A stretch of DNA of 64,000 bases, taken from IMG/VR virus record IMGVR_UViG_3300021057_000274, positions 62,001 through 126,000 of that record. The stretch is one strand, 5' to 3'. Shown one piece after another: positions 1 through 64,000 of the stretch; positions within the stretch are counted from its first letter, which is position 1; each line of letters starts with the position of its first letter. The notes under the pieces are model-generated. The model was not told the DNA's origin, ran no database searches, and saw nothing but the letters and a program-made list of their open reading frames with translations. The position numbers and the translations under genes are program-made. The DNA is from a virus.

Positions 1-12
1 GTTTCTTTTGGA

Positions 13-41
13 TTTACTTTCGCGTAACTTCGTGATAAAAT
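13..41 (+). promoter_or_regulatory. sigma70-like promoter
   Basis: TTTACT at 13-18 and an extended -10 TGATAAAAT ending at 41, with a 17-bp spacer. This layout recurs through the window. It drives the first small-gene operon; a Shine-Dalgarno (GGAGG) lies before the ATG at 67. Confidence 0.75.
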
Positions 42-66
42 CTCTCAATAGTTCACGGAGGCGTGA

Positions 67-333
67 ATGTCTCGGCAGTTCCAGCTGCTCTCGTTTCGCA
101 CCGATCATGCCCAGTGTGCTTGCGGCTCGCGCCGCGAGACCTCGACGCTAGTCTGGTTCGGAAAGATCGTCCCTACCCTCGCCGAGGCGTGGGAGCACAT
201 GACGACAGACGCAGAGGGGCGGCGCTTCATCTTCGGTTACCGCGTCGAGTTTCGCGTCTCGCGCGACGGCGGCCAGACCTGGAGCGGCAACCTCTTCCAA
301 CAGCAAAACATCCCGGTCTACGACTCGCCGTGA
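67..333 (+). CDS. hypothetical protein, 88 aa
   Basis: Not recognised. The ATG follows a clear GGAGG about 7 nt upstream. The N-terminal half has a Cys-x-Cys pair (CACGS) and the C-terminal half reads like a small beta-rich domain (YRVEFRVSRDGGQTW). First gene of an operon whose members overlap end to start; the stop overlaps the GTG of the next gene. Confidence 0.7.
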   Translation: MSRQFQLLSFRTDHAQCACGSRRETSTLVWFGKIVPTLAEAWEHMTTDAEGRRFIFGYRVEFRVSRDGGQTWSGNLFQQQNIPVYDSP

Positions 334-533
334 AAACTAGCACCCTCAAGGTCGAGACGACCTTCAAGAAGATCGGCTCGGATCAAACCGTCGTCGGCAA
401 GCCGGGCGATCAGGTGCAATACGAGCGCTCCCCGGTCGACATGTCGATCGTCATCTGGCTCGGAAAATTCTCACGGCGCGGCGCGTGGTACACGAAGGTA
501 GAGCCCACCAAGATCCATGAGGTGATCGCTTGA
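330..533 (+). CDS. hypothetical protein, 67 aa
   Basis: Not recognised. GTG at 330 overlaps the preceding TGA (GTGA), which argues for translational coupling and for this start over longer upstream versions. Basic and Lys/Thr-rich, with no signal peptide or membrane segment. Confidence 0.6.
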   Translation: MKTSTLKVETTFKKIGSDQTVVGKPGDQVQYERSPVDMSIVIWLGKFSRRGAWYTKVEPTKIHEVIA

Positions 534-616
534 AGCCACGTTACAAGCTGCTCTACAGCTATCGATGGGGCCGCGGTGAGTGGTGGACCCCGAGGCTGAA
601 GCTGGTGGTTCGGTGA
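530..616 (+). CDS. very small ORF, 28 aa
   Basis: TTG at 530 overlaps the previous stop (TTGA) and its own stop overlaps the GTG of the next gene. The peptide is basic and aromatic (KPRYKLLYSYRWGRGEWW). Support comes only from its exact fit between two overlapping neighbours; it may be a coupling ORF. Confidence 0.4.
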   Translation: MKPRYKLLYSYRWGRGEWWTPRLKLVVR

Positions 617-954
617 CTCCGACCGTCGCGATGTGGGTGGTCCTGGTGCCGACCGAGATCCGACGCCCGGTGGGCAAGCGTCAGCACTACTCCGTGCGGT
701 ATCATCGCACGTGGGACGCGAAGGTGCGTGAGATCACCGGGGGCTTGACGATCATGTCACCCGCGAGGGGGCAGTGGGTCGCTCCGAACGGTGAGCTCTT
801 CAAGGAGCGGATGATTCCGGTGCAGGTCATGGCGACGCGAGAGCAGATCGATCAGATCGTCGACCTCACCCTCAAGCACTACGACCAGCTCGCCGTTCTC
901 TGCTACAAGCTGAGCAGCGAGGTCATCATGCGCTACGCGTCGGAGGCCAAATGA
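613..954 (+). CDS. hypothetical protein, 113 aa
   Basis: Not recognised. GTG at 613 is chosen because it forms a GTGA overlap with the ORF ending at 616; an in-frame GTG at 580 would add 11 residues inside that ORF. The C-terminal half is a long amphipathic helix region (REQIDQIVDLTLKHYDQ). The stop overlaps the next ATG. Confidence 0.65.
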   Translation: MTPTVAMWVVLVPTEIRRPVGKRQHYSVRYHRTWDAKVREITGGLTIMSPARGQWVAPNGELFKERMIPVQVMATREQIDQIVDLTLKHYDQLAVLCYKLSSEVIMRYASEAK

Positions 955-1214
955 TCGTTTGGGTTGAAGACAGGAAATTTTCGGGGGTCTACAACGCGGA
1001 AAACCTTCCGCAGTGGAATCTTCACGGCCAACTCAAGATCAACTGGAACCTCTGGATCGAGACTCGCCCAGTCTATTGTGACCGTGGACGTTATCTCGCC
1101 AAGACAGACGCCCCGCTCGACGCGCAAGAGGGATTTCCGCGCTATTACTTCGACCTGGAGATCGCCAAGCGTGAGCTTCAAGCGTGGATTGACGCTCGAA
1201 AGGAGTTAAGGTGA
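951..1214 (+). CDS. hypothetical protein, 87 aa
   Basis: Not recognised. The ATG forms an ATGA overlap with the previous stop. Soluble, Trp-rich N-terminal half (QWNLHGQLKINWNLWIE), then a helical C-terminus. It ends in a GTGA overlap with the next gene, so the operon continues. Confidence 0.65.
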   Translation: MIVWVEDRKFSGVYNAENLPQWNLHGQLKINWNLWIETRPVYCDRGRYLAKTDAPLDAQEGFPRYYFDLEIAKRELQAWIDARKELR

Positions 1215-1513
1215 GAGAGTGGCCCTGGAAGAAGAAAGGTTTTATCGGCTTCAAGTACATCCCTCATGACCGCGGAGACGTCTTCAACAAGCTTCACGAG
1301 ATCATGCTCAAGGGTTGCTATCAAGACTCGATGAATGGCTACTCTCAAGAGTTCGCGAGCTTGGCCGACCTGACGAACCAGTATCAACAGCTCAAGCTGC
1401 TCGGGATTCTGGACGAGGGCGACATGGAGGAGCGGGCGGCCTACGTTGTCTGGTACGCCAACGGGCCGGGACGGGTCTACGTGCGCGACTTCGACTGGGG
1501 AAAGCGCGGATGA
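1211..1513 (+). CDS. hypothetical protein, 100 aa
   Basis: Not recognised. GTG start overlaps the previous TGA. Basic start (REWPWKKKG), then a predicted helical middle and an acidic C-terminal part. No membrane segment or metal site seen. Confidence 0.65.
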   Translation: MREWPWKKKGFIGFKYIPHDRGDVFNKLHEIMLKGCYQDSMNGYSQEFASLADLTNQYQQLKLLGILDEGDMEERAAYVVWYANGPGRVYVRDFDWGKRG

Positions 1514-1551
1514 GCTGGCCGATCGATGAGGGGCGCTCGGAGGAAGATTGA
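1510..1551 (+). CDS. 13-aa ORF ahead of the nucleotidyltransferase
   Basis: ATGA overlap with the previous stop; encodes MSWPIDEGRSEED. Its 3' end contains the GGAGGA that serves as Shine-Dalgarno for the next gene, and its TGA overlaps that gene's TTG. It may act only as a coupling ORF. Confidence 0.35.
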   Translation: MSWPIDEGRSEED

Positions 1552-2216
1552 TCGACCACGACCTCGTCAAGCGAGTGCGCACGGCGTTCGGAGATGAGTG
1601 TACCGTCGCTCTGTTCGGGTCGCGCGTCTACGGCACCGACGATCGCTTCTCGGATCATGACTTCATGATCCTCTACAAGGGCTCTCGTAACTTCGGCAAG
1701 AGCTTGAACAAGCGAGCCGCGCAGCTCAACCAGCGCACGATCAACCTCCATGTCTACGCCGCGGCTCAGTTTCAAGCTGCTCTCTACTCGCATGAGCCGA
1801 TCGCGGTCGAGCTCTGGATGCTCCCGAGCGAGTTCGTTCTCCAGGGACCGCACCCGGACAAGATCTGCTGGTGGCAGATCGACCACGGAGGGGCAGGAAA
1901 TTTTCACAAGTTTCATCACGCGTTCACGAAGAACGTCCAGAGCACGTGGAAGAAGGCTGAGAAGCGATTCTGGATCGATCGCCGTAGCTCGTTGAAGTGC
2001 GTCTTTCACGCGCTACGCACTCTCGAGTTTGGGGTTCAGATCGCAAAGCAAGGACGGATCACCAACTGGCGGCGCATGAATCACGTGCTAGCCGCTGTTC
2101 ACCAACCCCCGTGCGTGGAGTGGAGTCAAGTCGGCGCACGCTTTCATGGCCAACTGCAAGAGCTCACTCAGGAGTTTAACCAATCATGCCGTTCTCTGTC
2201 CTCAAGCCGCCGTTAG
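1548..2216 (+). CDS. Pol beta-superfamily nucleotidyltransferase, 222 aa
   Basis: The N-terminal 40 residues carry the family signature: GSRVYGT (the GS helix) followed by SDHD, the DxD-type metal pair that binds the incoming nucleotide. This is the minimal catalytic core of the DNA polymerase beta nucleotidyltransferase superfamily (aminoglycoside adenylyltransferases, MNT toxins/antitoxins, phage nucleotidyltransferases). The rest is helical and not diagnostic. The substrate cannot be named. TTG at 1548 has GGAGGA 5-6 nt upstream. The stop is TAG and the 3' end overlaps the next gene by 31 nt. Confidence 0.8.
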   Translation: MIDHDLVKRVRTAFGDECTVALFGSRVYGTDDRFSDHDFMILYKGSRNFGKSLNKRAAQLNQRTINLHVYAAAQFQAALYSHEPIAVELWMLPSEFVLQGPHPDKICWWQIDHGGAGNFHKFHHAFTKNVQSTWKKAEKRFWIDRRSSLKCVFHALRTLEFGVQIAKQGRITNWRRMNHVLAAVHQPPCVEWSQVGARFHGQLQELTQEFNQSCRSLSSSRR

Positions 2217-2410
2217 TCCTCTCGGAGGACGACAAGAACGCTCTCGCGCGCTCGACGAACCAGGAGCTCAGCGCGAAGTTTCAGAGGGATCTCAGCATCG
2301 ATCGCCAGATCAACGTGATCCTGCGCAAGCTCGTCGACAAGGTCGAAGCAAAGGTGCTAGAGCGCCAACGAGACAAAGAGAAGAGCCCCGAGACTCCAAA
2401 GGCTCCCTGA
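2186..2410 (+). CDS. hypothetical protein, 74 aa
   Basis: Not recognised. A highly charged, mostly helical small protein ending in a Lys/Glu/Pro tail. ATG lies 31 nt inside the nucleotidyltransferase 3' end in another frame, a larger overlap than elsewhere. No clear Shine-Dalgarno. Confidence 0.55.
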   Translation: MPFSVLKPPLVLSEDDKNALARSTNQELSAKFQRDLSIDRQINVILRKLVDKVEAKVLERQRDKEKSPETPKAP

Positions 2411-2439
2411 TTTACTTCACGACGATTAGATGATATAGT
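2411..2439 (+). promoter_or_regulatory. sigma70-like promoter, leaderless transcript
   Basis: TTTACT 2411-2416, 17 bp, TATAGT 2434-2439 with TG extension. The next ATG at 2447 is 7 nt after the -10 box, so the start codon is at about +1. Confidence 0.65.
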
Positions 2440-2446
2440 GCACGAT

Positions 2447-2713
2447 ATGAAGACTCTCGCCGAGGAAAAGATTCTCACCGTCTTCGACTGGAGAGATCCG
2501 TCGACTCTCCCAAGCGCGGCCGGGCTCTACGAGCGCCGAACGAAGCTGGGAGTCACCGTCGATTATTGGGACGGTGAGGCGTGGTATCGCGCTGGCAAGA
2601 CGAGCGAGCCCCTCATCAAGTGCGCCAACCAACACATCTTTCCTTGGCGCCGATATCTCGTAGCTAAGAACGCGCTGTATCGTCCGCTCGAGGGGATCAT
2701 CATCCGGCGGTGA
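2447..2713 (+). CDS. hypothetical protein, 88 aa
   Basis: Not recognised. Pattern of a small soluble domain (GLYERRTKLG, VDYWDGEAWYRAG). No Shine-Dalgarno: the ATG sits about +1 of the promoter at 2411-2439, so translation is probably leaderless. Ends in GTGA overlap with the acyltransferase. Confidence 0.65.
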   Translation: MKTLAEEKILTVFDWRDPSTLPSAAGLYERRTKLGVTVDYWDGEAWYRAGKTSEPLIKCANQHIFPWRRYLVAKNALYRPLEGIIIRR

Positions 2714-3339
2714 GATACGGGCGCGAGTACCTCGTCGGGTTTCTCCTGAGATGCGTCGTCTGGGTGTTGATGCACGTCGTCTATCGTCTTACCAAGGTTG
2801 GAGTTGAGAACATCCCGAAGCGTGGCCCGGGGGTCATCGTTTGCAACCACGTCTCGTTTCTCGATGCTCTCGTGATCACGGCCGCTTGTCCGCGTCCGAT
2901 CCGCTGGGTGATGGACCATCGCATCTACCGCACCCCAGTGATGAGCTGGCTCTTCAAGCTGTTGCGTGCGATCCCGATCGCGCCTGAGCGCGAGGACCGA
3001 GAGACCCTAGAGAGAGCTTACGACCGCATCGCTAGAGCCTTGGACAAGGGAGAGCTAGTCGGGATCTTCCCAGAGGGGCGCTTGACCAACACCGGTGACA
3101 TCCTCGAGTTTCGTGGCGGGGTGATGAGAATTCTCGAGCGCTACCCGGTCTACGTCGTGCCGATGGCGCTCTCGGGTCTGTGGCGCAGCCTGTTCGCGCG
3201 CAATCCCGAGAAGTACCGGTGGTGGACGCGAATCTGGCCGCGCGTGCGCGTAGTTGTCGGCGAGCCTGTCCCGCCTCTCGGAGTGACGCCTCAGATGTTA
3301 CACACGATCGTCGCTGGATTGAGAGGGGCTTGGAGATGA
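2710..3339 (+). CDS. plsC: 1-acyl-glycerol-3-phosphate acyltransferase-like protein (PlsC family)
   Basis: About 209 aa. Shows the acyltransferase blocks in order: NHVSFLD (the HxxxxD catalytic motif, residues about 46-52), a basic block, then FPEGRLT (block III, glycerol-phosphate binding) near residue 120 and a Pro-containing block IV. A hydrophobic N-terminal segment (LVGFLLRCVVWVLMHVVY) should anchor it in the inner membrane. The family moves an acyl chain onto lysophosphatidic acid in phospholipid synthesis. In a phage it would be an auxiliary metabolic gene that changes membrane lipids during infection (inference). GTG start overlaps the previous TGA. Length fits the family. Confidence 0.85.
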   Translation: MRYGREYLVGFLLRCVVWVLMHVVYRLTKVGVENIPKRGPGVIVCNHVSFLDALVITAACPRPIRWVMDHRIYRTPVMSWLFKLLRAIPIAPEREDRETLERAYDRIARALDKGELVGIFPEGRLTNTGDILEFRGGVMRILERYPVYVVPMALSGLWRSLFARNPEKYRWWTRIWPRVRVVVGEPVPPLGVTPQMLHTIVAGLRGAWR

Positions 3340-3383
3340 GTGGTGAGAACGCTCTCCGTAGCGCGTTAGGAATTCCGAACTAG
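3336..3383 (+). CDS. 15-aa ORF
   Basis: ATGA overlap with the acyltransferase stop; encodes MSGENALRSALGIPN. Only the overlap architecture supports it. Confidence 0.3.
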   Translation: MSGENALRSALGIPN

Positions 3384-3398
3384 CTCTTCAAAAAGTAG

Positions 3399-3427
3399 TT
3401 TACCTTTGAAAAGAGCTGTGATATATT
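3399..3427 (+). promoter_or_regulatory. sigma70-like promoter for the structured RNA/TerD unit
   Basis: TTTACC 3399-3404, 17 bp, TGATATATT ending 3427. Predicted start at about 3434, directly at the 5' arm of the first RNA stem. Confidence 0.75.
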
Positions 3428-3433
3428 CTTCCT

Positions 3434-3640
3434 CGCGGTGGCTATTGGTCGGGTTACTCCCACACATGCCAGCGGCGACGCCCCTCGGGGCTAGCCGCTA
3501 CCAATCACTTGGTCAGATCTCCATCGCTTTAGCGTCGCCCGGTGATCGAGGGTTCGACTCCCTCGCGGCGCTCCTGCAACGGCTATAGGTCGGGTTACTC
3601 CCATCCTTCATGCGAACACTTGGCCTAATCTTCCGTTGCA
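3434..3640 (+). ncRNA. tandem structured RNA, Y-RNA-like, with a tRNA T-arm minihelix
   Basis: Two related modules flank a tRNA-like minihelix. Module 1 is closed by a 7-bp stem, 3435-3441 with 3521-3527 (GCGGTGG/CCATCGC). Module 2 is closed by 3576-3582 with 3633-3639 (GCAACGG/CCGTTGC). The stems differ in sequence yet keep pairing, which is compensatory evidence for RNA. Both share GGTCGGGTTACTCCC after the 5' arm and CACTTGG before the 3' arm. Between them, 3531-3538 pairs with 3565-3572 and encloses a canonical T-arm (GAGGG, loop TTCGACT, CCCTC) but no D or anticodon arm. Bacterial YrlA Y RNAs are also tRNA mimics with a T-arm; that assignment is inference. It could instead be a 5'-leader regulator of the gene at 3663. 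Confidence 0.6.
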
Positions 3641-3662
3641 AACAATTCTCCACGGAGGCACC

Positions 3663-5876
3663 GTGACACAGCTCTCGAAGAACATCGTCGCCCTGTCCAA
3701 GGGCCTGGTCGTGATCCCGCGGGGATCTGGCCTCAAGATGCAGTTGCGCGAGGACGTATACGCGGCCTCCCTCCAAGCGTCGCTGATGCAGCTCGGCTAC
3801 ATGCTGAGCCGCGAGGCGTACGCCCTCGCCCTCTCGGCGCCGGCCGAGTGGGTCAAGGAGTTCTACGACGAGGCGATCCCGTACCTCAAGGAGGCGGTCG
3901 GGGCGAAGCGCGACTACCGTGCGATGTATCGCAACTTCCCCCAGCAGGTCATGGACCTGTCACACGTCGATCTGTTCATCAACGCGATCACTCACTATTG
4001 GTCAAACGGCCAGTGGGAGCCGCCGCACGAGCTAGCTGAGCGCGGCGTCAAGTTCGAGAGCACCGAGTTCAAGCTGCTGAAGCCGATCGACGAGGCCGGT
4101 TTTCTCAACCTCTTCACCCAGATGGTGGCGATCGGCCAAGCGCTCACTCCTCAAGACCGCAAGATCGTCGAGTGGTTCATCGACTCGGGGCTGAAGCTCA
4201 CCCTGCCAGAGACGATCCCGTTCAAGGAGACCCTGTGCCTGCTCGCTGCGAAGGGTCTCAACGTTCCGGTGAAGACTCCGACCGACGTGCTCCGCATCGC
4301 GGTTCACCTGTCTGGCGGTGACATCTCGCTGCCGGGCATCCCGTCGGCGAAGGTGAAGGCGCCGACCGGTGGCCGCTACTCCTCCGCTCGCTATTGGGAG
4401 ACCTACTATCGAGAGAGCGCCGAGAGAGCCGCGGCCGCCGCGCGCGAAGCGTTCAAGTTCAGGAAGTTCAAGCGACCGCAGCGACGCCTGCTGCTCGAGA
4501 TGCTTGACCGCGTCGCCGACGTCGCCGAGATGCAACGCTACCTCGGCCGCTGGCTCCGTCTGGGTGAGATCCTCCACCCGGGCGAGTTTGCCGGAAAGTT
4601 CCCACGCGCCCACGCGGCGTTCAAGACCCTTCGTAACCAGGAGGGACCAGACACTCGAGTCCGCACGTTCGACGCGCAGGTCAACCTCGCTTTCGCCGCG
4701 AGCGCGAGGGCTGGTTTGAAGGTTTTGACGACCCGGCCGGGCGAGTTCGCTCGCCGCCTGGATTGGCTGCTCCGCACCCATGACGCCGAAGCGGTCATGG
4801 ACGTTTTCACCGAGATCGCGCCGCGAATCAGCTCGAAGGTGCTGTTCGAGCTGTGGACTCACCTGGTCAATCGTGAGACTCCGGGCGCGGCGCGGACGGT
4901 CATGCTCAAGGGTCGCGGCGCGAAGTTTAAGACCCTTCCGACCCTCCCGGCGCTCCCGACCGACGTCGTGCAGCTCGCGACGCGGACGATCGCTAAGGCC
5001 CTCAAGGGCAAGATCAAGGACGCGAAGCTGCCGAGCCTGGGTAACGTTTGGATCGACCCGCAGCTGGCGACCCTGCCGCTGCCAGCGTCGATGCGTGACA
5101 TGAACACCGGTCTCAAGACGTACGTTCGCGGCACCCGTCTGCCGTTCCGCGGGGACGCGAAGGTGGTTCGCGCGTTCGTGCACTGGTACGACGAGGACGG
5201 GACTCAAGACATCGACCTGAGCTTCTCGTTCCACGGCCACAGCCTGGAGGCGATGGGGCACGTCAGCTTCACGAACCTGCGCGAGGGGGCGTGGGCGGTG
5301 CACTCGGGCGACATCCGTCACCGGGTCGGCTCGTGCGCGGAGTACATCGATGTCAACATCGAGAAGGCTCGCCAGCGCGGCGTCCGCTACGTGATGGTGC
5401 ACTGCTACAACTTCAACGGTCGTCCGATGCACACGGTGCCAGAGTGCCGCTTCGGGATGATGGAGCGCGAGCACCAGCGCTCGAACGAGATCTTCGAGGC
5501 GCGCACCGTGACCAACGCGATGCCCCTGATCAACCAGGGCACCACGGTCCTGGCGTGCATTCTCGATCTCCAGGAGCGCTGCATGATCTGGGCGGACATG
5601 GAGGCGGATCGCTACCTGGCGGTCGTTGAGAACACCGCGAGCAAGGCCGCGGAGGCGATCCGCAAGCTGGTGGGTCGTCCTGCGATCTCGGTCGCCGACC
5701 TGCTGCGCATGCACGCCGAGGTGCGCGGCGAGGTGGTGCAAGACGAGGCTCGCGCAGACACGAAGTTCAAGGCCGAGGACCTGACGACGGATTACGTCAC
5801 GATCGCGGGGCTGATGTCCCTCGACGCGCCGGCCAAGAAGGCGCCGGCGTCTAAGCGAGTGAAGATCGCCGCGTAA
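3663..5876 (+). CDS. TerD-domain protein, MXAN_6230/SCO0854-like
   Basis: 737 aa. GTG at 3663 has GGAGG at 3654-3658; a longer upstream TTG reading would enter the RNA stem. Residues 1-440 are helical. The C-terminal 230 residues look like a TerD fold: acidic pattern DEDGTQDIDLSF, then HSGDI, EYIDVNIEKA, RYVMVHCYNF and ARTVTNAMPLI. I recognise the layout of the large bacterial proteins named MXAN_6230/SCO0854 family, but see no RING domain. TerD proteins bind calcium and occur in stress and phage-response operons. A vWA protein, the usual Ter partner, is encoded at 11936. Preceded by the Y-like RNA, which suggests a ribonucleoprotein (inference). Confidence 0.6.
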   Translation: MTQLSKNIVALSKGLVVIPRGSGLKMQLREDVYAASLQASLMQLGYMLSREAYALALSAPAEWVKEFYDEAIPYLKEAVGAKRDYRAMYRNFPQQVMDLSHVDLFINAITHYWSNGQWEPPHELAERGVKFESTEFKLLKPIDEAGFLNLFTQMVAIGQALTPQDRKIVEWFIDSGLKLTLPETIPFKETLCLLAAKGLNVPVKTPTDVLRIAVHLSGGDISLPGIPSAKVKAPTGGRYSSARYWETYYRESAERAAAAAREAFKFRKFKRPQRRLLLEMLDRVADVAEMQRYLGRWLRLGEILHPGEFAGKFPRAHAAFKTLRNQEGPDTRVRTFDAQVNLAFAASARAGLKVLTTRPGEFARRLDWLLRTHDAEAVMDVFTEIAPRISSKVLFELWTHLVNRETPGAARTVMLKGRGAKFKTLPTLPALPTDVVQLATRTIAKALKGKIKDAKLPSLGNVWIDPQLATLPLPASMRDMNTGLKTYVRGTRLPFRGDAKVVRAFVHWYDEDGTQDIDLSFSFHGHSLEAMGHVSFTNLREGAWAVHSGDIRHRVGSCAEYIDVNIEKARQRGVRYVMVHCYNFNGRPMHTVPECRFGMMEREHQRSNEIFEARTVTNAMPLINQGTTVLACILDLQERCMIWADMEADRYLAVVENTASKAAEAIRKLVGRPAISVADLLRMHAEVRGEVVQDEARADTKFKAEDLTTDYVTIAGLMSLDAPAKKAPASKRVKIAA

Positions 5877-5880
5877 GTAG

Positions 5881-5909
5881 TTTACTTTTCGCGCGATCTG
5901 TGATTAAAT
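5881..5909 (+). promoter_or_regulatory. sigma70-like promoter
   Basis: TTTACT 5881-5886, 17 bp, TTAAAT 5904-5909. Start near 5916 leaves an 80-nt leader with a GGGTCCCGGGTGGGATC block before the ATG at 5997. Confidence 0.7.
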
Positions 5910-5996
5910 ATCTTCTACCGTAGTGCGAATCCTGGGGTCCCGGGTGGGATCGCCAGCCATCGAGACGATTTTTCAACGAACCAAGTGGAGAACGTT

Positions 5997-6335
5997 ATGA
6001 AGTCCTAGGTTTCCGAACAAAAGCACTGGACGTACTGCTTCCTCCGCGGTGATCTCCCGATCGCCCAGCAGGCGCTCCAAGCCGGACATGCTCTCCTCGA
6101 GCTCGGCATCAAGCACGGCCCGTCGCCCGACGGTCATCCCAGCATCATCTTCCTGGACACAAAGGACAAGCAAGAGCTCGAAGCTGCTCTCGACTTGACG
6201 CGCTCTCACGGGCTCAAGACGTACGAGTTCCACGAGCCGTACAAGAACTGGGGCCTCACGTCGTTCGCGACGCAACCGATTCCGGAAGATCAGCGTCACC
6301 TCTTCAAGCAGTTCAACCTCTGGAGGAAGTCATGA
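5997..6335 (+). CDS. peptidyl-tRNA hydrolase (Pth2-like) with in-frame UAG at codon 4
   Basis: Reads ATG AAG TCC TAG GTT TCC and then an open frame to TGA at 6333. GGAG at 5987-5990 is correctly spaced for the ATG at 5997. After the UAG (6006-6008) there is no ATG, GTG or TTG before the conserved part, so a normal downstream start is excluded. The protein has the Pth2 pattern: RGDLPIAQQALQAGHALLE (basic-Asp, then AQ..HA), IIFLDTKDKQELEAALDL and a Thr/Ala-rich C-terminal strand. Pth2 hydrolyses peptidyl-tRNA to recycle tRNAs. The amber codon could be read by the suppressor tRNA at 61181. A frameshift or sequencing error at the start is the main alternative. Confidence 0.7.
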
Positions 6336-6478
6336 ACCAGCAGCTCAAGGATAAGCTCGTCGAGTTTCTCGAGTACGCAGCTCAGCGAGAGGAGGACTCG
6401 GACCAAACCAGTGATCACTACGTCAAGTGGGCGCGAGAGCTCGCCGACGAGGTCAAGAGGGAGAAGCTCGATGCGTAA
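6332..6478 (+). CDS. hypothetical protein, 48 aa
   Basis: Not recognised. ATGA overlap with the Pth2-like stop. Acidic helical peptide (KLVEFLEYAAQREED). Overlaps the next start by 8 nt. Confidence 0.55.
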   Translation: MNQQLKDKLVEFLEYAAQREEDSDQTSDHYVKWARELADEVKREKLDA

Positions 6479-6746
6479 GGAGATGACCGAGCTGGAGCTC
6501 AAGTTCGGCTTTGAGCTCGCATGCGAGCTCAAGGAGATCGTGAAGGCGTACGCGAGAGAGCACAAGCCGGCTGACGTCTGGCATCGCCCCTTCGAGGGCG
6601 AGCCCTCACAGGTCGACTTTGACGGAGGGCTAGTCAACGTTAAGTTCAGCCGCTACATCATGGGCTGCAACGAGTACGAGCACCAGGAGTGCTCGTACGG
6701 CGTCGATGACATCATCGAGTGGTACTTCTGGGGGAGCCATGGGTGA
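6471..6746 (+). CDS. hypothetical protein, 91 aa
   Basis: Not recognised. ATG at 6471 lies inside the 3' end of the previous gene. Helical N-terminus then a beta-like half (VDFDGGLVNVKFSRYI) with two Cys. The stop overlaps the next gene by 8 nt. Confidence 0.6.
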   Translation: MRKEMTELELKFGFELACELKEIVKAYAREHKPADVWHRPFEGEPSQVDFDGGLVNVKFSRYIMGCNEYEHQECSYGVDDIIEWYFWGSHG

Positions 6747-6855
6747 CTTCTCGCGTTGTCCTCACGACGACTTTCTAGGTTACTGCAAGCAGTGCAACCC
6801 TAACCTTTGCCAGGAGTGCTACATGCAACCGTGTGAGTGTGAAGTTCCGCCGTAG
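6739..6855 (+). CDS. Cys-rich zinc-binding module, ends at UAG that may be read through
   Basis: 38 codons with GGGGGAG upstream of the ATG. Contains CPHDD, YCKQC, LCQEC and PCEC, a cross-brace-like set of Cys/His ligands. The UAG at 6853-6855 is followed in the same frame by the HD-domain gene. The codons after it are GTT TCC, identical to those after the UAG at 6006. Readthrough would give a 247-residue zinc-HD fusion. Confidence 0.55.
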   Translation: MGDFSRCPHDDFLGYCKQCNPNLCQECYMQPCECEVPP

Positions 6856-6882
6856 GTTTCCCTCGATCAGCTGATCGAGCAG

Positions 6883-7482
6883 ATGAAGACGTGCGAGCAG
6901 GCCCGCGGCCTCTCGATCTACCAGCACGGCCTCGACGTGGCCAACCGCTATCGTGACCTCTACGAGTACCTCGAGACAGGAAAGACCGTCTACAAGTGGG
7001 ACATTCCCGAGGAGTCACTTCTCGAGACTCCCGTTCTCTACCGGGTGGCCCTCCCGCCCAAGGACGTGCGCACGTACCACATCTTCCATGATTGCGGCAA
7101 GCCCTACTGTCTAACGATCGACGCTGATGGGAAGAAGCACTTTCCGAACCACGCCGCCGAATCGGCTCGGGTGTTCCGAGAGCTGTTTATCGAGAATCGG
7201 GAGTTCGACGCGACTAAGGACTCTGGATTGCTGCTCATGACCGAGCAGCTCATCAAGCTCGACATGTGGGCGCACACTTGTCGCGGCGAGGAGATCACCG
7301 AGTTTTGCAAGCATCCGCTGGCGCCGACGCTCCTCCTGACGGCTTGGGCCGAGATCCACGCGAACGCCGAGATGTTCGGTGGCTTCGAGTCCACCTCGTT
7401 CAAGATCAAGAGGAAACACCTGGCCAAGGTCACCAGGCGATTGCACGCTTACCTGTGCGAGCAATTAGAGCTACCGAAATAG
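6883..7482 (+). CDS. HD-domain phosphohydrolase-like protein
   Basis: 199 aa from the ATG at 6883, but protein-like sequence continues upstream in frame (VSLDQLIEQ) to the UAG at 6853-6855, so the true N-terminus may lie 9 codons earlier or be fused to the zinc module at 6739. HD signature: YHIFHDCGKP (His-Asp metal pair), then HFPNHAAESARVFREL. HD enzymes are metal-dependent phosphohydrolases on nucleotides or RNA ends; substrate not deducible. Stop is TAG. Confidence 0.6.
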   Translation: MKTCEQARGLSIYQHGLDVANRYRDLYEYLETGKTVYKWDIPEESLLETPVLYRVALPPKDVRTYHIFHDCGKPYCLTIDADGKKHFPNHAAESARVFRELFIENREFDATKDSGLLLMTEQLIKLDMWAHTCRGEEITEFCKHPLAPTLLLTAWAEIHANAEMFGGFESTSFKIKRKHLAKVTRRLHAYLCEQLELPK

Positions 7483-7495
7483 GTAACCACCTACC

Positions 7496-8278
7496 TCAGA
7501 ACGGAATGTCCTCAAGTTCAGGCTCCTCACGCCGAGGAGCCTGACGTTGCTTTCTCTTGTAGCTGGGACCAGAGGTAAACTCAGGAAAGTCATCAAGATC
7601 AAGCTCCGCGCGCATGAAGCGGTCATGTACTTGCTGCGGAGTTTCGCCGACCCAGACCGGGTCGATGATCACGATCGTGCCGTCATCTCGCATCATGAAG
7701 TTATCCTCCTTGATGTCAGGCGACCAATCGACGTGGAGGCTGATCTCCATGTACGCCTTGCAGAGCGACTTAAACCAAGGTACCCGGTCGAACAGCTCTC
7801 GCTGCTGGATCTTCATGACAGATCCGTCAGGCATGCGGTACTCGATCTTCGGAGCTTCACGATCTAGCTCATCTTTGCCGTGCTCCATGCGGTTGAGCAA
7901 GCTAGACGCGTTCTCGAGATAGTCCGCGATGAAGCGAGCGATCTCGGCGTGAAGCTCTTTGAGCTTCTCGACCTTGATTACCCATAGAAAGTCCTTGCCT
8001 GAGTCCTCGCGAGTGTGAAACTTGTGAAGCTTCAACGGCCGCTTGACAATTTTCGGGTAGTGCTTGCTAGGATGCTTGATGACGAAATCAATAAAGTCAA
8101 GATAGGCCGGATCGTTCTCGATGATCTTGATCACGTAAGGCCACCTGTCGTGAGTGAAGACCTGTCCATACTCTCCGCTCCCGACGAACTTGATCCCGAA
8201 GCGTCTCGCCATCTTGATGAGATCGCCCGTGCTCTTTCCGTGGAAGCGCTTGACGCCGATGAGCTCATTGAGAAGCAT
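7496..8278 (-). CDS. protein kinase-like fold protein
   Basis: 260 aa from the ATG at 8278. Features of a kinase-like fold: GSGEYGQVF (Gly-rich loop), WPYVIKII (Lys in beta 3), DWSPDIKEDNFMM (HxDxKxxN-like catalytic loop) and TIVIIDPVWVG (DFG-position Asp). So it is a divergent protein or small-molecule kinase. The N-terminus MLLNELIG resembles the capsid-targeting-like starts seen elsewhere. TAAATA lies 5 nt upstream, so it is probably a late gene. It is the only leftward gene in this part. Confidence 0.6.
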   Translation of the reverse strand: MLLNELIGVKRFHGKSTGDLIKMARRFGIKFVGSGEYGQVFTHDRWPYVIKIIENDPAYLDFIDFVIKHPSKHYPKIVKRPLKLHKFHTREDSGKDFLWVIKVEKLKELHAEIARFIADYLENASSLLNRMEHGKDELDREAPKIEYRMPDGSVMKIQQRELFDRVPWFKSLCKAYMEISLHVDWSPDIKEDNFMMRDDGTIVIIDPVWVGETPQQVHDRFMRAELDLDDFPEFTSGPSYKRKQRQAPRREEPELEDIPF

Positions 8279-8283
8279 GACAA

Positions 8284-8314
8284 TATTTAAGCGTGTCAGA
8301 TCTTGTGTTATGAT
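8284..8314. promoter_or_regulatory. overlapping divergent late and early promoters
   Basis: Minus-strand TAAATA at 8289-8284 faces the kinase-like gene. Plus-strand TTTAAG 8286-8291, 17 bp, TATGAT 8309-8314 faces the exonuclease. The late motif overlaps the early -35 box, so use of one should exclude the other. Confidence 0.55.
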
Positions 8315-8320
8315 CACGAG

Positions 8321-8911
8321 GTGAAACTTTTCATAGACACGGAGTTCTCAGATTTTCTAGATCCCCATCTCATCTCGCTCGGAGCGGTGACCGAGGACCT
8401 CATGAACGAGTACTACGTTGAGATCAGCGACTACGATCGCCGGCTCTCATCGAGCTTCGTCAGAGAGGTCGTCGAGCCCCTCCTCGATCTCCCAAAGCAC
8501 GGCAAGACGTACATGCAAGCCTCGCTCGAGTTCGGCCTCTGGCTGGGTGAGCTCGCTCAAGGATTGCCTGGGGACGAGAAGCTCTACGTCACGGTTGACT
8601 ATGCGACCGACTGGGAGCTGATGCTCGACCTGCTTCAAACTGACCTGAGCCTCCTGCCCAAGGTTAACAAGGCGTTCACTCTGATCAACAATGATCTGCT
8701 CCATCGCGTCGTGATCCGGTGCAGTCAGCTCGCGGTGCCGAACATGAATCAGAAGTGCGAGGGTGCGGCCGAGGCCTTCGGCCAGGGCCTAATGAGCTAC
8801 TTCGTCGAGAACAAGCTTCCGATCCACCACGCTCTCAACGATGCTAAGGCGAACGCTCACGGGTGGCGGAACGCGATGACGTGGATTGAGAAGAACGTGC
8901 ACCCGATCTAG
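8321..8911 (+). CDS. DEDD-family 3'-5' exonuclease (DnaQ/RNase T-like)
   Basis: 196 aa. N-terminal FIDTEFSDF gives the DxE metal pair with LISLGAV following. A mid-protein VTVDYATDWELM supplies the second Asp region. C-terminal HHALNDAKANAHGWRNAM supplies HxxxxD, the DEDDh type. The family removes nucleotides from 3' ends; RNase T and RNase D members trim tRNA 3' ends, which would suit this tRNA-rich phage (inference). GTG at 8321 is 6 nt after the -10 box, so the mRNA is probably leaderless. Stop is TAG. Confidence 0.75.
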   Translation: MKLFIDTEFSDFLDPHLISLGAVTEDLMNEYYVEISDYDRRLSSSFVREVVEPLLDLPKHGKTYMQASLEFGLWLGELAQGLPGDEKLYVTVDYATDWELMLDLLQTDLSLLPKVNKAFTLINNDLLHRVVIRCSQLAVPNMNQKCEGAAEAFGQGLMSYFVENKLPIHHALNDAKANAHGWRNAMTWIEKNVHPI

Positions 8912-8961
8912 CGTAGTACGTCGACATTCATAAGAAGGATAAGATCGACCTCGTCACTAAC

Positions 8962-9036
8962 ATGATCAAGCATTGCAAGGTGCCACACGAGCTAGCGATC
9001 AAGATGCTAGAATACATGAACGCCCGACTCGGCTAG
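8962..9036 (+). CDS. small ORF, 24 aa or longer
   Basis: From the ATG at 8962: MIKHCKVPHELAIKMLEYMN to a TAG at 9034. The same frame stays protein-like upstream (HKKDKIDLVTN) back to a TAG at 8914, with no usual start codon between. So the N-terminus is uncertain. The stop abuts the late promoter at 9038. Confidence 0.4.
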   Translation: MIKHCKVPHELAIKMLEYMNARLG

Positions 9037-9037
9037 G

Positions 9038-9043
9038 TAAATA
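9038..9043 (+). promoter_or_regulatory. late promoter motif TAAATA
   Basis: TAAATA sits inside a small inverted repeat (GGCTA, 6 nt, TAGCC) and 5 nt before the ATG at 9049. The same TAAATAGCCTC-ATG arrangement occurs at 24788. Confidence 0.6.
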
Positions 9044-9048
9044 GCCTC

Positions 9049-9471
9049 ATGAAGATTCTTGAAACCCTGCTTAGCGTCGTTGAAGCTAAGACCTCATCTG
9101 ACGACTCAGACCTCGCCAAGAAGGTCAAGGCCGCGCTAGTCGGGAAGACCGTCAAGGCCTTCGGTGGCAAGCCAGGTCTCTACGCCAAGCACGACGGGCC
9201 AGTTAAGTTTGTGATCACGAACACGCGAACGATCACGTACGACCACGACAGCCTGGCTCACTTCGCCTCGCTGAACGTCTACCTCGCGCTTGAGGCTAAG
9301 AATCACATCTACAGGCTAGATTTCATCGGTGACCTGTACACCGACGAAGGCCTCGAGAACGAGATCCGCAAGCTCCTCAAGCCGATCAAGCTGATCACCA
9401 AGATCAGCTACTCCGAGTCGGGCATGCAAGGTAAGGACTTCGTTAACTTCGACCTGCGGCTCGTCGACTAG
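9049..9471 (+). CDS. hypothetical late protein with capsid-targeting-like N-terminus, 140 aa
   Basis: Starts MKILETLLSVVEAKTSS, which resembles the T4 internal-protein targeting peptide ending in Glu before Ala/Ser. The remainder is a small alpha/beta protein, unrecognised. Late promoter directly upstream and almost no leader. Stop is TAG. Confidence 0.6.
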   Translation: MKILETLLSVVEAKTSSDDSDLAKKVKAALVGKTVKAFGGKPGLYAKHDGPVKFVITNTRTITYDHDSLAHFASLNVYLALEAKNHIYRLDFIGDLYTDEGLENEIRKLLKPIKLITKISYSESGMQGKDFVNFDLRLVD

Positions 9472-9501
9472 TTCTTCTGGACTACACGTCCGCAAAAGGT
9501 G

Positions 9502-9553
9502 TTTACTTTCTGACTGGACCGTGTTATGATGCTTCCATTGCGGCTTATAAATA
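9502..9553 (+). promoter_or_regulatory. early and late promoters for tRNA cluster A
   Basis: TTTACT 9502-9507, 17 bp, TATGAT 9525-9530; then TATAAATA 9546-9553, flanked by GGCT/AGCC. The first tRNA starts at 9566, so the cluster could be transcribed both early and late. Confidence 0.65.
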
Positions 9554-9565
9554 GCCTCAAGCGAT

Positions 9566-9643
9566 AGCGGAGTGGAGCAGCCCGGTAGCTCGTTGGCCTC
9601 ATAAGCCAAAGGTCGTTGGTTCGAATCCAACCTCACGCAACCA
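9566..9643 (+). tRNA. tRNA-fMet(CAT), initiator type
   Basis: Anticodon loop CTCATAA, D-arm GGAGCAGCCCGG and GGTCGTTGG as in bacterial initiators, unpaired position 1 against A72, encoded CCA. The 3' acceptor strand has one extra A (CTCACGCA), giving a bulge. Confidence 0.8.
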
Positions 9644-9649
9644 GCTCAG

Positions 9650-9760
9650 CACCTTCCCCGAGGTGCAAAGCTAACTAGCGGTGGATCGCTAGCACAATCT
9701 GAAAAATCAGTCGTTTCTCCACCTAAGCACAAACGACCGTCGGACGCTGTAACCGACATT
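9650..9760 (+). other. hairpin-rich inter-tRNA spacer
   Basis: No tRNA. Contains consecutive perfect small hairpins: GCACCT/AGGTGC, CTAGCG/CGCTAG, CTGA/TCAG, CGTTT/AAACG and GTCGG/CCGAC. Confidence 0.5.
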
Positions 9761-9762
9761 TT

Positions 9763-9836
9763 GCGGGTGTGGTACAATGGTAGCATGCAACCTTGCCAAG
9801 GTTGAGACGAGGGTTCGATTCCCTTCACCCGCTCCA
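9763..9836 (+). tRNA. tRNA-Gly(GCC)
   Basis: Acceptor GCGGGTG with its complement, anticodon loop TTGCCAA (U33), T-loop TTCGATT, encoded CCA. Confidence 0.9.
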
Positions 9837-9837
9837 G

Positions 9838-9894
9838 TAGGTAGTTGTAAAAGGTCGACCGCCCACATGGGGCGGCGGATTTGAAGGTACCTAC
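9838..9894 (+). other. spacer stem-loop closed by a perfect 7-bp stem
   Basis: GTAGGTA pairs with TACCTAC and encloses CCGCCC-ACAT-GGGGCGG. It lies exactly between two tRNA-Gly genes. Confidence 0.45.
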
Positions 9895-9899
9895 GCAGT

Positions 9900-9970
9900 G
9901 CGGGTGTAGCTCAATGGTAGAGCAACTGCCTTCCAAGCAGAAGACGGGGGTCCGATTCCCCTCACCCGCT
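9900..9970 (+). tRNA. tRNA-Gly(TCC)
   Basis: Acceptor GCGGGTG, loop CTTCCAA with anticodon TCC, T-loop TCCGATT. The genome continues CCG, so CCA is not encoded. Confidence 0.88.
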
Positions 9971-9972
9971 CC

Positions 9973-10046
9973 GAGGTTGTCGTCTAAGTGAAGACGCTGG
10001 GGCCCCAAAATCTCCAGAAACGGTGGTTCAAACCCATCCGACCTCG
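9973..10046 (+). tRNA. tRNA-like, oversized anticodon loop
   Basis: 7-bp acceptor GAGGTTG/CGACCTC, D-stem GTCT/AGAC and T-arm GGTGG-TTCAAAC-CCATC all form. The anticodon arm CTGGGG/CTCCAG leaves a 9-nt loop CCCCAAAAT with no U33, so the isotype is undecided. Confidence 0.5.
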
Positions 10047-10048
10047 CC

Positions 10049-10116
10049 GATGCTGGAGTTCAAACGCGAAGCCGGTTTCCGGAGCTAGCTCAACCTGAAC
10101 TCGCAGCAGAAGCATC
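10049..10116 (+). other. structured inter-tRNA element
   Basis: Closed by GATGCT/AGCATC (10049-10054 with 10111-10116); inner GAGTTCA/TGAACTC (10056-10062 with 10096-10102). No anticodon or T-loop. Confidence 0.4.
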
Positions 10117-10171
10117 ACAGGGTTGGGGGTTTCGCGGACCTCTGTGTTTCAAGAGCTTTGCTGATGCGTCT

Positions 10172-10247
10172 GGGGAAGTAGCTCAGCTGGGAGAGCGCAA
10201 CGTTCGCAACGTTGAGGTCGAGGGTTCGATCCCCTTCTTCTCCACCA
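10172..10247 (+). tRNA. tRNA-Ala(CGC)
   Basis: Acceptor GGGGAAG with complement, anticodon loop TTCGCAA, T-loop TTCGATC, encoded CCA. Confidence 0.9.
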
Positions 10248-10251
10248 CGTT

Positions 10252-10298
10252 AGTCCCGTAACTAGTACTCGGGACAGTGATCGGTGAGACTCCGATCA
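10252..10298 (+). other. two perfect spacer hairpins
   Basis: GTCCCG/CGGGAC (10253-10258 with 10270-10275) and TGATCGG/CCGATCA (10278-10284 with 10292-10298) fill the gap between two tRNA-Ala genes. Confidence 0.45.
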
Positions 10299-10302
10299 AG
10301 TT

Positions 10303-10378
10303 GGGGCCTTAGCTCAGCTGGGAGAGCGTATGCATGGCATGCATAAGGTCAAGGGTTCGATCCCCTTAGGCTCCACCA
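10303..10378 (+). tRNA. tRNA-Ala(GGC)
   Basis: Acceptor GGGGCCT, anticodon loop ATGGCAT, T-loop TTCGATC, encoded CCA. Confidence 0.9.
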
Positions 10379-10425
10379 ATCGCGCACTGAGCGGAGACGC
10401 TTGGGGCGAAAGAGGGTTCAAAGCT

Positions 10426-10504
10426 GGTGCTGAGAAGTCGGGGTAAGAGCTAACGCCCAACCCGAGAACCTCAGGATGATGCTCGCTTTGATTGCGTTAG
10501 CACC
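10426..10504 (+). other. tRNA-sized structured element
   Basis: GGTGCTGA pairs with TTAGCACC and the 3' end reads ACCA, as in a tRNA. The interior has TCGGG/CCCGA but no recognisable anticodon arm or TTCGA loop. Confidence 0.35.
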
Positions 10505-10506
10505 AA

Positions 10507-10581
10507 GCGGAATTAGTTCAGTGGCTAGAACGAGAGCTTCCCAAGCTCAAGACGCGGGTCCGATTCCCGCATTCCGCTCCA
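10507..10581 (+). tRNA. tRNA-Gly(CCC)
   Basis: Acceptor GCGGAAT/ATTCCGC, loop TTCCCAA, T-loop TCCGATT, encoded CCA. Confidence 0.88.
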
Positions 10582-10683
10582 GCGGGGTCGAGAAGTGGAG
10601 AACTAGGAAGAAATTCTGAGGTTCGCATCTCACTGGCCTCATAAGCCAGACAAGGCAGCGTTCAAATCCTGCCCCCGCAACCA
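10582..10683 (+). tRNA. tRNA-Met(CAT), initiator-like, expanded D-loop
   Basis: Acceptor GCGGGG/CCCCGC with CGCAACCA 3' end as in initiators, anticodon stem CTGGC-CTCATAA-GCCAG. The D-stem GAGA/TCTC encloses about 34 nt that holds its own GAAC/GTTC hairpin. The T-arm loop is also enlarged. Confidence 0.65.
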
Positions 10684-10710
10684 GTAGAAGCCCGCAACGG
10701 GTCTACGCCA

Positions 10711-10740
10711 ACCGGCTTTAAGAAGAAAGGCTGTTAGCCG
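10711..10740 (+). other. leader hairpin before the gene at 10760
   Basis: Perfect 7-bp ACCGGCT/AGCCGGT stem-loop at the end of tRNA cluster A. No T-run follows, so it is a processing or leader structure rather than a clear terminator. Confidence 0.4.
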
Positions 10741-10759
10741 GTCAGCCTCAAGGAGCAGT

Positions 10760-11587
10760 ATGATGTACAACAACAAGCTCGCCGTGGCGATCCTCAATAA
10801 CGGCCAGGTGTTGCGCGAACGCGGCGACACCGTCTACCTCCCCTTTGGTTCAGAGTACGCCATCCGCGTCAAGAACCTCAACACGACCAAGGCATCGGTC
10901 AAGGTTGAGATCGACGGCAAGGAGGCGACCGAGGGAGTAGCGCTCATCATCGACCCTAACGAGAGCTTCGACCTCGAGCGCTTCATCAAGAACGGCAACC
11001 TCAACCAGGGAAACCGCTTCAAGTTCATCCAGCGCACCGCGGCAGTCGCGAGGCATCGCGGCGTCAGCATCGACGACGGGCTGATCCGCGTCACGTTCCA
11101 GTTCGAGCGTCCCTACGTGCGCCCGAGCACGTGGCCATGGGTTGAACGTCGACGCAGCAGCTGGACTCTCGGCGGCACTCCCTACGGCAGGCGCTCCACC
11201 GACAACGGGAGAAGCTCTTGGACCGCAGGAGGTCTCGGATCAAGCGGGAGCTCTTACAGCGCTAGCGCCTCTAACTCCGTGCTTCGGTCGAAGTCATCAA
11301 CTGTCTACGACGGTGACGCGCAGTGCTCGCTAGAACCAGATCCGGTCGGAGTCACAGCGGCTGGAAGCGTCTCTGACCAGCAGTTTCAAGTCGTCAGCTC
11401 TCTCAATCTCGATCCTCAAGAGCACGTCATGGTGCTCCGCTTGCTCGGAGAGTCCGCCGAGACGAAGATCAAGGTGACGAAGCCGCTGACGGTCAAGTCG
11501 AAGCCCAAGTGCTCCTCGTGCGGCTTGAAGTGCAAGTCGTCCTGGAGATCTTGTCCGCGATGCAGCACTAGCCTCGAGATCGTCTAG
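10760..11587 (+). CDS. hypothetical protein with N-terminal beta domain and C-terminal zinc ribbon
   Basis: 275 aa. Residues 1-115 look like a small beta-sandwich (VKVEIDGKEA, ALIIDPNESFDLERFI, GNRFKFI). The middle is a Ser/Gly/Arg-rich linker (WTLGGTPYGRRSTDNG). The last 30 residues contain CSSCGLKC and CPRC, a zinc ribbon. AAGGAG is 5-6 nt before the ATG. Stop TAG overlaps the next GTG. Similar beta-domain proteins occur in other large phages; role unknown. Confidence 0.65.
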   Translation: MMYNNKLAVAILNNGQVLRERGDTVYLPFGSEYAIRVKNLNTTKASVKVEIDGKEATEGVALIIDPNESFDLERFIKNGNLNQGNRFKFIQRTAAVARHRGVSIDDGLIRVTFQFERPYVRPSTWPWVERRRSSWTLGGTPYGRRSTDNGRSSWTAGGLGSSGSSYSASASNSVLRSKSSTVYDGDAQCSLEPDPVGVTAAGSVSDQQFQVVSSLNLDPQEHVMVLRLLGESAETKIKVTKPLTVKSKPKCSSCGLKCKSSWRSCPRCSTSLEIV

Positions 11588-11985
11588 TGGGAAGCCGAAG
11601 CCAGCGGCGACGCGATCGCCTCGGAATCCGGGCGACCGGACACACTCCTGAGGGAAAGCAGGTCATGGGCGGGATGTTCAAGCTCGTCAACGAGCACGGC
11701 GTGCCGCTCTCGATCCTGCTCTTCAAGCTTGACGAGAGCGGTTGCGTTCTAGACTGGCAAGACTTCGTGCAAGACGCTCTAGAAGCAGGTTGGACGATCA
11801 AGGGTCTCACCTCACGGGTTGAGGAAGCTCTGATCGACAGCTCGTACAACAAGATCTCGCGTGACGAGATCTTGAGCAGGTTGAAGTTACTCGTCGTAAA
11901 GCTCTACGCCGAGACACAAGAAAGTGAAAAATTCCATGCCAAAGCGCATAAACATCAAGCCGGTCAAGAAGACCAAAACTCCTAA
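11587..11985 (+). CDS. hypothetical protein, 132 aa
   Basis: Not recognised. GTG at 11587 overlaps the preceding TAG. N-terminal basic stretch then an acidic helical body (LDWQDFVQDALEAGWTIKGL). Its last 50 nt overlap the vWA gene start. Confidence 0.6.
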   Translation: MGSRSQRRRDRLGIRATGHTPEGKQVMGGMFKLVNEHGVPLSILLFKLDESGCVLDWQDFVQDALEAGWTIKGLTSRVEEALIDSSYNKISRDEILSRLKLLVVKLYAETQESEKFHAKAHKHQAGQEDQNS

Positions 11986-12679
11986 GCTCACTCGCATCCT
12001 CTTCGTTCTCGACGAGTCGACCTCGATGGGATCGGTTCGCAACGAGACGATCGCAGGTTTCAACACCTTCCTCGAGGAGCAAAAGAAGATCAAGGGGAAG
12101 GCGACGATGACCCTAGTCAAGTTCAGCTCGGCCCCAAAGATGGTCTTCTCGAACGTTCCGATCGAGCACGTCCAACCGCTCGATCACACGACGTTCACCC
12201 CAAACGGATGGACGGCGCTCTACGACGCGGTCGGCGATGCGATCACGAGCTGCGGTGACCTCAAGCCGAAGGGCGTCAAGACGATCCTCGCGATCCTGAC
12301 CGACGGCGAGGAGAACAAGAGCTATCGCTTCTCGTTCGAGCGCATCACGGCGATGCTCAAGGAGTGCCAGGGCAACCCGAGCGAGCCCTGCGCAGATGAC
12401 TGGGAGGTGCTCTACCTCGGGTCACAGATGGGTGCGCGCCAAACCGCGATCGACATGGGCATCAAGCTCCAGAACGTCGCCGCGTTCGACGTCGGCGCCA
12501 AGGGCATGTCCGACGCGATCAAGACGATGTCGGCGACGGCCTCGTCCTACCGCGGAATCGACCAGAACATCGGTGGAGTCTTCTACGCCGCCGGCGCGGT
12601 AGACACCCAAGCGATGTACGAGACGATCAAGAAGGAGATCACGACCACAACCGTAACGACGAAGAAGGCCGACAAGTAA
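11936..12679 (+). CDS. von Willebrand factor A (vWA) domain protein, TerY/TROVE type
   Basis: 247 aa from the ATG at 11936; an in-frame GTG at 11924 would add four residues. MIDAS motif DESTSMGS near residue 26, then TFTPNGWTALYDAV with the Thr, and ILAILTDGEENKS with the second Asp. All three metal-ion-dependent adhesion elements are present. vWA proteins of this kind pair with TerD proteins, so it may work with the TerD-like protein at 3663 (inference). The 5' end overlaps the previous gene. A strong hairpin follows. Confidence 0.75.
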   Translation: MPKRINIKPVKKTKTPKLTRILFVLDESTSMGSVRNETIAGFNTFLEEQKKIKGKATMTLVKFSSAPKMVFSNVPIEHVQPLDHTTFTPNGWTALYDAVGDAITSCGDLKPKGVKTILAILTDGEENKSYRFSFERITAMLKECQGNPSEPCADDWEVLYLGSQMGARQTAIDMGIKLQNVAAFDVGAKGMSDAIKTMSATASSYRGIDQNIGGVFYAAGAVDTQAMYETIKKEITTTTVTTKKADK

Positions 12680-12684
12680 CGAAA

Positions 12685-12716
12685 GCTTTCGGGGAGGCTC
12701 GCGAGCCTCCCCGAAG
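12685..12716 (+). terminator. long GC-rich hairpin without T-run
   Basis: GGGGAGGCT-CGCG-AGCCTCCCC extended by CTTTC/GAAG, about 14 bp. No following T-run, so termination would be weak or it protects the mRNA 3' end. Confidence 0.5.
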
Positions 12717-12723
12717 CCCGCGG

Positions 12724-12752
12724 TTTACCTCTCGCGTCTCTCATGATATAAT
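12724..12752 (+). promoter_or_regulatory. sigma70-like promoter, leaderless transcript
   Basis: TTTACC 12724-12729, 17 bp, TGATATAAT ending 12752; ATG at 12758 is at about +1. Confidence 0.75.
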
Positions 12753-12757
12753 TTCTC

Positions 12758-13708
12758 ATGAGCAATTCCTACAACCTTCAATTTCAGAAGGATCGGACCT
12801 TTCTCAAGGCCTACATGTTGGGGAGAGGATACTCCCTCGGGCTCAAGGCTCTCGGCTTCTCAGAGCGACACCACACCGGACTCAGGAAGGACAAGCAGAC
12901 CCCGGAGTTTCATCACCAGGTTCAGATCGCTCTCTCGGTTCTCGATCTCAAGGGGCTCATCAACGAGGAGCTCGCGATCGTCATCGCTCTCCTCCATGAC
13001 GTTCAGGAGGATCACCGCGTTCCGACCGAGGCGATCCGCCGCGAGTTTGGCGACGATGTCGCCTCCGTCAACTGGAAGATGACCAAGAAGTTTGTCGAGA
13101 CCGACGGCACGCTCACGGTCAAGGACAGAGAAGCTTACATCATCGATCTCTCACTTGACGCGACTGGTTCGATCGTCAAGGGGCTTGACCGAGTCAACAA
13201 TCTTCAGACGATGATCGGCGTCTTCACCGTCGAGAAGATGCAGAGCTACGCCGACGAGGCGGAGACGATCTTCCTCCCGATGCTGAAGAAGGCGTCGAAG
13301 CACTTCCCCGAACAACATCACGCGTATCAGGCCGTGCAGCAAACGATGAAGCGCCAGCTCAAGTGGATTCGCGCTTACATCGACTTGCACCAGCGCCTCG
13401 AAGCTCACATCGATCATGTCGAGATGGAGCACGAGGCAACGATCGTAGAGCGAAACGCGGCGCTAAAGACGAACGCTGATTTGCGTCACTTCACAGAAAC
13501 TCTTCAAGAGAAAAATCGAGGACTCGCAGAGATTGCCGCCAAAGGGGTGACGGAAATAAACCGCGCGCTGATTCGTGCCGTTGCTAAAGCGCTTCTCGAG
13601 AACCGCGTGACAGGTGACAAGCATGACAGCGTCTTACAGCGTCTTGCATGGCGTCATGCGCGAGCTGGGCATCTCCGAGCTCGAGATGATCCAATTTCGC
13701 GACGATAA
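12758..13708 (+). CDS. SpoT-like (p)ppGpp hydrolase domain protein
   Basis: 316 aa. Residues 1-190 match the RelA/SpoT HD hydrolase: ERHHTGLRKD, FHHQVQIAL, LLHDVQED (HD metal pair) and KGLDRVNNLQTM (the later Asp and Arg). This is the size of small alarmone hydrolases and no synthetase domain follows; the rest is a coiled-coil-like tail. Expected reaction: ppGpp to GDP plus pyrophosphate. In infection it would lower the stringent alarm (inference). The last 28 residues look unnatural and overlap a better small ORF at 13623, so the native C-terminus may differ. Leaderless start. Confidence 0.8.
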   Translation: MSNSYNLQFQKDRTFLKAYMLGRGYSLGLKALGFSERHHTGLRKDKQTPEFHHQVQIALSVLDLKGLINEELAIVIALLHDVQEDHRVPTEAIRREFGDDVASVNWKMTKKFVETDGTLTVKDREAYIIDLSLDATGSIVKGLDRVNNLQTMIGVFTVEKMQSYADEAETIFLPMLKKASKHFPEQHHAYQAVQQTMKRQLKWIRAYIDLHQRLEAHIDHVEMEHEATIVERNAALKTNADLRHFTETLQEKNRGLAEIAAKGVTEINRALIRAVAKALLENRVTGDKHDSVLQRLAWRHARAGHLRARDDPISRR

Positions 13709-13736
13709 GGTGAGCGGAGACATCAACCAGACCTAA
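13623..13736 (+). CDS. small ORF, 37 aa
   Basis: MTASYSVLHGVMRELGISEL then a charged tail. Overlaps the hydrolase 3' end by 86 nt in another frame and reads more like a protein than the hydrolase tail there. No strong Shine-Dalgarno. Confidence 0.45.
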   Translation: MTASYSVLHGVMRELGISELEMIQFRDDKVSGDINQT

Positions 13737-13764
13737 CTTTCCTATCTCCCAGCGGCGGCCAGGT

Positions 13765-13770
13765 TAAATA
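13765..13770 (+). promoter_or_regulatory. late promoter motif TAAATA
   Basis: GTTAAATAAG about 30 nt before the TTG at 13801, bracketed by GGCC/GGCC. Likely drives the capsid-targeted protein run 13801-17263. Confidence 0.55.
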
Positions 13771-13800
13771 AGAGGGCCAACTAAAGCTCGGAGATGTGAA

Positions 13801-14208
13801 TTGAAGCTAAACGAACTTAAGGCCGCGATGATCCAGCGGTTCTTTAAGAGCACCAACGGTCTAGGTGACGATCGTCTCGACGAGATCCTAGGGTCTCTAG
13901 GGACCGCGATCACAGAGGAGATCGACAGCTTCTTGACCGTTGGAAGCTCCGAGTCGCATGAGGCTAGCAAAGCCTTCAGTCGATTCATCTCGGGTGACCG
14001 GGCCTTCCTCACCGTCTGCGAGGAGGAGGGCCACAAGAACAAGATCTTCTTCGCGGCGCTCAGGTCAGGAAAGAAGATCTCCTACGTCGACCTGTCGGAC
14101 GGTGAGATCAAGGTTGAGCTAGGTACCTTCGCGCAGATCAAGGAAGCTCTCAAGCAAGCTCAAGCGCTCAACGACGACATCTTCTTTGAGATCGCGGTCG
14201 AGGGATGA
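13801..14208 (+). CDS. hypothetical late protein, 135 aa
   Basis: TTG start with GGAG 7 nt upstream. Begins MKLNELKAAMI. Helical, with a beta-like C-terminal part (ISYVDLSDGEIKVELG). Not recognised. First of five overlapping genes with related N-termini; ends in ATGA overlap. Confidence 0.6.
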   Translation: MKLNELKAAMIQRFFKSTNGLGDDRLDEILGSLGTAITEEIDSFLTVGSSESHEASKAFSRFISGDRAFLTVCEEEGHKNKIFFAALRSGKKISYVDLSDGEIKVELGTFAQIKEALKQAQALNDDIFFEIAVEG

Positions 14209-15635
14209 GGATCACCGAGGTTTACCGGCGCAAGACTACCCCCGAGGGGTGGATCGAGATCGGCGAGATCGGCCGGACGATCTTTGGTCAACAAAATCAG
14301 TACTTCGCTCGATACTTCGAGATGCCCGAGATCGTCAAGGACCTGCGGGTGAACGGCGACCCCGCCGACTATCACAGCTGGTCGATCCACCCCGACGACA
14401 AGGACAAGTTCGTTGAGCGCGTGAGAGAGCATTCAAAGAGCAAGGGACTAGCTGAAGCCGACACCCCACCTTCACCCAAGCCGGAAGATCCAGTCAAGCA
14501 GGAGATCAAAGCTGAGGTTACTAAGCGAACGGGGTCGGCGCGCACCAACTTTGCTCAAGAGTACCAGCGACGCTCCGCTCGCCAGGCAGAGATCAACGAG
14601 CTGAGCAAGCAAGGCACCTCCGAGCTCAACATCAAGGAGGCGATCATCAAGATCGCCGAGGACGATAACAAGGCCTACCCCCAGTTTCACGGCAAGTGGA
14701 AGGGCAAGGACTGGCGCGTGATGCGGTGCAACCACCGCGTCAAGACGAAGGGTTACCCAGCCGCCGAGAGGGGGGACCTCGTGCTAGCCAAGAAGGAGCC
14801 TGCGCAGGAGCACGAAAAGCACAAGGGCGACGAGCGTGTCACCTTCTACTCGATCCGGAACGCCGTTGACACGATCAGCATGAAGGCTAAGTCATTCGTG
14901 CCGCTCTCTACCGTGACAGAGAGTAAGACTGAGATCAAGAAGCTCTTTAAGAAGGGTGGCTTCTTAAAGTGGAACAACATCACGAACAAAGAAGCTCGCG
15001 AAGCAGGAATCGCACCTAACGACCTAGTACCTGCGACTTTGAATCAAACTTACGACAAGAAGATCTTGGGGCTTCGCATCGACGGACGGCCTTATCTTCT
15101 CAACGAGGGTCATCCCGGCTTCGACAGCTACTACACGGTGCGACGTGCAGGAGGCTATGAGGAGTACGAGGTCGCGAAGTTCTCGGACCGCAAGGAGCCT
15201 GAGTACGTCGAGTGGGTCAAGAAGAAGGACGACAAGAACTTTGAGTCATCCTCTCACAGCTTCCGCAAGATGGGGCAGCTTGACAAGTCGATCGTCATCG
15301 TCAAGCAGTTCATCGCGGACGGTGAGCCTGACCTCGTCTACTACACCGTCGAGGAGAAGCCAAAGCGTCACGCGGTGAAGCACAAGATGGGCGGCGAGGG
15401 CCCGCAGCCAGACATGTTCTCAGAGGGAAGGTTGGGAGATCTTCAGGCAGAGCTCACTAGACTGAAGGTACCTAGCTTTCACATGAACGCCGTCATGAAC
15501 GCGGCGACGCAAGCCTCCTCCTACACCGATTTCGTCAGCATGCTCAGAAAACGCGAGCTTCTCCTGAAGCACGGCAACGAGGGGATGGAGGAGATCTACC
15601 GCACCGTACGCTCGATGATGAAGAGGACCTCATGA
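14205..15635 (+). CDS. hypothetical late protein, 476 aa
   Basis: Not recognised. Starts MRITEVYRRK. Lys/Glu-rich linker around residues 75-130, then a mixed alpha/beta body and a helical C-terminus. Its size, late position and overlapping neighbours with targeting-like starts suggest a virion-internal protein (inference). Both ends are ATGA overlaps. Confidence 0.6.
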   Translation: MRITEVYRRKTTPEGWIEIGEIGRTIFGQQNQYFARYFEMPEIVKDLRVNGDPADYHSWSIHPDDKDKFVERVREHSKSKGLAEADTPPSPKPEDPVKQEIKAEVTKRTGSARTNFAQEYQRRSARQAEINELSKQGTSELNIKEAIIKIAEDDNKAYPQFHGKWKGKDWRVMRCNHRVKTKGYPAAERGDLVLAKKEPAQEHEKHKGDERVTFYSIRNAVDTISMKAKSFVPLSTVTESKTEIKKLFKKGGFLKWNNITNKEAREAGIAPNDLVPATLNQTYDKKILGLRIDGRPYLLNEGHPGFDSYYTVRRAGGYEEYEVAKFSDRKEPEYVEWVKKKDDKNFESSSHSFRKMGQLDKSIVIVKQFIADGEPDLVYYTVEEKPKRHAVKHKMGGEGPQPDMFSEGRLGDLQAELTRLKVPSFHMNAVMNAATQASSYTDFVSMLRKRELLLKHGNEGMEEIYRTVRSMMKRTS

Positions 15636-16138
15636 AGCTTAAGACTGTCTTGACCGAAGCCCCGAAGTGGACAAAGCACCCGACTCGCAAGGGGGTACTG
15701 ACTCGCACGATCTCACCTGAAGAGCGGAAGCGTGAGGAGGAAAAGGAATCTGCTCCCAAGAAGAGCGCGAGCAACGAGCAGAAGTGGCTCCAACCGATTC
15801 CTGAGCTGGACGTCTCGGAGATCAAGAAGGCGTGCAAGAACGGAGGTAATGACATCGGCGCCGAGATCGAGGAGGCCACGCGAGGGCAATCCTTCGTCAA
15901 GGAGGTCACGTACGATCCTGAGCACATCGGGGTCCCTGAAGCGAAGCGGAAGTATAAGTTCAAGAGTGACAGCGACATGCCGAAGCGCAAGGTCGCAGCC
16001 GTCAAGTATGACCTCTTCGTCTACTACGACGCGAAGGAAGCTGGGATCGAGACCGACGCCGATCACGTCGAAGAGATGGTGAAGATCATCATCTATCGTG
16101 ATCCGATTAACCCGAAGCGCTTGATCGGAACGTACTAA
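15632..16138 (+). CDS. candidate internal head protein, 168 aa
   Basis: Starts MKLKTVLTEAPKW. The first nine residues plus Glu-Ala match the T4 capsid-targeting and protease-cleavage pattern (hydrophobic-x-Glu before Ala). A Lys/Glu-rich segment follows, then an alpha/beta C-terminal domain. Not otherwise recognised. Confidence 0.6.
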   Translation: MKLKTVLTEAPKWTKHPTRKGVLTRTISPEERKREEEKESAPKKSASNEQKWLQPIPELDVSEIKKACKNGGNDIGAEIEEATRGQSFVKEVTYDPEHIGVPEAKRKYKFKSDSDMPKRKVAAVKYDLFVYYDAKEAGIETDADHVEEMVKIIIYRDPINPKRLIGTY

Positions 16139-16139
16139 G

Positions 16140-16697
16140 TTGAAGTTCAAAGCTTTTCTCGCTGAGTCGGTCACCTTCGGCGCGACGATCCATCGCGTAG
16201 AGAAGGACGGGCAGCGCTCGCATGACTTCACTCCGTTCGAGAAGGAGAAGGAGATCGACTGTCGTGAGTGCCACTACCACGGCAAGTCCGAGCACTGCTG
16301 GATGTGCAAGGGAACGGGAAAGGAGAAGGTTTGGGTGACCGACTACGACAAGATTCAGCTCTCAAACTCGGGCGCGCTCGCCTTCTTGAGCGCGATCGGT
16401 GAGAAGGTCAACGGCGACGAGAGCTTAGTCGGCGGGTGGGATAACTCGGAGCTCCCTGAGCTCCGACGGAGGCTCATTCGGATGAAGAACGGCGACCTAA
16501 AGCACCATGAGACGCCACCGAGCGATGAGCAGCGCGTCCGCGGGGTCAAGCATGACGGAAACGTAGCGACGATCGAGCGCGGCCCTCGCATGATCAGTTA
16601 CGGACGAACCGCCGCACAGTACGGCGAGCTGATCGACGACTTGCTCAAGCTCATCGACTTCGCTCAGAAGCACGACGCAGGAGTGAGCTGGGCATGA
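16140..16697 (+). CDS. candidate internal head protein with zinc finger, 185 aa
   Basis: TTG start: MKFKAFLAESVTFGA, again a targeting-like peptide ending Ala-Glu before Ser. Residues 40-60 hold CRECHYHGK and CWMCKGTG, a DnaJ-like four-Cys zinc finger. It ends in an ATGA overlap with the next gene. Confidence 0.62.
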   Translation: MKFKAFLAESVTFGATIHRVEKDGQRSHDFTPFEKEKEIDCRECHYHGKSEHCWMCKGTGKEKVWVTDYDKIQLSNSGALAFLSAIGEKVNGDESLVGGWDNSELPELRRRLIRMKNGDLKHHETPPSDEQRVRGVKHDGNVATIERGPRMISYGRTAAQYGELIDDLLKLIDFAQKHDAGVSWA

Positions 16698-17263
16698 AGA
16701 TCATCGAGCTCGTCGAGGGCGAGGTCATCAACATCGAGGACAAGCTTACCAAGAAGGTCAGGTCAGAATTTCGTGACAAGCTCAGCAAGATTGCCGACGA
16801 CTTGCCTCGCGCTTTCAAGCAGCAAAAGGACCAGGAGAACTGGCTCTCAGACGAGCTCAAGCGAATCAAGGAGATTCCGAACAAGGAGTTCGGAAAGGCC
16901 GAGCTCATGAAGGTGCGTCCGCTCTTCAAAGATCGCGTCGGTGGCTTCCAGATCACCGACGCGATCGTCAGCAACATGCATCGCCTCGAGTGGATCAGAG
17001 ACGGCGAGGAGTACGATAACTCGGCGACCGGCGAGACCAAGGAAGAGTTTGAGCTCGCCAAGAGGTACTTCAGTGAGAACCACGAGAAGCTCATTCAAGT
17101 TCTTCAGAAGCAGATCGACGAGCTGCGAAAGCTCGCCGAGGAAGCTCGCAAGCTGAAGTGGTACGCGCCGTGGGAGCGCTACTCGATGTACGGGTACGAC
17201 CTTCATCAGTACAAGCGTGACCTGGAGTCCCTCAAGCAGTTCAAGAAAGCGTTAAAGCTCTAA
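16694..17263 (+). CDS. hypothetical late protein, 189 aa, coiled coil
   Basis: Starts MKIIELVEGEVIN. Long charged helices with heptad-like spacing (KLIQVLQKQIDELRKLAEEA). Not recognised. Last gene of the late run; stop TAA before the next promoter. Confidence 0.6.
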   Translation: MKIIELVEGEVINIEDKLTKKVRSEFRDKLSKIADDLPRAFKQQKDQENWLSDELKRIKEIPNKEFGKAELMKVRPLFKDRVGGFQITDAIVSNMHRLEWIRDGEEYDNSATGETKEEFELAKRYFSENHEKLIQVLQKQIDELRKLAEEARKLKWYAPWERYSMYGYDLHQYKRDLESLKQFKKALKL

Positions 17264-17269
17264 ATTTCA

Positions 17270-17298
17270 TTTACTTTTGAGTGATTTTGAGTTAAAAT
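17270..17298 (+). promoter_or_regulatory. sigma70-like promoter
   Basis: TTTACT 17270-17275, 17 bp, TAAAAT 17293-17298. A GGAGG-type Shine-Dalgarno precedes the GTG at 17326. Confidence 0.75.
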
Positions 17299-17325
17299 GC
17301 CTCTATTGCTACTTCGGAGGCGAAC

Positions 17326-17805
17326 GTGGCGCAAGTCTTTGACCTGAATGAGCTTCTTCACGAGGACGCGCTGCCTTGTAGCTTCGCGTATCTCGACATC
17401 GACGAGCTTCAGATGACGGTCGGGGACTTCTTCTCACGCAACTACGCTCGCGACCTGGTCAACTTCACCCCGATCGACTACCCGGGCTCGCAGCACAAGC
17501 GCGTGCTTCAAGCGTTTCTCCTGCGTCAGCCGATTCCCCGTTTCATCCTCGCCAACAATGACTCTAGCGGCGCCCTGAAGATTCTCAAGGGCCACGCGAT
17601 CATCGAGGCGATGGAGTACGTCTATCGCAATTACAAGAGCACCGACAGAGCGCTCGCCCGCCGTGTCCTGACCTCGATGATCACCTTCACGATCGTTCGT
17701 CGACACAGCGAAGCTCACAAACCCTTCGGTCGATTCGGTATCGACAACGAGACGCTCTACCTGAACTTCCTCAAGTTTCTCGACGCGTGCAACGAGTCGC
17801 GCTGA
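17326..17805 (+). CDS. DUF262/ParB-N-like domain protein, 159 aa
   Basis: The segment FTPIDYPGSQHKRVLQAFLL with RQPIPRFILA resembles the DUF262 (GmrSD N-terminal) pattern in which a nuclease or NTP-sensing core begins. The canonical DGQQR motif is not evident (KGHAIIEAM stands in its place), so activity is doubtful. GTG start with GGAGG upstream. Confidence 0.45.
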   Translation: MAQVFDLNELLHEDALPCSFAYLDIDELQMTVGDFFSRNYARDLVNFTPIDYPGSQHKRVLQAFLLRQPIPRFILANNDSSGALKILKGHAIIEAMEYVYRNYKSTDRALARRVLTSMITFTIVRRHSEAHKPFGRFGIDNETLYLNFLKFLDACNESR

Positions 17806-17987
17806 GTCTCGTCGCTCTCTGCCTCACAGGATGCGCCTCGGTCTGCCCTGAAGACACCCAGCGCCACGTCATCGCGAAGACGGTCGGCGGGCTCACCCAG
17901 TACTCGGTACCTTATGTCAGCCGAATGCCGGTACCGGTCTACGCGGAAATTCCAGTCACCGTCAGCGTCTGCCGCCCGGTCGAGTAG
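17787..17987 (+). CDS. small lipoprotein, 66 aa
   Basis: GTG start; N-terminus VALSLVALCLTGCASVC is a lipoprotein signal with lipobox LTGC. The mature part is short, Pro/Val-rich and has a second Cys pair. Could be an outer-spanin (Rz1-like) or an entry-exclusion lipoprotein. Overlaps the previous gene by 19 nt. Confidence 0.6.
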   Translation: MQRVALSLVALCLTGCASVCPEDTQRHVIAKTVGGLTQYSVPYVSRMPVPVYAEIPVTVSVCRPVE

Positions 17988-18009
17988 TTCACAAGAACTA
18001 ACGGCAGTG

Positions 18010-18038
18010 TTTACAAGCTACTAGATTCCGATTACAAT
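18010..18038 (+). promoter_or_regulatory. sigma70-like promoter for an RNA unit
   Basis: TTTACA 18010-18015, 17 bp, TACAAT 18033-18038. No good ORF follows for 400 nt. Confidence 0.7.
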
Positions 18039-18044
18039 TACTCC

Positions 18045-18430
18045 AAGTTGCACGGAGGTCCGCAAGGCTCAAGTCGGACTAGGCAGGCCCCACAAGGGTC
18101 GAACAGCAGTTCGAGCCTCCCACGCAACCCAGTTACGAAGGTTCTCCGGGTGGACTCCGGGGAAGAGATCGCAGTATAACGCCAGACCCTGTCGGTTAAG
18201 AGCCAGGGACCAACCGGTGAGACCGTGGACGCCGAGAGGCAGAGGTCAAGTCCGGGAACCCCGCAGGGCGGACTGGGTATAGCGGCCGATCGTAACGCTC
18301 TGTGGAATTCGTTTTGGATCCGCGGCTGGTGCAGTACGCAGTTCGCCACTACGCGCTGAGGTACCGAGGTGAAGAGGCTCCAGATAGACGGCCGTCTAGC
18401 TGGAGCGGATAGGGTCCAAAACAAATTGCA
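18045..18430 (+). ncRNA. unassigned structured RNA, about 380 nt
   Basis: Own promoter upstream, a second promoter at 18439 after it, and no coding frame. Many strong helices: GGTCCG/CGGACT, TCGAAC-AGCA-GTTCGA, GGCCC/GGGTC, CCCTG/CAGGG, AGTCCG/CGGACT and a long terminal arm GTTTTGGA...TCCAAAAC. It is not tmRNA, RNase P RNA or 4.5S RNA by their conserved cores. Position beside a phage tRNA array recalls GOLLD/ROOL-type RNAs, but I see no specific match. Confidence 0.55.
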
Positions 18431-18438
18431 CAAAGTTG

Positions 18439-18467
18439 TTTACAAGCGAGGGAGACTGTGATACCAT
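18439..18467 (+). promoter_or_regulatory. sigma70-like promoter
   Basis: TTTACA 18439-18444, 17 bp, TACCAT 18462-18467 with TGA extension. Confidence 0.65.
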
Positions 18468-18484
18468 CGCTCTTCGAGTTGCAC

Positions 18485-18655
18485 ATGATTAACCTTTTCG
18501 GAAAATTGAGCACCGGTATAAATACCAGCACAATGAGAACCTCCTTTACAAAACCAGCGCAAATTAGGACCGCCGCCGGCGAGCATCGAGAGACGATGCA
18601 GCCGTGCGTCAATCCTGATACGCGCTCCTCGATCGGAGGCGGAAGCTCAAACTAA
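18485..18655 (+). CDS. small ORF, 56 aa
   Basis: MINLFGKLSTGINTS start; an inner ATG at 18533 is an alternative. Polar, with a Ser/Gly tail. A promoter lies just upstream and a terminator just downstream, so a short mRNA is plausible. Not recognised. Confidence 0.4.
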   Translation: MINLFGKLSTGINTSTMRTSFTKPAQIRTAAGEHRETMQPCVNPDTRSSIGGGSSN

Positions 18656-18685
18656 CGAGATCTTCCGCTAAGGCAGCACCCGGTC

Positions 18686-18718
18686 GAGGGGTCCAGAGAT
18701 GGACCCCTCATTCGTTTT
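18686..18718 (+). terminator. rho-independent terminator
   Basis: Perfect 9-bp GAGGGGTCC/GGACCCCTC hairpin with 6-nt loop, followed by ATTCGTTTT. Confidence 0.8.
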
Positions 18719-18748
18719 GGAGTCAAGCGGTTGAAGTTGTAGCACGAT

Positions 18749-18824
18749 GCGCCTGTAGCTCAGTGGAGAGAGTGCCGCGCTACGAACGCGGAGGTCGGGG
18801 GTTCGATCCCCTCCAGGCGTGCCA
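18749..18824 (+). tRNA. tRNA-Arg(ACG)
   Basis: Acceptor GCGCCTG with complement, anticodon arm CCGCG-CTACGAA-CGCGG, T-loop TTCGATC, discriminator G, encoded CCA. Confidence 0.92.
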
Positions 18825-19028
18825 GAGGTTAAGTCGATGACCTCGATGTAACACCTAGAAGTCGACAACGCCGGTGAATCAGGGCGTGGGGAACCAAGTA
18901 CTGGTTGGATGCTGAAATGAAGCCGCGGTTTTACCCTTAAGCGCGGTGGATGACTGAGAAAGGGCGCTGTAGCCGGTCTAGCATGGGTGTCGAAGTCGAC
19001 TCCCCCTCGATCGGAGCGGTGACAAGAT
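18825..19028 (+). other. 204-nt inter-tRNA spacer without a gene
   Basis: No convincing ORF or complete tRNA. Contains GAGGT/ACCTC and CCGCG/CGCGG pairings only. Confidence 0.3.
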
Positions 19029-19100
19029 ACGCCCGCCGATGGATTTTCGGCGCCAGGTCTTCTAAACCAGGATAGGAGGGTTCGATTCCTTCCGGGCGTG
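19029..19100 (+). tRNA. tRNA-Arg(TCT)
   Basis: Acceptor ACGCCCG/CGGGCGT, anticodon loop CTTCTAA, one mismatch in the anticodon stem, T-loop TTCGATT. CC but no A encoded. Confidence 0.75.
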
Positions 19101-19103
19101 CCT

Positions 19104-19177
19104 TCCCACATAGCTCAATGGTAGAGCCGCTGGTTGTGAACCAGATTGCCCGGGTCCGATTCCCGGTGTGGGACCCA
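19104..19177 (+). tRNA. tRNA-His(GTG)
   Basis: Acceptor TCCCACA/TGTGGGA, loop TTGTGAA, discriminator C typical of tRNA-His, encoded CCA. Confidence 0.88.
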
Positions 19178-19193
19178 GTAGTTGCAGTTCAAT

Positions 19194-19286
19194 TCCTCGG
19201 TACTCTAACGGTAAGAGACCTGGCTGTTAACCAGACGTATCCCGCCACCGAGCGGTATGGAGGTTCGAGTCCTCCCTGAGGAGCCA
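19194..19286 (+). tRNA. tRNA-Asn(GTT) with a long variable arm
   Basis: Acceptor TCCTCGG/CTGAGGA, loop CTGTTAA, T-loop TTCGAGT, CCA. The variable region holds an extra CCGC/GCGG hairpin of about 18 nt, which tRNA-Asn normally lacks. A canonical tRNA-Asn follows directly. Confidence 0.7.
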
Positions 19287-19289
19287 AAT

Positions 19290-19364
19290 GGGTGCGTAGC
19301 TCAGTGGTAGAGCGGGAACCTGTTAAGTTCCGGGTCGAAGGTTTGATTCCTTCCGTGCCCTCCA
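19290..19364 (+). tRNA. tRNA-Asn(GTT)
   Basis: Acceptor GGGTGCG, anticodon arm GGAAC-CTGTTAA-GTTCC, T-loop TTTGATT, encoded CCA. Confidence 0.9.
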
Positions 19365-19374
19365 CAATTCAGTA

Positions 19375-19441
19375 ACCGGGAAGTCCTAGTGACGTATTGC
19401 CGCGGCTGCCATCGTTGGCACGTAGGCTAGGACTTCCCGGT
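19375..19441 (+). repeat. 15-bp perfect inverted repeat between tRNAs
   Basis: ACCGGGAAGTCCTAG (19375-19389) and its exact complement (19427-19441) enclose 37 nt. Likely an RNA stem long enough for RNase III, or a protected spacer. Confidence 0.8.
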
Positions 19442-19454
19442 AGAAGTACAACAT

Positions 19455-19530
19455 TGGCTCATTGATGAATGGGTTATCATACTACCCTGTCACGGTAGGT
19501 TAGCGGGTTCGAGTCCCGCATGGGTCGCCA
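19455..19530 (+). tRNA. tRNA-Asp(GTC)
   Basis: Acceptor GGCTCAT/ATGGGTC with wobbles, anticodon arm CTACC-CTGTCAC-GGTAG, T-loop TTCGAGT, G73, encoded CCA. Confidence 0.85.
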
Positions 19531-19534
19531 AAAT

Positions 19535-19615
19535 GCGCTTCGGGAGGTTGAATCTCAACAGGTCGGGTCGCTCCCGTCTGTAAAACATGGGTTAAATTCC
19601 TGTGGAAGCGCGCCA
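19535..19615 (+). tRNA. tRNA-like with CCA; possible tRNA-Tyr(GTA)
   Basis: Perfect acceptor GCGCTTC/GAAGCGC and GCCA end. The region CTGTAAAAC could hold a GTA anticodon, but no regular 7-nt loop forms. Also contains GGTCGGGTCGCTCCC, close to the motif shared by the RNA modules at 3441 and 3582. Confidence 0.4.
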
Positions 19616-19660
19616 AAATTAGAGGCTGACGATTCTGGGCGGCAATCTAGAGTCGGCGGT

Positions 19661-19766
19661 TTGTCGTTGAGGGTGGCTCCTCAGGACCCCGAGTAGGACG
19701 GTGAGATCTTGCCGGATCGAGCCGTTTGAAACGGGTCCTGTCGGTGGTTCGATTCCACCACGACTT
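19661..19766 (+). tRNA. oversized tRNA-like gene, expanded anticodon arm
   Basis: Helices in cloverleaf order: GTCGT/ACGAC, D-arm TGAGG-GTGGCT-CCTCA, GGACCC/GGGTCC (19684-19689 with 19733-19738) and T-arm GGTGG-TTCGATT-CCACC. The GGACCC arm encloses 43 nt instead of 7. Isotype not assignable; could be an intron-like insert. Confidence 0.45.
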
Positions 19767-19782
19767 CACTCTAACCCTCTTC

Positions 19783-19998
19783 ATGAAGCTGTGGGTAGAT
19801 CACCCTGCCACAAATCGGGTGATGAGGTCCGATCGCCTTCGTCCGTGGCATGCATGGCGCCAGGGCGATACCCCAGCAGTAACTGCGGCCGTCACCGAAC
19901 TTTATGCGAGAAAGTTCAGCGGTGACGAGGAGGAGGCGAACTGCTCGTTCAGTTGTCCCATTCGTCTAGTGGCTAGGACACAACCCTTTCAAGGTTGA
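19783..19998 (+). CDS. doubtful small ORF, 71 aa
   Basis: From the ATG at 19783 (MKLWVDHPATNRVMRS). The first 60 residues look protein-like; the end runs into tRNA-Glu at 19955, which no bacterial gene needs. No Shine-Dalgarno seen. Confidence 0.25.
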   Translation: MKLWVDHPATNRVMRSDRLRPWHAWRQGDTPAVTAAVTELYARKFSGDEEEANCSFSCPIRLVARTQPFQG

Positions 19999-20029
19999 GA
20001 ACGGGGATCGAAACCCCGATGGGACACCA
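19955..20029 (+). tRNA. tRNA-Glu(TTC)
   Basis: Acceptor GTCCCAT/ATGGGAC, anticodon loop CTTTCAA (U33), D-arm TTCGTCTAGTGG typical of Glu, encoded CCA. Confidence 0.92.
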
Positions 20030-20033
20030 CTAT

Positions 20034-20109
20034 CTGGGTGTAGGTCAGCGGCGAGACTGCCTGGTCCGGAGCCAGGAGGCCGTGGGTTCGAGTCCCACCA
20101 CCCAGACCA
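20034..20109 (+). tRNA. tRNA-Pro(CGG), C33 type
   Basis: Acceptor CTGGGTG/CACCCAG, stem CCTGG/CCAGG with loop TCCGGAG, giving anticodon CGG after C33. A CCG (Arg) reading would need a shifted stem. Encoded CCA. Confidence 0.65.
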
Positions 20110-20149
20110 AAGCGGCCCCCAGCGCCGCTCTAAGCCGAGGCTGGGGCAT

Positions 20150-20225
20150 CGGAGAGTCGCCTAGCGGCTATGGCGCCTGCTTTGGGAGCAGGATACCGTG
20201 GGTTCGAGTCCCACCTTTCCGACCA
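20150..20225 (+). tRNA. tRNA-Pro(TGG)
   Basis: Acceptor CGGAGAG, anticodon arm CCTGC-TTTGGGA-GCAGG with normal U33, encoded CCA. Confidence 0.9.
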
Positions 20226-20235
20226 ACACATCAAT

Positions 20236-20310
20236 CGCTTCTTGGCGGCAAGCTGCCGTGCTCCCACTAGAAGGGAGAGCGAGGAGGTTCACGCCCTCCA
20301 GGAGCGACCA
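20236..20310 (+). tRNA. tRNA with anticodon TAG (Leu-type reading), C33
   Basis: Acceptor CGCTTCT/AGGAGCG, anticodon stem CTCCC/GGGAG, loop ACTAGAA. Position 34-36 reads TAG, which would decode CUA. It lacks the long variable arm of tRNA-Leu and U33 is C, so isotype is uncertain. Encoded CCA. Confidence 0.5.
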
Positions 20311-20311
20311 C

Positions 20312-20385
20312 GGGTCCGTAGTTCAATGGTAGAATGTTACCTCGACACGGTAGAGACGAAGGTTCGATTCCTTCTGGACCCACCA
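20312..20385 (+). tRNA. tRNA-Val(GAC), C33 type
   Basis: Acceptor GGGTCCG/TGGACCC, stem TTACC/GGTAG, loop TCGACAC, T-loop TTCGATT, encoded CCA. Confidence 0.75.
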
Positions 20386-20391
20386 AAATTT

Positions 20392-20465
20392 GGGCTACAA
20401 GCTTTAAGGTGAAGCATCTGGCTCTTACCCAGAAGAACGGGGATCATTACCCCGGTAGCCCACCA
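20392..20465 (+). tRNA. tRNA-Lys(CTT)
   Basis: Acceptor GGGCTAC/GTAGCCC, anticodon arm TCTGG-CTCTTAC-CCAGA, T-loop ATCATTA, encoded CCA. Confidence 0.85.
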
Positions 20466-20468
20466 GCA

Positions 20469-20617
20469 TTCGGTAGTGACCTAACGTTCAGGACGAAAGG
20501 AATCGTGCGGTCGCCCTAGTACCAGCTCTGGGTGACTAAACGGAGTCGAGTAGGCCTGCTCGCAAAAGGGATCGGTCAGGGACTGGTACTCCAGAGGTTC
20601 GACTCCTCCTACCGGAC
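20469..20617 (+). tRNA. giant tRNA-like gene, 149 nt
   Basis: Acceptor TTCGGTA/TACCGGA, D-stem GACC/GGTC, an 8-bp arm AGTACCAG/CTGGTACT in the anticodon position enclosing nearly 60 nt, and T-arm AGG-TTCGACT-CCT. Cloverleaf order kept, loops greatly expanded. Isotype unknown. Confidence 0.45.
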
Positions 20618-20625
20618 TAAACTAG

Positions 20626-20702
20626 GGTTCTTTAGCTCAGATGCGTAGAGCGCCGAGCTTACACCTCGGATGTCGGGGGTTCAAGTCCCTCAGGAACCAC
20701 CA
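20626..20702 (+). tRNA. tRNA-Val(TAC)
   Basis: Acceptor GGTTCTT/AGGAACC, anticodon arm CCGAG-CTTACAC-CTCGG, T-loop TTCAAGT, encoded CCA. Confidence 0.9.
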
Positions 20703-20704
20703 AT

Positions 20705-20780
20705 GGCGATGTGGTGAACTGGCTATCACGCGGCTCTCATAAGGCTGAGTAGACGGGATCGAAACCCTCCATCGCTACCA
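20705..20780 (+). tRNA. tRNA-Met or tRNA-Ile2 (CAT)
   Basis: Acceptor GGCGATG/CATCGCT, anticodon loop CTCATAA, encoded CCA. Elongator Met and lysidine-modified Ile cannot be told apart by eye. Confidence 0.8.
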
Positions 20781-20782
20781 TT

Positions 20783-20876
20783 CTAGGAAGTTGGGACTGC
20801 TCAAGCGGACGGAGTCCGGTAGCCCTCGCGGGGAGACCAATGAGTTGTGGTTCGATTCAACGCCTAGCTTTTATTG
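20783..20876 (+). other. tRNA-like remnant
   Basis: T-arm TGTGG-TTCGATT-CAACG and a partial acceptor CTAGG/CCTAG, plus GGACT/AGTCC, but no anticodon arm. Confidence 0.35.
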
Positions 20877-20881
20877 CGCTT

Positions 20882-20956
20882 CCCTCATTCGTCTAATGGT
20901 CAGGGCCCGTGCTTGATAGGCGCGTGACGGTGGTTCGATTCCATCATGAGGGACCA
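20882..20956 (+). tRNA. tRNA-Ile(GAT)
   Basis: Acceptor CCCTCAT/ATGAGGG, stem CGTGC/GCGCG, loop TTGATAG (U33), encoded CCA. Confidence 0.88.
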
Positions 20957-20957
20957 A

Positions 20958-21040
20958 CAGCAGCCGAGAAGCAGGCCCGTCGGTCGGTTAGAGAGCCTTC
21001 CGCACGTGCGCTCCGTGAAGCCACGGCAAACGGACTGCTG
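20958..21040 (+). other. structured inter-tRNA element
   Basis: CAGCAG/CTGCTG closes the element; CCGTG-AAGC-CACGG inside. No anticodon or T-loop. Confidence 0.4.
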
Positions 21041-21046
21041 CATTAT

Positions 21047-21121
21047 CAGGGTGTAGCTCAGTGGGAGAGTGCTACGTCGGGAACGTAGAGGCCGCAGGTT
21101 CAATCCCTGCCACCCTGACCA
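21047..21121 (+). tRNA. tRNA-Pro(GGG), C33 type
   Basis: Acceptor CAGGGTG/CACCCTG, anticodon arm CTACG-TCGGGAA-CGTAG, T-loop TTCAATC, encoded CCA. Confidence 0.85.
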
Positions 21122-21224
21122 ATAGCTGGCTTGCAAGTGACGAGAGGTCATCATGCTTCGGAGCGCACGCTGGGGATAAGCTCCCAGCGCAGCGACCTAG
21201 ACGGCAAGCTGGCGGGCCTTATTT
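21122..21224 (+). other. inter-tRNA spacer with hairpin
   Basis: No gene. Contains GCTGGG-GATAAG-CTCCCAGC and CTTGC/GCAAG pairings. Confidence 0.35.
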
Positions 21225-21295
21225 CAGAGCGTAGCGTAGTGGTAGCGTACCTGGCCTGGAACCAGGAGGTGTTGGTTCGATTCCAGCCGCTCTGA
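21225..21295 (+). tRNA. tRNA-Pro(TGG), C33 type
   Basis: Acceptor CAGAGCG/CGCTCTG, stem CCTGG/CCAGG, loop CCTGGAA. Reads TGG after C33; a GGA (Ser) reading would require a shifted loop, and A73 favours Pro. CCA not encoded. Confidence 0.6.
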
Positions 21296-21302
21296 CCGGG
21301 GG

Positions 21303-21390
21303 AAGATGTAGGTTCGAATCCTATCCAATGGCCATAAGCCCGTGAGGGTGGCTGGCAGGTAGCTCAACCGGCAGAGCAGCTCCCCTTTCT
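21303..21390 (+). other. tRNA fragments in inverted order
   Basis: A 3'-half-like piece (GTAGG-TTCGAAT-CCTAT, ending near 21335) comes before a 5'-half-like piece (TAGCTCAACCGGCAGAGCA, about 21358-21376). GGGG and CCCC could form an anticodon stem, but acceptor strands do not pair. Confidence 0.35.
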
Positions 21391-21467
21391 GGTACATTAG
21401 CTCATGGGGTTAGAGCGCGCGCCCGATAAGCGCGGGGTGGAAGGTTCGAGTCCTTCATGTACCACCA
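21391..21467 (+). tRNA. tRNA-Ile(GAT), C33 type
   Basis: Acceptor GGTACAT/ATGTACC, anticodon arm CGCGC-CCGATAA-GCGCG, T-loop TTCGAGT, encoded CCA. Second Ile(GAT) beside the U33 version at 20882. Confidence 0.85.
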
Positions 21468-21597
21468 GACAACACCGTTGCTTCTCACCGAGAGAAGCCA
21501 GCTAGCAAGCGAAGCAGACATTCGTCTAGATCACTGCGACTGGACCCGGAATCCCTCGCGTGGTGGCCGATTGTCGGCTAGGACGGATTCGTTGTCT
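21467..21597 (+). other. multi-hairpin RNA element between tRNAs
   Basis: AGACAAC/GTTGTCT (21467-21473 with 21591-21597) encloses perfect hairpins GCTTCTC-ACCGA-GAGAAGC, AGAC-ATTC-GTCT and GCCGA-TTG-TCGGC. Confidence 0.5.
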
Positions 21598-21600
21598 ACT

Positions 21601-21673
21601 GGGGGATGTAGCCGGGGCACAGGAACGCCTTGCAAGCGATCCGCGATGGGTTCAACTCCCATATCCTCCACCA
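21601..21673 (+). tRNA. tRNA-Ala(TGC)
   Basis: Acceptor GGGGGAT/ATCCTCC, loop CTTGCAA, T-loop TTCAACT, encoded CCA whose A may be shared with the next element. Confidence 0.8.
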
Positions 21674-21774
21674 GATCTTTAGCTCAAACGGGTAAGAGCG
21701 GCGGGACAGATAACCCGCGTCAAGGTGAGCTACGGCGAGCCGAGTGCGGCGACCCCATGCCGTAAGATCTACCA
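21673..21774 (+). other. tRNA-like with normal D-arm but no TTC loop
   Basis: AGATCTT/AAGATCT acceptor and ACCA end, D-arm AGCTCAAACGGGTAAGAGC, anticodon arm GCGGG/CCCGC with an 8-nt loop ACAGATAA. The T-arm is replaced by TACGGC/GCCGTA. Confidence 0.4.
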
Positions 21775-21778
21775 AACT

Positions 21779-21849
21779 GGGCTGTTAGTTTAGCGGGAAA
21801 ACACTGCGCTTGCACCGCGGAATCCGGGGTTCGACTCCCCGACGGTCCA
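21779..21849 (+). tRNA. tRNA-Ala(TGC), second copy
   Basis: Acceptor GGGCTGT/ACGGTCC, anticodon arm CTGCG-CTTGCAC-CGCGG, T-loop TTCGACT. CCA not encoded. Confidence 0.82.
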
Positions 21850-21869
21850 CCCACAGATAGGAGATGATC

Positions 21870-22052
21870 ATGTTACCGATCGACGAAGCTGTCAAGCTCA
21901 CCGACATGGATGAGCTGGGTCGTGAGGAGTGGGAGCGTCTCTTCATCTCGACGAACCCGATGTGGAACGTCAGCCCGACCGAGGTCATGAGCGAGGTCAG
22001 AAGGTTGGGTGAACGTCGTAAGGAGCTCCTCAAGGGAGTTCGCTGGTTCTAA
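21870..22052 (+). CDS. hypothetical protein, 60 aa
   Basis: AGGAG at 21859-21863 fits the ATG at 21870 better than the ATG at 21864. Acidic, helical (DEAVKLTDMDELGREEWERL). Sits inside the tRNA array, so it is co-transcribed with tRNAs. Not recognised. Confidence 0.6.
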   Translation: MLPIDEAVKLTDMDELGREEWERLFISTNPMWNVSPTEVMSEVRRLGERRKELLKGVRWF

Positions 22053-22057
22053 GCTGT

Positions 22058-22131
22058 TGGGGATTGGTGAAATGGTATCATGTGAGATTCTGACTCTCAA
22101 GTCGTAGGTTCGATTCCTACATCCCCTGCCA
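22058..22131 (+). tRNA. tRNA-Gln(CTG)
   Basis: GGGGAT/ATCCCC acceptor with weak first pair as in tRNA-Gln, anticodon arm TGAGA-TTCTGAC-TCTCA, G73, encoded CCA. Confidence 0.85.
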
Positions 22132-22180
22132 CACAACGTCCCTCCACGCCTCTCAACGATGCGCACCCAGGAGGGCCTCT

Positions 22181-22253
22181 GTGCCTCAGACCAATCTGGT
22201 GATGGACCGAGCCTGAAAGCCTCGGAAGCTCGGTTCGATTCCGAGGGGGCACA
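22181..22253 (+). tRNA. tRNA-like, probable Phe(GAA)
   Basis: Acceptor GTGCCTC/GGGGCAC, T-arm CTCGG-TTCGATT-CCGAG. Anticodon loop CTGAAAG gives GAA but with a C31-C39 mismatch; it can also be drawn as a 9-nt loop. CCA not encoded. Confidence 0.6.
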
Positions 22254-22255
22254 CC

Positions 22256-22348
22256 GGTAGGTGGCGCTGGCGCGCGGCTGGGCCTTATAGACCCGGGAGA
22301 CTGGCCGGACTGGCTGGAACGGCGAGGGTTCGAATCCCCGACCTACCA
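22256..22348 (+). tRNA. tRNA with long variable arm, anticodon probably TAT (Ile)
   Basis: Acceptor GGTAGGT/ACCTACC, T-arm with TTCGAAT. Loop CTTATAG gives TAT with one mismatched closing pair; the variable arm is long (about 20 nt). CCA not encoded. Isotype uncertain. Confidence 0.5.
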
Positions 22349-22453
22349 CCTGTAAGAATCTCCCGAGGTTTGACCCGAGGAGTCGTTAGAGAAGATGATA
22401 TCTCGCTGGCGACGGCCAGAGAACCCCGGGGATGACAGACTCCCGGGACGATT

Positions 22454-22529
22454 GGCCCTTAAGCTAATCAGGTGAAAGCGCCGGTCTGAAAAGCCGGAGA
22501 GTCTGGTTCGATACCAGAAGGGGCCACCA
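22454..22529 (+). tRNA. tRNA-Phe(GAA)
   Basis: Acceptor GGCCCTT/AGGGGCC, anticodon arm CCGGT-CTGAAAA-GCCGG, encoded CCA. Confidence 0.9.
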
Positions 22530-22547
22530 ATACAGGAGGATCGCCAA

Positions 22548-22634
22548 ATGTTCAAAGCTTGGTGGGACAATGGGGCAACGAGAGGCTTTGGGATGCGCTT
22601 ATTCCGGAGCTGGCTTTGTGGTGATTGCTGCTAG
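22548..22634 (+). CDS. small ORF, 28 aa
   Basis: AGGAGG about 7 nt before ATG; encodes MFKAWWDNGATRGFGMRLF and a Cys-rich end, stop TAG. The strong Shine-Dalgarno is the main support. Confidence 0.4.
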   Translation: MFKAWWDNGATRGFGMRLFRSWLCGDCC

Positions 22635-22731
22635 AGCGATTCCGGACAGACAGATGACATGGAGCTGGTACTTCTTTCTCGGATTTCGCGTACGTGGAAA
22701 GCACTTAATTGATTTTCGCTGGACGAAGTAG
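22621..22731 (+). CDS. small ORF, 36 aa
   Basis: GTG at 22621 overlaps the previous ORF; or ATG at 22654. Encodes an aromatic-basic peptide (MTWSWYFFLGFRVRGKH). May be a frameshifted continuation of the ORF at 22548. Stop TAG. Confidence 0.35.
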   Translation: MIAARAIPDRQMTWSWYFFLGFRVRGKHLIDFRWTK

Positions 22732-22737
22732 ATCTGT

Positions 22738-22810
22738 TGGGGTGAGGATTGGCATCTACGGATGGCTTTGAACCATCTCGGACACGGTTCGATTCCGTGC
22801 GCCCCTGCCA
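22738..22810 (+). tRNA. tRNA-Gln(TTG)
   Basis: GGGGTG/CGCCCC acceptor, anticodon arm GATGG-CTTTGAA-CCATC, T-loop TTCGATT, encoded CCA. Confidence 0.88.
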
Positions 22811-22966
22811 AGGTTGATGGAATGATCATCGACGCCTAGAAGAGCGTGCACGCTTCCTCCAGAGCGGCTAGACGTGAGGAGGATTTTGGATGAAGGGCTA
22901 TCCTCGTTCGATTCGAGGCGTCCTGAACGAAACGGCGCCGAGTCGGTGGAAGCCCGGCGCCTGCAT
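22811..22966 (+). other. inter-tRNA spacer with a lone T-arm
   Basis: CCTCG-TTCGATT-CGAGG is a perfect T-arm near 22905-22921, and GACGCCT/AGGCGTC can pair across the region, but no anticodon arm is visible. Confidence 0.35.
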
Positions 22967-23038
22967 GTCCCGTTGGATTTCCGGGTAGATCGCTGGGACT
23001 TCACCCCAGAGAGACGGGTTCAACTCCCGTACGGGACG
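22967..23038 (+). tRNA. tRNA-Glu(TTC), C33 type
   Basis: Acceptor GTCCCGT/ACGGGAC, anticodon arm CTGGG-ACTTCAC-CCCAG, T-loop TTCAACT, G73. Second Glu(TTC). CCA not encoded. Confidence 0.75.
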
Positions 23039-23045
23039 CCCCCAC

Positions 23046-23134
23046 GGGGCGCGACGCTGAAGACACCGCCGCGGGCTCAACGCTAGGCCACCGCGGTAAG
23101 ACTTCGGGGCGGACGGTTTCCGCGCGCTCCACCA
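23046..23134 (+). other. tRNA-like element with acceptor and CCA but no T-loop
   Basis: GGGGCGC/GCGCTCC acceptor followed by A and CCA. CCGCGG/CCGCGG arm inside; no TTCGA loop and no 7-nt anticodon loop. Confidence 0.35.
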
Positions 23135-23151
23135 AATGATACAATAGCTAG

Positions 23152-23907
23152 ATGCTCTACGTAGGAACCAGCGGCTTCCAGTACAAGCACTGGAACGACG
23201 GCGTGTTCTACCCGTCTGGCGTCAAGGATCGCTTGGCGTTTCTCAGCCAACGGATGAACGCTCTCGAGATCAACGCGTCGTTCTACAGCATTCCAAAACC
23301 GGGGAGCGTGCGGCGCTGGAGCGAGAAGCTTCCGCAGAACTTCAAGCTAACGCTCAAGGCTCCTCGGTCGGTCACGCACCGACGTCGCCTCAAGCTGCGG
23401 AGCGACCCGACGATCAAGCAAGGCTGGGACCTCCTCCGCTACTTCTCGGAGGGCGTTCTTCAGATCGCTCCGCAGCAGCGAGGACCTGTTCTCGTGCAGT
23501 TGGAGCACAGATTTAAGATCGATCTCGACCGCTTAGAGGCCGTGCTGGAGTTCTTCAGAGTTCTCCAGCTGACCGTTGCGCTCGAGGTAAGGTGTACCTC
23601 CTGGCTTCGGATGGAGACGCTCAGGCTGCTTCGAGAGTATCGAGGCGCGTTGGTCTCCGCGGATTGGAGGGAGTGCACGGTGCCGATCTACGACACGGGA
23701 AGCTTCGTGTACGTGCGCCGCCACGGGTCGCTCGGACGATACTTCGGGTCATACTCGAGGGCCAAGCTCCAGGCTGATCTCGACGCGGTAGCGCCGTACC
23801 TAGAGCAAGGGCGCGACGTCTACGTCTTCTTCAACAATGACGGCGGCGGCGCGGCCCCGAGGAACGCAGTAAGCATGCTTAAGTTAGCAGATGTCCGATT
23901 CGTCTAG
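23152..23907 (+). CDS. DUF72 family protein (YecE-like)
   Basis: 251 aa. Family pattern from the first residues: VGTSGFQYKHWNDGVFYPSG, then LEINASFYSIPKPGSVRRW and NFKLTLKAPRSVTH. C-terminal FVYVRRHGSLGRYFGSYS and VYVFFNNDGGGAAPRNA also fit. DUF72 proteins adopt a TIM-barrel-like fold; function unknown. ATG is 6 nt after TACAAT (23140-23145), so the mRNA should be leaderless. Sits in the middle of the tRNA array; the stop TAG overlaps the leader of tRNA-Glu at 23893. Confidence 0.82.
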   Translation: MLYVGTSGFQYKHWNDGVFYPSGVKDRLAFLSQRMNALEINASFYSIPKPGSVRRWSEKLPQNFKLTLKAPRSVTHRRRLKLRSDPTIKQGWDLLRYFSEGVLQIAPQQRGPVLVQLEHRFKIDLDRLEAVLEFFRVLQLTVALEVRCTSWLRMETLRLLREYRGALVSADWRECTVPIYDTGSFVYVRRHGSLGRYFGSYSRAKLQADLDAVAPYLEQGRDVYVFFNNDGGGAAPRNAVSMLKLADVRFV

Positions 23908-23967
23908 TGGTAAGGACGCTAGCCCCTCAAGCTGGAAACCCGGGTTCGATTCCCGGCTCGGACGCCA
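23893..23967 (+). tRNA. tRNA-Glu(CTC), C33 type
   Basis: Acceptor GTCCGAT/CTCGGAC with a mismatch at the last pair, anticodon arm CTAGC-CCCTCAA-GCTGG, T-loop TTCGATT, encoded CCA. Confidence 0.82.
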
Positions 23968-23968
23968 C

Positions 23969-24042
23969 GCGGATTTGGTCTAATGGTATGACGTGAGATC
24001 GCCAGTCTCAAAGCGCGGGTTCGATTCCCGCAATCCGCTCCA
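23969..24042 (+). tRNA. tRNA-Gly(GCC), C33 type
   Basis: Acceptor GCGGATT/AATCCGC, anticodon arm TGAGA-TCGCCAG-TCTCA, encoded CCA. Second Gly(GCC) beside the U33 copy at 9763. Confidence 0.85.
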
Positions 24043-24111
24043 ACGTTGGTCGCGCGCTTGACCGTTCCGCGAGATAAGAGAGGAGGTCTCTAAAATGAGA
24101 TCCGCCAACGT
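24043..24111 (+). other. tRNA-sized element closed by a 7-bp stem
   Basis: ACGTTGG/CCAACGT (24043-24049 with 24105-24111); inner CGCG/CGCG and GAGA/TCTC arms. No T-loop or CCA. Confidence 0.45.
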
Positions 24112-24118
24112 TTCAATG

Positions 24119-24192
24119 GTACCCATGGTGTAATGGAAGCACTTCTCCCTGTGAAGGAGGTAGCACCGGATCGATACCGGTTGGGTACCCCA
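24119..24192 (+). tRNA. tRNA-His(GTG), second copy
   Basis: Acceptor GTACCCA/TGGGTAC, loop CTGTGAA, C73, encoded CCA. Confidence 0.88.
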
Positions 24193-24195
24193 TAA

Positions 24196-24270
24196 CTCGC
24201 TGTGGTGAAACGGACATCACGATCCTCTCCTAAAGGGTAAGTCCAGGTTCAATTCCTGGCAGCGAGGCCA
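24196..24270 (+). tRNA. tRNA-Arg(CCT)
   Basis: Acceptor CTCGCTG/CAGCGAG, anticodon arm ATCCT-CTCCTAA-AGGGT, T-loop TTCAATT, encoded CCA. Confidence 0.88.
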
Positions 24271-24271
24271 T

Positions 24272-24346
24272 CTCCGGTCCAGTGGCATTCTGGCACAGCG
24301 GCTACGAACCGCAGTTGCGGGAGTTCGATTCTCTCACCGGGGTCCA
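24272..24346 (+). tRNA. tRNA-Arg(ACG), second copy
   Basis: Acceptor CTCCGGT/ACCGGGG, loop CTACGAA, T-loop TTCGATT, encoded CCA. Confidence 0.82.
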
Positions 24347-24353
24347 AACACAT

Positions 24354-24427
24354 GTCGGTGTGGTCCAATGGCAGGGCGATTGGCTGCAACCCAATAGACG
24401 GGGGTTCGATTCCCTTCACCGACTCCA
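24354..24427 (+). tRNA. tRNA-Cys(GCA)
   Basis: Acceptor GTCGGTG/CACCGAC, anticodon arm ATTGG-CTGCAAC-CCAAT, encoded CCA. Confidence 0.9.
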
Positions 24428-24509
24428 AAGAAAAAGCGGCGCCCGATGAGTTGGGCGCCGCTGGAGGACCGGCCCTTCGCAGGGAGGGGAGGAGGGGCCG
24501 GTTGGACGA
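24428..24509 (-). ncRNA. small leftward RNA with anti-Shine-Dalgarno-like loop
   Basis: The minus strand has a complete unit: promoter TTTACT (24543-24538), 17 bp, TACATT (24520-24515); predicted start near 24509; a CCGGCCC/GGGCCGG hairpin whose 19-nt loop reads CTCCTCCCCTCCC then TGCGAA; and a terminator hairpin GCGGCGCCC/GGGCGCCGC followed by TTTTTCTTT at 24435-24428. CCTCCT equals the 16S anti-Shine-Dalgarno core. No ORF fits. It may sequester or mimic ribosome-binding sequences (inference). Confidence 0.6.
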
Positions 24510-24630
24510 ATTTCAATGTATCACTCTCTCCCGAGAAAGTAAACAGATTCTTGCAAGAAGAAAGCACTTCGACCTCAGCCTGGCCGGGCGGTCGAAAAGT
24601 TGGGGTAAGAGCCCTCATGGCTAGGCGCAG

Positions 24631-24704
24631 GCCCGGTTCGTACAGTGGTAGTACGCCTGTTTCGTAAACAGGATGCGGGGGTCCGATTCCCTCACTGGGC
24701 ACCA
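24631..24704 (+). tRNA. tRNA-Thr(CGT)
   Basis: Acceptor GCCCGGT/ACTGGGC, anticodon arm CCTGT-TTCGTAA-ACAGG, encoded CCA. Confidence 0.9.
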
Positions 24705-24705
24705 T

Positions 24706-24780
24706 CTCGCTGTAGTGAAGTGGACATCACGGTCTCCTCCGAAGGGACAAGCCCAGGTTCGATTCCTGGCAGCGGGGCCA
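24706..24780 (+). tRNA. tRNA-Arg(CCG)
   Basis: Acceptor CTCGCTG/CAGCGGG, anticodon arm GTCTC-CTCCGAA-GGGAC, encoded CCA. Close relative of Arg(CCT) at 24196. Confidence 0.88.
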
Positions 24781-24787
24781 AGCTACA

Positions 24788-24793
24788 TAAATA
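24788..24793 (+). promoter_or_regulatory. late promoter motif TAAATA
   Basis: CATAAATAGCCTC directly before the ATG at 24799; flanked by GCTA/TAGC. Same arrangement as at 9038. Confidence 0.6.
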
Positions 24794-24798
24794 GCCTC

Positions 24799-25125
24799 AT
24801 GAAGCTCTCAGACCTCTTCGAGACCAAGTCCAACTTTTACGTGAAGCTGTGGGGGAAGGTGAACGACGTCCAGATCGACGGCGTCTCCGACCTCGAGGAC
24901 CTCCACGAGAAGATCGGCACAGGCGCTTCGAATCCGATCAAGAAGAAGATTGAGGCGGCGTTCGCCGAGCTGGTCAACGCTAAAGGCGACCACTACGCCG
25001 CCGAGATTCAAGAGGTGATCTGGGAGCACAATGACGAGTTCTTCGGCGTTGACCTCTACGTCAGCACTCCAGACCTTGACGGTGAAGCTCCCCGCACGGT
25101 GCGCGGCGAAGTTCACCAGTCGTGA
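24799..25125 (+). CDS. candidate internal head protein, 108 aa
   Basis: Starts MKLSDLFETKSNF, the targeting-like peptide (Glu before Thr). Acidic, helical body (AEIQEVIWEHNDEFFGVDLY). Late promoter 5 nt upstream. GTGA overlap with the next gene. Confidence 0.6.
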   Translation: MKLSDLFETKSNFYVKLWGKVNDVQIDGVSDLEDLHEKIGTGASNPIKKKIEAAFAELVNAKGDHYAAEIQEVIWEHNDEFFGVDLYVSTPDLDGEAPRTVRGEVHQS

Positions 25126-25454
25126 GACTCAACGAGATCTTCTCCTACGAGGACGACGAGGAGCGTCGCATTCAAGCTCGTCGCAAGCGCGACACGTACG
25201 GTGCTCCACTACATCCCAGCAAGGCCAACACCTTCGTCGCCAAGTTGCTCGACAAGCATGACGGCAACCCGAAGGCGGCACTCGCTGAGCTCGTCGACGA
25301 GATCGACGACTACCAGCGGAGCCGCGGCAAGAACGGCCCGATGATGACGCTCTACACCGCGATGCACCAGATGCTCTTGGACTACGTCAAGAACCCAAGC
25401 GCCTTTCAGCGGTTCATGCAAAAGGTTGTCAAGACTCCGCCCGATAAACTTTGA
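25122..25454 (+). CDS. candidate late protein, 110 aa
   Basis: GTG start in overlap; MRLNEIFSYEDDEERR start. Helical and charged. Its last 16 nt are also the 5' end of tRNA-Thr(TGT) at 25439, so coding and tRNA sequence overlap. Not recognised. Confidence 0.58.
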   Translation: MRLNEIFSYEDDEERRIQARRKRDTYGAPLHPSKANTFVAKLLDKHDGNPKAALAELVDEIDDYQRSRGKNGPMMTLYTAMHQMLLDYVKNPSAFQRFMQKVVKTPPDKL

Positions 25455-25513
25455 CGGTGAAGCCTTCTCTTGTAAAGAAGCGGAAGTCGGTTCGAATCCG
25501 GCATCGGGCACCA
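25439..25513 (+). tRNA. tRNA-Thr(TGT)
   Basis: Acceptor GCCCGAT/ATCGGGC, anticodon arm CTTCT-CTTGTAA-AGAAG, T-loop TTCGAAT, encoded CCA. The acceptor 5' strand lies inside the preceding reading frame. Confidence 0.88.
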
Positions 25514-25524
25514 AACTCAACAAC

Positions 25525-25598
25525 GCTCTTGTAGTCCATTGGTAAGATGCATCCTTGGTAAGGATGAGAACAGGGTTCGATTCCCTGCTGGAGCACCA
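25525..25598 (+). tRNA. tRNA-Thr(GGT)
   Basis: Acceptor GCTCTTG/CTGGAGC, anticodon arm CATCC-TTGGTAA-GGATG, encoded CCA. Confidence 0.9.
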
Positions 25599-25614
25599 CG
25601 TAGAAAGTCATCAA

Positions 25615-25854
25615 ATGAATCTCAAGGACATGGTCTCAGGCAACAAGCTCGTGCGGTTCTCCTTTTACCGTGAGGGCCAGCTCTGGTACAAGACGGAGTG
25701 CGGCTTCGAGTTTCCCGTGCCCACCGATCCCAACGAGATCGGCACCGCCGTCTTCCTCGCGGAGGACAAGGCGCTGCTCTTCATGCGGTACATCAGGAAG
25801 CACCTCGACTATCTCAACAAGGCCAAGCAAGAACAAGCTGGAGATGCCGGTTAA
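25615..25854 (+). CDS. hypothetical protein, 79 aa
   Basis: ATG at 25615 with AGAAAG upstream. Starts MNLKDMVSGNKL. Mixed beta then helix; C-terminal charged helix (YLNKAKQEQAG). Not recognised. Confidence 0.55.
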   Translation: MNLKDMVSGNKLVRFSFYREGQLWYKTECGFEFPVPTDPNEIGTAVFLAEDKALLFMRYIRKHLDYLNKAKQEQAGDAG

Positions 25855-26041
25855 GACCCGGCCGGGCGCGCGTGAGTTACCGCGGCACGTAGTTTAAACC
25901 TAGAACGCCAGCTACTCACTTAGGAGTCAAACATGACGCACCTCCGAAAACATCCCGCTACACCTCGACGGGAGAGTGGTGTTAACGGTTGAGCACAGCG
26001 GACTTATTCATGAGCTTGATGCGCTATGTAAAATAGACGTC

Positions 26042-26637
26042 ATGCTCATGTGTCAGCACTGCAATAGATCCACATCGCAACGTCAAGCGCTCATCATGCA
26101 TGAGCGGTCGTGTAAGCAGAATCCTAATAGAGTGCCCGGGAAGAATTCCTGGTCCAATCCAACCTACAAAATGTCGGAAGAGACTAGGCAGAAGCTTCGT
26201 GAGAGCACGATCCGAAGAAATCGAAGCATGTCTCTAGAGTGCGCAGGAAGATCTCTGAGGGGCGGATCAGGTATCTGCGTGACCATCCTGAGATGGTGCC
26301 ATACAAACTCAATCATAAATCTAAGGGTAGATCTTTCCCGGAGAGATACTGGGGAGAGCTCCTGAAGAAATACGGTCTAGAGTTCGTCGAGCAGTTTCAG
26401 GAATCTACCTACACGCTTGACTTCGCATTCCTTGATCGCAAGATCGACCTCGAGATTGACGGAGAACAACACTACGTCGATCCTAGGATTGTTTCCTCTG
26501 ATCAGCGCCGAAATGCTTTTCTTGAGGGACGAGGATGGAAGATTGTTCGAGTGCGCTGGTCTAAGTACCAGCAGCTTTCTGGAGATGATCGCGAAAAGTT
26601 CGTCACGAATCTCGTTGAAAGCCTGACGACAGGTTAA
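26042..26637 (+). pseudogene. homing-type endonuclease, frameshifted
   Basis: ATG at 26042 is 7 nt after TAAAAT (26029-26034), leaderless type. Frame 1 encodes CQHC and a later His/Cys pair (zinc finger), then NPTYKMSEETRQKLRES, a NUMOD3-like DNA-binding segment. Near 26236 the frame is lost. Continuation in the frame opening with GTG at 26239 gives RRKISEGRIRYL, PERYWGELLKKYG, then YTLDFAFLDRKIDLEIDGEQ and GWKIVRVRW. That is the Vsr/DUF559-type PD-(D/E)xK core of free-standing homing nucleases. One missing base explains the split. It lies between tRNA genes and next to a tRNA 3' half. Whether a short product is active is unknown. Confidence 0.75.
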
Positions 26638-26639
26638 TC

Positions 26640-26675
26640 CGACAGGTCTCGGTTCGAATCCGAGTTCTCCTACCA
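26640..26675 (+). other. 3' half of a tRNA
   Basis: T-arm CTCGG-TTCGAAT-CCGAG, 3' acceptor strand TTCTCCT and A plus CCA. No matching 5' half adjoins it; the endonuclease gene ends immediately upstream. Possibly a tRNA cut by the insertion. Confidence 0.55.
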
Positions 26676-26687
26676 CGTAATTGTGTG

Positions 26688-26716
26688 TGTTCTTTTGAGT
26701 GATTTTGAGATATAAT
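26688..26716 (+). promoter_or_regulatory. sigma70-like promoter, weak -35
   Basis: TATAAT 26711-26716; TGTTCT at 26688-26693 in the -35 position. Leader carries GGAGG before GTG at 26750. Confidence 0.6.
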
Positions 26717-26749
26717 GTCTCATATTCAACGGTCCTGGAGGCGGGAAAC

Positions 26750-27148
26750 GTGGAAAAGATCACCAAGTTCGACAAACACAATCTTCAACTCCTTCGCCAA
26801 GAGATGAACGCCGCGCTAGCCACAGTCGGGGCGAAGTACGGCATCAAGGCAAACATCGGTAACATCAAGTACAGCGAGTCGGCATTCTCTTGCCCGCTAG
26901 CGGTGATCGTTGAATCCGCGGTCGCAGATCCCCGGCTCGAGAGCGTGGCGCCAGAATCGATCATCCACCTCAAAAAGAAGTGCGGTGACAAGGCCCTCCT
27001 CAAGCAGATCACCTACAACGGCCGCAAGATGGTGGTCGTCGGACTACGCGGCAGCAATTTTCTGGTGCGTGTTGACGGTGTCGACGGCGTCCGGAAGTTC
27101 AAGGGCCGTTGCTTCAGCGAAATATACGACGCGATCCTGAACCAATAG
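26750..27148 (+). CDS. hypothetical protein, 132 aa
   Basis: GTG preceded by GGAGG. Helical first third, then a beta-rich end that could be a small SH3-like barrel (GRKMVVVGLRGSNFLVRVDG). Not recognised. Stop TAG. Confidence 0.6.
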   Translation: MEKITKFDKHNLQLLRQEMNAALATVGAKYGIKANIGNIKYSESAFSCPLAVIVESAVADPRLESVAPESIIHLKKKCGDKALLKQITYNGRKMVVVGLRGSNFLVRVDGVDGVRKFKGRCFSEIYDAILNQ

Positions 27149-27154
27149 AATCGC

Positions 27155-27350
27155 ATAAATCGAATGATGCCTCCCGGGTAACCGGGAGCGCAAGCGGAGC
27201 TAGATGACCTGATCTAGCTTCGGCCGTCTCTGGAATTAGCGTCGAGCGTCACGTTGACGCGCGCAAGCTAAGGAGTTACTCCTGAAGCCTCGCGTGATGC
27301 CGCACGCCGGACCCAGTTGGGGCGTATCAGGTAGCTTGCATTTTTCTAGG
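27155..27350 (+). ncRNA. structured leader or ncRNA, about 190 nt
   Basis: No ORF. Perfect hairpins in series: CTCCCGG-GTAA-CCGGGAG, AGCTAGAT-GACCTG-ATCTAGCT, TTAGC...GCTAA enclosing GCGTC/GACGC, GGAG-TTA-CTCC and GCGTG/CACGC. Either a 5' leader of the phosphatase gene or a separate RNA ending at the T-run near 27346. Confidence 0.5.
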
Positions 27351-27359
27351 GAGCAGATC

Positions 27360-28025
27360 GTGCTGTACACGTTTGTCGGAGATGTCCACGGAAAGTGGGA
27401 GGCCGTCGAAGCGGCCCTGGCCAACGACGGCCAGGTGATCTTCGTGGGTGACATCGTCGACTCGTACGGAGATCGAGGAGTAGAAGATTATCGCCGCTGT
27501 TACGATCTCATCCTCGCCGCGATCGAGAAGGGTAAGGCTCGCGCGATCTTCGGTAACCACGAGCTCTCGTACTACATGCCGTATACACATGCGGCGTCAG
27601 GGAAGACAGACGCGTCGATCGACATGATGAAGGAGTACGAGGCCAAGCTCATGCAGAAGTTCGAGCCGTTTATTCTGCTTAACTCGCGATTTCTGGTGTC
27701 ACACGCCGGGCTCAGCAATGAGATCTGGGAAGCTGGATATCTCGATCAAGCCGATGACTTGCAAGCTCGCCTCACGATGTGGTGGCATGATCTTAAGTCA
27801 CCTATGCACTGGATCGGTGTCGTGCGTGGCGGAAAACAATTCGTCGGCGGGATGTTCTGGTGCGACTTTCGCCGGGAATTTCAACCAGTATCTGGGTTGA
27901 CTCAAGTGTTCGGTCACACCCGCGGGCGTGACATCCGCTTCGCGGAAGATCCAGTCAAGGGTGGGTCTTATTGCATCGACTGTCTAGACTTCACGGAGAA
28001 CAAGTTCCTCCAGCTAGACGTCTAA
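27360..28025 (+). CDS. metallophosphoesterase (lambda PP-like)
   Basis: 221 aa from GTG at 27360. Calcineurin-like motifs in order: GDVHGKWEAV, FVGDIVDSYGDRG, FGNHELSYY, VSHAG and a C-terminal GHT (VFGHTRGRD). All metal ligands of the bimetal centre are present. The family dephosphorylates proteins or nucleotides; lambda phosphatase is a phage example. The GTG start is chosen because the GDVHG motif follows within 10 residues and GGGAG is upstream. Confidence 0.85.
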   Translation: MLYTFVGDVHGKWEAVEAALANDGQVIFVGDIVDSYGDRGVEDYRRCYDLILAAIEKGKARAIFGNHELSYYMPYTHAASGKTDASIDMMKEYEAKLMQKFEPFILLNSRFLVSHAGLSNEIWEAGYLDQADDLQARLTMWWHDLKSPMHWIGVVRGGKQFVGGMFWCDFRREFQPVSGLTQVFGHTRGRDIRFAEDPVKGGSYCIDCLDFTENKFLQLDV

Positions 28026-28034
28026 GAAGTAACC

Positions 28035-28108
28035 GCCTCTGTACGTCAATGGCAGACCACCGCTCCCACACAGCGGGAACTCTGGTTCGATTCCAGACAG
28101 AGGCACCA
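28035..28108 (+). tRNA. tRNA-Val(CAC), C33 type
   Basis: Acceptor GCCTCTG/CAGAGGC, anticodon arm CCGCT-CCCACAC-AGCGG, T-loop TTCGATT, encoded CCA. Last tRNA of the main array. Confidence 0.85.
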
Positions 28109-28140
28109 GTCTCACCTGCCACGTGTAGGAGGAGCATCGG

Positions 28141-28172
28141 AGGGCCTTAGGCAGAGATGCCTAGGGCCCTTT
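28141..28172 (+). terminator. rho-independent terminator
   Basis: AGGGCCTTAGGC-AGAGAT-GCCTAGGGCCCT followed by TTG-TC-ATTTC; ends the tRNA transcript. Confidence 0.75.
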
Positions 28173-28206
28173 GTCATTTCTGGAGTCTCGTTCTGAGAGT
28201 CCAAAG

Positions 28207-28212
28207 TAAATA
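28207..28212 (+). promoter_or_regulatory. late promoter motif TAAATA
   Basis: TAAATA 5 nt before the ATG at 28218; nearly leaderless late transcript. Confidence 0.55.
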
Positions 28213-28217
28213 CTCGC

Positions 28218-28862
28218 ATGAAACTCACCGAAATTCTCCTTGAGCGTCGCGGCTACTACGCACCGCACTACAATGACGAGGACAAGCGCCAGGTCGGTTA
28301 CACGAAGGACTGGCTTGACCAGCTCGGCGTGACCCAAGCTGACATCGATCAAGCGATCGTAAAGGCCAAGCAGACCAAGGCCTTCAAGGATCTCATAGAA
28401 GCTGGCTTCAAGTATGACGGCACCAAGCGCACCGAAAAGAACGGCACGCTTCGCTTCGCGCTTCCAATTTTCCTCGACGTGCCTGCTGGGCACCGCAAGC
28501 GTACTGGAGAACGTTGGTATCAGATCATGGCGAACGGCCTGATCAGGCAAGAGGATGAGACCAAGGGCGTTCTCAAGGGTCGCGGCCCGATGAAGTCGCC
28601 GAAGACTCGCGTCGTGCCGGGCAACGCGGTTAAGTCGCTCGTGCGCACGTACGAGACCGCGATGGAGGAGCTAGCGAAGAAGAAGGTGCGCAACAAGGCG
28701 GTGAGAGAAGCGCTGAATCCGCGCGGCAACCTCAAGGAAGATGACACTTGTCCGAGCTGCAAGAAGGGCGTTCTAGAGGCAGGTCGAGTACGAGACTCGA
28801 GCATGCCAGACGCCGATTGGCTCCAGTGCTCTGATTGCGACTTTCAAACGGATCCAGAGTGA
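28218..28862 (+). CDS. candidate internal head protein with C-terminal zinc ribbon, 214 aa
   Basis: Starts MKLTEILLERRGYY (targeting-like). Body helical and basic. C-terminus has CPSCKKGVLEAG and CSDCDFQ, a four-Cys zinc ribbon. GTGA overlap with the next gene. Confidence 0.62.
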   Translation: MKLTEILLERRGYYAPHYNDEDKRQVGYTKDWLDQLGVTQADIDQAIVKAKQTKAFKDLIEAGFKYDGTKRTEKNGTLRFALPIFLDVPAGHRKRTGERWYQIMANGLIRQEDETKGVLKGRGPMKSPKTRVVPGNAVKSLVRTYETAMEELAKKKVRNKAVREALNPRGNLKEDDTCPSCKKGVLEAGRVRDSSMPDADWLQCSDCDFQTDPE

Positions 28863-29056
28863 AACCCTCCCTCAAGAGCTATCTCAACGAGACCCCGAGC
28901 GTGGCGACCGATAGCCAGATCCAGCACGGCTTTGACAAGCTAGACGGAAAGATCGAAGCGCTCGCGAGGGAGCTCGCGAAGCTCACCAAGGACAACGGCG
29001 GCGATCCAGCCGAGGTGGCGAAGTACTTCGTCAAGAAGTACATGCTCTTCGTATGA
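28859..29056 (+). CDS. candidate internal head protein, 65 aa
   Basis: GTG start in overlap: MKPSLKSYLNETPSV, with Asn-Glu before Thr. Helical remainder. ATGA overlap with the next gene. Confidence 0.58.
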   Translation: MKPSLKSYLNETPSVATDSQIQHGFDKLDGKIEALARELAKLTKDNGGDPAEVAKYFVKKYMLFV

Positions 29057-29256
29057 GGTTCAAGGCCATGCTCACAGAAGCTGCTACAAAGTACGTGACG
29101 GTAACCGTAAACGTTGAGACACACAAGATCTTGAGCGTCGACGGGGTCTTTAGCAGCGTGGCGGAGGCGCAAGCCCACGTTGACAAGATGAACGAGTTTC
29201 ACGGCAGGGACGTCAAATACAAGACCACCGTAGAACCAGTCACCAAGCCGCGATAA
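29053..29256 (+). CDS. candidate internal head protein, 67 aa
   Basis: Starts MRFKAMLTEAATKYV, the closest match here to the T4 internal-protein pattern (Thr-Glu before Ala-Ala). Short beta-alpha body. A terminator follows. Confidence 0.6.
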   Translation: MRFKAMLTEAATKYVTVTVNVETHKILSVDGVFSSVAEAQAHVDKMNEFHGRDVKYKTTVEPVTKPR

Positions 29257-29271
29257 TCGCTAAATTTACGA

Positions 29272-29300
29272 GAAGGCTCTCTTTATTGAGAGCCTTCTTC
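29272..29300 (+). terminator. rho-independent terminator
   Basis: 10-bp GAAGGCTCTC/GAGAGCCTTC hairpin with 6-nt loop, then TTCATTT. Confidence 0.82.
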
Positions 29301-29318
29301 ATTTATGCAACATGCTTG

Positions 29319-29347
29319 TTTACTTTTTGTCAGCATTTTGATACAAT
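29319..29347 (+). promoter_or_regulatory. sigma70-like promoter
   Basis: TTTACT 29319-29324, 17 bp, TGATACAAT ending 29347. Confidence 0.78.
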
Positions 29348-29381
29348 TCTCCTATCATAAACGTTCCGGAGCTCTAGGAAT

Positions 29382-30887
29382 ATGACGGTAGCCCAGGCGG
29401 TTCAGCAAGCTTTCGAAGATTCCGAACAACAAGCTGCGTTCTTCGCCTGGGTCAGAGACGGCTTCGGCTCCTGCATCCTCGAAGCGGTCGCCGGCGCCGG
29501 CAAGACCTCCACCCTCCTCAAGGCGCTCGCGATGATGGTCGGTACCATCTTCTTCGGCGCTTACAACAAGGGCATCGCGGTCGAGATCAAGGCCAAGGCC
29601 GCCTCGATCATGCGCCCTGGCCTCTTCATCAGCACCATGCACGCCGCCGGCCTGAAGGGCTGCCGCAGCAAGTGGAATAAGACCGAGGTCGACAACTCCA
29701 AGTGCACCAAGATCTTCCGCCGCATCCCCGAGGGCGACCCGCGACGCCAGTTCGAGGGTCAAGTTCTCTCCCTCGTGTCCTACGCCAAGCAAGCCGCCTT
29801 CGGTGTCACCGGGCAGCCAGCGATCGAGAACACCTCCGCGTGGGTTCGTCTCGCCGAGCACTTCGACGTCGAGTGCGGCGAGAGCAACGAGCACCTCGAC
29901 ACGATCATCAAGCTCGCTCAGCGCCTCCTGGTCGCCTCGAACGCCGCCTGCGCCGAGTCGCTCGACTACGACGACATGGTGTACGCGCCGCTGGTGCACC
30001 GCGTCAAGATGTGGAAGCACGACTGGGTGCTCATCGACGAGGCGCAAGACACCAACGCGGCTCGTCGTCTCCTCGCGCTCGCCATGCTCAAGCCGAACGG
30101 CCGCCTCGTCGCCGTCGGTGATCGTCACCAGGCGATCTACGGCTTCACCGGCGCTGACCACGACGCGCTCGACCTGATCGGCGCCGCCGTCAACGCCCAG
30201 CGCATGCCCCTCACCGTGACCTTCCGCTGCCCGCAAGAGGTCGTCAAGGTTGCCCAGCGGTACGTGTCGCACATCCAAGCCGCTCCGACCGCTCCGATGG
30301 GTGTGGTTCGTGAGCTCAAGACCGACCTCATCACCGAGGCCAAACCGGGCGACGTCGTCCTCTGCCGCTTCAACAAGCCGCTCATCGAGAACGTCTACGC
30401 CTTCATCGCCGCCGGCGTCCCGGCCAAGGTGGAGGGCCGTGAGATCGGCAACGGCCTCAAGCAACTGGCCGGGCGCTGGAAGGTCAAGTCGTACGACGCG
30501 CTCCTCTCCCGCCTCGACGCCTTCGTCGAGCGCGAGACCAAGAAGCTGACCGAGCGCGACCAGCTGACCAAGCTCGAGGGTGTCCTCGACCGCGTCGAGT
30601 GCCTGAAGGTGATCATCGGTCGGGCCATGGCCAAGAAGCCGAGCACGTCCACCCCGGTCGAGGACGTCAACGCCGAGATCGACGCGATCTTCGCCGATAA
30701 CGTCCACGGCGGGAAGGTCGTGACGTTCTCGACGATCCACAAGGCCAAGGGCCGTGAGTGGAACAAGGTGTGCTGGCTCCAGATGCCGCCCTCCCCGTTC
30801 GCCAAGCAGGACTGGGAGATGCAGCAAGAGACCAACCTGATGTACGTCGCAGCGACCCGCGCTAAAAAGGAGCTCGTTCTGTGCTAG
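29382..30887 (+). CDS. UvrD/Rep-like SF1 DNA helicase
   Basis: 501 aa. Helicase motifs in order: AVAGAGKTST (Walker A), FGAYNKGIAVEIK (Ia), VLIDEAQDTN (Walker B, II), AVGDRHQAIYGFTGAD (III), VTFRCPQEVV (IV), VTFSTIHKAKGREW (V) and LMYVAATRAKKELV (VI). All catalytic residues are present. SF1A helicases unwind DNA 3'-5' with ATP; in phages they serve replication or recombination. Shorter than UvrD because insert domains are reduced. The codon use is strongly GC-ending, more so than its neighbours. Stop TAG; the next GTG overlaps. Confidence 0.88.
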   Translation: MTVAQAVQQAFEDSEQQAAFFAWVRDGFGSCILEAVAGAGKTSTLLKALAMMVGTIFFGAYNKGIAVEIKAKAASIMRPGLFISTMHAAGLKGCRSKWNKTEVDNSKCTKIFRRIPEGDPRRQFEGQVLSLVSYAKQAAFGVTGQPAIENTSAWVRLAEHFDVECGESNEHLDTIIKLAQRLLVASNAACAESLDYDDMVYAPLVHRVKMWKHDWVLIDEAQDTNAARRLLALAMLKPNGRLVAVGDRHQAIYGFTGADHDALDLIGAAVNAQRMPLTVTFRCPQEVVKVAQRYVSHIQAAPTAPMGVVRELKTDLITEAKPGDVVLCRFNKPLIENVYAFIAAGVPAKVEGREIGNGLKQLAGRWKVKSYDALLSRLDAFVERETKKLTERDQLTKLEGVLDRVECLKVIIGRAMAKKPSTSTPVEDVNAEIDAIFADNVHGGKVVTFSTIHKAKGREWNKVCWLQMPPSPFAKQDWEMQQETNLMYVAATRAKKELVLC

Positions 30888-31099
30888 ACTACGAAAGACT
30901 TGAAATCATGCGAAAGTTCAACCGCGAGGCGATGGGAACGAACGCTGTGCTGCTCGCCCTGGGATCGATGACTTTAGTGTTCACAGGCCAAATGGACGGG
31001 TTTCTGGCGGCTCTCGCGATCGCCTTTCTGTCCGCCTCGTGGGTCGCTTACAACGCCGACGTCGCCGTGGTTTTAGGGATGACCGACAATGAGACCTAA
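30881..31099 (+). CDS. small membrane protein, 72 aa
   Basis: GTG at 30881 overlaps the helicase 3' end. Two hydrophobic helices (NAVLLALGSMTLVFTG and FLAALAIAFLSASWVAY). Not recognised. Confidence 0.58.
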   Translation: MLDYERLEIMRKFNREAMGTNAVLLALGSMTLVFTGQMDGFLAALAIAFLSASWVAYNADVAVVLGMTDNET

Positions 31100-31346
31100 C
31101 TTCAAGCGCTTCATGCGCACCGGCAACCCACTGGATCTCTACCGCGAGGACCCGAAGCCAGCCCTCGTCGTCAAGGAGGGGGTCGAGGGCTACTACCGCT
31201 ATCACCTCGCGGAGCAGAGCAAGTACCTCTCGCTCTGTGGCAAGCGCGTGATGAACACCAGCGTGCCAGTTCGTGCGTGGGGCACCCGTACTCACCTCGG
31301 TGAGAAGTGGTGCGACCGATGCAAGCAGCTAGAGAACCAGCGATGA
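31089..31346 (+). CDS. hypothetical protein, 85 aa
   Basis: Overlaps the previous gene by 11 nt. Basic N-terminus; C-terminal CGKRVM and WCDRCKQ could bind one metal ion. Not recognised. Confidence 0.6.
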   Translation: MRPNFKRFMRTGNPLDLYREDPKPALVVKEGVEGYYRYHLAEQSKYLSLCGKRVMNTSVPVRAWGTRTHLGEKWCDRCKQLENQR

Positions 31347-31687
31347 GATTCTGGGCAAGCTGGTGGTCTGGTAATTACGCTGACGAGGGATGCACGAAGC
31401 CACCCTTCGAGACCTGGGTCACCGGGCAGCGCTTCCGCCAGGGCGACGGGCTTAACAAGGCTCAGCTCGAGGAAGCGAGCAAGATCACGAATCAGCGTAA
31501 GTACGACGCGTACCTGAACAAGCACTCGCGAGACGACTGCTCGATGTGCGCGGTGATCGACGCCGAGAGCGAGGATGATGTCGAAAAGCTCGTGCGCCAG
31601 CACTTTCCAGACGCCGAGATGCGATTTTGCGAGGTCCGCCCAGCAGATTACGATCCTCGCAAAACTTCAGGTGGGAGGTTCAAGTGA
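31343..31687 (+). CDS. hypothetical protein, 114 aa
   Basis: ATGA overlap. Trp-rich start (MRFWASWWSGNYADEG), then a ferredoxin-like alternation ending in AVIDAESEDDVEKLVRQHF and MRFCEV. Not recognised. Confidence 0.6.
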   Translation: MRFWASWWSGNYADEGCTKPPFETWVTGQRFRQGDGLNKAQLEEASKITNQRKYDAYLNKHSRDDCSMCAVIDAESEDDVEKLVRQHFPDAEMRFCEVRPADYDPRKTSGGRFK

Positions 31688-31842
31688 GAGAGGTTTATCT
31701 CGAGCACCACCTCTGGACCGAATCACTCGGCTGGATAAAGGTGGGTGAGTACGCGCTCACCGAGGACCAGGCTGAAGCGAAGAAGCTCGAGATCAAGAAG
31801 CGCAACCCCGAGGATGACGTCAAGTTCGTGGAGCGCAAGTGA
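31684..31842 (+). CDS. hypothetical protein, 52 aa
   Basis: GTGA overlap start. Reads like a small beta-alpha domain (WIKVGEYALTEDQAEAKKLE). Not recognised. Confidence 0.55.
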   Translation: MREVYLEHHLWTESLGWIKVGEYALTEDQAEAKKLEIKKRNPEDDVKFVERK

Positions 31843-32327
31843 GCCACAGAGGCGACACCAAGATCTTCAACCGTCCGATCTGTGTTGATGATTACGGTAC
31901 AGAGGTCTACGTGTGTCACTGGACCAAAAAGCTCGTTTGGGCGGATGAGGCGATCCTCTTGGGATCGTTTTACCCAGGAATTCACGGGGTCTATGTCTCG
32001 GCCCCAGATTCGCATGAAGCTCGGCGCAACTCTCACCGGGCCTTCAACGAGATGGACCGGAACTGCAACACTTGCAAGCATCTCAAGCGAATCAAGTTTG
32101 ATCCTGTCGGAATCGTGCGCGTTCCGCTGGTGAAGGACGGCAAGCCAGCAGGTTTCAGGGATGTCAGGGTCACCTCTGGATTCATCCCAGCGCTGTGCAC
32201 GAGCACGCCGCTTGCTCACCCTTACCCGGTGACCTTTGACGGGCAGGGGCCCTTCAGCATTAAGTTTCACCCGGATGACGCGATGAACATGCCTTGCTAC
32301 GAGCCGAGGGACCCGTGGAGACCCTGA
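31839..32327 (+). CDS. hypothetical protein, 162 aa
   Basis: GTGA overlap start. Central NCNTCKHLKRI and several Cys/His could form a metal site. Not recognised. Confidence 0.6.
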   Translation: MSHRGDTKIFNRPICVDDYGTEVYVCHWTKKLVWADEAILLGSFYPGIHGVYVSAPDSHEARRNSHRAFNEMDRNCNTCKHLKRIKFDPVGIVRVPLVKDGKPAGFRDVRVTSGFIPALCTSTPLAHPYPVTFDGQGPFSIKFHPDDAMNMPCYEPRDPWRP

Positions 32328-32488
32328 GCGAAAAGTCGATGGTCACTTGGGAGTTCTTCCAGCAGCTGAAAGGCCAGACCGTGCAGGACGTCACGCTCAG
32401 GCGCGAAGGCGATACCATTACCGACGTGACGCTGAAGTTCACTAACAAGCGTGCCGTCACCTTTAACATCTCCCAACGAAAAACTTGA
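32315..32488 (+). CDS. hypothetical protein, 57 aa
   Basis: GTG at 32315 overlaps the previous gene by 13 nt. Beta-rich (DVTLRREGDTITDVTLKF). Not recognised. Ends before an AT-rich promoter region. Confidence 0.5.
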   Translation: METLSEKSMVTWEFFQQLKGQTVQDVTLRREGDTITDVTLKFTNKRAVTFNISQRKT

Positions 32489-32516
32489 TGAATTCGCGAG
32501 AATTCACACAAAAAGA

Positions 32517-32545
32517 AGAAATTTTGAGAGAATTTGTGATATAAT
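32517..32545 (+). promoter_or_regulatory. sigma70-like promoter, extended -10
   Basis: TGTGATATAAT with TATAAT at 32540-32545; the -35 region is AT-rich but not canonical. Confidence 0.6.
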
Positions 32546-32572
32546 TCTCTTGTACCACTCACGGAGGCGTGG

Positions 32573-32767
32573 ATGGCCAAGGCGATTCAAGCAGGAGAGC
32601 TGAAGTGCGGCGACGTCATGCTAGTCGGCGACCCCGAGCTTCAAGCCGACGCGACACGCACCGTCCTCACCGCGGAGCAAGTCGAGATGGACGTCACTCA
32701 CGTCGTCTTCACAGACGGCACAGACCAGTGGCTCCCCCGCACCACCGTCGTCGCGATCGAAGCATGA
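32573..32767 (+). CDS. hypothetical protein, 64 aa
   Basis: GGAGG before ATG. Small beta-rich domain (LKCGDVMLVGDPELQ). Not recognised. ATGA overlap with the next gene. Confidence 0.6.
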   Translation: MAKAIQAGELKCGDVMLVGDPELQADATRTVLTAEQVEMDVTHVVFTDGTDQWLPRTTVVAIEA

Positions 32768-33312
32768 CCGATACCGCCAACTGGGATCCATACGAGGGCA
32801 GGAGCAACCCCGCCGCAGGCGCCCGCTTCGTTCCGCTCGTTTTCGCCGAGGTGCGCAAGCTTCTCGAGGACGAGATGGGGTTCGAGCGCGTCCAGGTCGC
32901 TAAGACTCGCGAGCTCGTCTGGCAACGCCGCGTCACCGTCAAGGACGTACCGACTCACTACGCCGTTCGTGTCTACTCTACCTTGGAGCCGGACGGAATT
33001 TGCCGCAACAACGGAGCAGACGCTATCCGCGTTTGCCTCGTTGACCTCGAGCAGGGAGAGTGGATCCTCTCCGTCGAGAAGAAGGTTCTCCGCACCAAGA
33101 GCGCGCTCGAGAACCTTCGGCAACGAGCTCGTGACGTGTACGGCTACGTCCTCAACAAGAACCACCGCTGCCCGAAGTGCAACAGGTTGATGGTGGTCAA
33201 GAAGGCGAAGAAGGCCGGCACCACCGCGAGCTACTTCTTCGGTTGTCTCGGTTACTTCCGCGACCCGAAGTGCACCCACTCAACCAGCCTCATCCCGGAG
33301 ACCGCCAAGTGA
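32764..33312 (+). CDS. hypothetical protein with C-terminal topoisomerase-type zinc ribbon, 182 aa
   Basis: ATGA overlap start. Residues 140-175 hold CPKCNRLMVVKKAKK, then FFGCLGYFRDPKCTH, the pattern of the topoisomerase C-terminal zinc finger that contacts single-stranded DNA. The N-terminal 130 residues are a mixed domain I do not recognise. GTGA overlap with the next gene. Confidence 0.65.
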   Translation: MTDTANWDPYEGRSNPAAGARFVPLVFAEVRKLLEDEMGFERVQVAKTRELVWQRRVTVKDVPTHYAVRVYSTLEPDGICRNNGADAIRVCLVDLEQGEWILSVEKKVLRTKSALENLRQRARDVYGYVLNKNHRCPKCNRLMVVKKAKKAGTTASYFFGCLGYFRDPKCTHSTSLIPETAK

Positions 33313-33560
33313 AAGCCGCTATCCATGTTCCGCTGAACACCCAACACGGGCGCTATCCGCGCCTCCAGGTCAACAAGCACGGCGAGGTCGTTCTGGTTAT
33401 CGAAAACCGTGGCTTGCTGTCGACTGAAATTTTGGTCGGCAAGCTGCCCGGATCGAAGTCGACAGTGCCGCTCGGGAAGCGCTTCGACGACTGGGAAGTC
33501 GCTGGTGAGCTAACCGATTACGATGGCGAGGTTACCATCTCGCTCAAGAACGAGCAATGA
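33309..33560 (+). CDS. hypothetical protein, 83 aa
   Basis: GTGA overlap start. Beta-rich (EVVLVIENRGLLSTEILVG). Not recognised. Confidence 0.58.
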   Translation: MKAAIHVPLNTQHGRYPRLQVNKHGEVVLVIENRGLLSTEILVGKLPGSKSTVPLGKRFDDWEVAGELTDYDGEVTISLKNEQ

Positions 33561-33880
33561 TTTCGATCCTCAAGTTGCTCTTCGTGCTCAGTTGTCTCTA
33601 CCTCGCGTTCAAGTGGGTGCTAAACCGGGGCATTCGAGCGATCATGCGCGAGACACAGCTCTTCATGCTCGTCAATGAGAACGGCGAGATCGACGATCCC
33701 CAAAGCCGGTACATCCAGCGCAAGTACGTCAACGACTACGGCTGGCATGGCAAGTTCTACATCACCGAGTGGGCTCGCGTAGTGCTTCTCCGCGACGGCA
33801 CGTTCAAGATGGCGAGCGACTGGTTTCGCGCTGGCCCAGAGTTCAAGGGATTCAAGTTTCAACCGATCGCTCGCAACTAA
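33557..33880 (+). CDS. membrane-anchored hypothetical protein, 107 aa
   Basis: ATGA overlap start. N-terminal transmembrane helix (LKLLFVLSCLYLAFKWVL), then a soluble domain of about 80 residues. Not recognised. Confidence 0.58.
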   Translation: MISILKLLFVLSCLYLAFKWVLNRGIRAIMRETQLFMLVNENGEIDDPQSRYIQRKYVNDYGWHGKFYITEWARVVLLRDGTFKMASDWFRAGPEFKGFKFQPIARN

Positions 33881-33882
33881 AT

Positions 33883-33911
33883 TTTCTCTAGAGCCGTTGA
33901 AGTGATAAGAT
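33883..33911 (+). promoter_or_regulatory. sigma70-like promoter, leaderless transcript
   Basis: TTTCTC 33883-33888, 17 bp, TAAGAT 33906-33911 with TGA extension. ATG at 33919 is about +1. Confidence 0.65.
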
Positions 33912-33918
33912 AGTCACG

Positions 33919-34368
33919 ATGGCTAGAGAGCAAGTTGAAAATCCCGTAACCTGTGCGCTCGCGGTGATCGTTCCCGGGCGCCGGGTTCTCCTCGCTCACC
34001 CGACAGGCGCCAACTACGTCAACGGCTGGACCCTTCCGAAGGGAATCAAGGAGCCGAGCGAGACCGAAGCTGAGGCCGCCGCTCGAGAGTGCTTCGAAGA
34101 AACTGGTCTAGACTTAAGAGAGCGTGCAGGCAAGCTGCGAGATCACGGTCGCTTCAAGTACCAGCCCCACAAGGACTATCATCTCTTTTCGGTTCACCTC
34201 GCTGACGAGGTCCCTCTCGCGCGCTTGAAGTGTGAGTCGATGTTCATCTCGAACATGATCTTCTACCCCGAGGTAGATGCCTTCACCTACATTCGCCTCG
34301 ATCAAGCTCACATGCTCTTGTCGAGGAGACAGGGAAAGATCTGGGAAGCGGTTTGGAACCAGCTCTAG
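33919..34368 (+). CDS. Nudix hydrolase
   Basis: 149 aa. Complete Nudix box near residues 40-62: GIKEPSETEAEA then ARECFEETGL, matching Gx5Ex7REuxEExGu. Nudix enzymes cleave nucleoside diphosphates linked to another group: (d)NTPs, ADP-ribose, NADH, dinucleoside polyphosphates or RNA 5' ends. The exact substrate cannot be read, but ADP-ribose or NAD compounds would fit the other genes here. No Shine-Dalgarno; leaderless start. Stop TAG directly before the RNase P promoter. Confidence 0.88.
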   Translation: MAREQVENPVTCALAVIVPGRRVLLAHPTGANYVNGWTLPKGIKEPSETEAEAAARECFEETGLDLRERAGKLRDHGRFKYQPHKDYHLFSVHLADEVPLARLKCESMFISNMIFYPEVDAFTYIRLDQAHMLLSRRQGKIWEAVWNQL

Positions 34369-34369
34369 G

Positions 34370-34398
34370 TATACAAGTACACCTTCTCATGTTACAAT
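34370..34398 (+). promoter_or_regulatory. promoter of the RNase P RNA
   Basis: TATACA 34370-34375, 17 bp, TACAAT 34393-34398. Predicted start near 34404, the first base of the P1 stem. Confidence 0.72.
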
Positions 34399-34403
34399 GC
34401 ACT

Positions 34404-34668
34404 AGCTTCGGTCTCGATCCGTCGCGCCCGCAAGGGTGAGGAAAGTCGGGACTGCACAGAGTGGGTGTCCAAGCTCTAGGGCAGGCGAAAGCCGTAAACC
34501 GGCCTCACGGTCGGCAACCGTAACTTGGCCCGCAGCAACCTAAACAGGAGATGATGACTCTACTCGACGAGTCTCCGGGTTGGGGCACGATCGCGAGAGC
34601 GTCGGGCGGCCGTAACCGCCAGTCGAATGACGGAATAAAACAGAATCCCGCTTACGGGGACCGAAGCT
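34404..34668 (+). ncRNA. rnpB: RNase P RNA (bacterial type, compact)
   Basis: Ends pair as P1: AGCTTCGGTC with GACCGAAGCT. Conserved region I reads GAGGAAAGTCGGGACT (E. coli GAGGAAAGTCCGGGCT). Conserved region V near 34640 reads ACAGAATCCCGCTTACGG (E. coli ACAGAACCCGGCTTATCGG). GGCAGGCGAAAGCCGTAAACC and TAACCGCC lie between in the expected order. About 265 nt against 377 in E. coli, so peripheral helices are reduced. This ribozyme removes tRNA 5' leaders; the host P protein would be needed unless a phage version lies outside the window. Own promoter. Confidence 0.85.
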
Positions 34669-34684
34669 GTTTTGTGGGGGAACG

Positions 34685-35773
34685 ATGACCGAAGAAAAAG
34701 TTAGCATCAAGATCTTAGGGGCTGGACGAGTTGGAATCGCAGTCTCGCTGATGCTCGAGGAGCTTAACGCGCGGCGAGATCTAGGATGGCGGATCTCACT
34801 CGTTGACAACAACCCCGACTTAGGTCTCGTGCGTGATCTAAGAGACGTCAAAGTCATCACTGACGAGATCAAGAGCGCAACAACCGTCATCTGTTGTCTC
34901 CCGGTGTCAGTGATGAGGGCGGTGAAGCCTGGCATGATCTGTGCGAACCACGGAGTCAATTACATCGACATCACCGAGGATGTCGATCTGAGCTTGATGC
35001 ATCGGACGTACGGCGCGGTCGCCGAGAGCAACGGCTCCGTTCTCATGCCCCAGTGCGGATTAGCGCCAGGGATCATCAACATCGCGGCTGGCTCGATCTA
35101 TCGTCGCTTCGCCGACGGTGAGGAAAACGGGTGTCTTGACCTCTTTCTCAGGGTAGGTGCCCTGCCTCTCTTTCCGACCAATTCGCTCAAGTACGGGCTC
35201 ACTTGGAGCTTGGAGGGACTGATCAACGAGTACATCAATCCCTGTGACGCGATCGAGGGGTGGAAGCGAGTACGCGTTCCAGCGCTCGAGGATCTAGAAG
35301 AGCTGATGATCGCTGGAGTTCACCTCGAGGCGTTCTCAACCTCAGGTGGACTGGGATCACTCGCCCAATCTCTGAAGGGTAAGGTTCGCAACCTCAATTA
35401 CAAGTCGGTCAGGTATCCCGGTCATCACCACTTGATCAAGTTCATGCTCCAAGAGCTCGCTCTATCTAGAAAGAAGATCGAGGGCCTGCTGAGGAACACC
35501 CTCCCTCAGGTGAGCGATGACGTCGTTTACATCTCCGTCATCGGGAAGGGCGTCGTCAACGGCCAAGCTAAGCACGAGGTGTGGAGCACCGCCGTGACTG
35601 GAAAGCGGGGGTTGACGGCTCTCCAGTTGACCACGGCGCTCGGCGCCTCGGCGATGGTCGAAAACATTCACGTTAACGGCTTCTCTAGGAAGGGGTTGGT
35701 TCTCCAAGAGGACCTTGACTTGACCGCTGTCATCTTCGGATCAGACATCAACAACCAATGGAACGTCTTTTAA
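34685..35773 (+). CDS. saccharopine dehydrogenase-family oxidoreductase
   Basis: 362 aa. N-terminal Rossmann start KILGAGRVGIAVSLMLEEL, then VICCLPV, INYIDITED-like NYIDITEDV and QCGLAPGIINIAAG, the GLxPG signature of saccharopine/lysine-6-dehydrogenase and carboxynorspermidine dehydrogenase relatives. These use NAD(P) on amino-acid or polyamine imines. With the SpeD gene at 40362, a polyamine or lysine-related role is possible but not proven. ATG is 16 nt after the RNase P P1 stem, with GGGGGAACG as Shine-Dalgarno. Overlaps the HNH gene start. Confidence 0.75.
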   Translation: MTEEKVSIKILGAGRVGIAVSLMLEELNARRDLGWRISLVDNNPDLGLVRDLRDVKVITDEIKSATTVICCLPVSVMRAVKPGMICANHGVNYIDITEDVDLSLMHRTYGAVAESNGSVLMPQCGLAPGIINIAAGSIYRRFADGEENGCLDLFLRVGALPLFPTNSLKYGLTWSLEGLINEYINPCDAIEGWKRVRVPALEDLEELMIAGVHLEAFSTSGGLGSLAQSLKGKVRNLNYKSVRYPGHHHLIKFMLQELALSRKKIEGLLRNTLPQVSDDVVYISVIGKGVVNGQAKHEVWSTAVTGKRGLTALQLTTALGASAMVENIHVNGFSRKGLVLQEDLDLTAVIFGSDINNQWNVF

Positions 35774-36168
35774 CTCGTGAAGAGTTCAAGGTGCTCGTCT
35801 TCAAGCGAGACAAGCACACCTGCGTCGTGCCTAAGTGCGGGCGTCCTGCGGTTGACGCTCACCACATCCTCGACCGCAAGCTCTTTAAGGACGGCGGATA
35901 CTACCTTGCTAACGGAGCCTCGCTCTGTGGAGCGTGCCACTGGGACGCTGAGACGGGAGTGATCACTGTCGAGCAAGTTCGTGAGTACTCGAAGATCGAG
36001 ATCGTCATCCTTCCGCCCGGCTTCAATCCTAGATTCACCTACGATAAGTGGGGCAACAGCTACCACGCGGTCGACCACGGCACGAAAGCCATGAAGGGGC
36101 CGCTCTTTCATGACGCTGGAGTTCAAAAGATCTTGAAGCAAACGGGACGAATTCGGTACTTCTTTTAG
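35758..36168 (+). CDS. HNH endonuclease-like protein
   Basis: 136 aa. Pattern VFKRDKHTCVVPKCGRP (first Cys pair), VDAHHILDRKLF (HH of the HNH core), YYLANGASLCGACHWDAE (Asn, second Cys pair and His). The complete zinc-stabilised HNH motif is present. It may be a free-standing homing or DNA-processing nuclease. Overlaps the preceding gene by 16 nt. Stop TAG. Confidence 0.82.
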   Translation: MERLLTREEFKVLVFKRDKHTCVVPKCGRPAVDAHHILDRKLFKDGGYYLANGASLCGACHWDAETGVITVEQVREYSKIEIVILPPGFNPRFTYDKWGNSYHAVDHGTKAMKGPLFHDAGVQKILKQTGRIRYFF

Positions 36169-36197
36169 TGTACATCGCTAAATTTACATGATATGAT
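36169..36197 (+). promoter_or_regulatory. sigma70-like promoter
   Basis: TGTACA 36169-36174, 17 bp, TATGAT 36192-36197 with TGA extension; Shine-Dalgarno GGGAG precedes ATG at 36234. Confidence 0.62.
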
Positions 36198-36233
36198 CGG
36201 CACCGTGAGTCAACAACGTCAGAGGGAGATCTC

Positions 36234-36887
36234 ATGAGCTTCGCGACAGCTGCAAACGTTTTCGCTCAAAACCGCGTCTTACGCAACACGTTCTTTCTGC
36301 TCGCTCTCAGCTTCATCACCACGATCGCTGGGACGATCGGCGGCATCATGGCAGGGTTGCCAGCCTGGGGTAGCGAGAACCCCGTCACCTTCGCGGTGAT
36401 CAGCCTGGTCGGCGCCATCGGCTTGATCTTCCTGACCCACGCGTTTCGAGACGACGCGTTGGGAGTTCCTCTCTTCCTCGCCTTCTCTCTCTTTGAGGGT
36501 GGCGCGATCTGCGGGTTGATCAATCAGGTCTGGACCAACCCAGGCGGCCCGATGATCATCGCGAACGCGTTCGCTGGCACCGCGCTCGTCACCGTCGGCT
36601 GTTCGATCTACGCGATGGTCACCAAGCGCGACTTCAGCGTCTTCGGCGGCTTTCTCTTCGGAAGCTTGTTAGCGCTTCTCGGCCTGATGGTCCTCGCGCT
36701 AGTCTTTGGCTTCTATGGCACGTGGATCTCTTACCTCGCGATTCCGCTCTTCTCGTTCTACCTGATCTGGGACGTGCAACGAGTCGTCGACGGTGGCGAA
36801 GACAACTACATCTCAGCCGCGATCGGCATCTACCTAGACGTCCTGAACATCTTCTTGCACATGCTCAACATCGGCAAGGATGATTGA
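36234..36887 (+). CDS. Bax inhibitor-1 family membrane protein (YccA-like)
   Basis: 217 aa with seven hydrophobic segments. The C-terminal part has the family signature: FSFYLIWDVQRVVDGGED then NYISAAIGIYLDVLNIFLHM. N-terminal NVFAQNRVLRNTFFLLALSF also fits YccA. BI-1 proteins are Ca2+/H+-leak channels; E. coli YccA binds and restrains the FtsH protease. A phage copy could protect phage proteins from FtsH or alter the membrane (inference). Head of the operon with IF3; the stop overlaps the next ATG. Confidence 0.85.
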   Translation: MSFATAANVFAQNRVLRNTFFLLALSFITTIAGTIGGIMAGLPAWGSENPVTFAVISLVGAIGLIFLTHAFRDDALGVPLFLAFSLFEGGAICGLINQVWTNPGGPMIIANAFAGTALVTVGCSIYAMVTKRDFSVFGGFLFGSLLALLGLMVLALVFGFYGTWISYLAIPLFSFYLIWDVQRVVDGGEDNYISAAIGIYLDVLNIFLHMLNIGKDD

Positions 36888-37026
36888 CACCTCTCCTAAG
36901 ATCGGTGAGCTCGCCTTCGGTTGCTTTTCAATCGGAGTCGGGCTCGGCTTCGGCACGCCGTTGGGGTGGTGGCGATTCCGATCGCGATCGGGCTCTTTTT
37001 CATCCTTCCTGCGAGGTAACCAATAG
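36880..37026 (+). CDS. small protein, 48 aa, possibly frameshifted membrane peptide
   Basis: ATG at 36880 overlaps the previous stop; starts MIDTSPKIGELAFGCFSIGV. After the GGGG run at 36963-36966 this frame becomes Arg/Ser-rich. The -1 frame there gives GVVAIPIAIGLFFILPAR, a second membrane segment, ending with TAA at 37017. A one-base slip or error is likely. Its TAG overlaps the IF3 start. Confidence 0.45.
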   Translation: MIDTSPKIGELAFGCFSIGVGLGFGTPLGWWRFRSRSGSFSSFLRGNQ

Positions 37027-37526
37027 ACAAGAGACACCGCATCAATCGAGAGATCACCGCACCGCAAGTTAGAGTCGTCTCCGCCTCTGGCGACCAGATG
37101 GGCGTCATGACGGTCTTCGAAGCTCTCACTCTAGCTGAAGAGAAAAATCTTGACCTAGTCGAGTTCGCCCCCACCGCGGTGCCGCCCGTTTGCAAGATGA
37201 TCGACTACGGGAAGTTCCTTTACCAGCTCCAAAAGAGCACCCAACGTCAGAAGACGCCTGAGCTGAAGGAGATTCAGCTACGTCCGTCGGTCGACGAGGG
37301 AGATTACAAGATCAAGGTGCGAAAGATCATCGAGTTTCTCACTGACGGTCACAAGGTAAAGGTCGCTCTCAGGTTCAAGGGGCGCGAGATCACTCATCGA
37401 GAGATCGGCGACGCTTTGCTCACGCGGCTTCAAGATGACACCAAGGCCCACGGCAACGTCGAGAGCTATCCCAAGCTCGAGGGCAAGCAGATGATCATGG
37501 TCCTCTCACCCCAGAAAAAACACTGA
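37023..37526 (+). CDS. infC: translation initiation factor IF-3, AUA start codon
   Basis: 167 aa. N-terminal RINREITAPQVRVV and QMGVMTVFEAL, middle VCKMIDYGKFLYQLQK, C-terminal IQLRPSVDEGDYKIKVRKI, KVKVALRFKGREITH and QMIMVLSP match IF-3 throughout. The frame has TAA at 37017 and the first start-like codon is ATA at 37023, preceded by GAGG 6-7 nt upstream. The ATG at 37098 would delete the conserved N-terminus. Cellular infC uses AUU, AUA or AUC so that IF-3 represses its own translation; the same design is kept here. IF-3 splits 70S ribosomes and checks start codons. Confidence 0.88.
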   Translation: MDKRHRINREITAPQVRVVSASGDQMGVMTVFEALTLAEEKNLDLVEFAPTAVPPVCKMIDYGKFLYQLQKSTQRQKTPELKEIQLRPSVDEGDYKIKVRKIIEFLTDGHKVKVALRFKGREITHREIGDALLTRLQDDTKAHGNVESYPKLEGKQMIMVLSPQKKH

Positions 37527-37714
37527 TGTACTGGCTCGTCACGTACGAGCACCAGGGACAGCTCGGGGAGGAAGTGTGGAGAGGGTCTCTAGGAAAGTGG
37601 CGTCTTGATGCTCTCAGACTCGAGGAACGTGCGCAGTCAGGGCCGTACTTCCTCGTGAACGCCGTCACGATCTCCGAGGATGAGTATTACCAGCTGGAGC
37701 ACAAGATCGGATAA
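37526..37714 (+). CDS. hypothetical protein, 62 aa
   Basis: TGATG overlap with the IF-3 stop. Beta-rich start (MYWLVTYEHQGQLGEEVW), acidic end. Not recognised. Its stop lies in the late promoter at 37712. Confidence 0.58.
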   Translation: MYWLVTYEHQGQLGEEVWRGSLGKWRLDALRLEERAQSGPYFLVNAVTISEDEYYQLEHKIG

Positions 37715-37742
37715 ATAGCAGTCTACCTCTACGGAGACTGCT
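37712..37742 (+). promoter_or_regulatory. late promoter with RBS-sequestering hairpin
   Basis: TAAATA 37712-37717. AGCAGTCT (37717-37724) pairs perfectly with AGACTGCT (37735-37742) directly before the ATG; the Shine-Dalgarno GGAG spans loop and stem. Transcripts from upstream would carry the hairpin; transcripts starting near 37723 would lack its 5' arm. Confidence 0.65.
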
Positions 37743-38630
37743 ATGACCGGGCTTTCGGACTACTTCTCGTCGTTCACGATGACGCCTGACTACAAGGCGC
37801 CGTCGCTCTCGTTCTCAAAGGTCTGGGATCAGGCCGACACCTACTACTTCACGTATCCGACCGCTGGCGTTTGGGCCGCGGACGTGATCACGTTCACCGC
37901 TAAAAACCACAACCTGATTTCAACCGACTCGGTCATCGTCGAGAGCAACGTCGACGCGTGGAACATCGGTGCCGTCACCGCAACTGTCACGAACGCGAAC
38001 ACCTTCACCGTCCCCCGCGTCGGTGATCCGGTGATCGCCTTCCCAAACCGCGCGTCGGTGACTCCGAACGGGTCGGTCAGTCCAACCCCGCCGTGGACGC
38101 GACAGACTGGACCCACCGGTGGCACCGCGAACGGCACGCTGACGAAGGTAGTTGCGAATCGCGCGAGCGCGATCGCTGAAACATGGACGCTAACCTCTAC
38201 CAACGCCACTACGTTCACCGTGGTTGGCTCGCTGTCGGGCTCAAAGGCAAACGCCACCGTCGGTGTCGACTATGACAATGGGATCATCGCCTTCCTCTTG
38301 ACCGCTGGAACGACCGCGTTCCACACAGGTGGAGCTACGGTCTTCACGATCACCGTGATGGGCGGCAATCTGCTCTGGACTAGGGTGTCTTGCAAGAAGT
38401 ACTCGCGCTTGATGTTCAAGCCGACGGCCATCCAGATCGCCGCTGCTACTGGCGGCGGAACGTTGAAGGTGATGGGAAAGTTGCATCCTGACGCGGGGTG
38501 GCACGAGATCGTTGCGGCCTCTGGGGCGGCAGCGCTTCACACCTATCCGACATTTCAGTACAACCTGGTGCGACTTGAGCGAGTAGGCGGAAGCGATTCC
38601 GACATGCCGATCTGCTACACCCAGAGCTAA
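37743..38630 (+). CDS. virion structural protein, 295 aa
   Basis: Thr/Ala/Asn-rich beta-repeat character (FTAKNHNLISTDSVIVES, TWTLTSTNATTFTVVGS) typical of phage decoration or fibre proteins. The late promoter with hairpin supports late expression. No specific family recognised. Related in style to the leftward virion genes. Confidence 0.62.
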   Translation: MTGLSDYFSSFTMTPDYKAPSLSFSKVWDQADTYYFTYPTAGVWAADVITFTAKNHNLISTDSVIVESNVDAWNIGAVTATVTNANTFTVPRVGDPVIAFPNRASVTPNGSVSPTPPWTRQTGPTGGTANGTLTKVVANRASAIAETWTLTSTNATTFTVVGSLSGSKANATVGVDYDNGIIAFLLTAGTTAFHTGGATVFTITVMGGNLLWTRVSCKKYSRLMFKPTAIQIAAATGGGTLKVMGKLHPDAGWHEIVAASGAAALHTYPTFQYNLVRLERVGGSDSDMPICYTQS

Positions 38631-38631
38631 G

Positions 38632-38808
38632 ATGCGCGCGGTTGTGTTCGTAGGGCTCTGGCTGCTCGGATTCATCACCGTCGTCACGGCCATCGAACCT
38701 CCGCCGCCGCCCTTCGAAATGTGTGTCGGAAAGCACGTCTATCTCGTGAAAAACAACGAGATGACAAGATCCGCAAAGGCTTGCACCGGCAAGACGTGGT
38801 TTACTTAA
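38632..38808 (+). CDS. small secreted protein, 58 aa
   Basis: N-terminal signal-like helix (MRAVVFVGLWLLGFITVV), then EPPPPPFEMC and a second Cys near the end, so possibly one disulphide in the periplasm. Stop TAA. The -35 box of the next promoter lies inside its last codons. Not recognised. Confidence 0.55.
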   Translation: MRAVVFVGLWLLGFITVVTAIEPPPPPFEMCVGKHVYLVKNNEMTRSAKACTGKTWFT

Positions 38809-38828
38809 GAGATTGGCGGTGATACAAT
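38800..38828 (+). promoter_or_regulatory. sigma70-like promoter, leaderless GTG
   Basis: TTTACT 38800-38805, 17 bp, TGATACAAT ending 38828; GTG at 38835 is about +1. Confidence 0.75.
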
Positions 38829-38834
38829 CTCCGG

Positions 38835-39236
38835 GTGAGGCGCGATTGGGAATTCGATCCGAGTGAGCTTCCAGCTGACCTAGCTCTCCCAGAGGGGGCA
38901 TCCTGGAAGCCTGAGGTCTTCAAGCGAAAGGTCAGCCGACGCACGATCGTTCCGAAGATCTCGTGCTACGAGCTCAACGGGGTGCGTCTCAAGGATCTCC
39001 ACGCCTTCTTATCGAAGCTCATCCGTGACAACAATCCCAAGGCGGATTCTCCTCTCTTCATCGACGACGTCATCATGGGTCACGACTCCGACTATGATGA
39101 GTCTTGGCTGACGATCTGCGTCGACACCCCCGAGACCGACGAGGAGTACTTGACTCGACTCCGTCAGCATCGAAAGCGGCTGATCAGCTCGCTCAAGGGG
39201 CGTCAAGCTGCCGCGGCCAAGCGAGCTCAAAGGTGA
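38835..39236 (+). CDS. hypothetical protein, 133 aa
   Basis: GTG start about +1 (no Shine-Dalgarno). Acidic middle (DDVIMGHDSDYDESWLTICV), basic helical C-terminus. Not recognised. GTGA overlap with the next gene. Confidence 0.62.
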   Translation: MRRDWEFDPSELPADLALPEGASWKPEVFKRKVSRRTIVPKISCYELNGVRLKDLHAFLSKLIRDNNPKADSPLFIDDVIMGHDSDYDESWLTICVDTPETDEEYLTRLRQHRKRLISSLKGRQAAAAKRAQR

Positions 39237-39991
39237 GCTTCATCCCGAAGGTCCACGCCTCTCTCGCTCGCGGCGCGACACGCACGGTGCTTCGTGAGGG
39301 GCGGAGGGACATGGAGGAGCGGATCAGCAAGATCCCTGAGTGGGTGCCTGTCCGCGACGAGCGAACCGCTCGCCGAAGCTATCCGGTGCTCCGACGGTTC
39401 TTCGACAAGACAACGATCATCGGGAGGGTCGAGTACGCCAAGAAGCACTCCTCGATCAAGATCGTCTCTCTCGAGCCGCGGCGCAGAGGTGAGTTCGACG
39501 AGCTCTACGCGAGCTCGACGGTCGCAGGTAACGGGATCTTTCAAAGCAAGTGGATGAAGTTCAGAATTACTCACCACGCGATCGATCGATTTCAACAACG
39601 TCACTCCGGGGTCCTTCAAGATCTCGAGACGCTGATCGACGAGTTTGCTCCCACGGTCATCGCCGGTACTACCGTCGAGGAAGAGAAACCTCAGAACGTC
39701 TTGCTTCCAGCGGTACACGGAGCATGCATCATGAGCTTCGAGGAGGGGTCAGGCGAGCGCTACGTCTCGACCTACCTCTCAGACAATGAGCTTCGCCCCG
39801 AGCAGCTCGCGGAGCGAGAGAGACTGATGGAGAGGGTGATCAGCCTCGCGTGCGGAAGCGCGCTTCCGCTAGCTCGCCGAGGTACCTTCGCAGGACGAAA
39901 CGACACCGTCGAGTGCTACCTGCGCTCGTCGTTGCAGCCACGCGTCGCGGCGCGAGCTCTATCTCACCAGAAGGCCAAGAACAAATCTTGA
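39233..39991 (+). CDS. hypothetical protein, 252 aa
   Basis: GTG at 39233 chosen from the GTGA overlap; upstream extension would run through the previous gene. Basic N-terminal third, then FRITHHAIDRFQQRH, a His/Arg motif, and a beta-rich region. Not recognised. Confidence 0.6.
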   Translation: MSFIPKVHASLARGATRTVLREGRRDMEERISKIPEWVPVRDERTARRSYPVLRRFFDKTTIIGRVEYAKKHSSIKIVSLEPRRRGEFDELYASSTVAGNGIFQSKWMKFRITHHAIDRFQQRHSGVLQDLETLIDEFAPTVIAGTTVEEEKPQNVLLPAVHGACIMSFEEGSGERYVSTYLSDNELRPEQLAERERLMERVISLACGSALPLARRGTFAGRNDTVECYLRSSLQPRVAARALSHQKAKNKS

Positions 39992-40290
39992 AGTTGATGT
40001 GCATCGACGGAATTCCGTCGAGGGGTCTCTTCAGCGGAAGCGTATACGAGCAGCTAGCCTACCACGCGTGCTGCGGGATCAGTCCCTTTCCGCTGATCAG
40101 CGTCGATCGCTCGACGGGGCGGACCTTGCCCTGCGTTTGCAAGAGATGCCAGACTAGGGCTCCAGATGCCCCCAACGGGTGGTACAACGCGCGCCGCTTC
40201 ATTCCCTTCAATCCAGACGTAGAGAAGCTGGGCGATCTCGTCGATGAGATCATCCCGGAGCCTCTAGTCGAGGAAATTCTGAGTAAATAA
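39988..40290 (+). CDS. hypothetical protein, 100 aa
   Basis: TTG at 39988 overlaps the previous TGA. Contains YHACCGIS, PCVCKRCQ and WYNARRFIPF, so a Cys-rich metal site is likely. Not recognised. Stop codon region reads GTAAATAA, which mimics the late motif. Confidence 0.58.
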   Translation: MKLMCIDGIPSRGLFSGSVYEQLAYHACCGISPFPLISVDRSTGRTLPCVCKRCQTRAPDAPNGWYNARRFIPFNPDVEKLGDLVDEIIPEPLVEEILSK

Positions 40291-40361
40291 TCGCACCCAG
40301 CTGTGGCGTGGCCTCTCTCGGCTGCTCCGATAACTAACTTAGAAAAGAGGATCTGCTTGAG

Positions 40362-40748
40362 ATGCAAGAAATTTCTGGAGGTGTCGGGCTTCACCTGCTG
40401 TTAGACCTACACGGCGTCAAGCCTGAGCTTCTGATCGACCTCGAGTCGATCAAGAAGATCTTGGTAGAAGCTTCGAGAGCTACTGGAGCTACAGTTCTGA
40501 GCTGCGAGGGAAGATCCTTCGGCGAGGGACTGGGAGTCACGGCGATGACGATTCTCTCAGAGAGCCATTGCTCGATTCACACGTGGCCAGAGCTAGGTAA
40601 GGCTATGCTCGACATGTTCACGTGCGGAGCATGCAATCCTCGACGCAGCATTCCTGTCTTTGATCGTTACTTCAAGCCAGAGTACATGAACGTCGATCTC
40701 CTTCACCGCGGCTCAACCATAGGCCTCGTTCCAAATTATGACTTCTAA
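40362..40748 (+). CDS. speD: S-adenosylmethionine decarboxylase proenzyme
   Basis: 128 aa, the size of bacterial class 1 enzymes. Motif LSESHCSIHTWPE holds the Glu-Ser bond that self-cleaves to form the pyruvoyl group and the catalytic His. DMFTCGACNP holds the proton-donor Cys. N-terminal GVGLHLLLDLHG fits too. Makes decarboxylated AdoMet, the aminopropyl donor for spermidine. Phage polyamines can neutralise packaged DNA (inference). AGGA precedes ATG; the stop overlaps the next gene. Confidence 0.9.
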   Translation: MQEISGGVGLHLLLDLHGVKPELLIDLESIKKILVEASRATGATVLSCEGRSFGEGLGVTAMTILSESHCSIHTWPELGKAMLDMFTCGACNPRRSIPVFDRYFKPEYMNVDLLHRGSTIGLVPNYDF

Positions 40749-41106
40749 TCCTCGTCTAGCGTTCACCTCCGCCACGCTCGAGCGCATCAAACAGCTCGAA
40801 GAACGCTTGCATCAGCTTGGAGTGAGGAGCGTGAGCATGACCGTCAACTCTCTCATGGGGGCCGGCTCTTGCACCTCTGATGAGCTAGCAAACAGTTTTC
40901 TAGATCTCATCGAGGCAGGGTTAGACGGGAAGACGAAATCGATGAAGATCGAAGATACGATGAGGATCGAAGATCCACCAGAGGTCCAGCTAAATGTACC
41001 AAGGCCCATAGGTAGGTTACCATTTACCTCTCAACAGGTGTTCCAGCCTGTCATTGCACCAACGCCTACCTTAAGGGAGAACGATGAAGTTGGAAAAAGG
41101 TTTTAA
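40738..41106 (+). CDS. hypothetical protein, 122 aa
   Basis: ATG overlaps the SpeD 3' end by 11 nt. Helical first half (ERIKQLEERLHQLGVRSV), Pro-rich C-terminus. Not recognised. Confidence 0.58.
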   Translation: MTSNPRLAFTSATLERIKQLEERLHQLGVRSVSMTVNSLMGAGSCTSDELANSFLDLIEAGLDGKTKSMKIEDTMRIEDPPEVQLNVPRPIGRLPFTSQQVFQPVIAPTPTLRENDEVGKRF

Positions 41107-41317
41107 GTGCCCGGGCGCGCTGAAGACGATGATCATCACGATGAACATGAGCCCCGCGGCCAAGAAGACGATGATGCTCGCCGAGCAGACGCGCGCCAAC
41201 AAGCACCGCGAGATGCTCAAGCGCAAGTGGGTTGACGTCGTGAGCGACTCAACGACGCCGAAGCAGCGCCGCAGCACGACGAACGTCGCAAACGTCGTGA
41301 TCGGTGATCCCGAGTGA
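41084..41317 (+). CDS. hypothetical protein, 77 aa
   Basis: GGGAG before ATG. Strongly basic with a Met-rich middle (KTMIITMNMSPAAKKTMM). May bind nucleic acid. GTGA overlap with the next gene. Confidence 0.58.
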   Translation: MKLEKGFKCPGALKTMIITMNMSPAAKKTMMLAEQTRANKHREMLKRKWVDVVSDSTTPKQRRSTTNVANVVIGDPE

Positions 41318-41523
41318 AGAGGTCCCCAAAGCCTGGCGACATCCAGGTCGGTGACACCGTCAAGTGGAACTTCGGCAGAGTCGAGGTGATCGACGAGGCG
41401 ACCGACCTCGCCGCGATCGGGCCTGGGCGGTGGTTCATGATCAACGAGGACGGTGGAGTTTGGGTGAGTGAGGAAGCTGTTCTACGACGGTATGCTTCTG
41501 CTCACCGCAAGAAGAACTGGTGA
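41314..41523 (+). CDS. hypothetical protein, 69 aa
   Basis: GTG start in overlap. Small beta domain (IQVGDTVKWNFGRVEVIDEA) resembling an SH3/KOW-like fold. Not recognised. Confidence 0.58.
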   Translation: MKRSPKPGDIQVGDTVKWNFGRVEVIDEATDLAAIGPGRWFMINEDGGVWVSEEAVLRRYASAHRKKNW

Positions 41524-42014
41524 TGGGAGCTCGAACCTTTTCAACTAGCCCCAGAATTTACTCGGACATGGACGGGGTCGTCGCTGACTATGAGAGGTCG
41601 GCGGATGAGAAGGGCTTGAGCTATCGCGAGGCTCGCTTCGTGCCTGGCTTTTACCTTGAGCTTCCAGTGATGCTTGGCGCTCAAGACGCGATCACAGCTC
41701 TTGACCAGGCGGGGTTTGAGATCTTCTTTCTCACGAAGCCGCCCTCGAAGAATCCCTACGCAGCCTCGGAAAAGCTCATGTGGATGATGCGGCACTTTCC
41801 CAAGTACTACGACCGCGTCATCATCACCCCTGACAAGGGATGCGTCGGTTACTCGACCGACTTCCTGGTCGATGATCATCCAGAGTGGGCGAACGCTCAC
41901 ACGTTTCGCGGGAAGGTGATTCACTTCGGCCAGCAACCCCACGAGAACTGGGACGCGATCGTCACCTGGTTTCTCGAGATGAACTACATCGAGCAACTCG
42001 TAAAAGCGCTGTGA
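41523..42014 (+). CDS. 5'(3')-deoxyribonucleotidase-like HAD phosphatase
   Basis: 163 aa from ATG at 41523; a GTG at 41520 is also possible. Motif I IYSDMDGVVADYE (DxD nucleophile pair), motif II FFLTKPPSKNP (Thr), motif III VIITPDKG (Lys), motif IV DFLVDDHPEWA (DD). This matches the phage and mitochondrial dNT family that removes phosphate from deoxynucleoside monophosphates and so tunes dNTP pools. GTGA overlap with the next gene. Confidence 0.82.
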   Translation: MGARTFSTSPRIYSDMDGVVADYERSADEKGLSYREARFVPGFYLELPVMLGAQDAITALDQAGFEIFFLTKPPSKNPYAASEKLMWMMRHFPKYYDRVIITPDKGCVGYSTDFLVDDHPEWANAHTFRGKVIHFGQQPHENWDAIVTWFLEMNYIEQLVKAL

Positions 42015-42226
42015 AGTTCATCGTTTGGCTCTTGATCTCGTTTCCGCTAGCTAACCCTAACGCGATTGACTATGTCGGTTATGCTGATGAGACAAGTTGC
42101 AAGATCTGGGCCGCGATCACTAACATGATCAAAAATCCACGGTATTACTCGTACTGCCAGCCACTTACGGTTCACGAGACACCTATCAAGGATATCGAAG
42201 ATATCTTAAAGGATGATCTGAAGTAG
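42011..42226 (+). CDS. small secreted protein, 71 aa
   Basis: GTG start in overlap; N-terminal hydrophobic VKFIVWLLISFPLANPNA looks like a signal peptide. Two Cys in the mature part (TSCKIW, YSYCQP). Not recognised. A bidirectional terminator follows. Confidence 0.55.
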   Translation: MKFIVWLLISFPLANPNAIDYVGYADETSCKIWAAITNMIKNPRYYSYCQPLTVHETPIKDIEDILKDDLK

Positions 42227-42231
42227 GCGTG

Positions 42232-42258
42232 AAAAAGGCCGCATAATGCGGCCTTTTT
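42232..42258. terminator. bidirectional terminator
   Basis: AAAAAGGCCGCA-TAA-TGCGGCCTTTTT has an A-run and T-run on both sides; it separates the rightward operon from the leftward virion block. Confidence 0.88.
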
Positions 42259-42276
42259 CAATCTGCACCTCAACTA

Positions 42277-42861
42277 TCAGTCGAGGAAGTCCTTGATCGC
42301 CTGAAGGATCGCGCCCTTAGCAGCGGTCGCTTCGGCCGTGTTGGTCAGCTTACGCACGTCACGCCCATTGATCGTCAGGACGTCAATGACGCCGTGCTCA
42401 CCGTCGACCGAGGTCGCGATCGCGTGGGTCTTGCCTGCCGCGGTCAGAGCTGCAAGCAAGCCGCCGCCCGTGCCCGTCGTTCCGTCCGAGATCGAGATCG
42501 TCGAGTCCAAACCTGTGGTCTTGGCCACGGTGCCGCTAGTGATCTTGAGGTCGCCGCTGACGACCGCGCAGGTCGTGCCGCCGACAGCTGCATTCAAATC
42601 AGTTTGGAGCTCGGACGCGAGAGCGGTGAACGTCTGAACATCGGATCCAGTCACCGTGCAGACAGTATCGGCAGCTCCGTCGATCGATACCTTGAGCGTG
42701 TAAGTGGTCGCGTCGTTCGCGAGACCCGTCGCACCGCCGCCGGTGATGTTCGGGGTGAAGTTGATCGTTTGGTGACCGCTTGCGTTAGCAGCGCCGCCGT
42801 CAGAGGCAACGTTGAAGAGACGTGCGCTGATCAGAACTTCTTGCGTCTTAGTCTTAGCCAT
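42277..42861 (-). CDS. virion protein, 194 aa
   Basis: Ala/Gly/Thr-rich beta protein (TYTLKVSIDGAADTVCTV, SISDGTTGTGGGLL). Leftward, with late motif TAAATA at 42924-42919 and GGAG before ATG. Likely tail-tube-associated, decoration or fibre protein; no specific family seen. Confidence 0.6.
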   Translation of the reverse strand: MAKTKTQEVLISARLFNVASDGGAANASGHQTINFTPNITGGGATGLANDATTYTLKVSIDGAADTVCTVTGSDVQTFTALASELQTDLNAAVGGTTCAVVSGDLKITSGTVAKTTGLDSTISISDGTTGTGGGLLAALTAAGKTHAIATSVDGEHGVIDVLTINGRDVRKLTNTAEATAAKGAILQAIKDFLD

Positions 42862-42918
42862 TCAAATTCTCCTGGGGTAAAGGTAAACTCCTCTGCTCAG
42901 CGCAGAAGTTTGTCGGTC

Positions 42919-42924
42919 TATTTA
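42919..42924 (-). promoter_or_regulatory. late promoter motif TAAATA
   Basis: CATAAATAGAC facing left, 58 nt before the ATG at 42861; the leader forms CTGC/GCAG and AAACT/AGTTT pairings. Confidence 0.6.
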
Positions 42925-42971
42925 TGAGGAAGCTATCCTGCTTCACTCAAGACCTGATATAATGAACTATT

Positions 42972-43487
42972 ATGAACATTAGAATCGAAGACGACGGCGT
43001 CACTCACGTCAACGTTTACTCTCGAGGTCGAACCGAGCTCGGGAGGCTTCTCAGTAACTTTTCTAACCTTCCGTTCATCTTCGAGGAGCAGATCTACGCT
43101 AGCGTCGAGGCGTGGTGGTACGTCAACAGCCTCGTGCTCTGGGGTTGCGTCTTTGACGAGGAGACGCGAGAGGCCGTCAGCTCTCTCAAGTTTATGCACG
43201 GAGCCTCGGCAAAGACCCTAGGCAGAGGATTGCACTCCCTCTTGCTAGGAACAGAGCGTACACAGCCTCCCTCTCGCGAGGTTCTCAAGGCGGTATACCA
43301 CGCCAAGATCGACGCTTATCCGCGACTGAAGAGTGACCTTCTGGGATGCAAGCTTCCGTTTGACCACTACTATGTCATGAGTGAGAGAATCGTCCACACC
43401 CCGAAGCATCGGTGGACGGGACAGCTGTGGAACGAGGTGCGAGCAGACCTGCTCGCTGAGAGCGGGATCTTTACTTCTTCCGCTTAA
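42972..43487 (+). CDS. NADAR-family protein
   Basis: 171 aa. LSNFSNLPFIFEEQIYASVE then AWWY, KFMHGASAKTLGR and LGCKLPFDHYYVM follow the NADAR/YbiA plan (N-F-x(n)-S-E-H/Y core, G..AK..GR). NADAR proteins cut N-glycosidic bonds of riboflavin intermediates or remove ADP-ribose from guanine in DNA. A rightward insert in the leftward virion block. TATAAT (42958-42963) is 8 nt before ATG, leaderless type. Its end overlaps the convergent gene by 17 nt. Confidence 0.72.
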   Translation: MNIRIEDDGVTHVNVYSRGRTELGRLLSNFSNLPFIFEEQIYASVEAWWYVNSLVLWGCVFDEETREAVSSLKFMHGASAKTLGRGLHSLLLGTERTQPPSREVLKAVYHAKIDAYPRLKSDLLGCKLPFDHYYVMSERIVHTPKHRWTGQLWNEVRADLLAESGIFTSSA

Positions 43488-43995
43488 TCAGCTCATCGAA
43501 CATGGCGTGAGCCTCGGTACGCTTCTTAGGCTCAGGCTTAGGCTCTGGCTTCTTTGGCTCAAGCGTTGACTCTGTTCTAATCGGCTCTGGGGTCGGAGGA
43601 GGAGGCGCCGAGGGTGCTGTCTGGATCGGAGGAGGTGTCGGCGCGCCCATCGTTACCTTGAACGCGGGAGCTTGCGAACCCGAGGGCTTCACGGAGATTC
43701 CAGAGACCGTCGGCTTAGGTGCGAGCTTAAGCTCGCACGTGTCGCTCGCCGGGACATAATAGTGGTCACCGATGACGACGCTGATGTTGCAGGAGTAACT
43801 GCCAGGAGCTAGGAACTTGTCAAGCACCGGCACCTTCACCTCGTAGACTCCAGAGCTCTTCTCCACCGCCGGGAAGGACAAGGTCATGTCACCGGCGTTG
43901 ATGTTGAAGCAGGTCTGGAGGGATCCCTGGAGATCTCCAGTGATCAGCATCTCAAACTCGAAGGTAGCAGCTTCGCCGCACTTGAACTCGATCAT
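43471..43995 (-). CDS. decoration-like protein, Ig-like N-terminus and Pro/Lys tail, 174 aa
   Basis: N-terminal 100 residues form a beta domain (AATFEFEMLITGDLQG, SYSCNISVVIGDHYYVP). C-terminal tail is Pro/Glu/Lys-rich. Paralogue of the protein at 51378 (shared FEFEM, GxYxC.I.VVIG.H, SG patterns). TAAATA at 44007-44002 lies 6 nt upstream. Confidence 0.62.
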   Translation of the reverse strand: MIEFKCGEAATFEFEMLITGDLQGSLQTCFNINAGDMTLSFPAVEKSSGVYEVKVPVLDKFLAPGSYSCNISVVIGDHYYVPASDTCELKLAPKPTVSGISVKPSGSQAPAFKVTMGAPTPPPIQTAPSAPPPPTPEPIRTESTLEPKKPEPKPEPKKRTEAHAMFDELIKRKK

Positions 43996-44004
43996 AGCAG
44001 CTAT

Positions 44005-44343
44005 TTATCTCCAGAAGAGCTTGATGAAGTTCCTGACTGGAGTTACGACAAATTTATCAACCGCGATCGACACTCTCTCGTTAGCCGACTTGAGAGAGGT
44101 AAGCTTCATCTGAACGACGTGAGCTGTCTTAGGGGTGACCTCAAAGGTATTTCTGAACGACTTTTTACCTACCCTCATGTGAAAGTGAAGATAAGCGGTC
44201 TGGCGTTCTTCTTCAGGTCTTCGATGCGGAAACCCGCCAGGACTGACTGGGGGTTGTTCAATTACTACCTCTACCTCAACTCCGAAGATCAGCTTCATGC
44301 GAAACATCTTGGAGTTGAAGAGCTTAGCTCCGAACAGCTTCAT
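44005..44343 (-). CDS. hypothetical virion-block protein, 112 aa
   Basis: Starts MKLFGAKLFNSKMFRMKL, basic and hydrophobic. Beta-rich remainder (YLHFHMRVGKKSFRNTFEV). The ATG overlaps the end of the next upstream gene. Not recognised. Confidence 0.5.
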   Translation of the reverse strand: MKLFGAKLFNSKMFRMKLIFGVEVEVVIEQPPVSPGGFPHRRPEEERQTAYLHFHMRVGKKSFRNTFEVTPKTAHVVQMKLTSLKSANERVSIAVDKFVVTPVRNFIKLFWR

Positions 44344-45038
44344 GAGTCATCAAACGTCGGGTTAACCCTGTTTCCGTTGACGTCGTACTGCATCTGGATC
44401 CGGTCCTTGGTGCCGTCCATCGACTTGAAGGTCTCGGTAGACGTACCGACCCCAGACGTCCGGCCGAACAGCGCGGCGACCATGCGCTTGACGTAGGTGA
44501 TGACAGGGAGTCCCTCAGAGACGTAGTTCCAGACTTGAGCGACGAGAGATGGGGTGGCAGACGGAGTAGAAACCGTACCGTCGATTCCGAGCCGGTGACG
44601 AATCTGAGCGCGCTCATCTGACGACCAGTCCGTTGATCCCTCAGCGGCGTTAGTGATCGTCGAGTTGACTGAGCCTAGCGTGAAAACATTGACGTAGCTA
44701 GTCGGAAGCACGGCGTCCATAGTTTCGTTGGACGCGTTGACGGCGACAAGATTTCCACCCTTGATCTTGGCGGTAACGAAGGTTGGGCCTGGCCTAGCTT
44801 GAAAGGATAGCTTGGCGTTGAGGAGAGTCGCCGTGATCCCGAGAGTGACCCCGTCGCCCAGGTCGTCCTTTCCAGACGCGCTGACGATGTGGGGGTACTG
44901 AATGTTGCTCAGCTTTTCCTCGTTGAACCGGCAAGTATCAACGAGGTCTTGGATCAAGATGTCAAGCGAGGGTGAGAGAACGGTGATGATCCGCGGGCTC
45001 ACGTTCCAGTCGATGACGACATCATTTCTTACCGACAT
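44340..45038 (-). CDS. virion structural protein, 232 aa
   Basis: MSVRNDVVIDWNVSPRIITV start is typical of phage fibre-associated proteins. Middle beta-rich (VTLGITATLLNAKLSF), C-terminus NGNRVNPTFDDS. Leftward operon member; overlaps neighbours on both sides. Confidence 0.6.
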   Translation of the reverse strand: MSVRNDVVIDWNVSPRIITVLSPSLDILIQDLVDTCRFNEEKLSNIQYPHIVSASGKDDLGDGVTLGITATLLNAKLSFQARPGPTFVTAKIKGGNLVAVNASNETMDAVLPTSYVNVFTLGSVNSTITNAAEGSTDWSSDERAQIRHRLGIDGTVSTPSATPSLVAQVWNYVSEGLPVITYVKRMVAALFGRTSGVGTSTETFKSMDGTKDRIQMQYDVNGNRVNPTFDDS

Positions 45039-45201
45039 CTCGGATGGCCTCTAGCTCGTATAATATGCGCGTCTCTCGCTCGATCGCGACCCTCTCGTCG
45101 ATGATCGCGGACTCAAAGACGCCTATGTTCTGCTTGCGGCGATCAATCTGCCGCTTGAGCGCCTCGATGTCGTATCCTAGCTCCTCCTTGGTCAGAGCCA
45201 T
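45022..45201 (-). CDS. small coiled-coil protein, 59 aa
   Basis: MALTKEELGYDIEALKRQID then a charged helix to GKK. Heptad-like. Shine-Dalgarno is weak, but the gene fits between 45207 and 45038 with a 17-nt overlap. Not recognised. Confidence 0.6.
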   Translation of the reverse strand: MALTKEELGYDIEALKRQIDRRKQNIGVFESAIIDERVAIERETRILYELEAIRDVGKK

Positions 45202-45206
45202 GGGAG

Positions 45207-47675
45207 TTAGGTTACGATGGTGTCGGGCGTGCGGATGATGTTGTTCGACAGACCTGTGTTTACCACCGTAGCCTCGGTCGAGTACGGGAGCATGCTGCCC
45301 TTTTGGCGTGCGCGCACCAGGACAGGGATGTCAGCCAGATAAGTCAAGCCCGCCGACTCGGTGCCAGGCGTTCCGTCTGACCCAGTAGTCTCGTAAGAGT
45401 TGAGGAGCGGAACGTAATAAGTGTCGGACGTCGTGGTAGCCACGGGGAGAGTGTTGATCGTGTAAGAATCACCTGTAGTTTGCCCTGCGATCGCCGGAAA
45501 GATCTCGACCTGGTTGTCGCTGACGACGGTGGTGATGTAAGAGATCGCGGAACGAGTAGAGTTTCTGATCAGGTCACCGACCTTGGCGCCAGCAAAAGCT
45601 CCGGCATCCACGATCGTGTCAGTGTCGGTGCCAGCGTCGGCGGTCAGCGCGCCAGAGGATGCGAGAACGAACGTGGTGGTCGCCCACGACGAAAATCGCA
45701 GGCGGTACTCGACGTTCGCCGACACGTCGACCAAGATGATCGTGCCACCGGTAGAGCGACCGACGGTGTCAGCCGGGATAGTTCCGCCGGTGACGACCGA
45801 CGTCGCACCCAGCGACTGAGCGGTTCCGGTAAACATGTCCTTCTTGATCGAACCGCCGGCGCCGGTCAGCTTGAAGACCGACACCTTGTCGCCCGCGCGG
45901 GTGTTAGTTACCGAGACGGTGATCTTGGTCGGAGCCGAAACGACGGTACCCAAGTCATCTAGAGCCTGGAAGTTGTTAGCGTCGGCTGCCAGGTAGTTCT
46001 TCAAGATGACGCCAGGTGCTAGGAACCACTTGCCACCGGCGAAGGTGCCGAAGGGAGCGGCCTTGATCGGAGTGATCGAGGTGCAGACGGGGGTTGAGAC
46101 GTAGTTCGAGCCGTCAACCCTGATGTCGTCGGTGTTGTTGAAGGTGCCGCGCGTGTTGCGTAGCACGAGGATCTTGTCAGGCAGAGTGCCGCCGGCGAGG
46201 TGATGAGCGACGACCACACCGGTCGCGTTTGAGTTAAGCTGAGTGACCGTAGCCCCCTCAGCGATCGTGCCGGTGAGCGTACCGTAGGTGATGCGATACT
46301 CGGTGCCGATGTACCGTTCGCCCTGAATGCCGTCGGTGTCAGTCGTGTCGGTGTTGCCACGGCGGAAGAGGTACTTCGTCCGCTCATAACCCTGCTTCAC
46401 CGTGTAAGTGCTCGCCAGGTCGATCGCGATCGAGTAGTTCTCGTTGGTTCCGTCCTCGTTCAGGTCGACCGATTCGTCTTGAGCGTGGGTGATCGTGACC
46501 GTCGAGTAAGTGGCGGGACCCGCGTTGGCCGGCGTTCCTGCGGTGCAGGTCGCGTCGCCGTCTGCGATGCCTGTGTACTCCTTGATCGCGTCACCGTTCG
46601 AAAAGTCAGTGATGACTCCCCCGGTGCCGCCGATCAGGTAATACGTGATCGTCGGGGTGGCGCCTGTCGTCGCCGCGGTGATGCGGGCTCGCTTACCGCT
46701 CGTGGTCGCCGCTGCCCAGTTCGCTCCGACGTAGAGGTAATTACCGACCGTGAAGGTGCCCGTGCCCGCGGATCCGGTGAAGGTGCGATAGCCGGTGTCA
46801 TTGTTTAGATCCCCTCCGGTCGACAGCGGGATCGGGTTGCGGCCACCCGCAGATAGATCGACGATGTAGTTGTCTTGCGTGTTGCCGTACTCGCGGGCAA
46901 ACACCGTGACGTAACCCTGGTCGACCAGCGTGCCGGTCTCCTTGACGTTGACCAAGATGTCGATGTGGCCATCGCTCCACCAATCTTCGGTCGTGCTCTT
47001 GTACTTCCTGAGAACCGCCGCGGGCGACCCCTGGTAGACGTAGAGGTGAGTGAAGTCGACCAGCGAGCCGATCGAGTAGATGTTCGCCCAGAGCGACTCG
47101 CCTGAGACAGCGGCCGACGCTTGGGTGACGCTTCCAGTGCCGCCCGTGACCGAGACGGTACCAGAGGTCGAGTCCCAGTCGTTTGCGGCCGCGTTAGACG
47201 CCGGGCGGATCCACGCGTACTTCGTGGCGCCGACGTTGTTGAAGTCGAGGAGAGTGCCAGAGTCACCGCCGGTCGCGTTCGTGACGGTCTTGCCGATGTC
47301 AGACGCGACGAAGTCGGTGCCCGTCGTGTAGGTGATGCGAACGATGCCGGTGTTCGTGCCAGTGGAGCGAGCCCACGAAGCGGTCTTGAGCGAGCCACCC
47401 TTGAGGTACTCGACCGAGGTGCGGTCGATGAACCACGGATCCTTGTCGCCTGACTCGATGATGCCGATCGTGTACTCGGTCGGCGTTTGAGCCGACATCG
47501 GAATGCCGTCGTCCATCTGAGTGAGCTCGTCGAACAGGTCTTGAAGAGCCGAGTAAACCTGGTTGGCGGTGTCGATCGTCGTCGGAGAGACAGAAGTATC
47601 CCGAACGAGCCGCTTCTGACGATTCTCAGCTTCGTAGTAAACTATCCAACGGCCACCTAGGATCGTGTCGCTCAT
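45207..47675 (-). CDS. large virion/fibre protein, 822 aa
   Basis: MSDTILGGRWIVYYEAENRQ start; the body is a long Thr/Gly/Ala/Val beta-repeat structure (TGTDFVASDIGKTVTNATGG, repeated variants). C-terminus ends in SNNIIRTPDTIVT. Late motif at 47703-47698. Typical of long baseplate or tail-fibre proteins of large myophages. Confidence 0.68.
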   Translation of the reverse strand: MSDTILGGRWIVYYEAENRQKRLVRDTSVSPTTIDTANQVYSALQDLFDELTQMDDGIPMSAQTPTEYTIGIIESGDKDPWFIDRTSVEYLKGGSLKTASWARSTGTNTGIVRITYTTGTDFVASDIGKTVTNATGGDSGTLLDFNNVGATKYAWIRPASNAAANDWDSTSGTVSVTGGTGSVTQASAAVSGESLWANIYSIGSLVDFTHLYVYQGSPAAVLRKYKSTTEDWWSDGHIDILVNVKETGTLVDQGYVTVFAREYGNTQDNYIVDLSAGGRNPIPLSTGGDLNNDTGYRTFTGSAGTGTFTVGNYLYVGANWAAATTSGKRARITAATTGATPTITYYLIGGTGGVITDFSNGDAIKEYTGIADGDATCTAGTPANAGPATYSTVTITHAQDESVDLNEDGTNENYSIAIDLASTYTVKQGYERTKYLFRRGNTDTTDTDGIQGERYIGTEYRITYGTLTGTIAEGATVTQLNSNATGVVVAHHLAGGTLPDKILVLRNTRGTFNNTDDIRVDGSNYVSTPVCTSITPIKAAPFGTFAGGKWFLAPGVILKNYLAADANNFQALDDLGTVVSAPTKITVSVTNTRAGDKVSVFKLTGAGGSIKKDMFTGTAQSLGATSVVTGGTIPADTVGRSTGGTIILVDVSANVEYRLRFSSWATTTFVLASSGALTADAGTDTDTIVDAGAFAGAKVGDLIRNSTRSAISYITTVVSDNQVEIFPAIAGQTTGDSYTINTLPVATTTSDTYYVPLLNSYETTGSDGTPGTESAGLTYLADIPVLVRARQKGSMLPYSTEATVVNTGLSNNIIRTPDTIVT

Positions 47676-47697
47676 TCAATGATCTCCAAAGATGGTC

Positions 47698-47703
47698 TAT
47701 TTA
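47698..47703 (-). promoter_or_regulatory. late promoter motif TAAATA
   Basis: GAGTAAATAGACC facing left 22 nt before the ATG at 47675; the short leader contains ATCT-TTGG-AGAT around the Shine-Dalgarno. Confidence 0.58.
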
Positions 47704-47725
47704 CTCCTACGCGGTAAGCGGGCTC

Positions 47726-48148
47726 TTAAGCGATCGAATCTGGGATCTGGACAACGAATACCGAAGTTCCTGGAGAGATCTGGATGAATCCAGTTGGCGT
47801 CACCGACGCCACCGTCGTGAACGGTTGATATTTTTGTGACGAGCTACCCTTGCGCAGCTTGACCAAAACGGTGTTGTCACCGATCGGGCCAAACCATGAT
47901 ACTTGAATAGTTTGAGGGTCGGACGATATGGTACCGCTAGCAAGCACCTCGTTGTTAGACTGCCGCAGTATCGCGTATCTGGATCCGATCTGCGCATTTT
48001 GCAATACAAAGCCCACCGTAAGCCAAGCTGCGGCTGGATCTCTTGGTCTAGAAATTACCGCGTTATTATGTGGATACGCCCCCTTGAATCCCGAATCTAC
48101 GGTGTTAGTGGCCGGTAAGAACGGAGAGTGACTTATCAGTGAAGCCAT
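47726..48148 (-). CDS. virion-block protein, 140 aa
   Basis: Beta-rich (AAAWLTVGFVLQNAQIGSRY, FVVQIPDSIA end). Probably a fibre-associated protein. Overlaps the large gene at 48148. Codon use is less GC-rich than the flanks. Confidence 0.58.
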   Translation of the reverse strand: MASLISHSPFLPATNTVDSGFKGAYPHNNAVISRPRDPAAAWLTVGFVLQNAQIGSRYAILRQSNNEVLASGTISSDPQTIQVSWFGPIGDNTVLVKLRKGSSSQKYQPFTTVASVTPTGFIQISPGTSVFVVQIPDSIA

Positions 48149-50382
48149 TATGTCAGATCTAATTCCGGATTGATGAAGATATACTTACCGTTGGTCGAAG
48201 CTGGACAGACGCCGTGATAACTCAAAGTGGCTGTTATCTCCGTATTCTGTTTGATAGCAAATTCAGTTGTCAACGTCAATTTTTTCGAGAAATAGTTATT
48301 GTAAGGTGACGACTGCGTCCAAGCGGGGCCAGCTGCATACTGCGTGGTGGACCCATACTTGGTCTGTTGCTTTCTGATGTTACCAGAGCTGTCGATATAG
48401 CAGATCGACAGCCGAAGATTGCAGGGATTGATATCTGCTTGGGCGATGTCGTCAGAGCATAGGATGTAGACGTTCACCGTTTTTGTAGCTGCGGTCGCGG
48501 TGTAAAACATGTTTAGTCTAGCTGCGGTATATGTGCAGTGAAGACCTAGATATTGACCGAACCACAATGACCTCAAGGACCATAGAGTTCCGTCATCTAG
48601 CATCGCGTTGTAGTATGGCCACGGGGACTCGGCGCCGATCCACTCGGTATACCCGACCGGATTTTCATATCGATATATCTTCCGATCTTTAGTGGTTAAC
48701 AACCCGTAGCTGAGCAACTCAGGACTTGGATTAGTACCGGTGTACTTGCCTAGGATACCGAAAGAGATATCAGCTGGAGCTGTCTTTAGTGAGCCACCGC
48801 AGTTCTCGAACACAATTTGATTCAGAGCGGTCGCCGCCTGGGTGCCTTGAAAGCCTCCGTCAAATAATTTGAATGTCTTAGTAGCATCGTCTTCATCGTA
48901 GAAGACGCAATCTTTTATTCTCAATATAGTTCCATTAGGCGTAGTATTGCCATTAGGCTTTACTATGCCAGCGGTGGGCTGTGACAACAACCCCTTCCAT
49001 GTAAACTCGCAGCCTTCCAGAACATCTCCCATTCTCGGGGATGCATGCTGCCCGTAGGGTTGGATAGTATTTCCAACAAAGTTATTAGACTTTAGGTTTC
49101 TAAGCTTGCAATAACGGTATTGATGGAAAGTAGTGGAAGAGCTATGAGCGGGAAGTTGAATACACGCAAACGCTCCTGAAGTTGAGCTATTGTTAATACG
49201 TAGTTCTAAACCTTCCATTATATTGTACCAAGTGTTACCACCAGTACCATGACTTCCTAACGAAAACATCTTTGTACTAGTGCTTTGTACATTAACATCA
49301 ATAACGAATCTACCATTGCCGACAAACTTTAGATTCCTACCAGCAAAGTGGGTTCCGTGAGCGAAAGAGGAGTTCGTTATGTAGATGGTAAATGTCCCAG
49401 CTTCTGACCACTTTAAACCATCATCGATGATGATAGTGACTTCTCGATTTGAAGTTGGGCCTAGCGTAGACGATGAATAAGTGTGAGAGAAGCACTTTGA
49501 ACCTACCGCGGTGTGAGTGCCTGACTGAGAACCTGAAGTGTTTACCGCTGATCCACCCACCGTCGTTGAAATCTGAAAAGCATCCGCGGTGAGACCTGAA
49601 GAGATGACAAAATAGGTCGTACCAGCGGTTATCCCAGTGGGTAAAGCACCTGTTGTGCTGAATACAACTGGGGCTCCTGAGGTTAATCTATGGTTAGTCC
49701 AAGAAATAACCCCAGGAGAAGCAATTGTTATCGTTACAGTGGATGACGTAGCAGATCTGACGTGAATCTTATCACCCGCCCCCGTTCCGTTCCCCCACAC
49801 CGTCGAAATCCATGCTCCATAAGTAGCGACCGTCACCGCGCCGCCGTTGATGGTTTGAGGCAAGGAGGCTTCATTGTAAAAATAGCGCCATGGGCCAGAG
49901 ACCCCGCCTGTAAATTGGTTCGTCGTGATAGTTCCAGAGTGCCCAGCGAAGTTTGGGATGATGCTTGTATTGGCTCCTGAATCATTTAACTTCGTGGTGG
50001 CTACCCTGGCCATGATCTCGCACACGGCGCCTGTCGCTCTCGCCCATACCGTGGTGTTGACCCGCGGCGCGCTATAAGTGCCGTCAAACCAAGCCGAGGT
50101 GATCACGGCCGTGGACGAGTTGATGGCGCTAGCCATGTTGGTTGCCATGGTCGCAGGAGTAGCATTGTACGTGGGCGTGATCACAGTTGATCCAAAGATC
50201 GAAACTCCGCCGCTAGTCGGAGCAGAACCCTGAGACGCAAAGTCGACAGAGGCCGTAGCTACGGTGCCGCCCGTGGCGGCCTTGCCGTCTCCGTCCTCCG
50301 GGGTGTTCCACGTTGGGGACGAGGCAGGGTATCCACCAGAGTGGTACTGAGCCGCGTTATGATCACAGTAAAAGTCAGGCAT
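48148..50382 (-). CDS. large fibre-like protein, 744 aa
   Basis: Thr/Ser/Asn-rich beta repeats, a region resembling a beta-helix (HGTHFAGRNLKFVGNGRF) and a C-terminal domain with NTEITATLSYHG. Clearly more AT-rich than the rest of the window, which suggests recent exchange of a receptor-binding part. Confidence 0.65.
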   Translation of the reverse strand: MPDFYCDHNAAQYHSGGYPASSPTWNTPEDGDGKAATGGTVATASVDFASQGSAPTSGGVSIFGSTVITPTYNATPATMATNMASAINSSTAVITSAWFDGTYSAPRVNTTVWARATGAVCEIMARVATTKLNDSGANTSIIPNFAGHSGTITTNQFTGGVSGPWRYFYNEASLPQTINGGAVTVATYGAWISTVWGNGTGAGDKIHVRSATSSTVTITIASPGVISWTNHRLTSGAPVVFSTTGALPTGITAGTTYFVISSGLTADAFQISTTVGGSAVNTSGSQSGTHTAVGSKCFSHTYSSSTLGPTSNREVTIIIDDGLKWSEAGTFTIYITNSSFAHGTHFAGRNLKFVGNGRFVIDVNVQSTSTKMFSLGSHGTGGNTWYNIMEGLELRINNSSTSGAFACIQLPAHSSSTTFHQYRYCKLRNLKSNNFVGNTIQPYGQHASPRMGDVLEGCEFTWKGLLSQPTAGIVKPNGNTTPNGTILRIKDCVFYDEDDATKTFKLFDGGFQGTQAATALNQIVFENCGGSLKTAPADISFGILGKYTGTNPSPELLSYGLLTTKDRKIYRYENPVGYTEWIGAESPWPYYNAMLDDGTLWSLRSLWFGQYLGLHCTYTAARLNMFYTATAATKTVNVYILCSDDIAQADINPCNLRLSICYIDSSGNIRKQQTKYGSTTQYAAGPAWTQSSPYNNYFSKKLTLTTEFAIKQNTEITATLSYHGVCPASTNGKYIFINPELDLT

Positions 50383-50388
50383 GCGCTA

Positions 50389-50910
50389 TTAACCGTCTAC
50401 GATTAGGTGGCTTGGAACAAGATGCTTAGCAGAGGGAGGAATTGAAGACGCAGGAATGACGCTTTCTTGGCCAACAGCGTTGCTCAAGCAGCAAGCCACC
50501 GACTTGTCTTCGAGAGCGTAAATTTCATGCTCGGTCTCCTTGGCGATGTATAAGATCTTTGGAGCCTTGAAGATATTTTCCTTGCCGTCTACCTTGACCA
50601 TAAATGAACCAGCAACCAGCATCAAGGCGTGTTCATACGGGTGCCTGTGCTCAGGATAGAACGTTCCCTTCTTGGGGAAGTGCATCAAGAACACTCCAAC
50701 CTCTCCTATGACCGCCGTAGAGAGCGATATCACGTTGGCCGGAATTCCATCATCCAAATTGGGGTCTGGCTCATAAACGTGGTCATGGTCATGAAAATCA
50801 AAACCTATCCATTCTGTCTTTTCGCCGTTGTACATGTGAATGAGGCGATTTTCATCCCGAACATGATGTGTTAAGTTACGACACGTGTCCTTGCAATAGA
50901 CCTTATACAT
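50389..50910 (-). CDS. cupin-fold protein, 173 aa
   Basis: YPEHRHPYEHALMLVAGSFM matches cupin motif 1 (GX5HXH..E) and KETEHEIYALEDKSVACCL matches motif 2. Likely binds a metal and a small ligand or sugar. Sits next to fibre genes, so it may act in host-surface recognition. Starts with the same CR..NR..HMYN pattern as the neighbour at 50903. Confidence 0.68.
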   Translation of the reverse strand: MYKVYCKDTCRNLTHHVRDENRLIHMYNGEKTEWIGFDFHDHDHVYEPDPNLDDGIPANVISLSTAVIGEVGVFLMHFPKKGTFYPEHRHPYEHALMLVAGSFMVKVDGKENIFKAPKILYIAKETEHEIYALEDKSVACCLSNAVGQESVIPASSIPPSAKHLVPSHLIVDG

Positions 50911-51331
50911 AGAGAATTTGATTTGCTCTTTCTTGCGTTAGGATCCCAACAGAAACTAGATGGGCCATGCTCTGGAGAGTCTCACTGCTAGTGTTTGTCA
51001 CCTTCCTCCCAGAGGCGGCTGCGATATCCAGAAGGTGGATGATGTCCTCCGCGACGGGATCAGTTTTTGCCCTCGTTCTGATGGTTACTCGCTCTTGGAC
51101 GGTAAACCTATTCAAGAAGACGAAAGGATCCCATTCTCGATATTCTTGCGCTACAACTACTTCCGGTTCAATAACTTCAGTGTGTCCATGAGTATCAAAT
51201 TCTTGGCTTTGCCACTCTACTGGAGCATCAGTGTCTGAGTTATAGACGTGCAAAATTCGATTAGCTAGCCGCACCGACTCATGTGCAGGGTCGGTACAAT
51301 TTGCTAGACATCTAACCTCGAATGTTTTCAT
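50903..51331 (-). CDS. hypothetical protein, 142 aa
   Basis: MKTFEVRCLANC start, NRILHVYNSDTDAPVEW resembles the N-terminus of the cupin protein, so the two may share a domain. Helical C-terminus. Not recognised. Low-GC patch. Confidence 0.55.
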   Translation of the reverse strand: MKTFEVRCLANCTDPAHESVRLANRILHVYNSDTDAPVEWQSQEFDTHGHTEVIEPEVVVAQEYREWDPFVFLNRFTVQERVTIRTRAKTDPVAEDIIHLLDIAAASGRKVTNTSSETLQSMAHLVSVGILTQERANQILYV

Positions 51332-51377
51332 TTACGATCGATTATTTGAATACAAGCTCATTGTTTCAAACATTTTT

Positions 51378-52253
51378 CTAGTGAAATTTCTTCAACATTT
51401 GCCCTAGAAGAGCATCTACCTCTTGCTTCTTCTTCTCTTCAACCGGACGTACAGCTCTCTTAGCACCTACATAAGCAGCGAAAGACCCAGGCTTTTTCTC
51501 CTCAAGTCGCTTCTCTTCTAGCTTCTTCCTCTCAGCTAACTTAGCTTCTAACTTTCTCTTTTCCTCGAGCAACTTAGCTTCTAGCTTTCGCTTTTCCTCA
51601 AGCTTACGTGTTTCGTGCTGCTTTTCTTCTGGTAAACCAAAGATTCTTCTAAGCTTCTCTTCGGGTGTCTCTCGAGGTGGCTCCTCAGTCTTCAAGGGAG
51701 CTTCTGGAATGGATTTTTCTTCTGACTTCGCCCCCACGGACGTCTCAATTAACGGTTCAAACTTCACTGGCTCTGGTTGCACCTCGATGACCTTAGGCTT
51801 CTCCTCAGGGAGGTTGATCGGGGCTTTAATTGTGGGAGCCTTTTCTTCGGCCCTCATCTCGTCCTTCTTCTCCTGAGGCTTCTCGGTTCCAGGCTCCATC
51901 ACCTGAACGGTCACCGACGGAGCCGCGAGATCGTCGAAGTCAGAGGTAATCTTAGCCCCTGAAACGACTGGTTTGTCGTTCTCTCGCACCTCACACGTGT
52001 TGACGATCGGAACGAAGTGATGACCGCCGATGACGATCGCGATCTCACAAGGGTAAGTACCGACGTCGAGGTAACGATCTAGCGGAGGAACCGTGACCTC
52101 CCAGACCCCTGCGCTCTTCTGGTTCGCAGGGATCGAGATCGCGACGCTCTCCGGGTTTTTGATCGTGAAGTGCCCCACGGGAACCCCGCTCACGGTTCCC
52201 GTGACCTGCATCTCAAATTCAAACGTGGTTGGCTCGCCGAGTTTGAAGATCAT
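51378..52253 (-). CDS. decoration-like protein with long charged tail, about 291 aa
   Basis: Beta domain (PTTFEFEMQVTGTVSG, YPCEIAIVIGGHHFVP) parallel to the protein at 43471. Then about 170 residues rich in Glu, Lys and Pro with helical KLEEKRKLEAKL repeats. TAAATA is 7 nt upstream of the ATG (GTG at 52256 is possible). Confidence 0.62.
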   Translation of the reverse strand: MIFKLGEPTTFEFEMQVTGTVSGVPVGHFTIKNPESVAISIPANQKSAGVWEVTVPPLDRYLDVGTYPCEIAIVIGGHHFVPIVNTCEVRENDKPVVSGAKITSDFDDLAAPSVTVQVMEPGTEKPQEKKDEMRAEEKAPTIKAPINLPEEKPKVIEVQPEPVKFEPLIETSVGAKSEEKSIPEAPLKTEEPPRETPEEKLRRIFGLPEEKQHETRKLEEKRKLEAKLLEEKRKLEAKLAERKKLEEKRLEEKKPGSFAAYVGAKRAVRPVEEKKKQEVDALLGQMLKKFH

Positions 52254-54862
52254 CACTGACTATTTAGCCTTAACTTAATAGCCACATTAATCTCTTCGTC
52301 TGGCGTCTTGCTCGCAGATCTCCGCTTGACGTAGACCCTTGGATTGCCTGGCTCGATCTCGATCCTCTTGAGGTAGGTCTCTCCGTCAAAGAGGATCTCG
52401 AAGGTGAGATAGTCCCTTTCGGTTGTCCTGTCATCATCACCTCTAAAGCTAGCTGGTGACGCGCGGGTGTTAGAGTCAACCCGCGCGACGGCTACGAGGC
52501 TAGCTGATCCGAGGAGCGTCGACTTGCCGCTGACGATCTTGGACGCGGAGGCTGAGACGGCGCTCTCGCCAGCCAACTCGCCTTGGGCTCTGTTCTCCGT
52601 CGTCGCTGAGGGAGTGACGGCGCTAGAGCTTGAGAGAGTCGTGCTCCCTCGGCTCTCGTTTGAAGCTTCTGGCGTGACCGTGCTGTTGCTCGAGAGCGAC
52701 GCGGTCGCCCTGATCTCCTTTACCGCAGCTGCTGATAGCGCGCCGATGCCTGGCAGAGCCGCGGCCGCGCGCTTCTCGAGCTTACCTGCCCCCGACAGCG
52801 CGCTTGAGCTCTCGAGCGTCGAGACAGCTCGACTCTCGTTGCTAGCGACCCCAGACAGAGCGCCGATGCCTGGCAGAGTGACGGCGGCTCGAGCTTCGTT
52901 CTGAGCCGTCGCGATGATCGCCGCGGACCCAGAGAGAGAAGCCGCGCCGCGGCTATCGATCGTCGCCGCTGGGGTGAGCGCGCTGTTGCTAGACAGCGCC
53001 GCCGCACCCCGGCTCTCGCTTGCAGCGGCGCTTTCTAGGGAGCTCTGACCAGCTAGCAGCGCCGCAACGTTTCTGATTCGCGAAGCTGTAGCGGTTAACG
53101 CGCCGGTGCCAGAGAGGGACGCGCCGGCGCGGCTCTCGCTCGAAGCTGTCGGCGTAACCGTACCGTCACCGGTCAGGGACGCGCTCGCCCGATTTTCATT
53201 GGTGGCGGTCCCCGACAGAGCGCCAGCCCCCTCAAGCCCAGCAGCTGCCCGGCTTTCACTTTGAGCAGTTGCGGCCAGGATGGCCGCCCCGTTAAGCGAT
53301 GAAGCTCCGCGATTTTCATTTCTGGCGGAGGCGATGATCGAGCTGCTGCTCGCAAGCTGAGCGGTCGCGTTAGCTTCGCTTCGCGCCGCGGCCTCTAGCG
53401 TGCTTGCAGCCGCGAGAGCAGCAGCCGCACGCTTTTCAATCTTGCCTGTCGCAGCTAGAGCGCTCGCGCCCTCGAGAGTAGAAGCTCCTCGATTTTCGTT
53501 GCTAGCGTGGGCGTTGATCGAGCTAGCTCCTGCTAGCGACGACGCTGACCTAGCTTCGTTCTGAGCCGCGCCCACGACGGCGCTCGCAGACTCGAGAACC
53601 GCCGCAGCTTGATTTTCGTTCTGAGCCGCGGCTGCCAGAGCGCTTGATCCTGCTAACGTCGCCTCGCCGCGAGTCTCGATCTTGCCTGTCGCAGATAGGG
53701 TGCTTGCTCCGTCAAGAGCTGCAGCTCCCCGAGCCTCGCTTCGCGCGACAGGCACGACCGCTCCCTCGCCCGTTAACGAAGCCGCGGCTCTAACCTCCTT
53801 CCGGGCTGAAGCTGCTAACGTCGAGCTAGAAGCTAACGTCGCGGCGGCGCGGCTCTCGCTCTGGGCGACCGCGACGAGCGCGCCGACACCGTTTAGAGAA
53901 GCCGCTGCGCGGCTCTCGTTGGTCGCCGAGCTGCTTAGAGAGCCCTGCCCGCTTAGCGACGCGGCGGAGGCTAGAACCAGAACGGAAGCCGCGGACAGGG
54001 TTCCTGCGCCAGCGAGCGTAGTAGAGCCGCGGCTCTCGTTCGTCGCTGCGGCCGAGAGAGCGCTTGCTCCGCTCAGAGTCGCAGCTGCTCGGCTCTCGCT
54101 CCGAGCTGCGGCGGTGACGGTGCTTGCCCCTGCTAACGTAGCTTCGGCGCGGGTCTCGATGCTTCCTGACGCGCTAAGAGCGCTAGAACTTGATAGCGAA
54201 GCCGCAGCTCGACTCTCGACTGTGCCTGCTAGAGCGATCGAGCCTGCTCCAGCTAACGTCGTAGCGGCTCGATTTTCGTTTTGAGCTGATGGAGATAGCG
54301 TTGAGCTGCCGGCGAGAGAGGTTGACCCGCGGCTCTCGTTTGTAGCGACAGCCGCAACGGTGCCGGTACCTGTCAGCGTCGCCGAGGATCGAGCTTCACT
54401 CTGCGCCGAAGCTGAGAGAGTTCCAGCTCCAGCTAGCGCGCTAGCTGCGTCGTGTGTCCGAACGACGGAAGCGACCGCCGAGACGCTGCCTGCGCCGGCT
54501 AGACTTGAAGTTGCTCGGTTTTCGTTCTTAGCCGCGGCGGCGACGGTGCTAGATCCGCTGAGAGCGGTCGCTGCGCGGTTTTCATTGACAGCCGTCGGTG
54601 TGACCGTCCCTGCGCCAGCCAACGTGGCGACAGCTCGGCTCTCGTTGCTAGCTGCTGGAGCGACCGTTCCTGCGCCAGCTAACGTGGCAGCGGCGCGGCT
54701 CTCGTTTCTTGCGACAGCCGAAACGGTACCTGCGCCAGCAAGAACTGCGGCTGACCGGTTTTCGTTGTTAGCTACCGCGGAGAGAGAACCGGAGCTGCTT
54801 AGGGTAGCAGCTCCGTCATGTACAACTCCACCCCCACCCTGGTTCGCAAGGAGCAGGGACAT
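52253..54862 (-). CDS. extreme repeat protein, 869 aa, fibre-like
   Basis: From about residue 15 to 770 it is built of some 36 imperfect 20-residue units of the form ENRAAATLAGAGTVSAVA. The last 70 residues are different and non-repetitive (YLTFEILFDGETYLKRIEIE). Low complexity with regular L-x-G-x-G-x-L spacing suggests a long thin fibre or collar whisker. No family recognised. Confidence 0.7.
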   Translation of the reverse strand: MSLLLANQGGGGVVHDGAATLSSSGSLSAVANNENRSAAVLAGAGTVSAVARNESRAAATLAGAGTVAPAASNESRAVATLAGAGTVTPTAVNENRAATALSGSSTVAAAAKNENRATSSLAGAGSVSAVASVVRTHDAASALAGAGTLSASAQSEARSSATLTGTGTVAAVATNESRGSTSLAGSSTLSPSAQNENRAATTLAGAGSIALAGTVESRAAASLSSSSALSASGSIETRAEATLAGASTVTAAARSESRAAATLSGASALSAAATNESRGSTTLAGAGTLSAASVLVLASAASLSGQGSLSSSATNESRAAASLNGVGALVAVAQSESRAAATLASSSTLAASARKEVRAAASLTGEGAVVPVARSEARGAAALDGASTLSATGKIETRGEATLAGSSALAAAAQNENQAAAVLESASAVVGAAQNEARSASSLAGASSINAHASNENRGASTLEGASALAATGKIEKRAAAALAAASTLEAAARSEANATAQLASSSSIIASARNENRGASSLNGAAILAATAQSESRAAAGLEGAGALSGTATNENRASASLTGDGTVTPTASSESRAGASLSGTGALTATASRIRNVAALLAGQSSLESAAASESRGAAALSSNSALTPAATIDSRGAASLSGSAAIIATAQNEARAAVTLPGIGALSGVASNESRAVSTLESSSALSGAGKLEKRAAAALPGIGALSAAAVKEIRATASLSSNSTVTPEASNESRGSTTLSSSSAVTPSATTENRAQGELAGESAVSASASKIVSGKSTLLGSASLVAVARVDSNTRASPASFRGDDDRTTERDYLTFEILFDGETYLKRIEIEPGNPRVYVKRRSASKTPDEEINVAIKLRLNSQ
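52500..54830 (-). repeat. about 36 imperfect 60-bp coding repeats
   Basis: Each unit encodes about 20 residues; units are diverged at third positions but conserved in protein, so the repeat is old and under selection. Confidence 0.75.
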
Positions 54863-54891
54863 GGATTAATCCTCTATAGTGTCGCTACCTG

Positions 54892-55302
54892 TTATGCTAC
54901 GGTGATGTCTAGGTCACCAGCCAAGAAGCGGAAAGTGTCACCGGTGTTGACCGTCTTCGCTTGGGTGAGCGCGCCGTACATCAAGACGTTGACGTTCGTG
55001 CCCCAGGTCGTGTTCGTTAGGTGGTCGACCACCGCGACGTGAGTTACCGTGCCCCAGTCACCTGTAGCGGTGGTCCAGTCAACGTTGCTTGAGTTTTGAG
55101 TCGCTCCGCCAGACGCCGCGTCTAGGGTAACCGCCATTCTGGCGTAAGAGCCGCCGCTGACCTCGGCCGACGGGTTGTTCGCCTCGAGGCCGGTGACAGC
55201 CGTAAAGAGCGCCAGATAGACCGTCGACGGCGGAGTGAACGCCTGGTTCCGCAGCATGTGGTTGATGATCTGATTTTCAAAGTAATCACTAAATGCGGAC
55301 AT
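54892..55302 (-). CDS. phage structural protein of the 'SAFSDYxENxxxNH' type, 136 aa
   Basis: MSAFSDYFENQIINHMLRNQ, STVYLALFTA, SGGSYARMAVTLDAA and GDTFRFLAGDLDITV are conserved in many phage tail or fibre operons. Exact place in the virion unknown. TAAATA at 55335-55330 lies upstream. Confidence 0.68.
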   Translation of the reverse strand: MSAFSDYFENQIINHMLRNQAFTPPSTVYLALFTAVTGLEANNPSAEVSGGSYARMAVTLDAASGGATQNSSNVDWTTATGDWGTVTHVAVVDHLTNTTWGTNVNVLMYGALTQAKTVNTGDTFRFLAGDLDITVA

Positions 55303-55349
55303 TTGATTTCCCTAAGAGGATCGTGAAACTATTTATAGCTCGGTGAGAG

Positions 55350-55378
55350 TGTACTTTTCCATCTCGATAGTTTAAGAT
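55350..55378 (+). promoter_or_regulatory. sigma70-like promoter, leaderless GTG
   Basis: TGTACT 55350-55355, 17 bp, TAAGAT 55373-55378; GTG at 55385 is about +1. Divergent from the late promoter of the virion block. Confidence 0.65.
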
Positions 55379-55384
55379 AAACCG

Positions 55385-56374
55385 GTGAGCGGAAATCTTC
55401 GAGTCGGGTTAGTCGGACGAAAGCCAGCCAAGGTCACAGATGACATCACCGACCTCGAGCGCTTGATGCGCGAGGTCGCGAGGGTGATCGCTCACCATGG
55501 AAAGCTCATCGTTGAGGAGAGCACGTACAACTACCTCTTCACTCGCGACAACATCACGAAGATCGGCCTGATCGGTGAGTGGTCATCGCTCAGGGGAGCA
55601 AATCTCGATCTAGCGGTTGTGGTCGGAGGTGACGGCACGATGCTAGAGGCGGCGCGAAATCTCTACAACATTCCGTTGATCGGCGTCAACATGGGGCGAC
55701 TAGGCTTCATCACCGACCTCCCCAGAGTCGGAGCCGCGCAGGTCATTGATCTCATCCTACGCGATTGGGCCGCGTGGGATCGAGAGCGATCGAGCGACGG
55801 TCCTGTTCCAGCATACCCGAAGAACGTCACCCTCGAGAGACGCGCGCTCATCCACGCCGAGAGAGACAACGTCTCTTGGGGAGACGCCCTCAACGACATC
55901 GTCATCTCAAAGACGGGCGGACGCATCCTCGAGTTCAAGGTCTTCGTGGATGAGAAGTTCGCTTACAAGGTTCGAGCCGACGGGTTGATCATCTCCACCC
56001 CGACCGGCTCTACGGCTTACGCCTACTCCGCGGGTGGGTCAATCTTGAGCCCCGGGTCACACACCCTACAACTCATTCCGATGATGCCCCAAACACGATC
56101 CTACAGTCCGCTGATCATCAGCGACAGGGAGTGCGTCAGGGTTGAGATGGTGGCTGGTGAGGCTCGGATCTGGGCCGACGGCATCGATTCGGGAACGATC
56201 GTGCAACCAGATCTGGTCAAGCCAGCGATCTCCCGCAACAGCTCCTGGGTGAACGTGTGTCGCTCTTTTCATGACGCGGTTTTTGTTCACCCCCACTTCT
56301 CGGATCTGGATTACGAGTACTTCCAGACCCTCCGAGAAAAACTCAACTGGCATCTCGAGCCAGGAACACGATGA
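55385..56374 (+). CDS. nadK: NAD kinase
   Basis: 329 aa. VVVGGDGTMLEAAR (GGDG motif), IGVNMGRLGFITD, WGDALNDIVISK (NE/D motif) and DGLIISTPTGSTAYAYSAGG are diagnostic of NAD/ATP-NAD kinase. Makes NADP from NAD. It is rare in phages. It fits an NAD-centred group here (NadR-like, NADAR, macro, Nudix). An insert around residues 120-145 (RERSSDGPVPAYPKN) lengthens it slightly. Leaderless GTG; the stop overlaps the next ATG. Confidence 0.9.
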   Translation: MSGNLRVGLVGRKPAKVTDDITDLERLMREVARVIAHHGKLIVEESTYNYLFTRDNITKIGLIGEWSSLRGANLDLAVVVGGDGTMLEAARNLYNIPLIGVNMGRLGFITDLPRVGAAQVIDLILRDWAAWDRERSSDGPVPAYPKNVTLERRALIHAERDNVSWGDALNDIVISKTGGRILEFKVFVDEKFAYKVRADGLIISTPTGSTAYAYSAGGSILSPGSHTLQLIPMMPQTRSYSPLIISDRECVRVEMVAGEARIWADGIDSGTIVQPDLVKPAISRNSSWVNVCRSFHDAVFVHPHFSDLDYEYFQTLREKLNWHLEPGTR

Positions 56375-56604
56375 ACAACCAAAAAGAGCAACAGAGTCAG
56401 GTAGCAAACGTCGTCGGTGACGTGATCACCACGGCAGCAGAAGTCGCGATAATCGTCGGATCAAACGCCGCTCAGGCTGGAGAGAAGGCTGCTGAGCTAG
56501 CGGCTGAGCTCGCGAGCGGCGTAGTTGAGGTCGCAAGTGACGTGGCTGGAAATGTCGGTGAAGCTGTGGGCGAAGTGCTCGGCGGCTTGACCGACATCCT
56601 CTAG
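56371..56604 (+). CDS. Ala/Val-rich small protein, 77 aa
   Basis: ATGA overlap start. Two long Ala/Val/Gly helices (ITTAAEVAIIVGSNAAQAG, AELASGVVEVASDVAGNVG) of glycine-zipper type, acidic. May insert in membranes. Stop TAG overlaps the next GTG. Confidence 0.58.
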   Translation: MNNQKEQQSQVANVVGDVITTAAEVAIIVGSNAAQAGEKAAELAAELASGVVEVASDVAGNVGEAVGEVLGGLTDIL

Positions 56605-56879
56605 TGCCTGTCAACCTGAAGGTCGCAGCAGCCAAAACTCGCGACCTTCTCAAGCAAGCTCAGTACCAGCTCGGTCCGATCTATTCTGGCGACCCCTCCC
56701 TCTCTCTGGAGCACTTGATCGAGATGCTTGACAAGCTCGAGTCTGGAGAAATTGACGGCGAGAAGGGACACCGCTGGCTTGGTTGGGCACAATGCCTCAT
56801 GTGTGCGCGCGACGTCGCCTCTCTAGAAGACTTGAAGATCATCAACAAATCTTCAAAGATCTCGCAAGAAGCCGGATAA
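56604..56879 (+). CDS. hypothetical protein, 91 aa
   Basis: GTG overlaps the previous stop. [20 protein letters not shown] then WLGWAQCLM is a pattern I recall in other phage hypotheticals; function unknown. Soluble, helical. Confidence 0.6.
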
Positions 56880-56893
56880 TCTAGCAGTACTGG

Positions 56894-56922
56894 TATACTT
56901 TTCCACAGGATGTGGTTATAAT
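56894..56922 (+). promoter_or_regulatory. sigma70-like promoter, leaderless GTG
   Basis: TATACT 56894-56899, 17 bp, TATAAT 56917-56922; GTG at 56929 is about +1. Confidence 0.75.
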
Positions 56923-56928
56923 TCTCCT

Positions 56929-58035
56929 GTGGACCCCAAGATCTATCTGGTAGGCGGCGCTGTACGAGACCACGTGCTGGGAGTTCTCAGCAAGGATCGT
57001 GACTACGTCGTCGTCGGGGCCACTCCCGAGTGGATGATTGAGCGCGGCTTCAAGCGGGTGGGAGCCGACTTCCCGGTTTTCTTGCACCCTGAGACCAGGT
57101 ACGAGTACGCCCTGGCGCGGCAAGAGCGCAAGACCGGCCCAGGCTATCACGGCTTCGACACTCGGTTCGACCCCAGCATCACGCTGGAGGACGATCTGCG
57201 TCGTCGTGACTTGACGATCAACGCGATGGCGATGACCGACGAGGGTGAGATCATCGACCCGTTCGGCGGCTTGACCGACCTGAAAGCTGGCGTGTTGCGT
57301 CACACCAGCGAGGCCTTCGCCGAGGATCCGTTGCGCGTCTTGCGCGTCGCTCGCTTCGCCGCTCGCTATGATTTCACGATCGACCAGACCACCGTCGAGC
57401 TGGCGCGGAAGATCGTCGCTTCAGGCGAGCTGAACTCCCTGCCGCGCGAGCGCTTCTGGACCGAGCTGTGGAAGGGTTTCAACGAGAAGCATCCCTCCAA
57501 GATGATCTCCGCTCTGGAGAACATGAACGCGATTGCGACGGCACCGCTGAACCAGTACTTCGGCAGAAATTTCTCTCTGGACGTCACCGTCGAGAAGATG
57601 AAAGCCGCCGAAAAGAAGTCACTCCCGGCGATCGCCGTTGCAGCTCTGACCCTGGGGCCGATAGACGCCGACAAAGCGAACGAGCTGCGGGTGCCCTCAG
57701 ACGTGTACCGCGTTCATGTCTGGGCCAATAAGCTGGCGATGCTGCACACCCATGACACGGCTGAGAAGATGATCAAGTTCATGGGAAGCATCAAGTATGA
57801 CATCACCAACCCCGACTACTATGCGGCGCTGAGAACTAGCGAGCTGATCGCGTCGCTGATGCTGGACGATCGCAACTTTTCTCGGTGGCACGAGATGAGC
57901 GGCCGAATGGTCATGGTCGACGCCGAGCTGAAGAAGACCAACTTCAAGGAGGTCGCCGAGAACGGGCCGAAGGCGACCATCAGGGAGCGGATTAACGCCG
58001 CTCGCTTAGCCGCGGCCCGGAGAGCTTTCAGCTAA
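56929..58035 (+). CDS. cca: CCA tRNA nucleotidyltransferase
   Basis: 368 aa, class [30 protein letters not shown] (DxD pair), [15 protein letters not shown] (RRD motif), [19 protein letters not shown] and [19 protein letters not shown] (nucleobase-selecting region) are all present. Adds or repairs the CCA end of tRNAs. Several tRNAs here lack an encoded CCA (for example 9900, 19029, 21225, 21779, 22181, 22256, 22967), so the enzyme is directly useful. No HD phosphohydrolase tail as in E. coli. Leaderless GTG start. Strong GC-ending codon use like the helicase. Confidence 0.92.
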
Positions 58036-58047
58036 CGGAGACGCCAC

Positions 58048-58251
58048 ATGGATGAGGAGATGTACAAAGAGGTGAGGCAGATGTTTTGGCTCAAGACCTT
58101 CGACTCGGCGGTGCGCTCGGCGGATTGCGCGAACGCGCCCCACGCGACTGCGAGGCTCGCTGGCGAGATCGCTGATGCCGCGTGCAACGAGCTGGACAAG
58201 CGGATGAAGCCGAAGCCGAAGACCGAGCCGCGCGGCACGAAGGCAACCTGA
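58048..58251 (+). CDS. hypothetical protein, 67 aa
   Basis: GGAG before ATG. Helical with a basic Pro/Lys tail. Not recognised. TGATG-type overlap with the next gene. Confidence 0.58.
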   Translation: MDEEMYKEVRQMFWLKTFDSAVRSADCANAPHATARLAGEIADAACNELDKRMKPKPKTEPRGTKAT

Positions 58252-58529
58252 TGCGCCGCCTCGAGCGAGTCATTCCGGACGCGCCGCGTCCCTTCCGCAT
58301 CTACAACTCAAAGGCGCGTCGCTTCTTCCGCTGGTACCTCTTCAAGTACAAGGACCGCGCGATGAAGCAAGCCTTCTGGATCGCGCACTGGGTACCTGGC
58401 GTCGCGGTCGAGCTGATCGATATTCGCAACGGCAATTGCCACGGCGTCTACGTCGGGCGACGCGTCGGCGAGAAGATCGTCGTTGAGGCGGTCCGTGAAA
58501 CCATCAAAACGCACAAGGAGTTCAAATGA
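58251..58529 (+). CDS. hypothetical basic protein, 92 aa
   Basis: ATG overlaps the previous TGA. Arg/Lys-rich first half (MRRLERVIPDAPRPFRIYN), then a small beta end (AVELIDIRNGNCHGVYVG). Not recognised. Confidence 0.58.
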   Translation: MRRLERVIPDAPRPFRIYNSKARRFFRWYLFKYKDRAMKQAFWIAHWVPGVAVELIDIRNGNCHGVYVGRRVGEKIVVEAVRETIKTHKEFK

Positions 58530-58909
58530 AAGGTGACCGCAAGCGGCTAGCCGCTCTCAAGAAGGCCCAGCAAGCCGCACAAACTCCCTCCGCTCAGGCC
58601 AAGCGCACTGCCGGCATCCGCGCCTACCACGCTCGGCGCCGAGCTCAGCAAGCTGCCCAGCAACAGCAGGGCGAGCGCCTCGGTAGGGCGCAAGACAAGC
58701 GCCTCGCCGCGGCGCAAGCCGAGCAAGTTCGCTACCCCGTCGCCGAGTTCATTCCCGGCGGCAGGCAGCCCAACCTCGAGCTCGAGGGCGACCGTCCGCG
58801 TCCGGCGACCTCGTCCAAGCTGATCCAGAGCGCCGAGCAGCGCTTGGACCTGGCGAGGGCCCTAGTCGCGACGGTGCACGAGCTCATCAACCCCAAGAAG
58901 CGATCATGA
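58526..58909 (+). CDS. Gln/Ala/Arg-rich basic protein, 127 aa
   Basis: ATGA overlap. Low-complexity basic N-terminal half (KKAQQAAQTPSAQAKRTAG, RRRAQQAAQQQQGERLG); C-terminus helical. Probably binds nucleic acid. Not recognised. Confidence 0.55.
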   Translation: MKGDRKRLAALKKAQQAAQTPSAQAKRTAGIRAYHARRRAQQAAQQQQGERLGRAQDKRLAAAQAEQVRYPVAEFIPGGRQPNLELEGDRPRPATSSKLIQSAEQRLDLARALVATVHELINPKKRS

Positions 58910-59199
58910 AGTCGAAGAAGTCATCCCTCTCGCGAGCGAAGCAGCTCGCGCTAGCCCGCAAGAGCGCCGCGAAGAAGAGCTCTCGCTCTCGTAAAGCTAC
59001 GAGAGCTCTTCGAGGCAAGCCTGCGGCGTCCGTCAGGACGGTGAAGATGACGGACGTCTTCAAGGACCTTCGTCCGAAGATCAACGACCTCCCGGAGACC
59101 GTGCCGGTGCGCATCAACCCGGACGAGATTTACACCGGCTTCTGGCAGACCAACCTCATCCGGCTGACCCGGATGGAGGGAGGAGGCAACCTACCGTGA
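58906..59199 (+). CDS. Lys/Ser/Arg-rich protein, 97 aa
   Basis: ATGA overlap. First 45 residues resemble histone H1-like tails (MKSKKSSLSRAKQLALARK); the second half is a small folded domain (VPVRINPDEIYTGFWQ). Probably DNA- or RNA-binding. Confidence 0.55.
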   Translation: MKSKKSSLSRAKQLALARKSAAKKSSRSRKATRALRGKPAASVRTVKMTDVFKDLRPKINDLPETVPVRINPDEIYTGFWQTNLIRLTRMEGGGNLP

Positions 59200-59459
59200 G
59201 GATGCGCTGGGCGGTTCCTGTTAGACACGAGTACAACCACCCCCGCAAGCACGAAGAGCTTCTGTGCTACTGGGTACGGTACCCAGATCACAAGAAGCTC
59301 GAGGTGACGAGCGGGAAGTCGCCCTCAAGGTGGACCGAGGTGCCGCTCGTCAACGTCTTTGAGCCCTTGACTCAAGCCTGCGGCTGCTGCCTCCTGAAGA
59401 AGGGTGAAGTGCCAGCAGATCTCCCCGAGAACAAAATCTTAACTCGGACCAAGTTTTAG
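59196..59459 (+). CDS. hypothetical protein, 87 aa
   Basis: GTGA overlap. Contains HEELLCYWVRYPDHKKLEV and a CGCC cluster that may bind a metal. Not recognised. Confidence 0.58.
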   Translation: MRMRWAVPVRHEYNHPRKHEELLCYWVRYPDHKKLEVTSGKSPSRWTEVPLVNVFEPLTQACGCCLLKKGEVPADLPENKILTRTKF

Positions 59460-59478
59460 TTGCTCAAGCTAGCAACTG

Positions 59479-59509
59479 TAAATAGAGGAACCACTTACCG
59501 AGGTTCCCT
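59479..59509 (+). promoter_or_regulatory. late promoter with hairpin over the RBS
   Basis: TAAATA 59479-59484; GGAACC (59487-59492) pairs with GGTTCC (59502-59507), covering GAGG before the ATG at 59510. The predicted late start would remove part of the 5' arm. Confidence 0.6.
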
Positions 59510-60289
59510 ATGAAGGCTTTTGAGATCGGACTTACCGAAGAGCGCCAGAGCGGGCACAGCTTCGTCTACACCTTCATCTCTCCGATGGGATTCTGCATCG
59601 ACGAGGGCATCGCGGAGCAAATCCTCGGAAATCTCGACTCCGACACGATCACTGACTCCGAGTGGAAGAAGGCTCGCGACGCGATCTGTGACTGGAACAC
59701 CTTCTTCTCCTTCGACGCGCACGAGGTCCGCGGCATCATCGAGGAAGCGCTCTCAAACAGCAAGCATCAAATGAATGACAAGGATGAGGACGATCCCGAG
59801 ACCGAGGTCGAGGAGAATCGTCCCAGCCGACATGATCGCTTCAAGCAAGATCCGGTCGAGGACGCGATCGCTGACGCGGAGGCTTTCGAGAAGGACATCA
59901 ATGATGCGGTCGAGGACGCGATCGTCGAGCTAGCCAAGGACGGCAACGAGGCTGAGCTTCATCAGTACGTCCACCATGAGACCCTCAAGGAAGCTGTCAA
60001 GCTCATCCGCTTCCGCGTCCGCAAGAACGCGACGATGGGCTCTCACTACGCGCTCTTCTCTGACGTAGTTTGCTCACGACGCCTCGAGAAGGAGGAGGTC
60101 AAGGAGCTGAAGGAGGAGCTCTCGGGCCAGTTCTCCGACGGCTGGGGTGAGGGAGTCGAGCAACGCTCCTTCGGCGATCGTCACGGCACCGGGCGCGGCG
60201 GACCAGGACTCTTCTACATCAAGCTCTGGTGGTCTAGCCACGGCGAGCACGAGAGAAACTTGCCGAAGTGGAGCATCCAAGAGATCTAA
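59510..60289 (+). CDS. hypothetical late protein, 259 aa
   Basis: MKAFEIGLTEERQSG start, targeting-like. Acidic middle (DEDDPETEVEENRP), C-terminal region GQFSDGWGEGVEQRSFGD. Not recognised. Confidence 0.6.
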   Translation: MKAFEIGLTEERQSGHSFVYTFISPMGFCIDEGIAEQILGNLDSDTITDSEWKKARDAICDWNTFFSFDAHEVRGIIEEALSNSKHQMNDKDEDDPETEVEENRPSRHDRFKQDPVEDAIADAEAFEKDINDAVEDAIVELAKDGNEAELHQYVHHETLKEAVKLIRFRVRKNATMGSHYALFSDVVCSRRLEKEEVKELKEELSGQFSDGWGEGVEQRSFGDRHGTGRGGPGLFYIKLWWSSHGEHERNLPKWSIQEI

Positions 60290-60318
60290 TTTTCCATCTC
60301 TTGATTCGGTGATAAAAT
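60290..60318 (+). promoter_or_regulatory. sigma70-like promoter
   Basis: TTTTCC 60290-60295, 17 bp, TGATAAAAT ending 60318; GGAGAG before ATG at 60345. Confidence 0.65.
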
Positions 60319-60344
60319 TGACTCTCTCATCACACGGAGAGTCG

Positions 60345-60995
60345 ATGACGAAGCCACTCAGGGTTGTGAACTTTTTTGCAGGGCCTGGCACCGGAAAGAG
60401 CACCACCGCGACCGCGCTCTTCGCTGAGCTCAAGTACCAGGGCTACAACACCGAATACGTCTCAGAGTACGCGAAGGACGCGACCTGGGAGCGCCGCGGC
60501 GAGAAGGTCTTCAAGTCTCAAGAGTACATCTTCGGCAAGCAACACTTTCGCCTCTCGCGCGTCGCGGAGGAGGTCGACTTCGTCATCACCGACAGCCCGG
60601 TCCTCCTCGCGATCGCGTACACTCCCTCAGACTACTACATGCCCTCTCTCATCAAGACGATCAAGGAGGCGCACGACAACTACGAGAGCATCAACATCCT
60701 GCTCGAGCGCTCAGATCAAAAGGCCTACAATCCTGCCGGTCGCAACCAGACCGAGGCCGAGGCCAGGGAGAAGGACGTCGTGATGAGGGGTGTCGTCGAG
60801 AAGAACTGTCCCTTCTACTACACGATGCCGTTCGGGCGCGTCAACCCGTGGCAAGTGATCGACCTGATGTTCGATCACGGTTGGATCGAGGACGTCAGCA
60901 AGGCGCTCCAAGCTACACAGAGCGCGATCTCAGCCGCGCAAGAAGCCGCCAAATTTTACGAGAGAAGACTCGCCAGGCTCGCCGAGTGCTCCTGA
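60345..60995 (+). CDS. NadR-like P-loop ATPase/kinase (AAA_28 type)
   Basis: 216 aa. VVNFFAGPGTGKSTTATALF (Walker A), VSEYAKDATWERR, FVITDSPVLLAIAY (Walker B) and NILLERSDQKAYNPAGR (lid). This layout is shared by the kinase domain of NadR (nicotinamide riboside kinase) and phage AAA_28 proteins. Substrate not proven; an NAD-salvage kinase would suit the NAD kinase gene nearby. Confidence 0.78.
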   Translation: MTKPLRVVNFFAGPGTGKSTTATALFAELKYQGYNTEYVSEYAKDATWERRGEKVFKSQEYIFGKQHFRLSRVAEEVDFVITDSPVLLAIAYTPSDYYMPSLIKTIKEAHDNYESINILLERSDQKAYNPAGRNQTEAEAREKDVVMRGVVEKNCPFYYTMPFGRVNPWQVIDLMFDHGWIEDVSKALQATQSAISAAQEAAKFYERRLARLAECS

Positions 60996-61002
60996 GGCTA
61001 CG

Positions 61003-61128
61003 TTGGAATTGTGTCACTTCGTTTTTCAGTGCTTTCAAGACATCGATGTAGAGGCGATCCTTTACTTAGTGTTAGCTGGGATATTTGGAAGCGTGCTTAC
61101 TATGACTTTAAACCGAGAGAAAAGATGA
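61003..61128 (+). CDS. small membrane protein, 41 aa
   Basis: TTG start with TGAGG upstream. One membrane helix (AILYLVLAGIFGSVLTMTL) and a basic tail. Not recognised. Confidence 0.45.
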   Translation: MELCHFVFQCFQDIDVEAILYLVLAGIFGSVLTMTLNREKR

Positions 61129-61136
61129 GAATTGAG

Positions 61137-61165
61137 TAGAAAAGCGGCGAGATCTGTGATATAAT
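61137..61165 (+). promoter_or_regulatory. promoter of the suppressor tRNA
   Basis: TGTGATATAAT with TATAAT 61160-61165; weak -35. tRNA starts 16 nt later. Confidence 0.62.
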
Positions 61166-61180
61166 CTCTCTACTTTAACT

Positions 61181-61255
61181 GCTCCCTTAGCTCAGCGGCA
61201 GAGTACGGGACTCTAAATCCTAGGGTCGTGGGTTCGAATCCCACAGGGAGCACCA
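61181..61255 (+). tRNA. amber suppressor tRNA(CTA)
   Basis: Acceptor GCTCCCT/AGGGAGC, T-arm GTGGG-TTCGAAT-CCCAC, encoded CCA. Anticodon loop CTCTAAA (61211-61217) has normal U33 and anticodon CTA, which reads UAG. The anticodon stem has one C-A mismatch and one G-U pair. It stands alone with its own promoter, far from the main array. The amino acid cannot be deduced; discriminator is A. Confidence 0.85.
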
Positions 61256-61269
61256 CTTAGGAGACCAGG

Positions 61270-61986
61270 TTGACCTGGCTCAAGACGACCGGTAAGCTGT
61301 CGTACGTTGACGAGCGGGCGCTCACGGACGGCAAGGCCTTCAAGAAGACCTGGAAGTCGCGGACCCTCATCGCGAACCTTCCGCGCCACTGTCACCTCGA
61401 CCAGTACTACATCTGGCTGCTCACTCGCCGCTTCGGTCCGTGGGCTGAGCTGACGCGCCCCCTCTTCGGTCTCCACGTCACGATCATTCGCGGTGACGAG
61501 CGCTTCGACCAGAGGTACGAGGAGCTCTGGGGCCGCTGGGCTGGCACGAAGATCGACATCGAGTACAACCCGATCCCGCAGCTCAACTGGCGATTCTGGT
61601 CGCTAGAGGCGCGCTCGAACGAGTTCGGTGAGCTGCGCGAGCGCTTCGGTCTCAACCCGGTCATCAACTTCCACATCACGGTCGCGCGCGCCAACACGAG
61701 CATCATGATGAGCAAGAACGCGCGAAAGCGTGACCCGGAGATGGTGATCCGTGAGTTGCTCAAGCAAATTCCCGGCGGTCGGGGCGGTCGTTACGACTTT
61801 CGCAAGGACCTCGAGCGCACCGCTAGCGAGATCAAGCTCGGATTTCTTCGCGGCACCCAAGCGTGGGATCGCATCATCGAGATCGTGTTCGCGCACCTTC
61901 CCAAGCCCCAGGCGGATTGGGAGGCTCAAGTCGTCGCGTACATTAACATGGTACCTGTCCACCAAGTCATGGAGAAGGCCGCATGA
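61270..61986 (+). CDS. 2H phosphoesterase (LigT/Acb1-like)
   Basis: 238 aa from TTG at 61270. Two HxT motifs, GLHVTIIRGD (about residue 77) and NFHITVARAN (about residue 141), spaced as in 2H phosphoesterases. The family cleaves 2'-5' or cyclic phosphodiesters; phage members include the anti-CBASS enzyme Acb1 of T4, which degrades cyclic nucleotide signals. Which substrate applies here is unknown. Follows the suppressor tRNA directly; ATGA overlap with the next gene. Confidence 0.72.
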   Translation: MTWLKTTGKLSYVDERALTDGKAFKKTWKSRTLIANLPRHCHLDQYYIWLLTRRFGPWAELTRPLFGLHVTIIRGDERFDQRYEELWGRWAGTKIDIEYNPIPQLNWRFWSLEARSNEFGELRERFGLNPVINFHITVARANTSIMMSKNARKRDPEMVIRELLKQIPGGRGGRYDFRKDLERTASEIKLGFLRGTQAWDRIIEIVFAHLPKPQADWEAQVVAYINMVPVHQVMEKAA

Positions 61987-62207
61987 GAGAACGCTACAAG
62001 CTAGTTCGCAGCTCGCTCTCCGCTCACTGCTGCTTCGTCGGGACGGTCATCGACACCGATCGCCCGCACTTTCAAGATAACGCGAAGACGGTGCAGATGG
62101 TCGTGAACGGCGAGCTGCTCTACGAGAGCATCTGCGAGGTTTTCGACGAGAGGGACGGCGAGAAGATCGTCCAAGCTCTCAACCTCCTCGAGAAGCTCAG
62201 GTCGTGA
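61983..62207 (+). CDS. hypothetical protein, 74 aa
   Basis: ATGA overlap. Mixed alpha/beta (VQMVVNGELLYESICEVFDE). Not recognised. GTGA overlap with the next gene. Confidence 0.58.
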   Translation: MRERYKLVRSSLSAHCCFVGTVIDTDRPHFQDNAKTVQMVVNGELLYESICEVFDERDGEKIVQALNLLEKLRS

Positions 62208-62518
62208 GCGACGTCCTGATCCTCGCCGGGATGTGCTTTCTCGCGATGGTAGCCTACGGCTACTACCGCAAGGTCAAGTATGGTCCGGTGATCTTAAAGG
62301 TTAGAGTGCTCGACTACGTCGACGCCCTCGAGATCCCCTCTCGAGAGGCTCGCAAGCCTGGAAAGCCCCACTACGCCTCTAAGTCCGAGATAAAGCGTTG
62401 GTGCGACTCGAGCGTCGTCATGATCAACGGGCGGCCTCGCGGGTGGCGAGAGCAGGTGAAATTTCCTGTCAACAGCCTGGTCTTCTTCCCGAAGGGGAAG
62501 CGGATCACGATCTTCTAA
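62204..62518 (+). CDS. membrane-anchored hypothetical protein, 104 aa
   Basis: GTGA overlap. N-terminal transmembrane helix (VLILAGMCFLAMVAYGYY), then a basic soluble part. Not recognised. Confidence 0.58.
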   Translation: MSDVLILAGMCFLAMVAYGYYRKVKYGPVILKVRVLDYVDALEIPSREARKPGKPHYASKSEIKRWCDSSVVMINGRPRGWREQVKFPVNSLVFFPKGKRITIF

Positions 62519-62715
62519 TGCGCCCCGAGCCCAAGTTTGGCTTCGATTGGCTTGTCGAGGACACGACAGGCAAGCGCTACGTTGTGGTTGATCGCAACTG
62601 GAGCGAGCAAGACGAGACCTGGTGGTACAGGCTCGTCCCGCAATGGTCTCTGCCGCCGGGGAGGTTTCACCGGCTGTACGGGCTCCCCGAAGATTCACTA
62701 AAGGAGGTAACATGA
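62518..62715 (+). CDS. hypothetical protein, 65 aa
   Basis: TAATG overlap. Trp-rich small beta domain (YVVVDRNWSEQDETWWYRLV). Not recognised. AGGAGG at its end serves the macro gene. Confidence 0.58.
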   Translation: MRPEPKFGFDWLVEDTTGKRYVVVDRNWSEQDETWWYRLVPQWSLPPGRFHRLYGLPEDSLKEVT

Positions 62716-63263
62716 TCGAGCAACGAAACGGCGACGTCCTCAACGTCCCCGAGGGCATCATCGTTCACGGATGCAATTGCCTCGGGGTGATGGGCGCCGG
62801 CGTCGCTCTCCAGGTAAAGAGCCGCTTTCCTGAGGCCTTCAAAGCTTACCGCAAGCAATTCGAGTCCTCCTACGTGTTCGGCGTCGACCCGTTCATGAAG
62901 AAGTACCACGAGTACAACGGTCTCAACCTCGGCGACATCATCGCGGTTCAAGTAGGCGAGAAAAAGTGGATCATCAACGCGATGACGCAGGAGAAGTTCG
63001 GCACGGACAAGCGGCACGTCAACTACGAAGCCGTAGCTACCTGCTTCGAGAAGGTCAGTGAGTTCGCGCGATCGGTGCTCGCTGAATTTTATGGACGCGG
63101 AGATGGAACGCTCGACCTCCAGAGAGCGATCGATCACCCTCTCCAGATCTGCTTTCCAGCGATCGGAGCAGGTCTCGCTGGAGGAAACTGGAAGATCATC
63201 GCAAACATCATCGACAACACCGTTCCAGACACCTTCAAGAAGGTCCTCTATGTCTACACGTGA
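62712..63263 (+). CDS. macro domain protein
   Basis: 183 aa. IIVHGCNCLGVMGAGVALQV (the ADP-ribose-binding GCNCxGxMGxG loop), WIINAMTQEKFG and CFPAIGAGLAGGNWKII (second loop) define a macro domain of the ADP-ribose-1''-phosphate phosphatase/DarG-like type. Binds or removes ADP-ribose, so it could reverse ADP-ribosylation by host defence toxins or process tRNA-splicing products. AGGAGG before ATG. Confidence 0.88.
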   Translation: MIEQRNGDVLNVPEGIIVHGCNCLGVMGAGVALQVKSRFPEAFKAYRKQFESSYVFGVDPFMKKYHEYNGLNLGDIIAVQVGEKKWIINAMTQEKFGTDKRHVNYEAVATCFEKVSEFARSVLAEFYGRGDGTLDLQRAIDHPLQICFPAIGAGLAGGNWKIIANIIDNTVPDTFKKVLYVYT

Positions 63264-63357
63264 ACGTTGCGCTGGTTGTCCGTACTTCGTCGTGCACTAC
63301 CCGGAGTACCGCGGGCACGGTGATCGCCCAGCAAAGCTGAAGCAGCCGCCTCGATAG
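63250..63357 (+). CDS. small Cys-containing protein, 35 aa
   Basis: ATG overlaps the macro gene end. MSTRERCAGCPYFVVHYPEY; a CxxC pair. A terminator follows. Not recognised. Confidence 0.5.
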   Translation: MSTRERCAGCPYFVVHYPEYRGHGDRPAKLKQPPR

Positions 63358-63368
63358 AAGGCGGCTAT
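63344..63368 (+). terminator. rho-independent terminator
   Basis: AGCCGCCT-CGATAGA-AGGCGGCT followed by ATTT. Confidence 0.72.
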
Positions 63369-63408
63369 TTAGGCGGGCGACTCTGGAAAACACCGCCTCT
63401 TGAGCGTG

Positions 63409-63438
63409 ATAAATACCTGCAACGTCGGTGAGACGTTG
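63409..63438 (+). promoter_or_regulatory. late promoter with adjoining hairpin
   Basis: ATAAATA 63409-63415, then perfect GCAACGTC-GGTG-A-GACGTTGC (63419-63426 with 63431-63438). Predicted start falls inside the 5' arm. Confidence 0.62.
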
Positions 63439-63462
63439 CCAATCACCTCAGAGGAATACCAG

Positions 63463-63678
63463 ATGACGCCAGAAGAAGTCAGAGCCAAGCTTCGCGACAC
63501 GATCAACGCGCTCATTAAAGATGAGCCGGAGCAAGCCACCAAGTCCCTCCACGACGTGCTCGCCGCAAAGATGCGCGATCGCGTTAACCCACCCGAGCCG
63601 GTTGATCCCGCGGCTACCCCCGAGCCGGTTGATACAGACACGACTCCAGAGCCCAAGCCAGAGGCTGAGGTCGAGTAA
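63463..63678 (+). CDS. prohead-core-like small acidic protein, 71 aa
   Basis: GAGG before ATG. Helical N-terminal part (RAKLRDTINALIKDEPEQAT, LHDVLAAKMRDRV) and a Pro/Glu/Thr tail. Size, charge and late promoter recall the small prohead-core proteins of T4-like phages (gp67 type); this is inference from character only. Confidence 0.5.
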   Translation: MTPEEVRAKLRDTINALIKDEPEQATKSLHDVLAAKMRDRVNPPEPVDPAATPEPVDTDTTPEPKPEAEVE

Positions 63679-64000
63679 TGCTGGTAGTGCCCGTTCCCGG
63701 AGACAAGGTGAGGACGGTTGACGACAGCTCACCGCGCGTCGTCAGCTCCTTCACCAGTCTCAAGGATCAGCCTGCGGTTTACCTTGACCAGGAGACCTCC
63801 AAGGAGCGGTTCATCTACTTCTCTGACATCGTCGAGATCAACGGGGTCACCGTCGAGTACCAGTCTGACAGCAAGGTGTTCAGCGCGCTCGGGCCCCTCA
63901 AGCGCAAGTACAACATCCCGCAGCCGAAGGATGTCATCGTTGTACGGCTGCTCGAGAAGCCACACAACGACGAGAAGGAAGAAGTTGAGGTCACCAAGAT
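63678..64000 (+). CDS. hypothetical late protein, cut by the window end
   Basis: ATG overlaps the preceding TAA (TAATG). 107 codons are open to the window edge. Beta-rich (RTVDDSSPRVVSSFTSL, VIVVRLLEKP), acidic end. Not recognised; probably continues the head-gene cluster. Confidence 0.6.
   Translation, partial: MLVVPVPGDKVRTVDDSSPRVVSSFTSLKDQPAVYLDQETSKERFIYFSDIVEINGVTVEYQSDSKVFSALGPLKRKYNIPQPKDVIVVRLLEKPHNDEKEEVEVTK

What the first reader, a model, noticed from the sequence alone, without database searches (positions are those of the whole stretch)
5997..7482. Two neighbouring genes with in-frame UAG, and a phage tRNA that reads UAG
The Pth2-like gene reads ATG AAG TCC TAG and then a full conserved protein with no alternative start. 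At 6853 a Cys-rich module ends at UAG and the HD-domain frame continues in phase. Both UAGs are followed by GTT TCC. A tRNA with anticodon CTA and its own promoter sits at 61181. Together this suggests controlled amber readthrough of selected genes, not a whole-genome code change, because many other genes here end in a working TAG.
Basis: partly seen in the sequence, partly recalled or inferred. Interest (0 to 1): 0.93.

Follow-up and report, generated by a model that had tools for sequence, protein, structure and literature searches.

The report
Phage genes gated by suppressor tRNA
Two neighbouring genes in this giant phage carry a stop signal close to their start, the same arrangement recurs in at least a hundred related loci from very different phages, and most of these phages carry the special tRNA able to read that stop, so the tRNA appears to act as a key that unlocks just these two genes.

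Summary
The window is part of a 389-kb jumbo-phage record. pth2 (ATG AAG TCC TAG ...) and an HD-domain gene have in-frame UAGs near their starts; one tRNA-CUA is the phage's only amber reader, and 78 of 396 genes still end in TAG. In over 100 related loci from phages of Proteobacteria, Bacteroidota and Actinobacteria, ATG + a few codons + TAG precedes the conserved Pth2 and/or HD protein. An unbiased scan found no other large family with conserved early stops. The tRNA-CUA gene lies within 5 kb in 50 of 80 loci, always on the same strand. Where the early stop is UGA (5 cases), the phage carries tRNA-UCA instead. In Pseudomonas and Bosea megaplasmids the same genes need a four-base codon (UAGC, CAUU) matched by an adjacent tRNA with a 9-nt anticodon loop. 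The base after the UAG is A or G (84/91), never U. In this phage, pth2 and the tRNA share a promoter-like box found nowhere else in the genome. Best reading: a dedicated non-standard tRNA licenses translation of one enzyme pair. Protein synthesis itself is unproven, and the enzymes' job is inferred.

The parts
5895..5909 (+). Promoter-like box GATCTGTGATTAAAT upstream of pth2; its only other exact copy in the 389-kb record is upstream of tRNA-CUA
   Evidence: the DNA search and whole-record scan
5997..6335 (+). pth2-like gene (type I Pth2): ATG AAG TCC TAG, then a 108-codon PTH2-fold protein, stop TGA
   Evidence: sequence; homologues; AlphaFold pLDDT 94 and PDB match to PTH2 enzymes
6006..6008 (+). 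Early in-frame UAG (codon 4), the gate
6332..6478 (+). Small ORF between pth2 and HD, same strand; start overlaps the pth2 stop (probably same transcript)
   Evidence: sequence
6471..6746 (+). Second small ORF between pth2 and HD, same strand
   Evidence: sequence
6739..7482 (+). HD-domain gene: in-frame Cys-rich leader (ATG 6739; or ATG 6823 with a good Shine-Dalgarno), UAG, then the HD-domain protein
   Evidence: sequence; homologues; model
6853..6855 (+). In-frame UAG directly before the conserved HD protein
61151..61165 (+). Promoter-like box GATCTGTGATATAAT upstream of tRNA-CUA, matching the pth2 box
61181..61255 (+). tRNA with anticodon CUA (amber suppressor), encoded CCA end; only CUA tRNA of the record
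   Evidence: ARAGORN

Best explanation
The pth2 and HD genes are licensed by a dedicated suppressor tRNA. Ribosomes start at a normal ATG with a Shine-Dalgarno and within a few codons meet a codon the host cannot read (UAG here; UGA or a four-base codon in relatives). Without the phage tRNA they terminate and almost no protein is made. When the phage tRNA-CUA is transcribed and charged, it competes with RF1 and the full Pth2 and HD proteins appear. In this phage tRNA and mRNA appear to use the same promoter, which makes an AND gate (coherent feed-forward) that suppresses leaky expression and reports that the tRNA is functional. The two proteins act in one pathway (they are fused in several phages); most likely they process tRNA or peptidyl-tRNA, and possibly hold the non-standard tRNA or its side effects in check. 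Shown by sequence: conserved early non-sense codon, codon-anticodon co-variation, linkage, context, shared box. Inferred: actual readthrough, feed-forward logic, enzymatic role.
For: (1) Conservation: 69 of 77 scorable Pth2 genes have ATG + <=10 codons + TAG and no other start before the domain, with no early TAA or TGA; 49 HD genes likewise. (2) Specificity: all-against-all comparison of every 'ATG + <=8 codons + stop + >=50-codon ORF' in all loci (421 TAG, 385 TGA, 302 TAA candidates) gives two large families conserved right after the stop, Pth2 (77, all TAG) and HD (50 TAG, 2 TGA), then only small groups of at most 7, among them a second Pth2 type (5 TAG). In the own genome only these two genes stand out. 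(3) Linkage: tRNA-CUA in 50 of 80 loci within about 5 kb, the commonest anticodon there (56 of 386 tRNAs), 56 of 56 on the strand of the HD gene. In phages where it is not nearby it was mostly found elsewhere. (4) Codon swap: five genes with early UGA (L041, L053, L249, L252, Atu_ph07) lie in records with tRNA-UCA and no tRNA-CUA found (UCA tRNA of Atu_ph07 also in PMC6102473). (5) Four-base version: eight genes on four Pseudomonas megaplasmids start ATG..UAGC beside a tRNA with a 9-nt loop holding GCUA; two on Bosea megaplasmids use CAUU with AAUG; 10 of 10 match in all four bases. (6) Context: base after the early UAG is A or G in 84 of 91, U in none, unlike terminal UAGs. (7) Negative controls: RaK2 and Hallingskeid Pth2 have normal starts and no tRNA-CUA found; 34 of 41 normal-start PTH2 loci, mostly canonical, have no suppressor tRNA nearby. 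(8) Shared promoter-like box, unique in 389 kb.
Against: No protein or ribosome data. 13 loci with early TAG have no tRNA-CUA found, although several are short fragments and ARAGORN misses tRNA-like CTA genes with long D-stems. In three of the five UGA cases a GTG follows the UGA directly and could be a start; the same holds for the Mycobacterium phages (ATG TAG GTG). One TAG locus (L077) has only a dubious tRNA 'TCA'. In the window's phage 78 genes end in TAG without extra tandem stops, so suppression must be partial, timed or tolerated. The enzymatic role is inferred from folds only, and type I Pth2 lacks the Lys of the canonical GK motif.
Confidence: 0.9

Rival explanations
1. Translation really starts downstream of the stop (re-initiation at AUU, GUG or another rare start), and the short ORF before it is a regulatory minigene.
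For: The codon after the stop is often ATT (37 of 91); GTG follows directly in IkeLoa, L041, L249, L252.
Against: Re-initiation would not care which stop is used, yet UAG is near-exclusive and switches to UGA where tRNA-UCA is present. AAC, AAT, ACC and CTN also follow; many cases have no usable start. The ATG is in frame with the protein and has the Shine-Dalgarno. Re-initiation does not explain the four-base version.
Confidence: 0.04
2. The early stop senses termination or peptidyl-tRNA drop-off (like lambda bar minigenes or RF2 autoregulation): low RF1 or Pth activity, not the phage tRNA, allows readthrough and restores Pth2.
For: 2-4 codon ORFs are the classical minigene size; the product is a Pth2-fold protein; RF2 is a precedent for a stop-codon sensor (own knowledge).
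Against: Does not explain linkage to tRNA-CUA/UCA or anticodon-codon co-variation, nor why HD carries the same gate. A purine after UAG favours suppression; RF2 uses UGA-C and a +1 shift.
Confidence: 0.05
3. Genome-wide reassignment of UAG (code 15 or similar), of which these genes are just two cases.
For: The phage has a CUA tRNA, as code-15 phages do (PMC13037316).
Against: 77-78 of 396 genes end in TAG; only these two genes have convincing in-frame TAGs near the start. In relatives too the conserved early stops are confined to Pth2 and HD.
Confidence: 0.01
4. Pseudogene or sequencing error.
For: None beyond the stop itself.
Against: The same stop occurs at dozens of non-duplicate sites (47 Pth2, 44 HD) with an intact conserved protein after it, including complete isolate genomes.
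Confidence: 0.005

Closest known systems
Phages with stop-codon recoding and suppressor tRNA (code 15, code 4; Lak, crAss-like; PMC13037316, PMC9523058)
   Same: Phage-encoded suppressor tRNA reads in-frame stops, thought to time gene expression
   Different: There many genes across the genome are recoded; here the genome keeps UAG as a stop and only one gene pair, at its very start, depends on the tRNA
XacN1, Atu_ph07, RsoM2USA suppressor tRNAs (PMC5852040, PMC6102473, PMC8504454)
   Same: Same kind of phage and tRNA. XacN1 authors read through 18 amber stops and found no target
   Different: The likely missing target in XacN1 is its fused HD-Pth2 gene (ATG AAG TAG ACC); in Atu_ph07 it is a Pth2 with early UGA
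Engineered suppressor-tRNA feed-forward loop against leaky expression (PMC7969014, abstract only)
   Same: A suppressor tRNA in a coherent feed-forward loop blocks leaky expression
   Different: That is synthetic; this would be a natural counterpart, with the tRNA swapped for UCA or four-base readers in relatives
RF2 programmed frameshift autoregulation; pyrrolysine and selenocysteine decoding
   Same: A stop codon near the start is a control point (RF2); a dedicated tRNA serves few genes (Pyl, Sec)
   Different: In the phages the frame is unchanged and no release factor is the product; the position of the inserted residue varies, so its identity is unlikely to matter
Four-base (frameshift suppressor) tRNAs sufD, engineered UAGN readers (PMC4764823, PMC9094753)
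   Same: Enlarged anticodon loop with a four-base anticodon
   Different: Known cases are laboratory suppressors or designs; the megaplasmid tRNAs sit next to natural genes with the matching four-base codon
PTH2 peptidyl-tRNA hydrolases (PF01981) of archaea, eukaryotes and jumbo phages (PMC7824862)
   Same: Fold (TM about 0.73 to Bit1 and AF2095)
   Different: Type I phage form is shorter and lacks the GK lysine; canonical PTH2 paralogues in the same phages start normally

Membership tests
Suppressor-tRNA-dependent stop-codon readthrough | Conserved in-frame stop followed by a conserved coding frame | tested here: met
Suppressor-tRNA-dependent stop-codon readthrough | Matching suppressor tRNA in the same genome, changing with the stop | tested here: met
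   UAG with CUA: 58 of 72 TAG loci; UGA with UCA: 5 of 5
Suppressor-tRNA-dependent stop-codon readthrough | Readthrough product exists | not testable with these tools
   needs mass spectrometry or reporters
Phage genetic code 15 (UAG reassigned) | In-frame UAG across many genes, UAG not used as stop | tested here: not met
   77-78 of 396 genes end in TAG; only two early-TAG genes
Pyrrolysine system | PylS synthetase and biosynthesis genes | not tested
   ARAGORN's label 'Pyl' reflects only the CTA anticodon
PTH2 peptidyl-tRNA hydrolase | PTH2 fold | tested here: met
PTH2 peptidyl-tRNA hydrolase | Pfam PF01981 sequence match and GK lysine | tested here: not met
   window protein: no Pfam match, no GK motif; type II relatives do keep GK
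HD-domain phosphohydrolase | H...HD...D metal ligands and HD fold | tested here: inconclusive
   invariant His22, His76-Asp77, His97, Asp134; Pfam HD 15.3 bits, below the cut-off of 22; only weak PDB matches incl. PgpH and OxsA HD domains
Four-base-codon tRNA (megaplasmid relatives) | Enlarged anticodon loop with four-base complementarity to an in-frame site that restores the protein frame | tested here: met
   10 of 10 Pseudomonas/Bosea genes with 4/4 match, Psychromonas 3/4; L302 and L369 do not fit
Four-base-codon tRNA (megaplasmid relatives) | Four-base decoding in vivo | not testable with these tools
   needs reporter and mass spectrometry
RF2-type autoregulatory frameshift | +1 shift at a stop in a release-factor gene | tested here: not met
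   phage genes stay in frame and encode no release factor

The most novel reading that the evidence does not exclude
A natural class of private-codon cassettes: one enzyme pair (Pth2 and HD) carried by phages, megaplasmids and a few chromosomes whose translation depends on its own dedicated decoding tRNA, which reads UAG, UGA or a genuine four-base codon (UAGC, CAUU) placed in the first codons of the genes. This would include the first natural four-base codons with dedicated tRNAs, and would suggest that the enzymes act on, or protect, that unusual tRNA.
Probability: 0.65. Interest if true: 0.98.

Novelty: new variant of a known kind. Interest (0 to 1): 0.95.

Why it matters
Suppressor tRNAs in large phages with an otherwise standard code have had no known target; the XacN1 authors searched and found none (PMC5852040). 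Here is a conserved, specific target, testable with a one-plasmid reporter. It would be a natural gate in which a tRNA licenses one operon, an idea so far met in synthetic biology, and it points to natural four-base decoding, which a recent study regarded as absent as a code (PMC9094753). It also means gene callers miss or truncate these genes: in Serratia phage BF the Pth2 has no annotation at all, and PHROGs holds what look like truncated fragments.

Tried and rejected
Genome-wide recoding: rejected. Extra tandem stops after TAG-ending genes as adaptation to suppression: no difference between TAG, TGA and TAA genes. UAG followed by GTTTCC as a general motif: specific to this phage; relatives have other bases, so only the purine after UAG is general. 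Searching viral contigs with a mixed Pth2 alignment failed for lack of conserved blocks; HD and type II Pth2 alignments were used instead. Chromosomal relatives: 1 of 395 and 1 of 392 genomes, so the system is mobile-element centred. PDB fold search for HD gave no significant match. Four-base model: not resolved for L302 (Crocinitomicaceae) and L369 (Pseudomonas Leaf58), which do not fit it. The amino acid carried by the tRNA was not determined.

Full report
OBSERVATION. The window lies at 62001-126000 of a 389,331-base virus record. At 5997 the sequence reads ATG AAG TCC TAG GTT TCC and then 108 sense codons to TGA at 6333; no ATG, GTG or TTG follows for 62 codons. At 6853 a TAG interrupts the frame that leads into the HD protein. 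TAGGTTTCC occurs only at these two places in 64 kb. A tRNA with anticodon CTA is at 61181, the only CTA among 48 tRNAs of the record. About a fifth of genes (77-78 of 396) end in TAG, so UAG remains a working stop. One correction: HD has a possible internal ATG at 6883, but it is the invariant Met of the domain.

CONSERVATION. tblastn with the protein after each UAG found 17 and 23 annotated phage records. Reading their DNA upstream gave the same picture: ME3 M-T-UAG, BF M-T-H-UAG, Arash M-L-UAG, Kaldavass and XbC2 M-A-H-UAG, CBB and GAP32 M-A-Q-UAG, and for fused proteins XacN1, CM1, RAS14 (HD-Pth2) and pT24 (Pth2-HD) M-K-UAG. A scan of IMG/VR with the HD alignment gave 117 relatives, 80 kept. 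Of scorable Pth2 genes 69 of 77 have the early TAG with no other start; none has an early TAA or TGA. HD has it in 49; some HD genes lack it but carry an internal TAG, or are fused behind a gated Pth2. These counts include some close relatives; after removing duplicates 47 Pth2 and 44 HD sites remain. A second Pth2 type (keeping the GK motif) shows the same, as do LR756511, LR756500, LR756501 and Mycobacterium phage IkeLoa (M-UAG-V), whose relatives number 190 records.

SPECIFICITY. To avoid looking only where expected, every 'ATG, up to 8 codons, stop, at least 50 open codons' in all loci was collected (421 TAG, 385 TGA, 302 TAA) and compared all against all, asking for similarity right after the stop. 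Two large families came out: Pth2 (77, all TAG) and HD (50 TAG, 2 TGA); next came small groups of at most 7, among them the second Pth2 type (5 TAG). In the own genome only these two genes are convincing.

THE tRNA. Within about 5 kb of the genes, CTA is the commonest anticodon (56 of 386 tRNAs, in 50 of 80 loci), and all 56 are on the strand of the HD gene. Records without a nearby copy mostly have one elsewhere, some with long D-stems that ARAGORN misses. Phages with ungated Pth2 (RaK2, Hallingskeid) have no CTA tRNA found, and canonical PTH2 paralogues in the same genomes start normally.

CODON SWAP. Five relatives have UGA instead: HD of L041 and L053, type II Pth2 of L249, L252 and Agrobacterium phage Atu_ph07 (ATG ATT GGC GAA CAC TTT TGA ATT). 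All five records carry tRNA-UCA and none a tRNA-CUA that I could find (for L249 and L252 only the 20-kb locus was searched); the UCA tRNA of Atu_ph07 is published (PMC6102473). In three of them a GTG follows the UGA, so those three alone would be ambiguous; L053 and Atu_ph07 are not. A Fisher test on 5 of 5 against 0 of 70 gives 6e-8 (illustrative, since phages are related and 70 is a round figure for the TAG loci).

FOUR-BASE VERSION. Megaplasmids and a Psychromonas chromosome carry the type II pair with the protein in the +1 frame of the ATG. Beside them lies a tRNA with a 9-base anticodon loop, drawn by ARAGORN as a closing mismatch in L301 and L304. The middle four bases of the loop are complementary to a four-base site in the ATG frame, and reading it as one codon restores the protein: UAGC/GCUA in eight Pseudomonas genes, CAUU/AAUG in two Bosea genes, UAAC/AUUA (3 of 4) in Psychromonas. 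L302 and L369 do not fit. The loop register was chosen by aligning loops, so this part is post hoc, but two different fully matching pairs in ten genes are hard to get by chance.

CONTEXT AND REGULATION. The base after the early UAG is A in 74, G in 10, C in 7 and U in 0 of 91 non-duplicate sites; at terminal UAGs all four bases are common. A purine favours suppression and U favours termination (established knowledge). In the own phage GATCTGTGATWWAAT occurs exactly twice in 389 kb without mismatch: before pth2 and before tRNA-CUA, 55 kb apart.

PROTEINS. The Pth2 model (pLDDT 94) matches PTH2 enzymes (Bit1, AF2095; TM about 0.73); the window protein has no Pfam match and lacks the GK lysine. 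HD has invariant His/His-Asp/His/Asp residues and a confident model without a significant PDB match. Fusions in both orders say the two act together.

MECHANISM. Shown by sequence: a conserved unreadable codon at the start of two genes, a matching tRNA that changes with it, linkage and shared control. Inferred: the tRNA licenses translation (0.9). For the purpose I give about 0.4 to a leak-proof AND gate for an enzyme pair that would harm translation if made early, 0.35 to homeostasis of the unusual tRNA (the more suppression, the more enzyme that removes or recycles its products), and the rest to unknown roles such as response to tRNA damage, which the jumbo-phage review suggests for PTH2 (PMC7824862).

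NOVELTY. Suppressor tRNAs in jumbo phages are known, and for XacN1 the authors looked for a target and found none (PMC5852040). No paper that I found in the searched library links them to Pth2 or HD as clients; subscription journals were not searchable. The kind (readthrough by a phage suppressor tRNA) is known; a dedicated gate conserved over host phyla, with swapped codons, is a new variant, and the four-base form may be categorically new.

Noticed in passing
L301, L368, L370, L371 (Pseudomonas megaplasmids), L373, L374 (Bosea), L304 (Psychromonas chromosome): Same gene pair with a four-base codon (UAGC, CAUU, UAAC) and an adjacent tRNA with a 9-nt anticodon loop; possibly natural four-base decoding.
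   Followed up: partly
L146, L156, L160, L168: tRNA-like genes with CTA anticodon and an unusual D-arm of about 5 bp, missed by ARAGORN, in phages with early UAG.
   Followed up: partly
L023, L025-L028, L071, L080, L082, L092, L094 (BF/CBB/GAP32 group): HD gene has a normal ATG start but an internal conserved in-frame TAG (DTG-UAG-GDP).
   Followed up: partly
L064, L072, L073: HD gene contains an in-frame TAA inside the domain; no UUA tRNA found nearby.
   Followed up: no
L048, L050-L052: Small group of ORFs after an early TAG (PYYTFRIELMLPLKIRKKIFTKLAQAVPG...), possible further client of tRNA-CUA.
   Followed up: no
window 9570-28108: 40 tRNA genes in two clusters and scattered; with the CTA tRNA 41 in the window and 48 in the record.
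   Followed up: no
PHROGs 34073 and 26054; Serratia phage BF record: Public databases hold apparently truncated fragments of these proteins, or no annotation, because callers stop at the UAG.
   Followed up: partly
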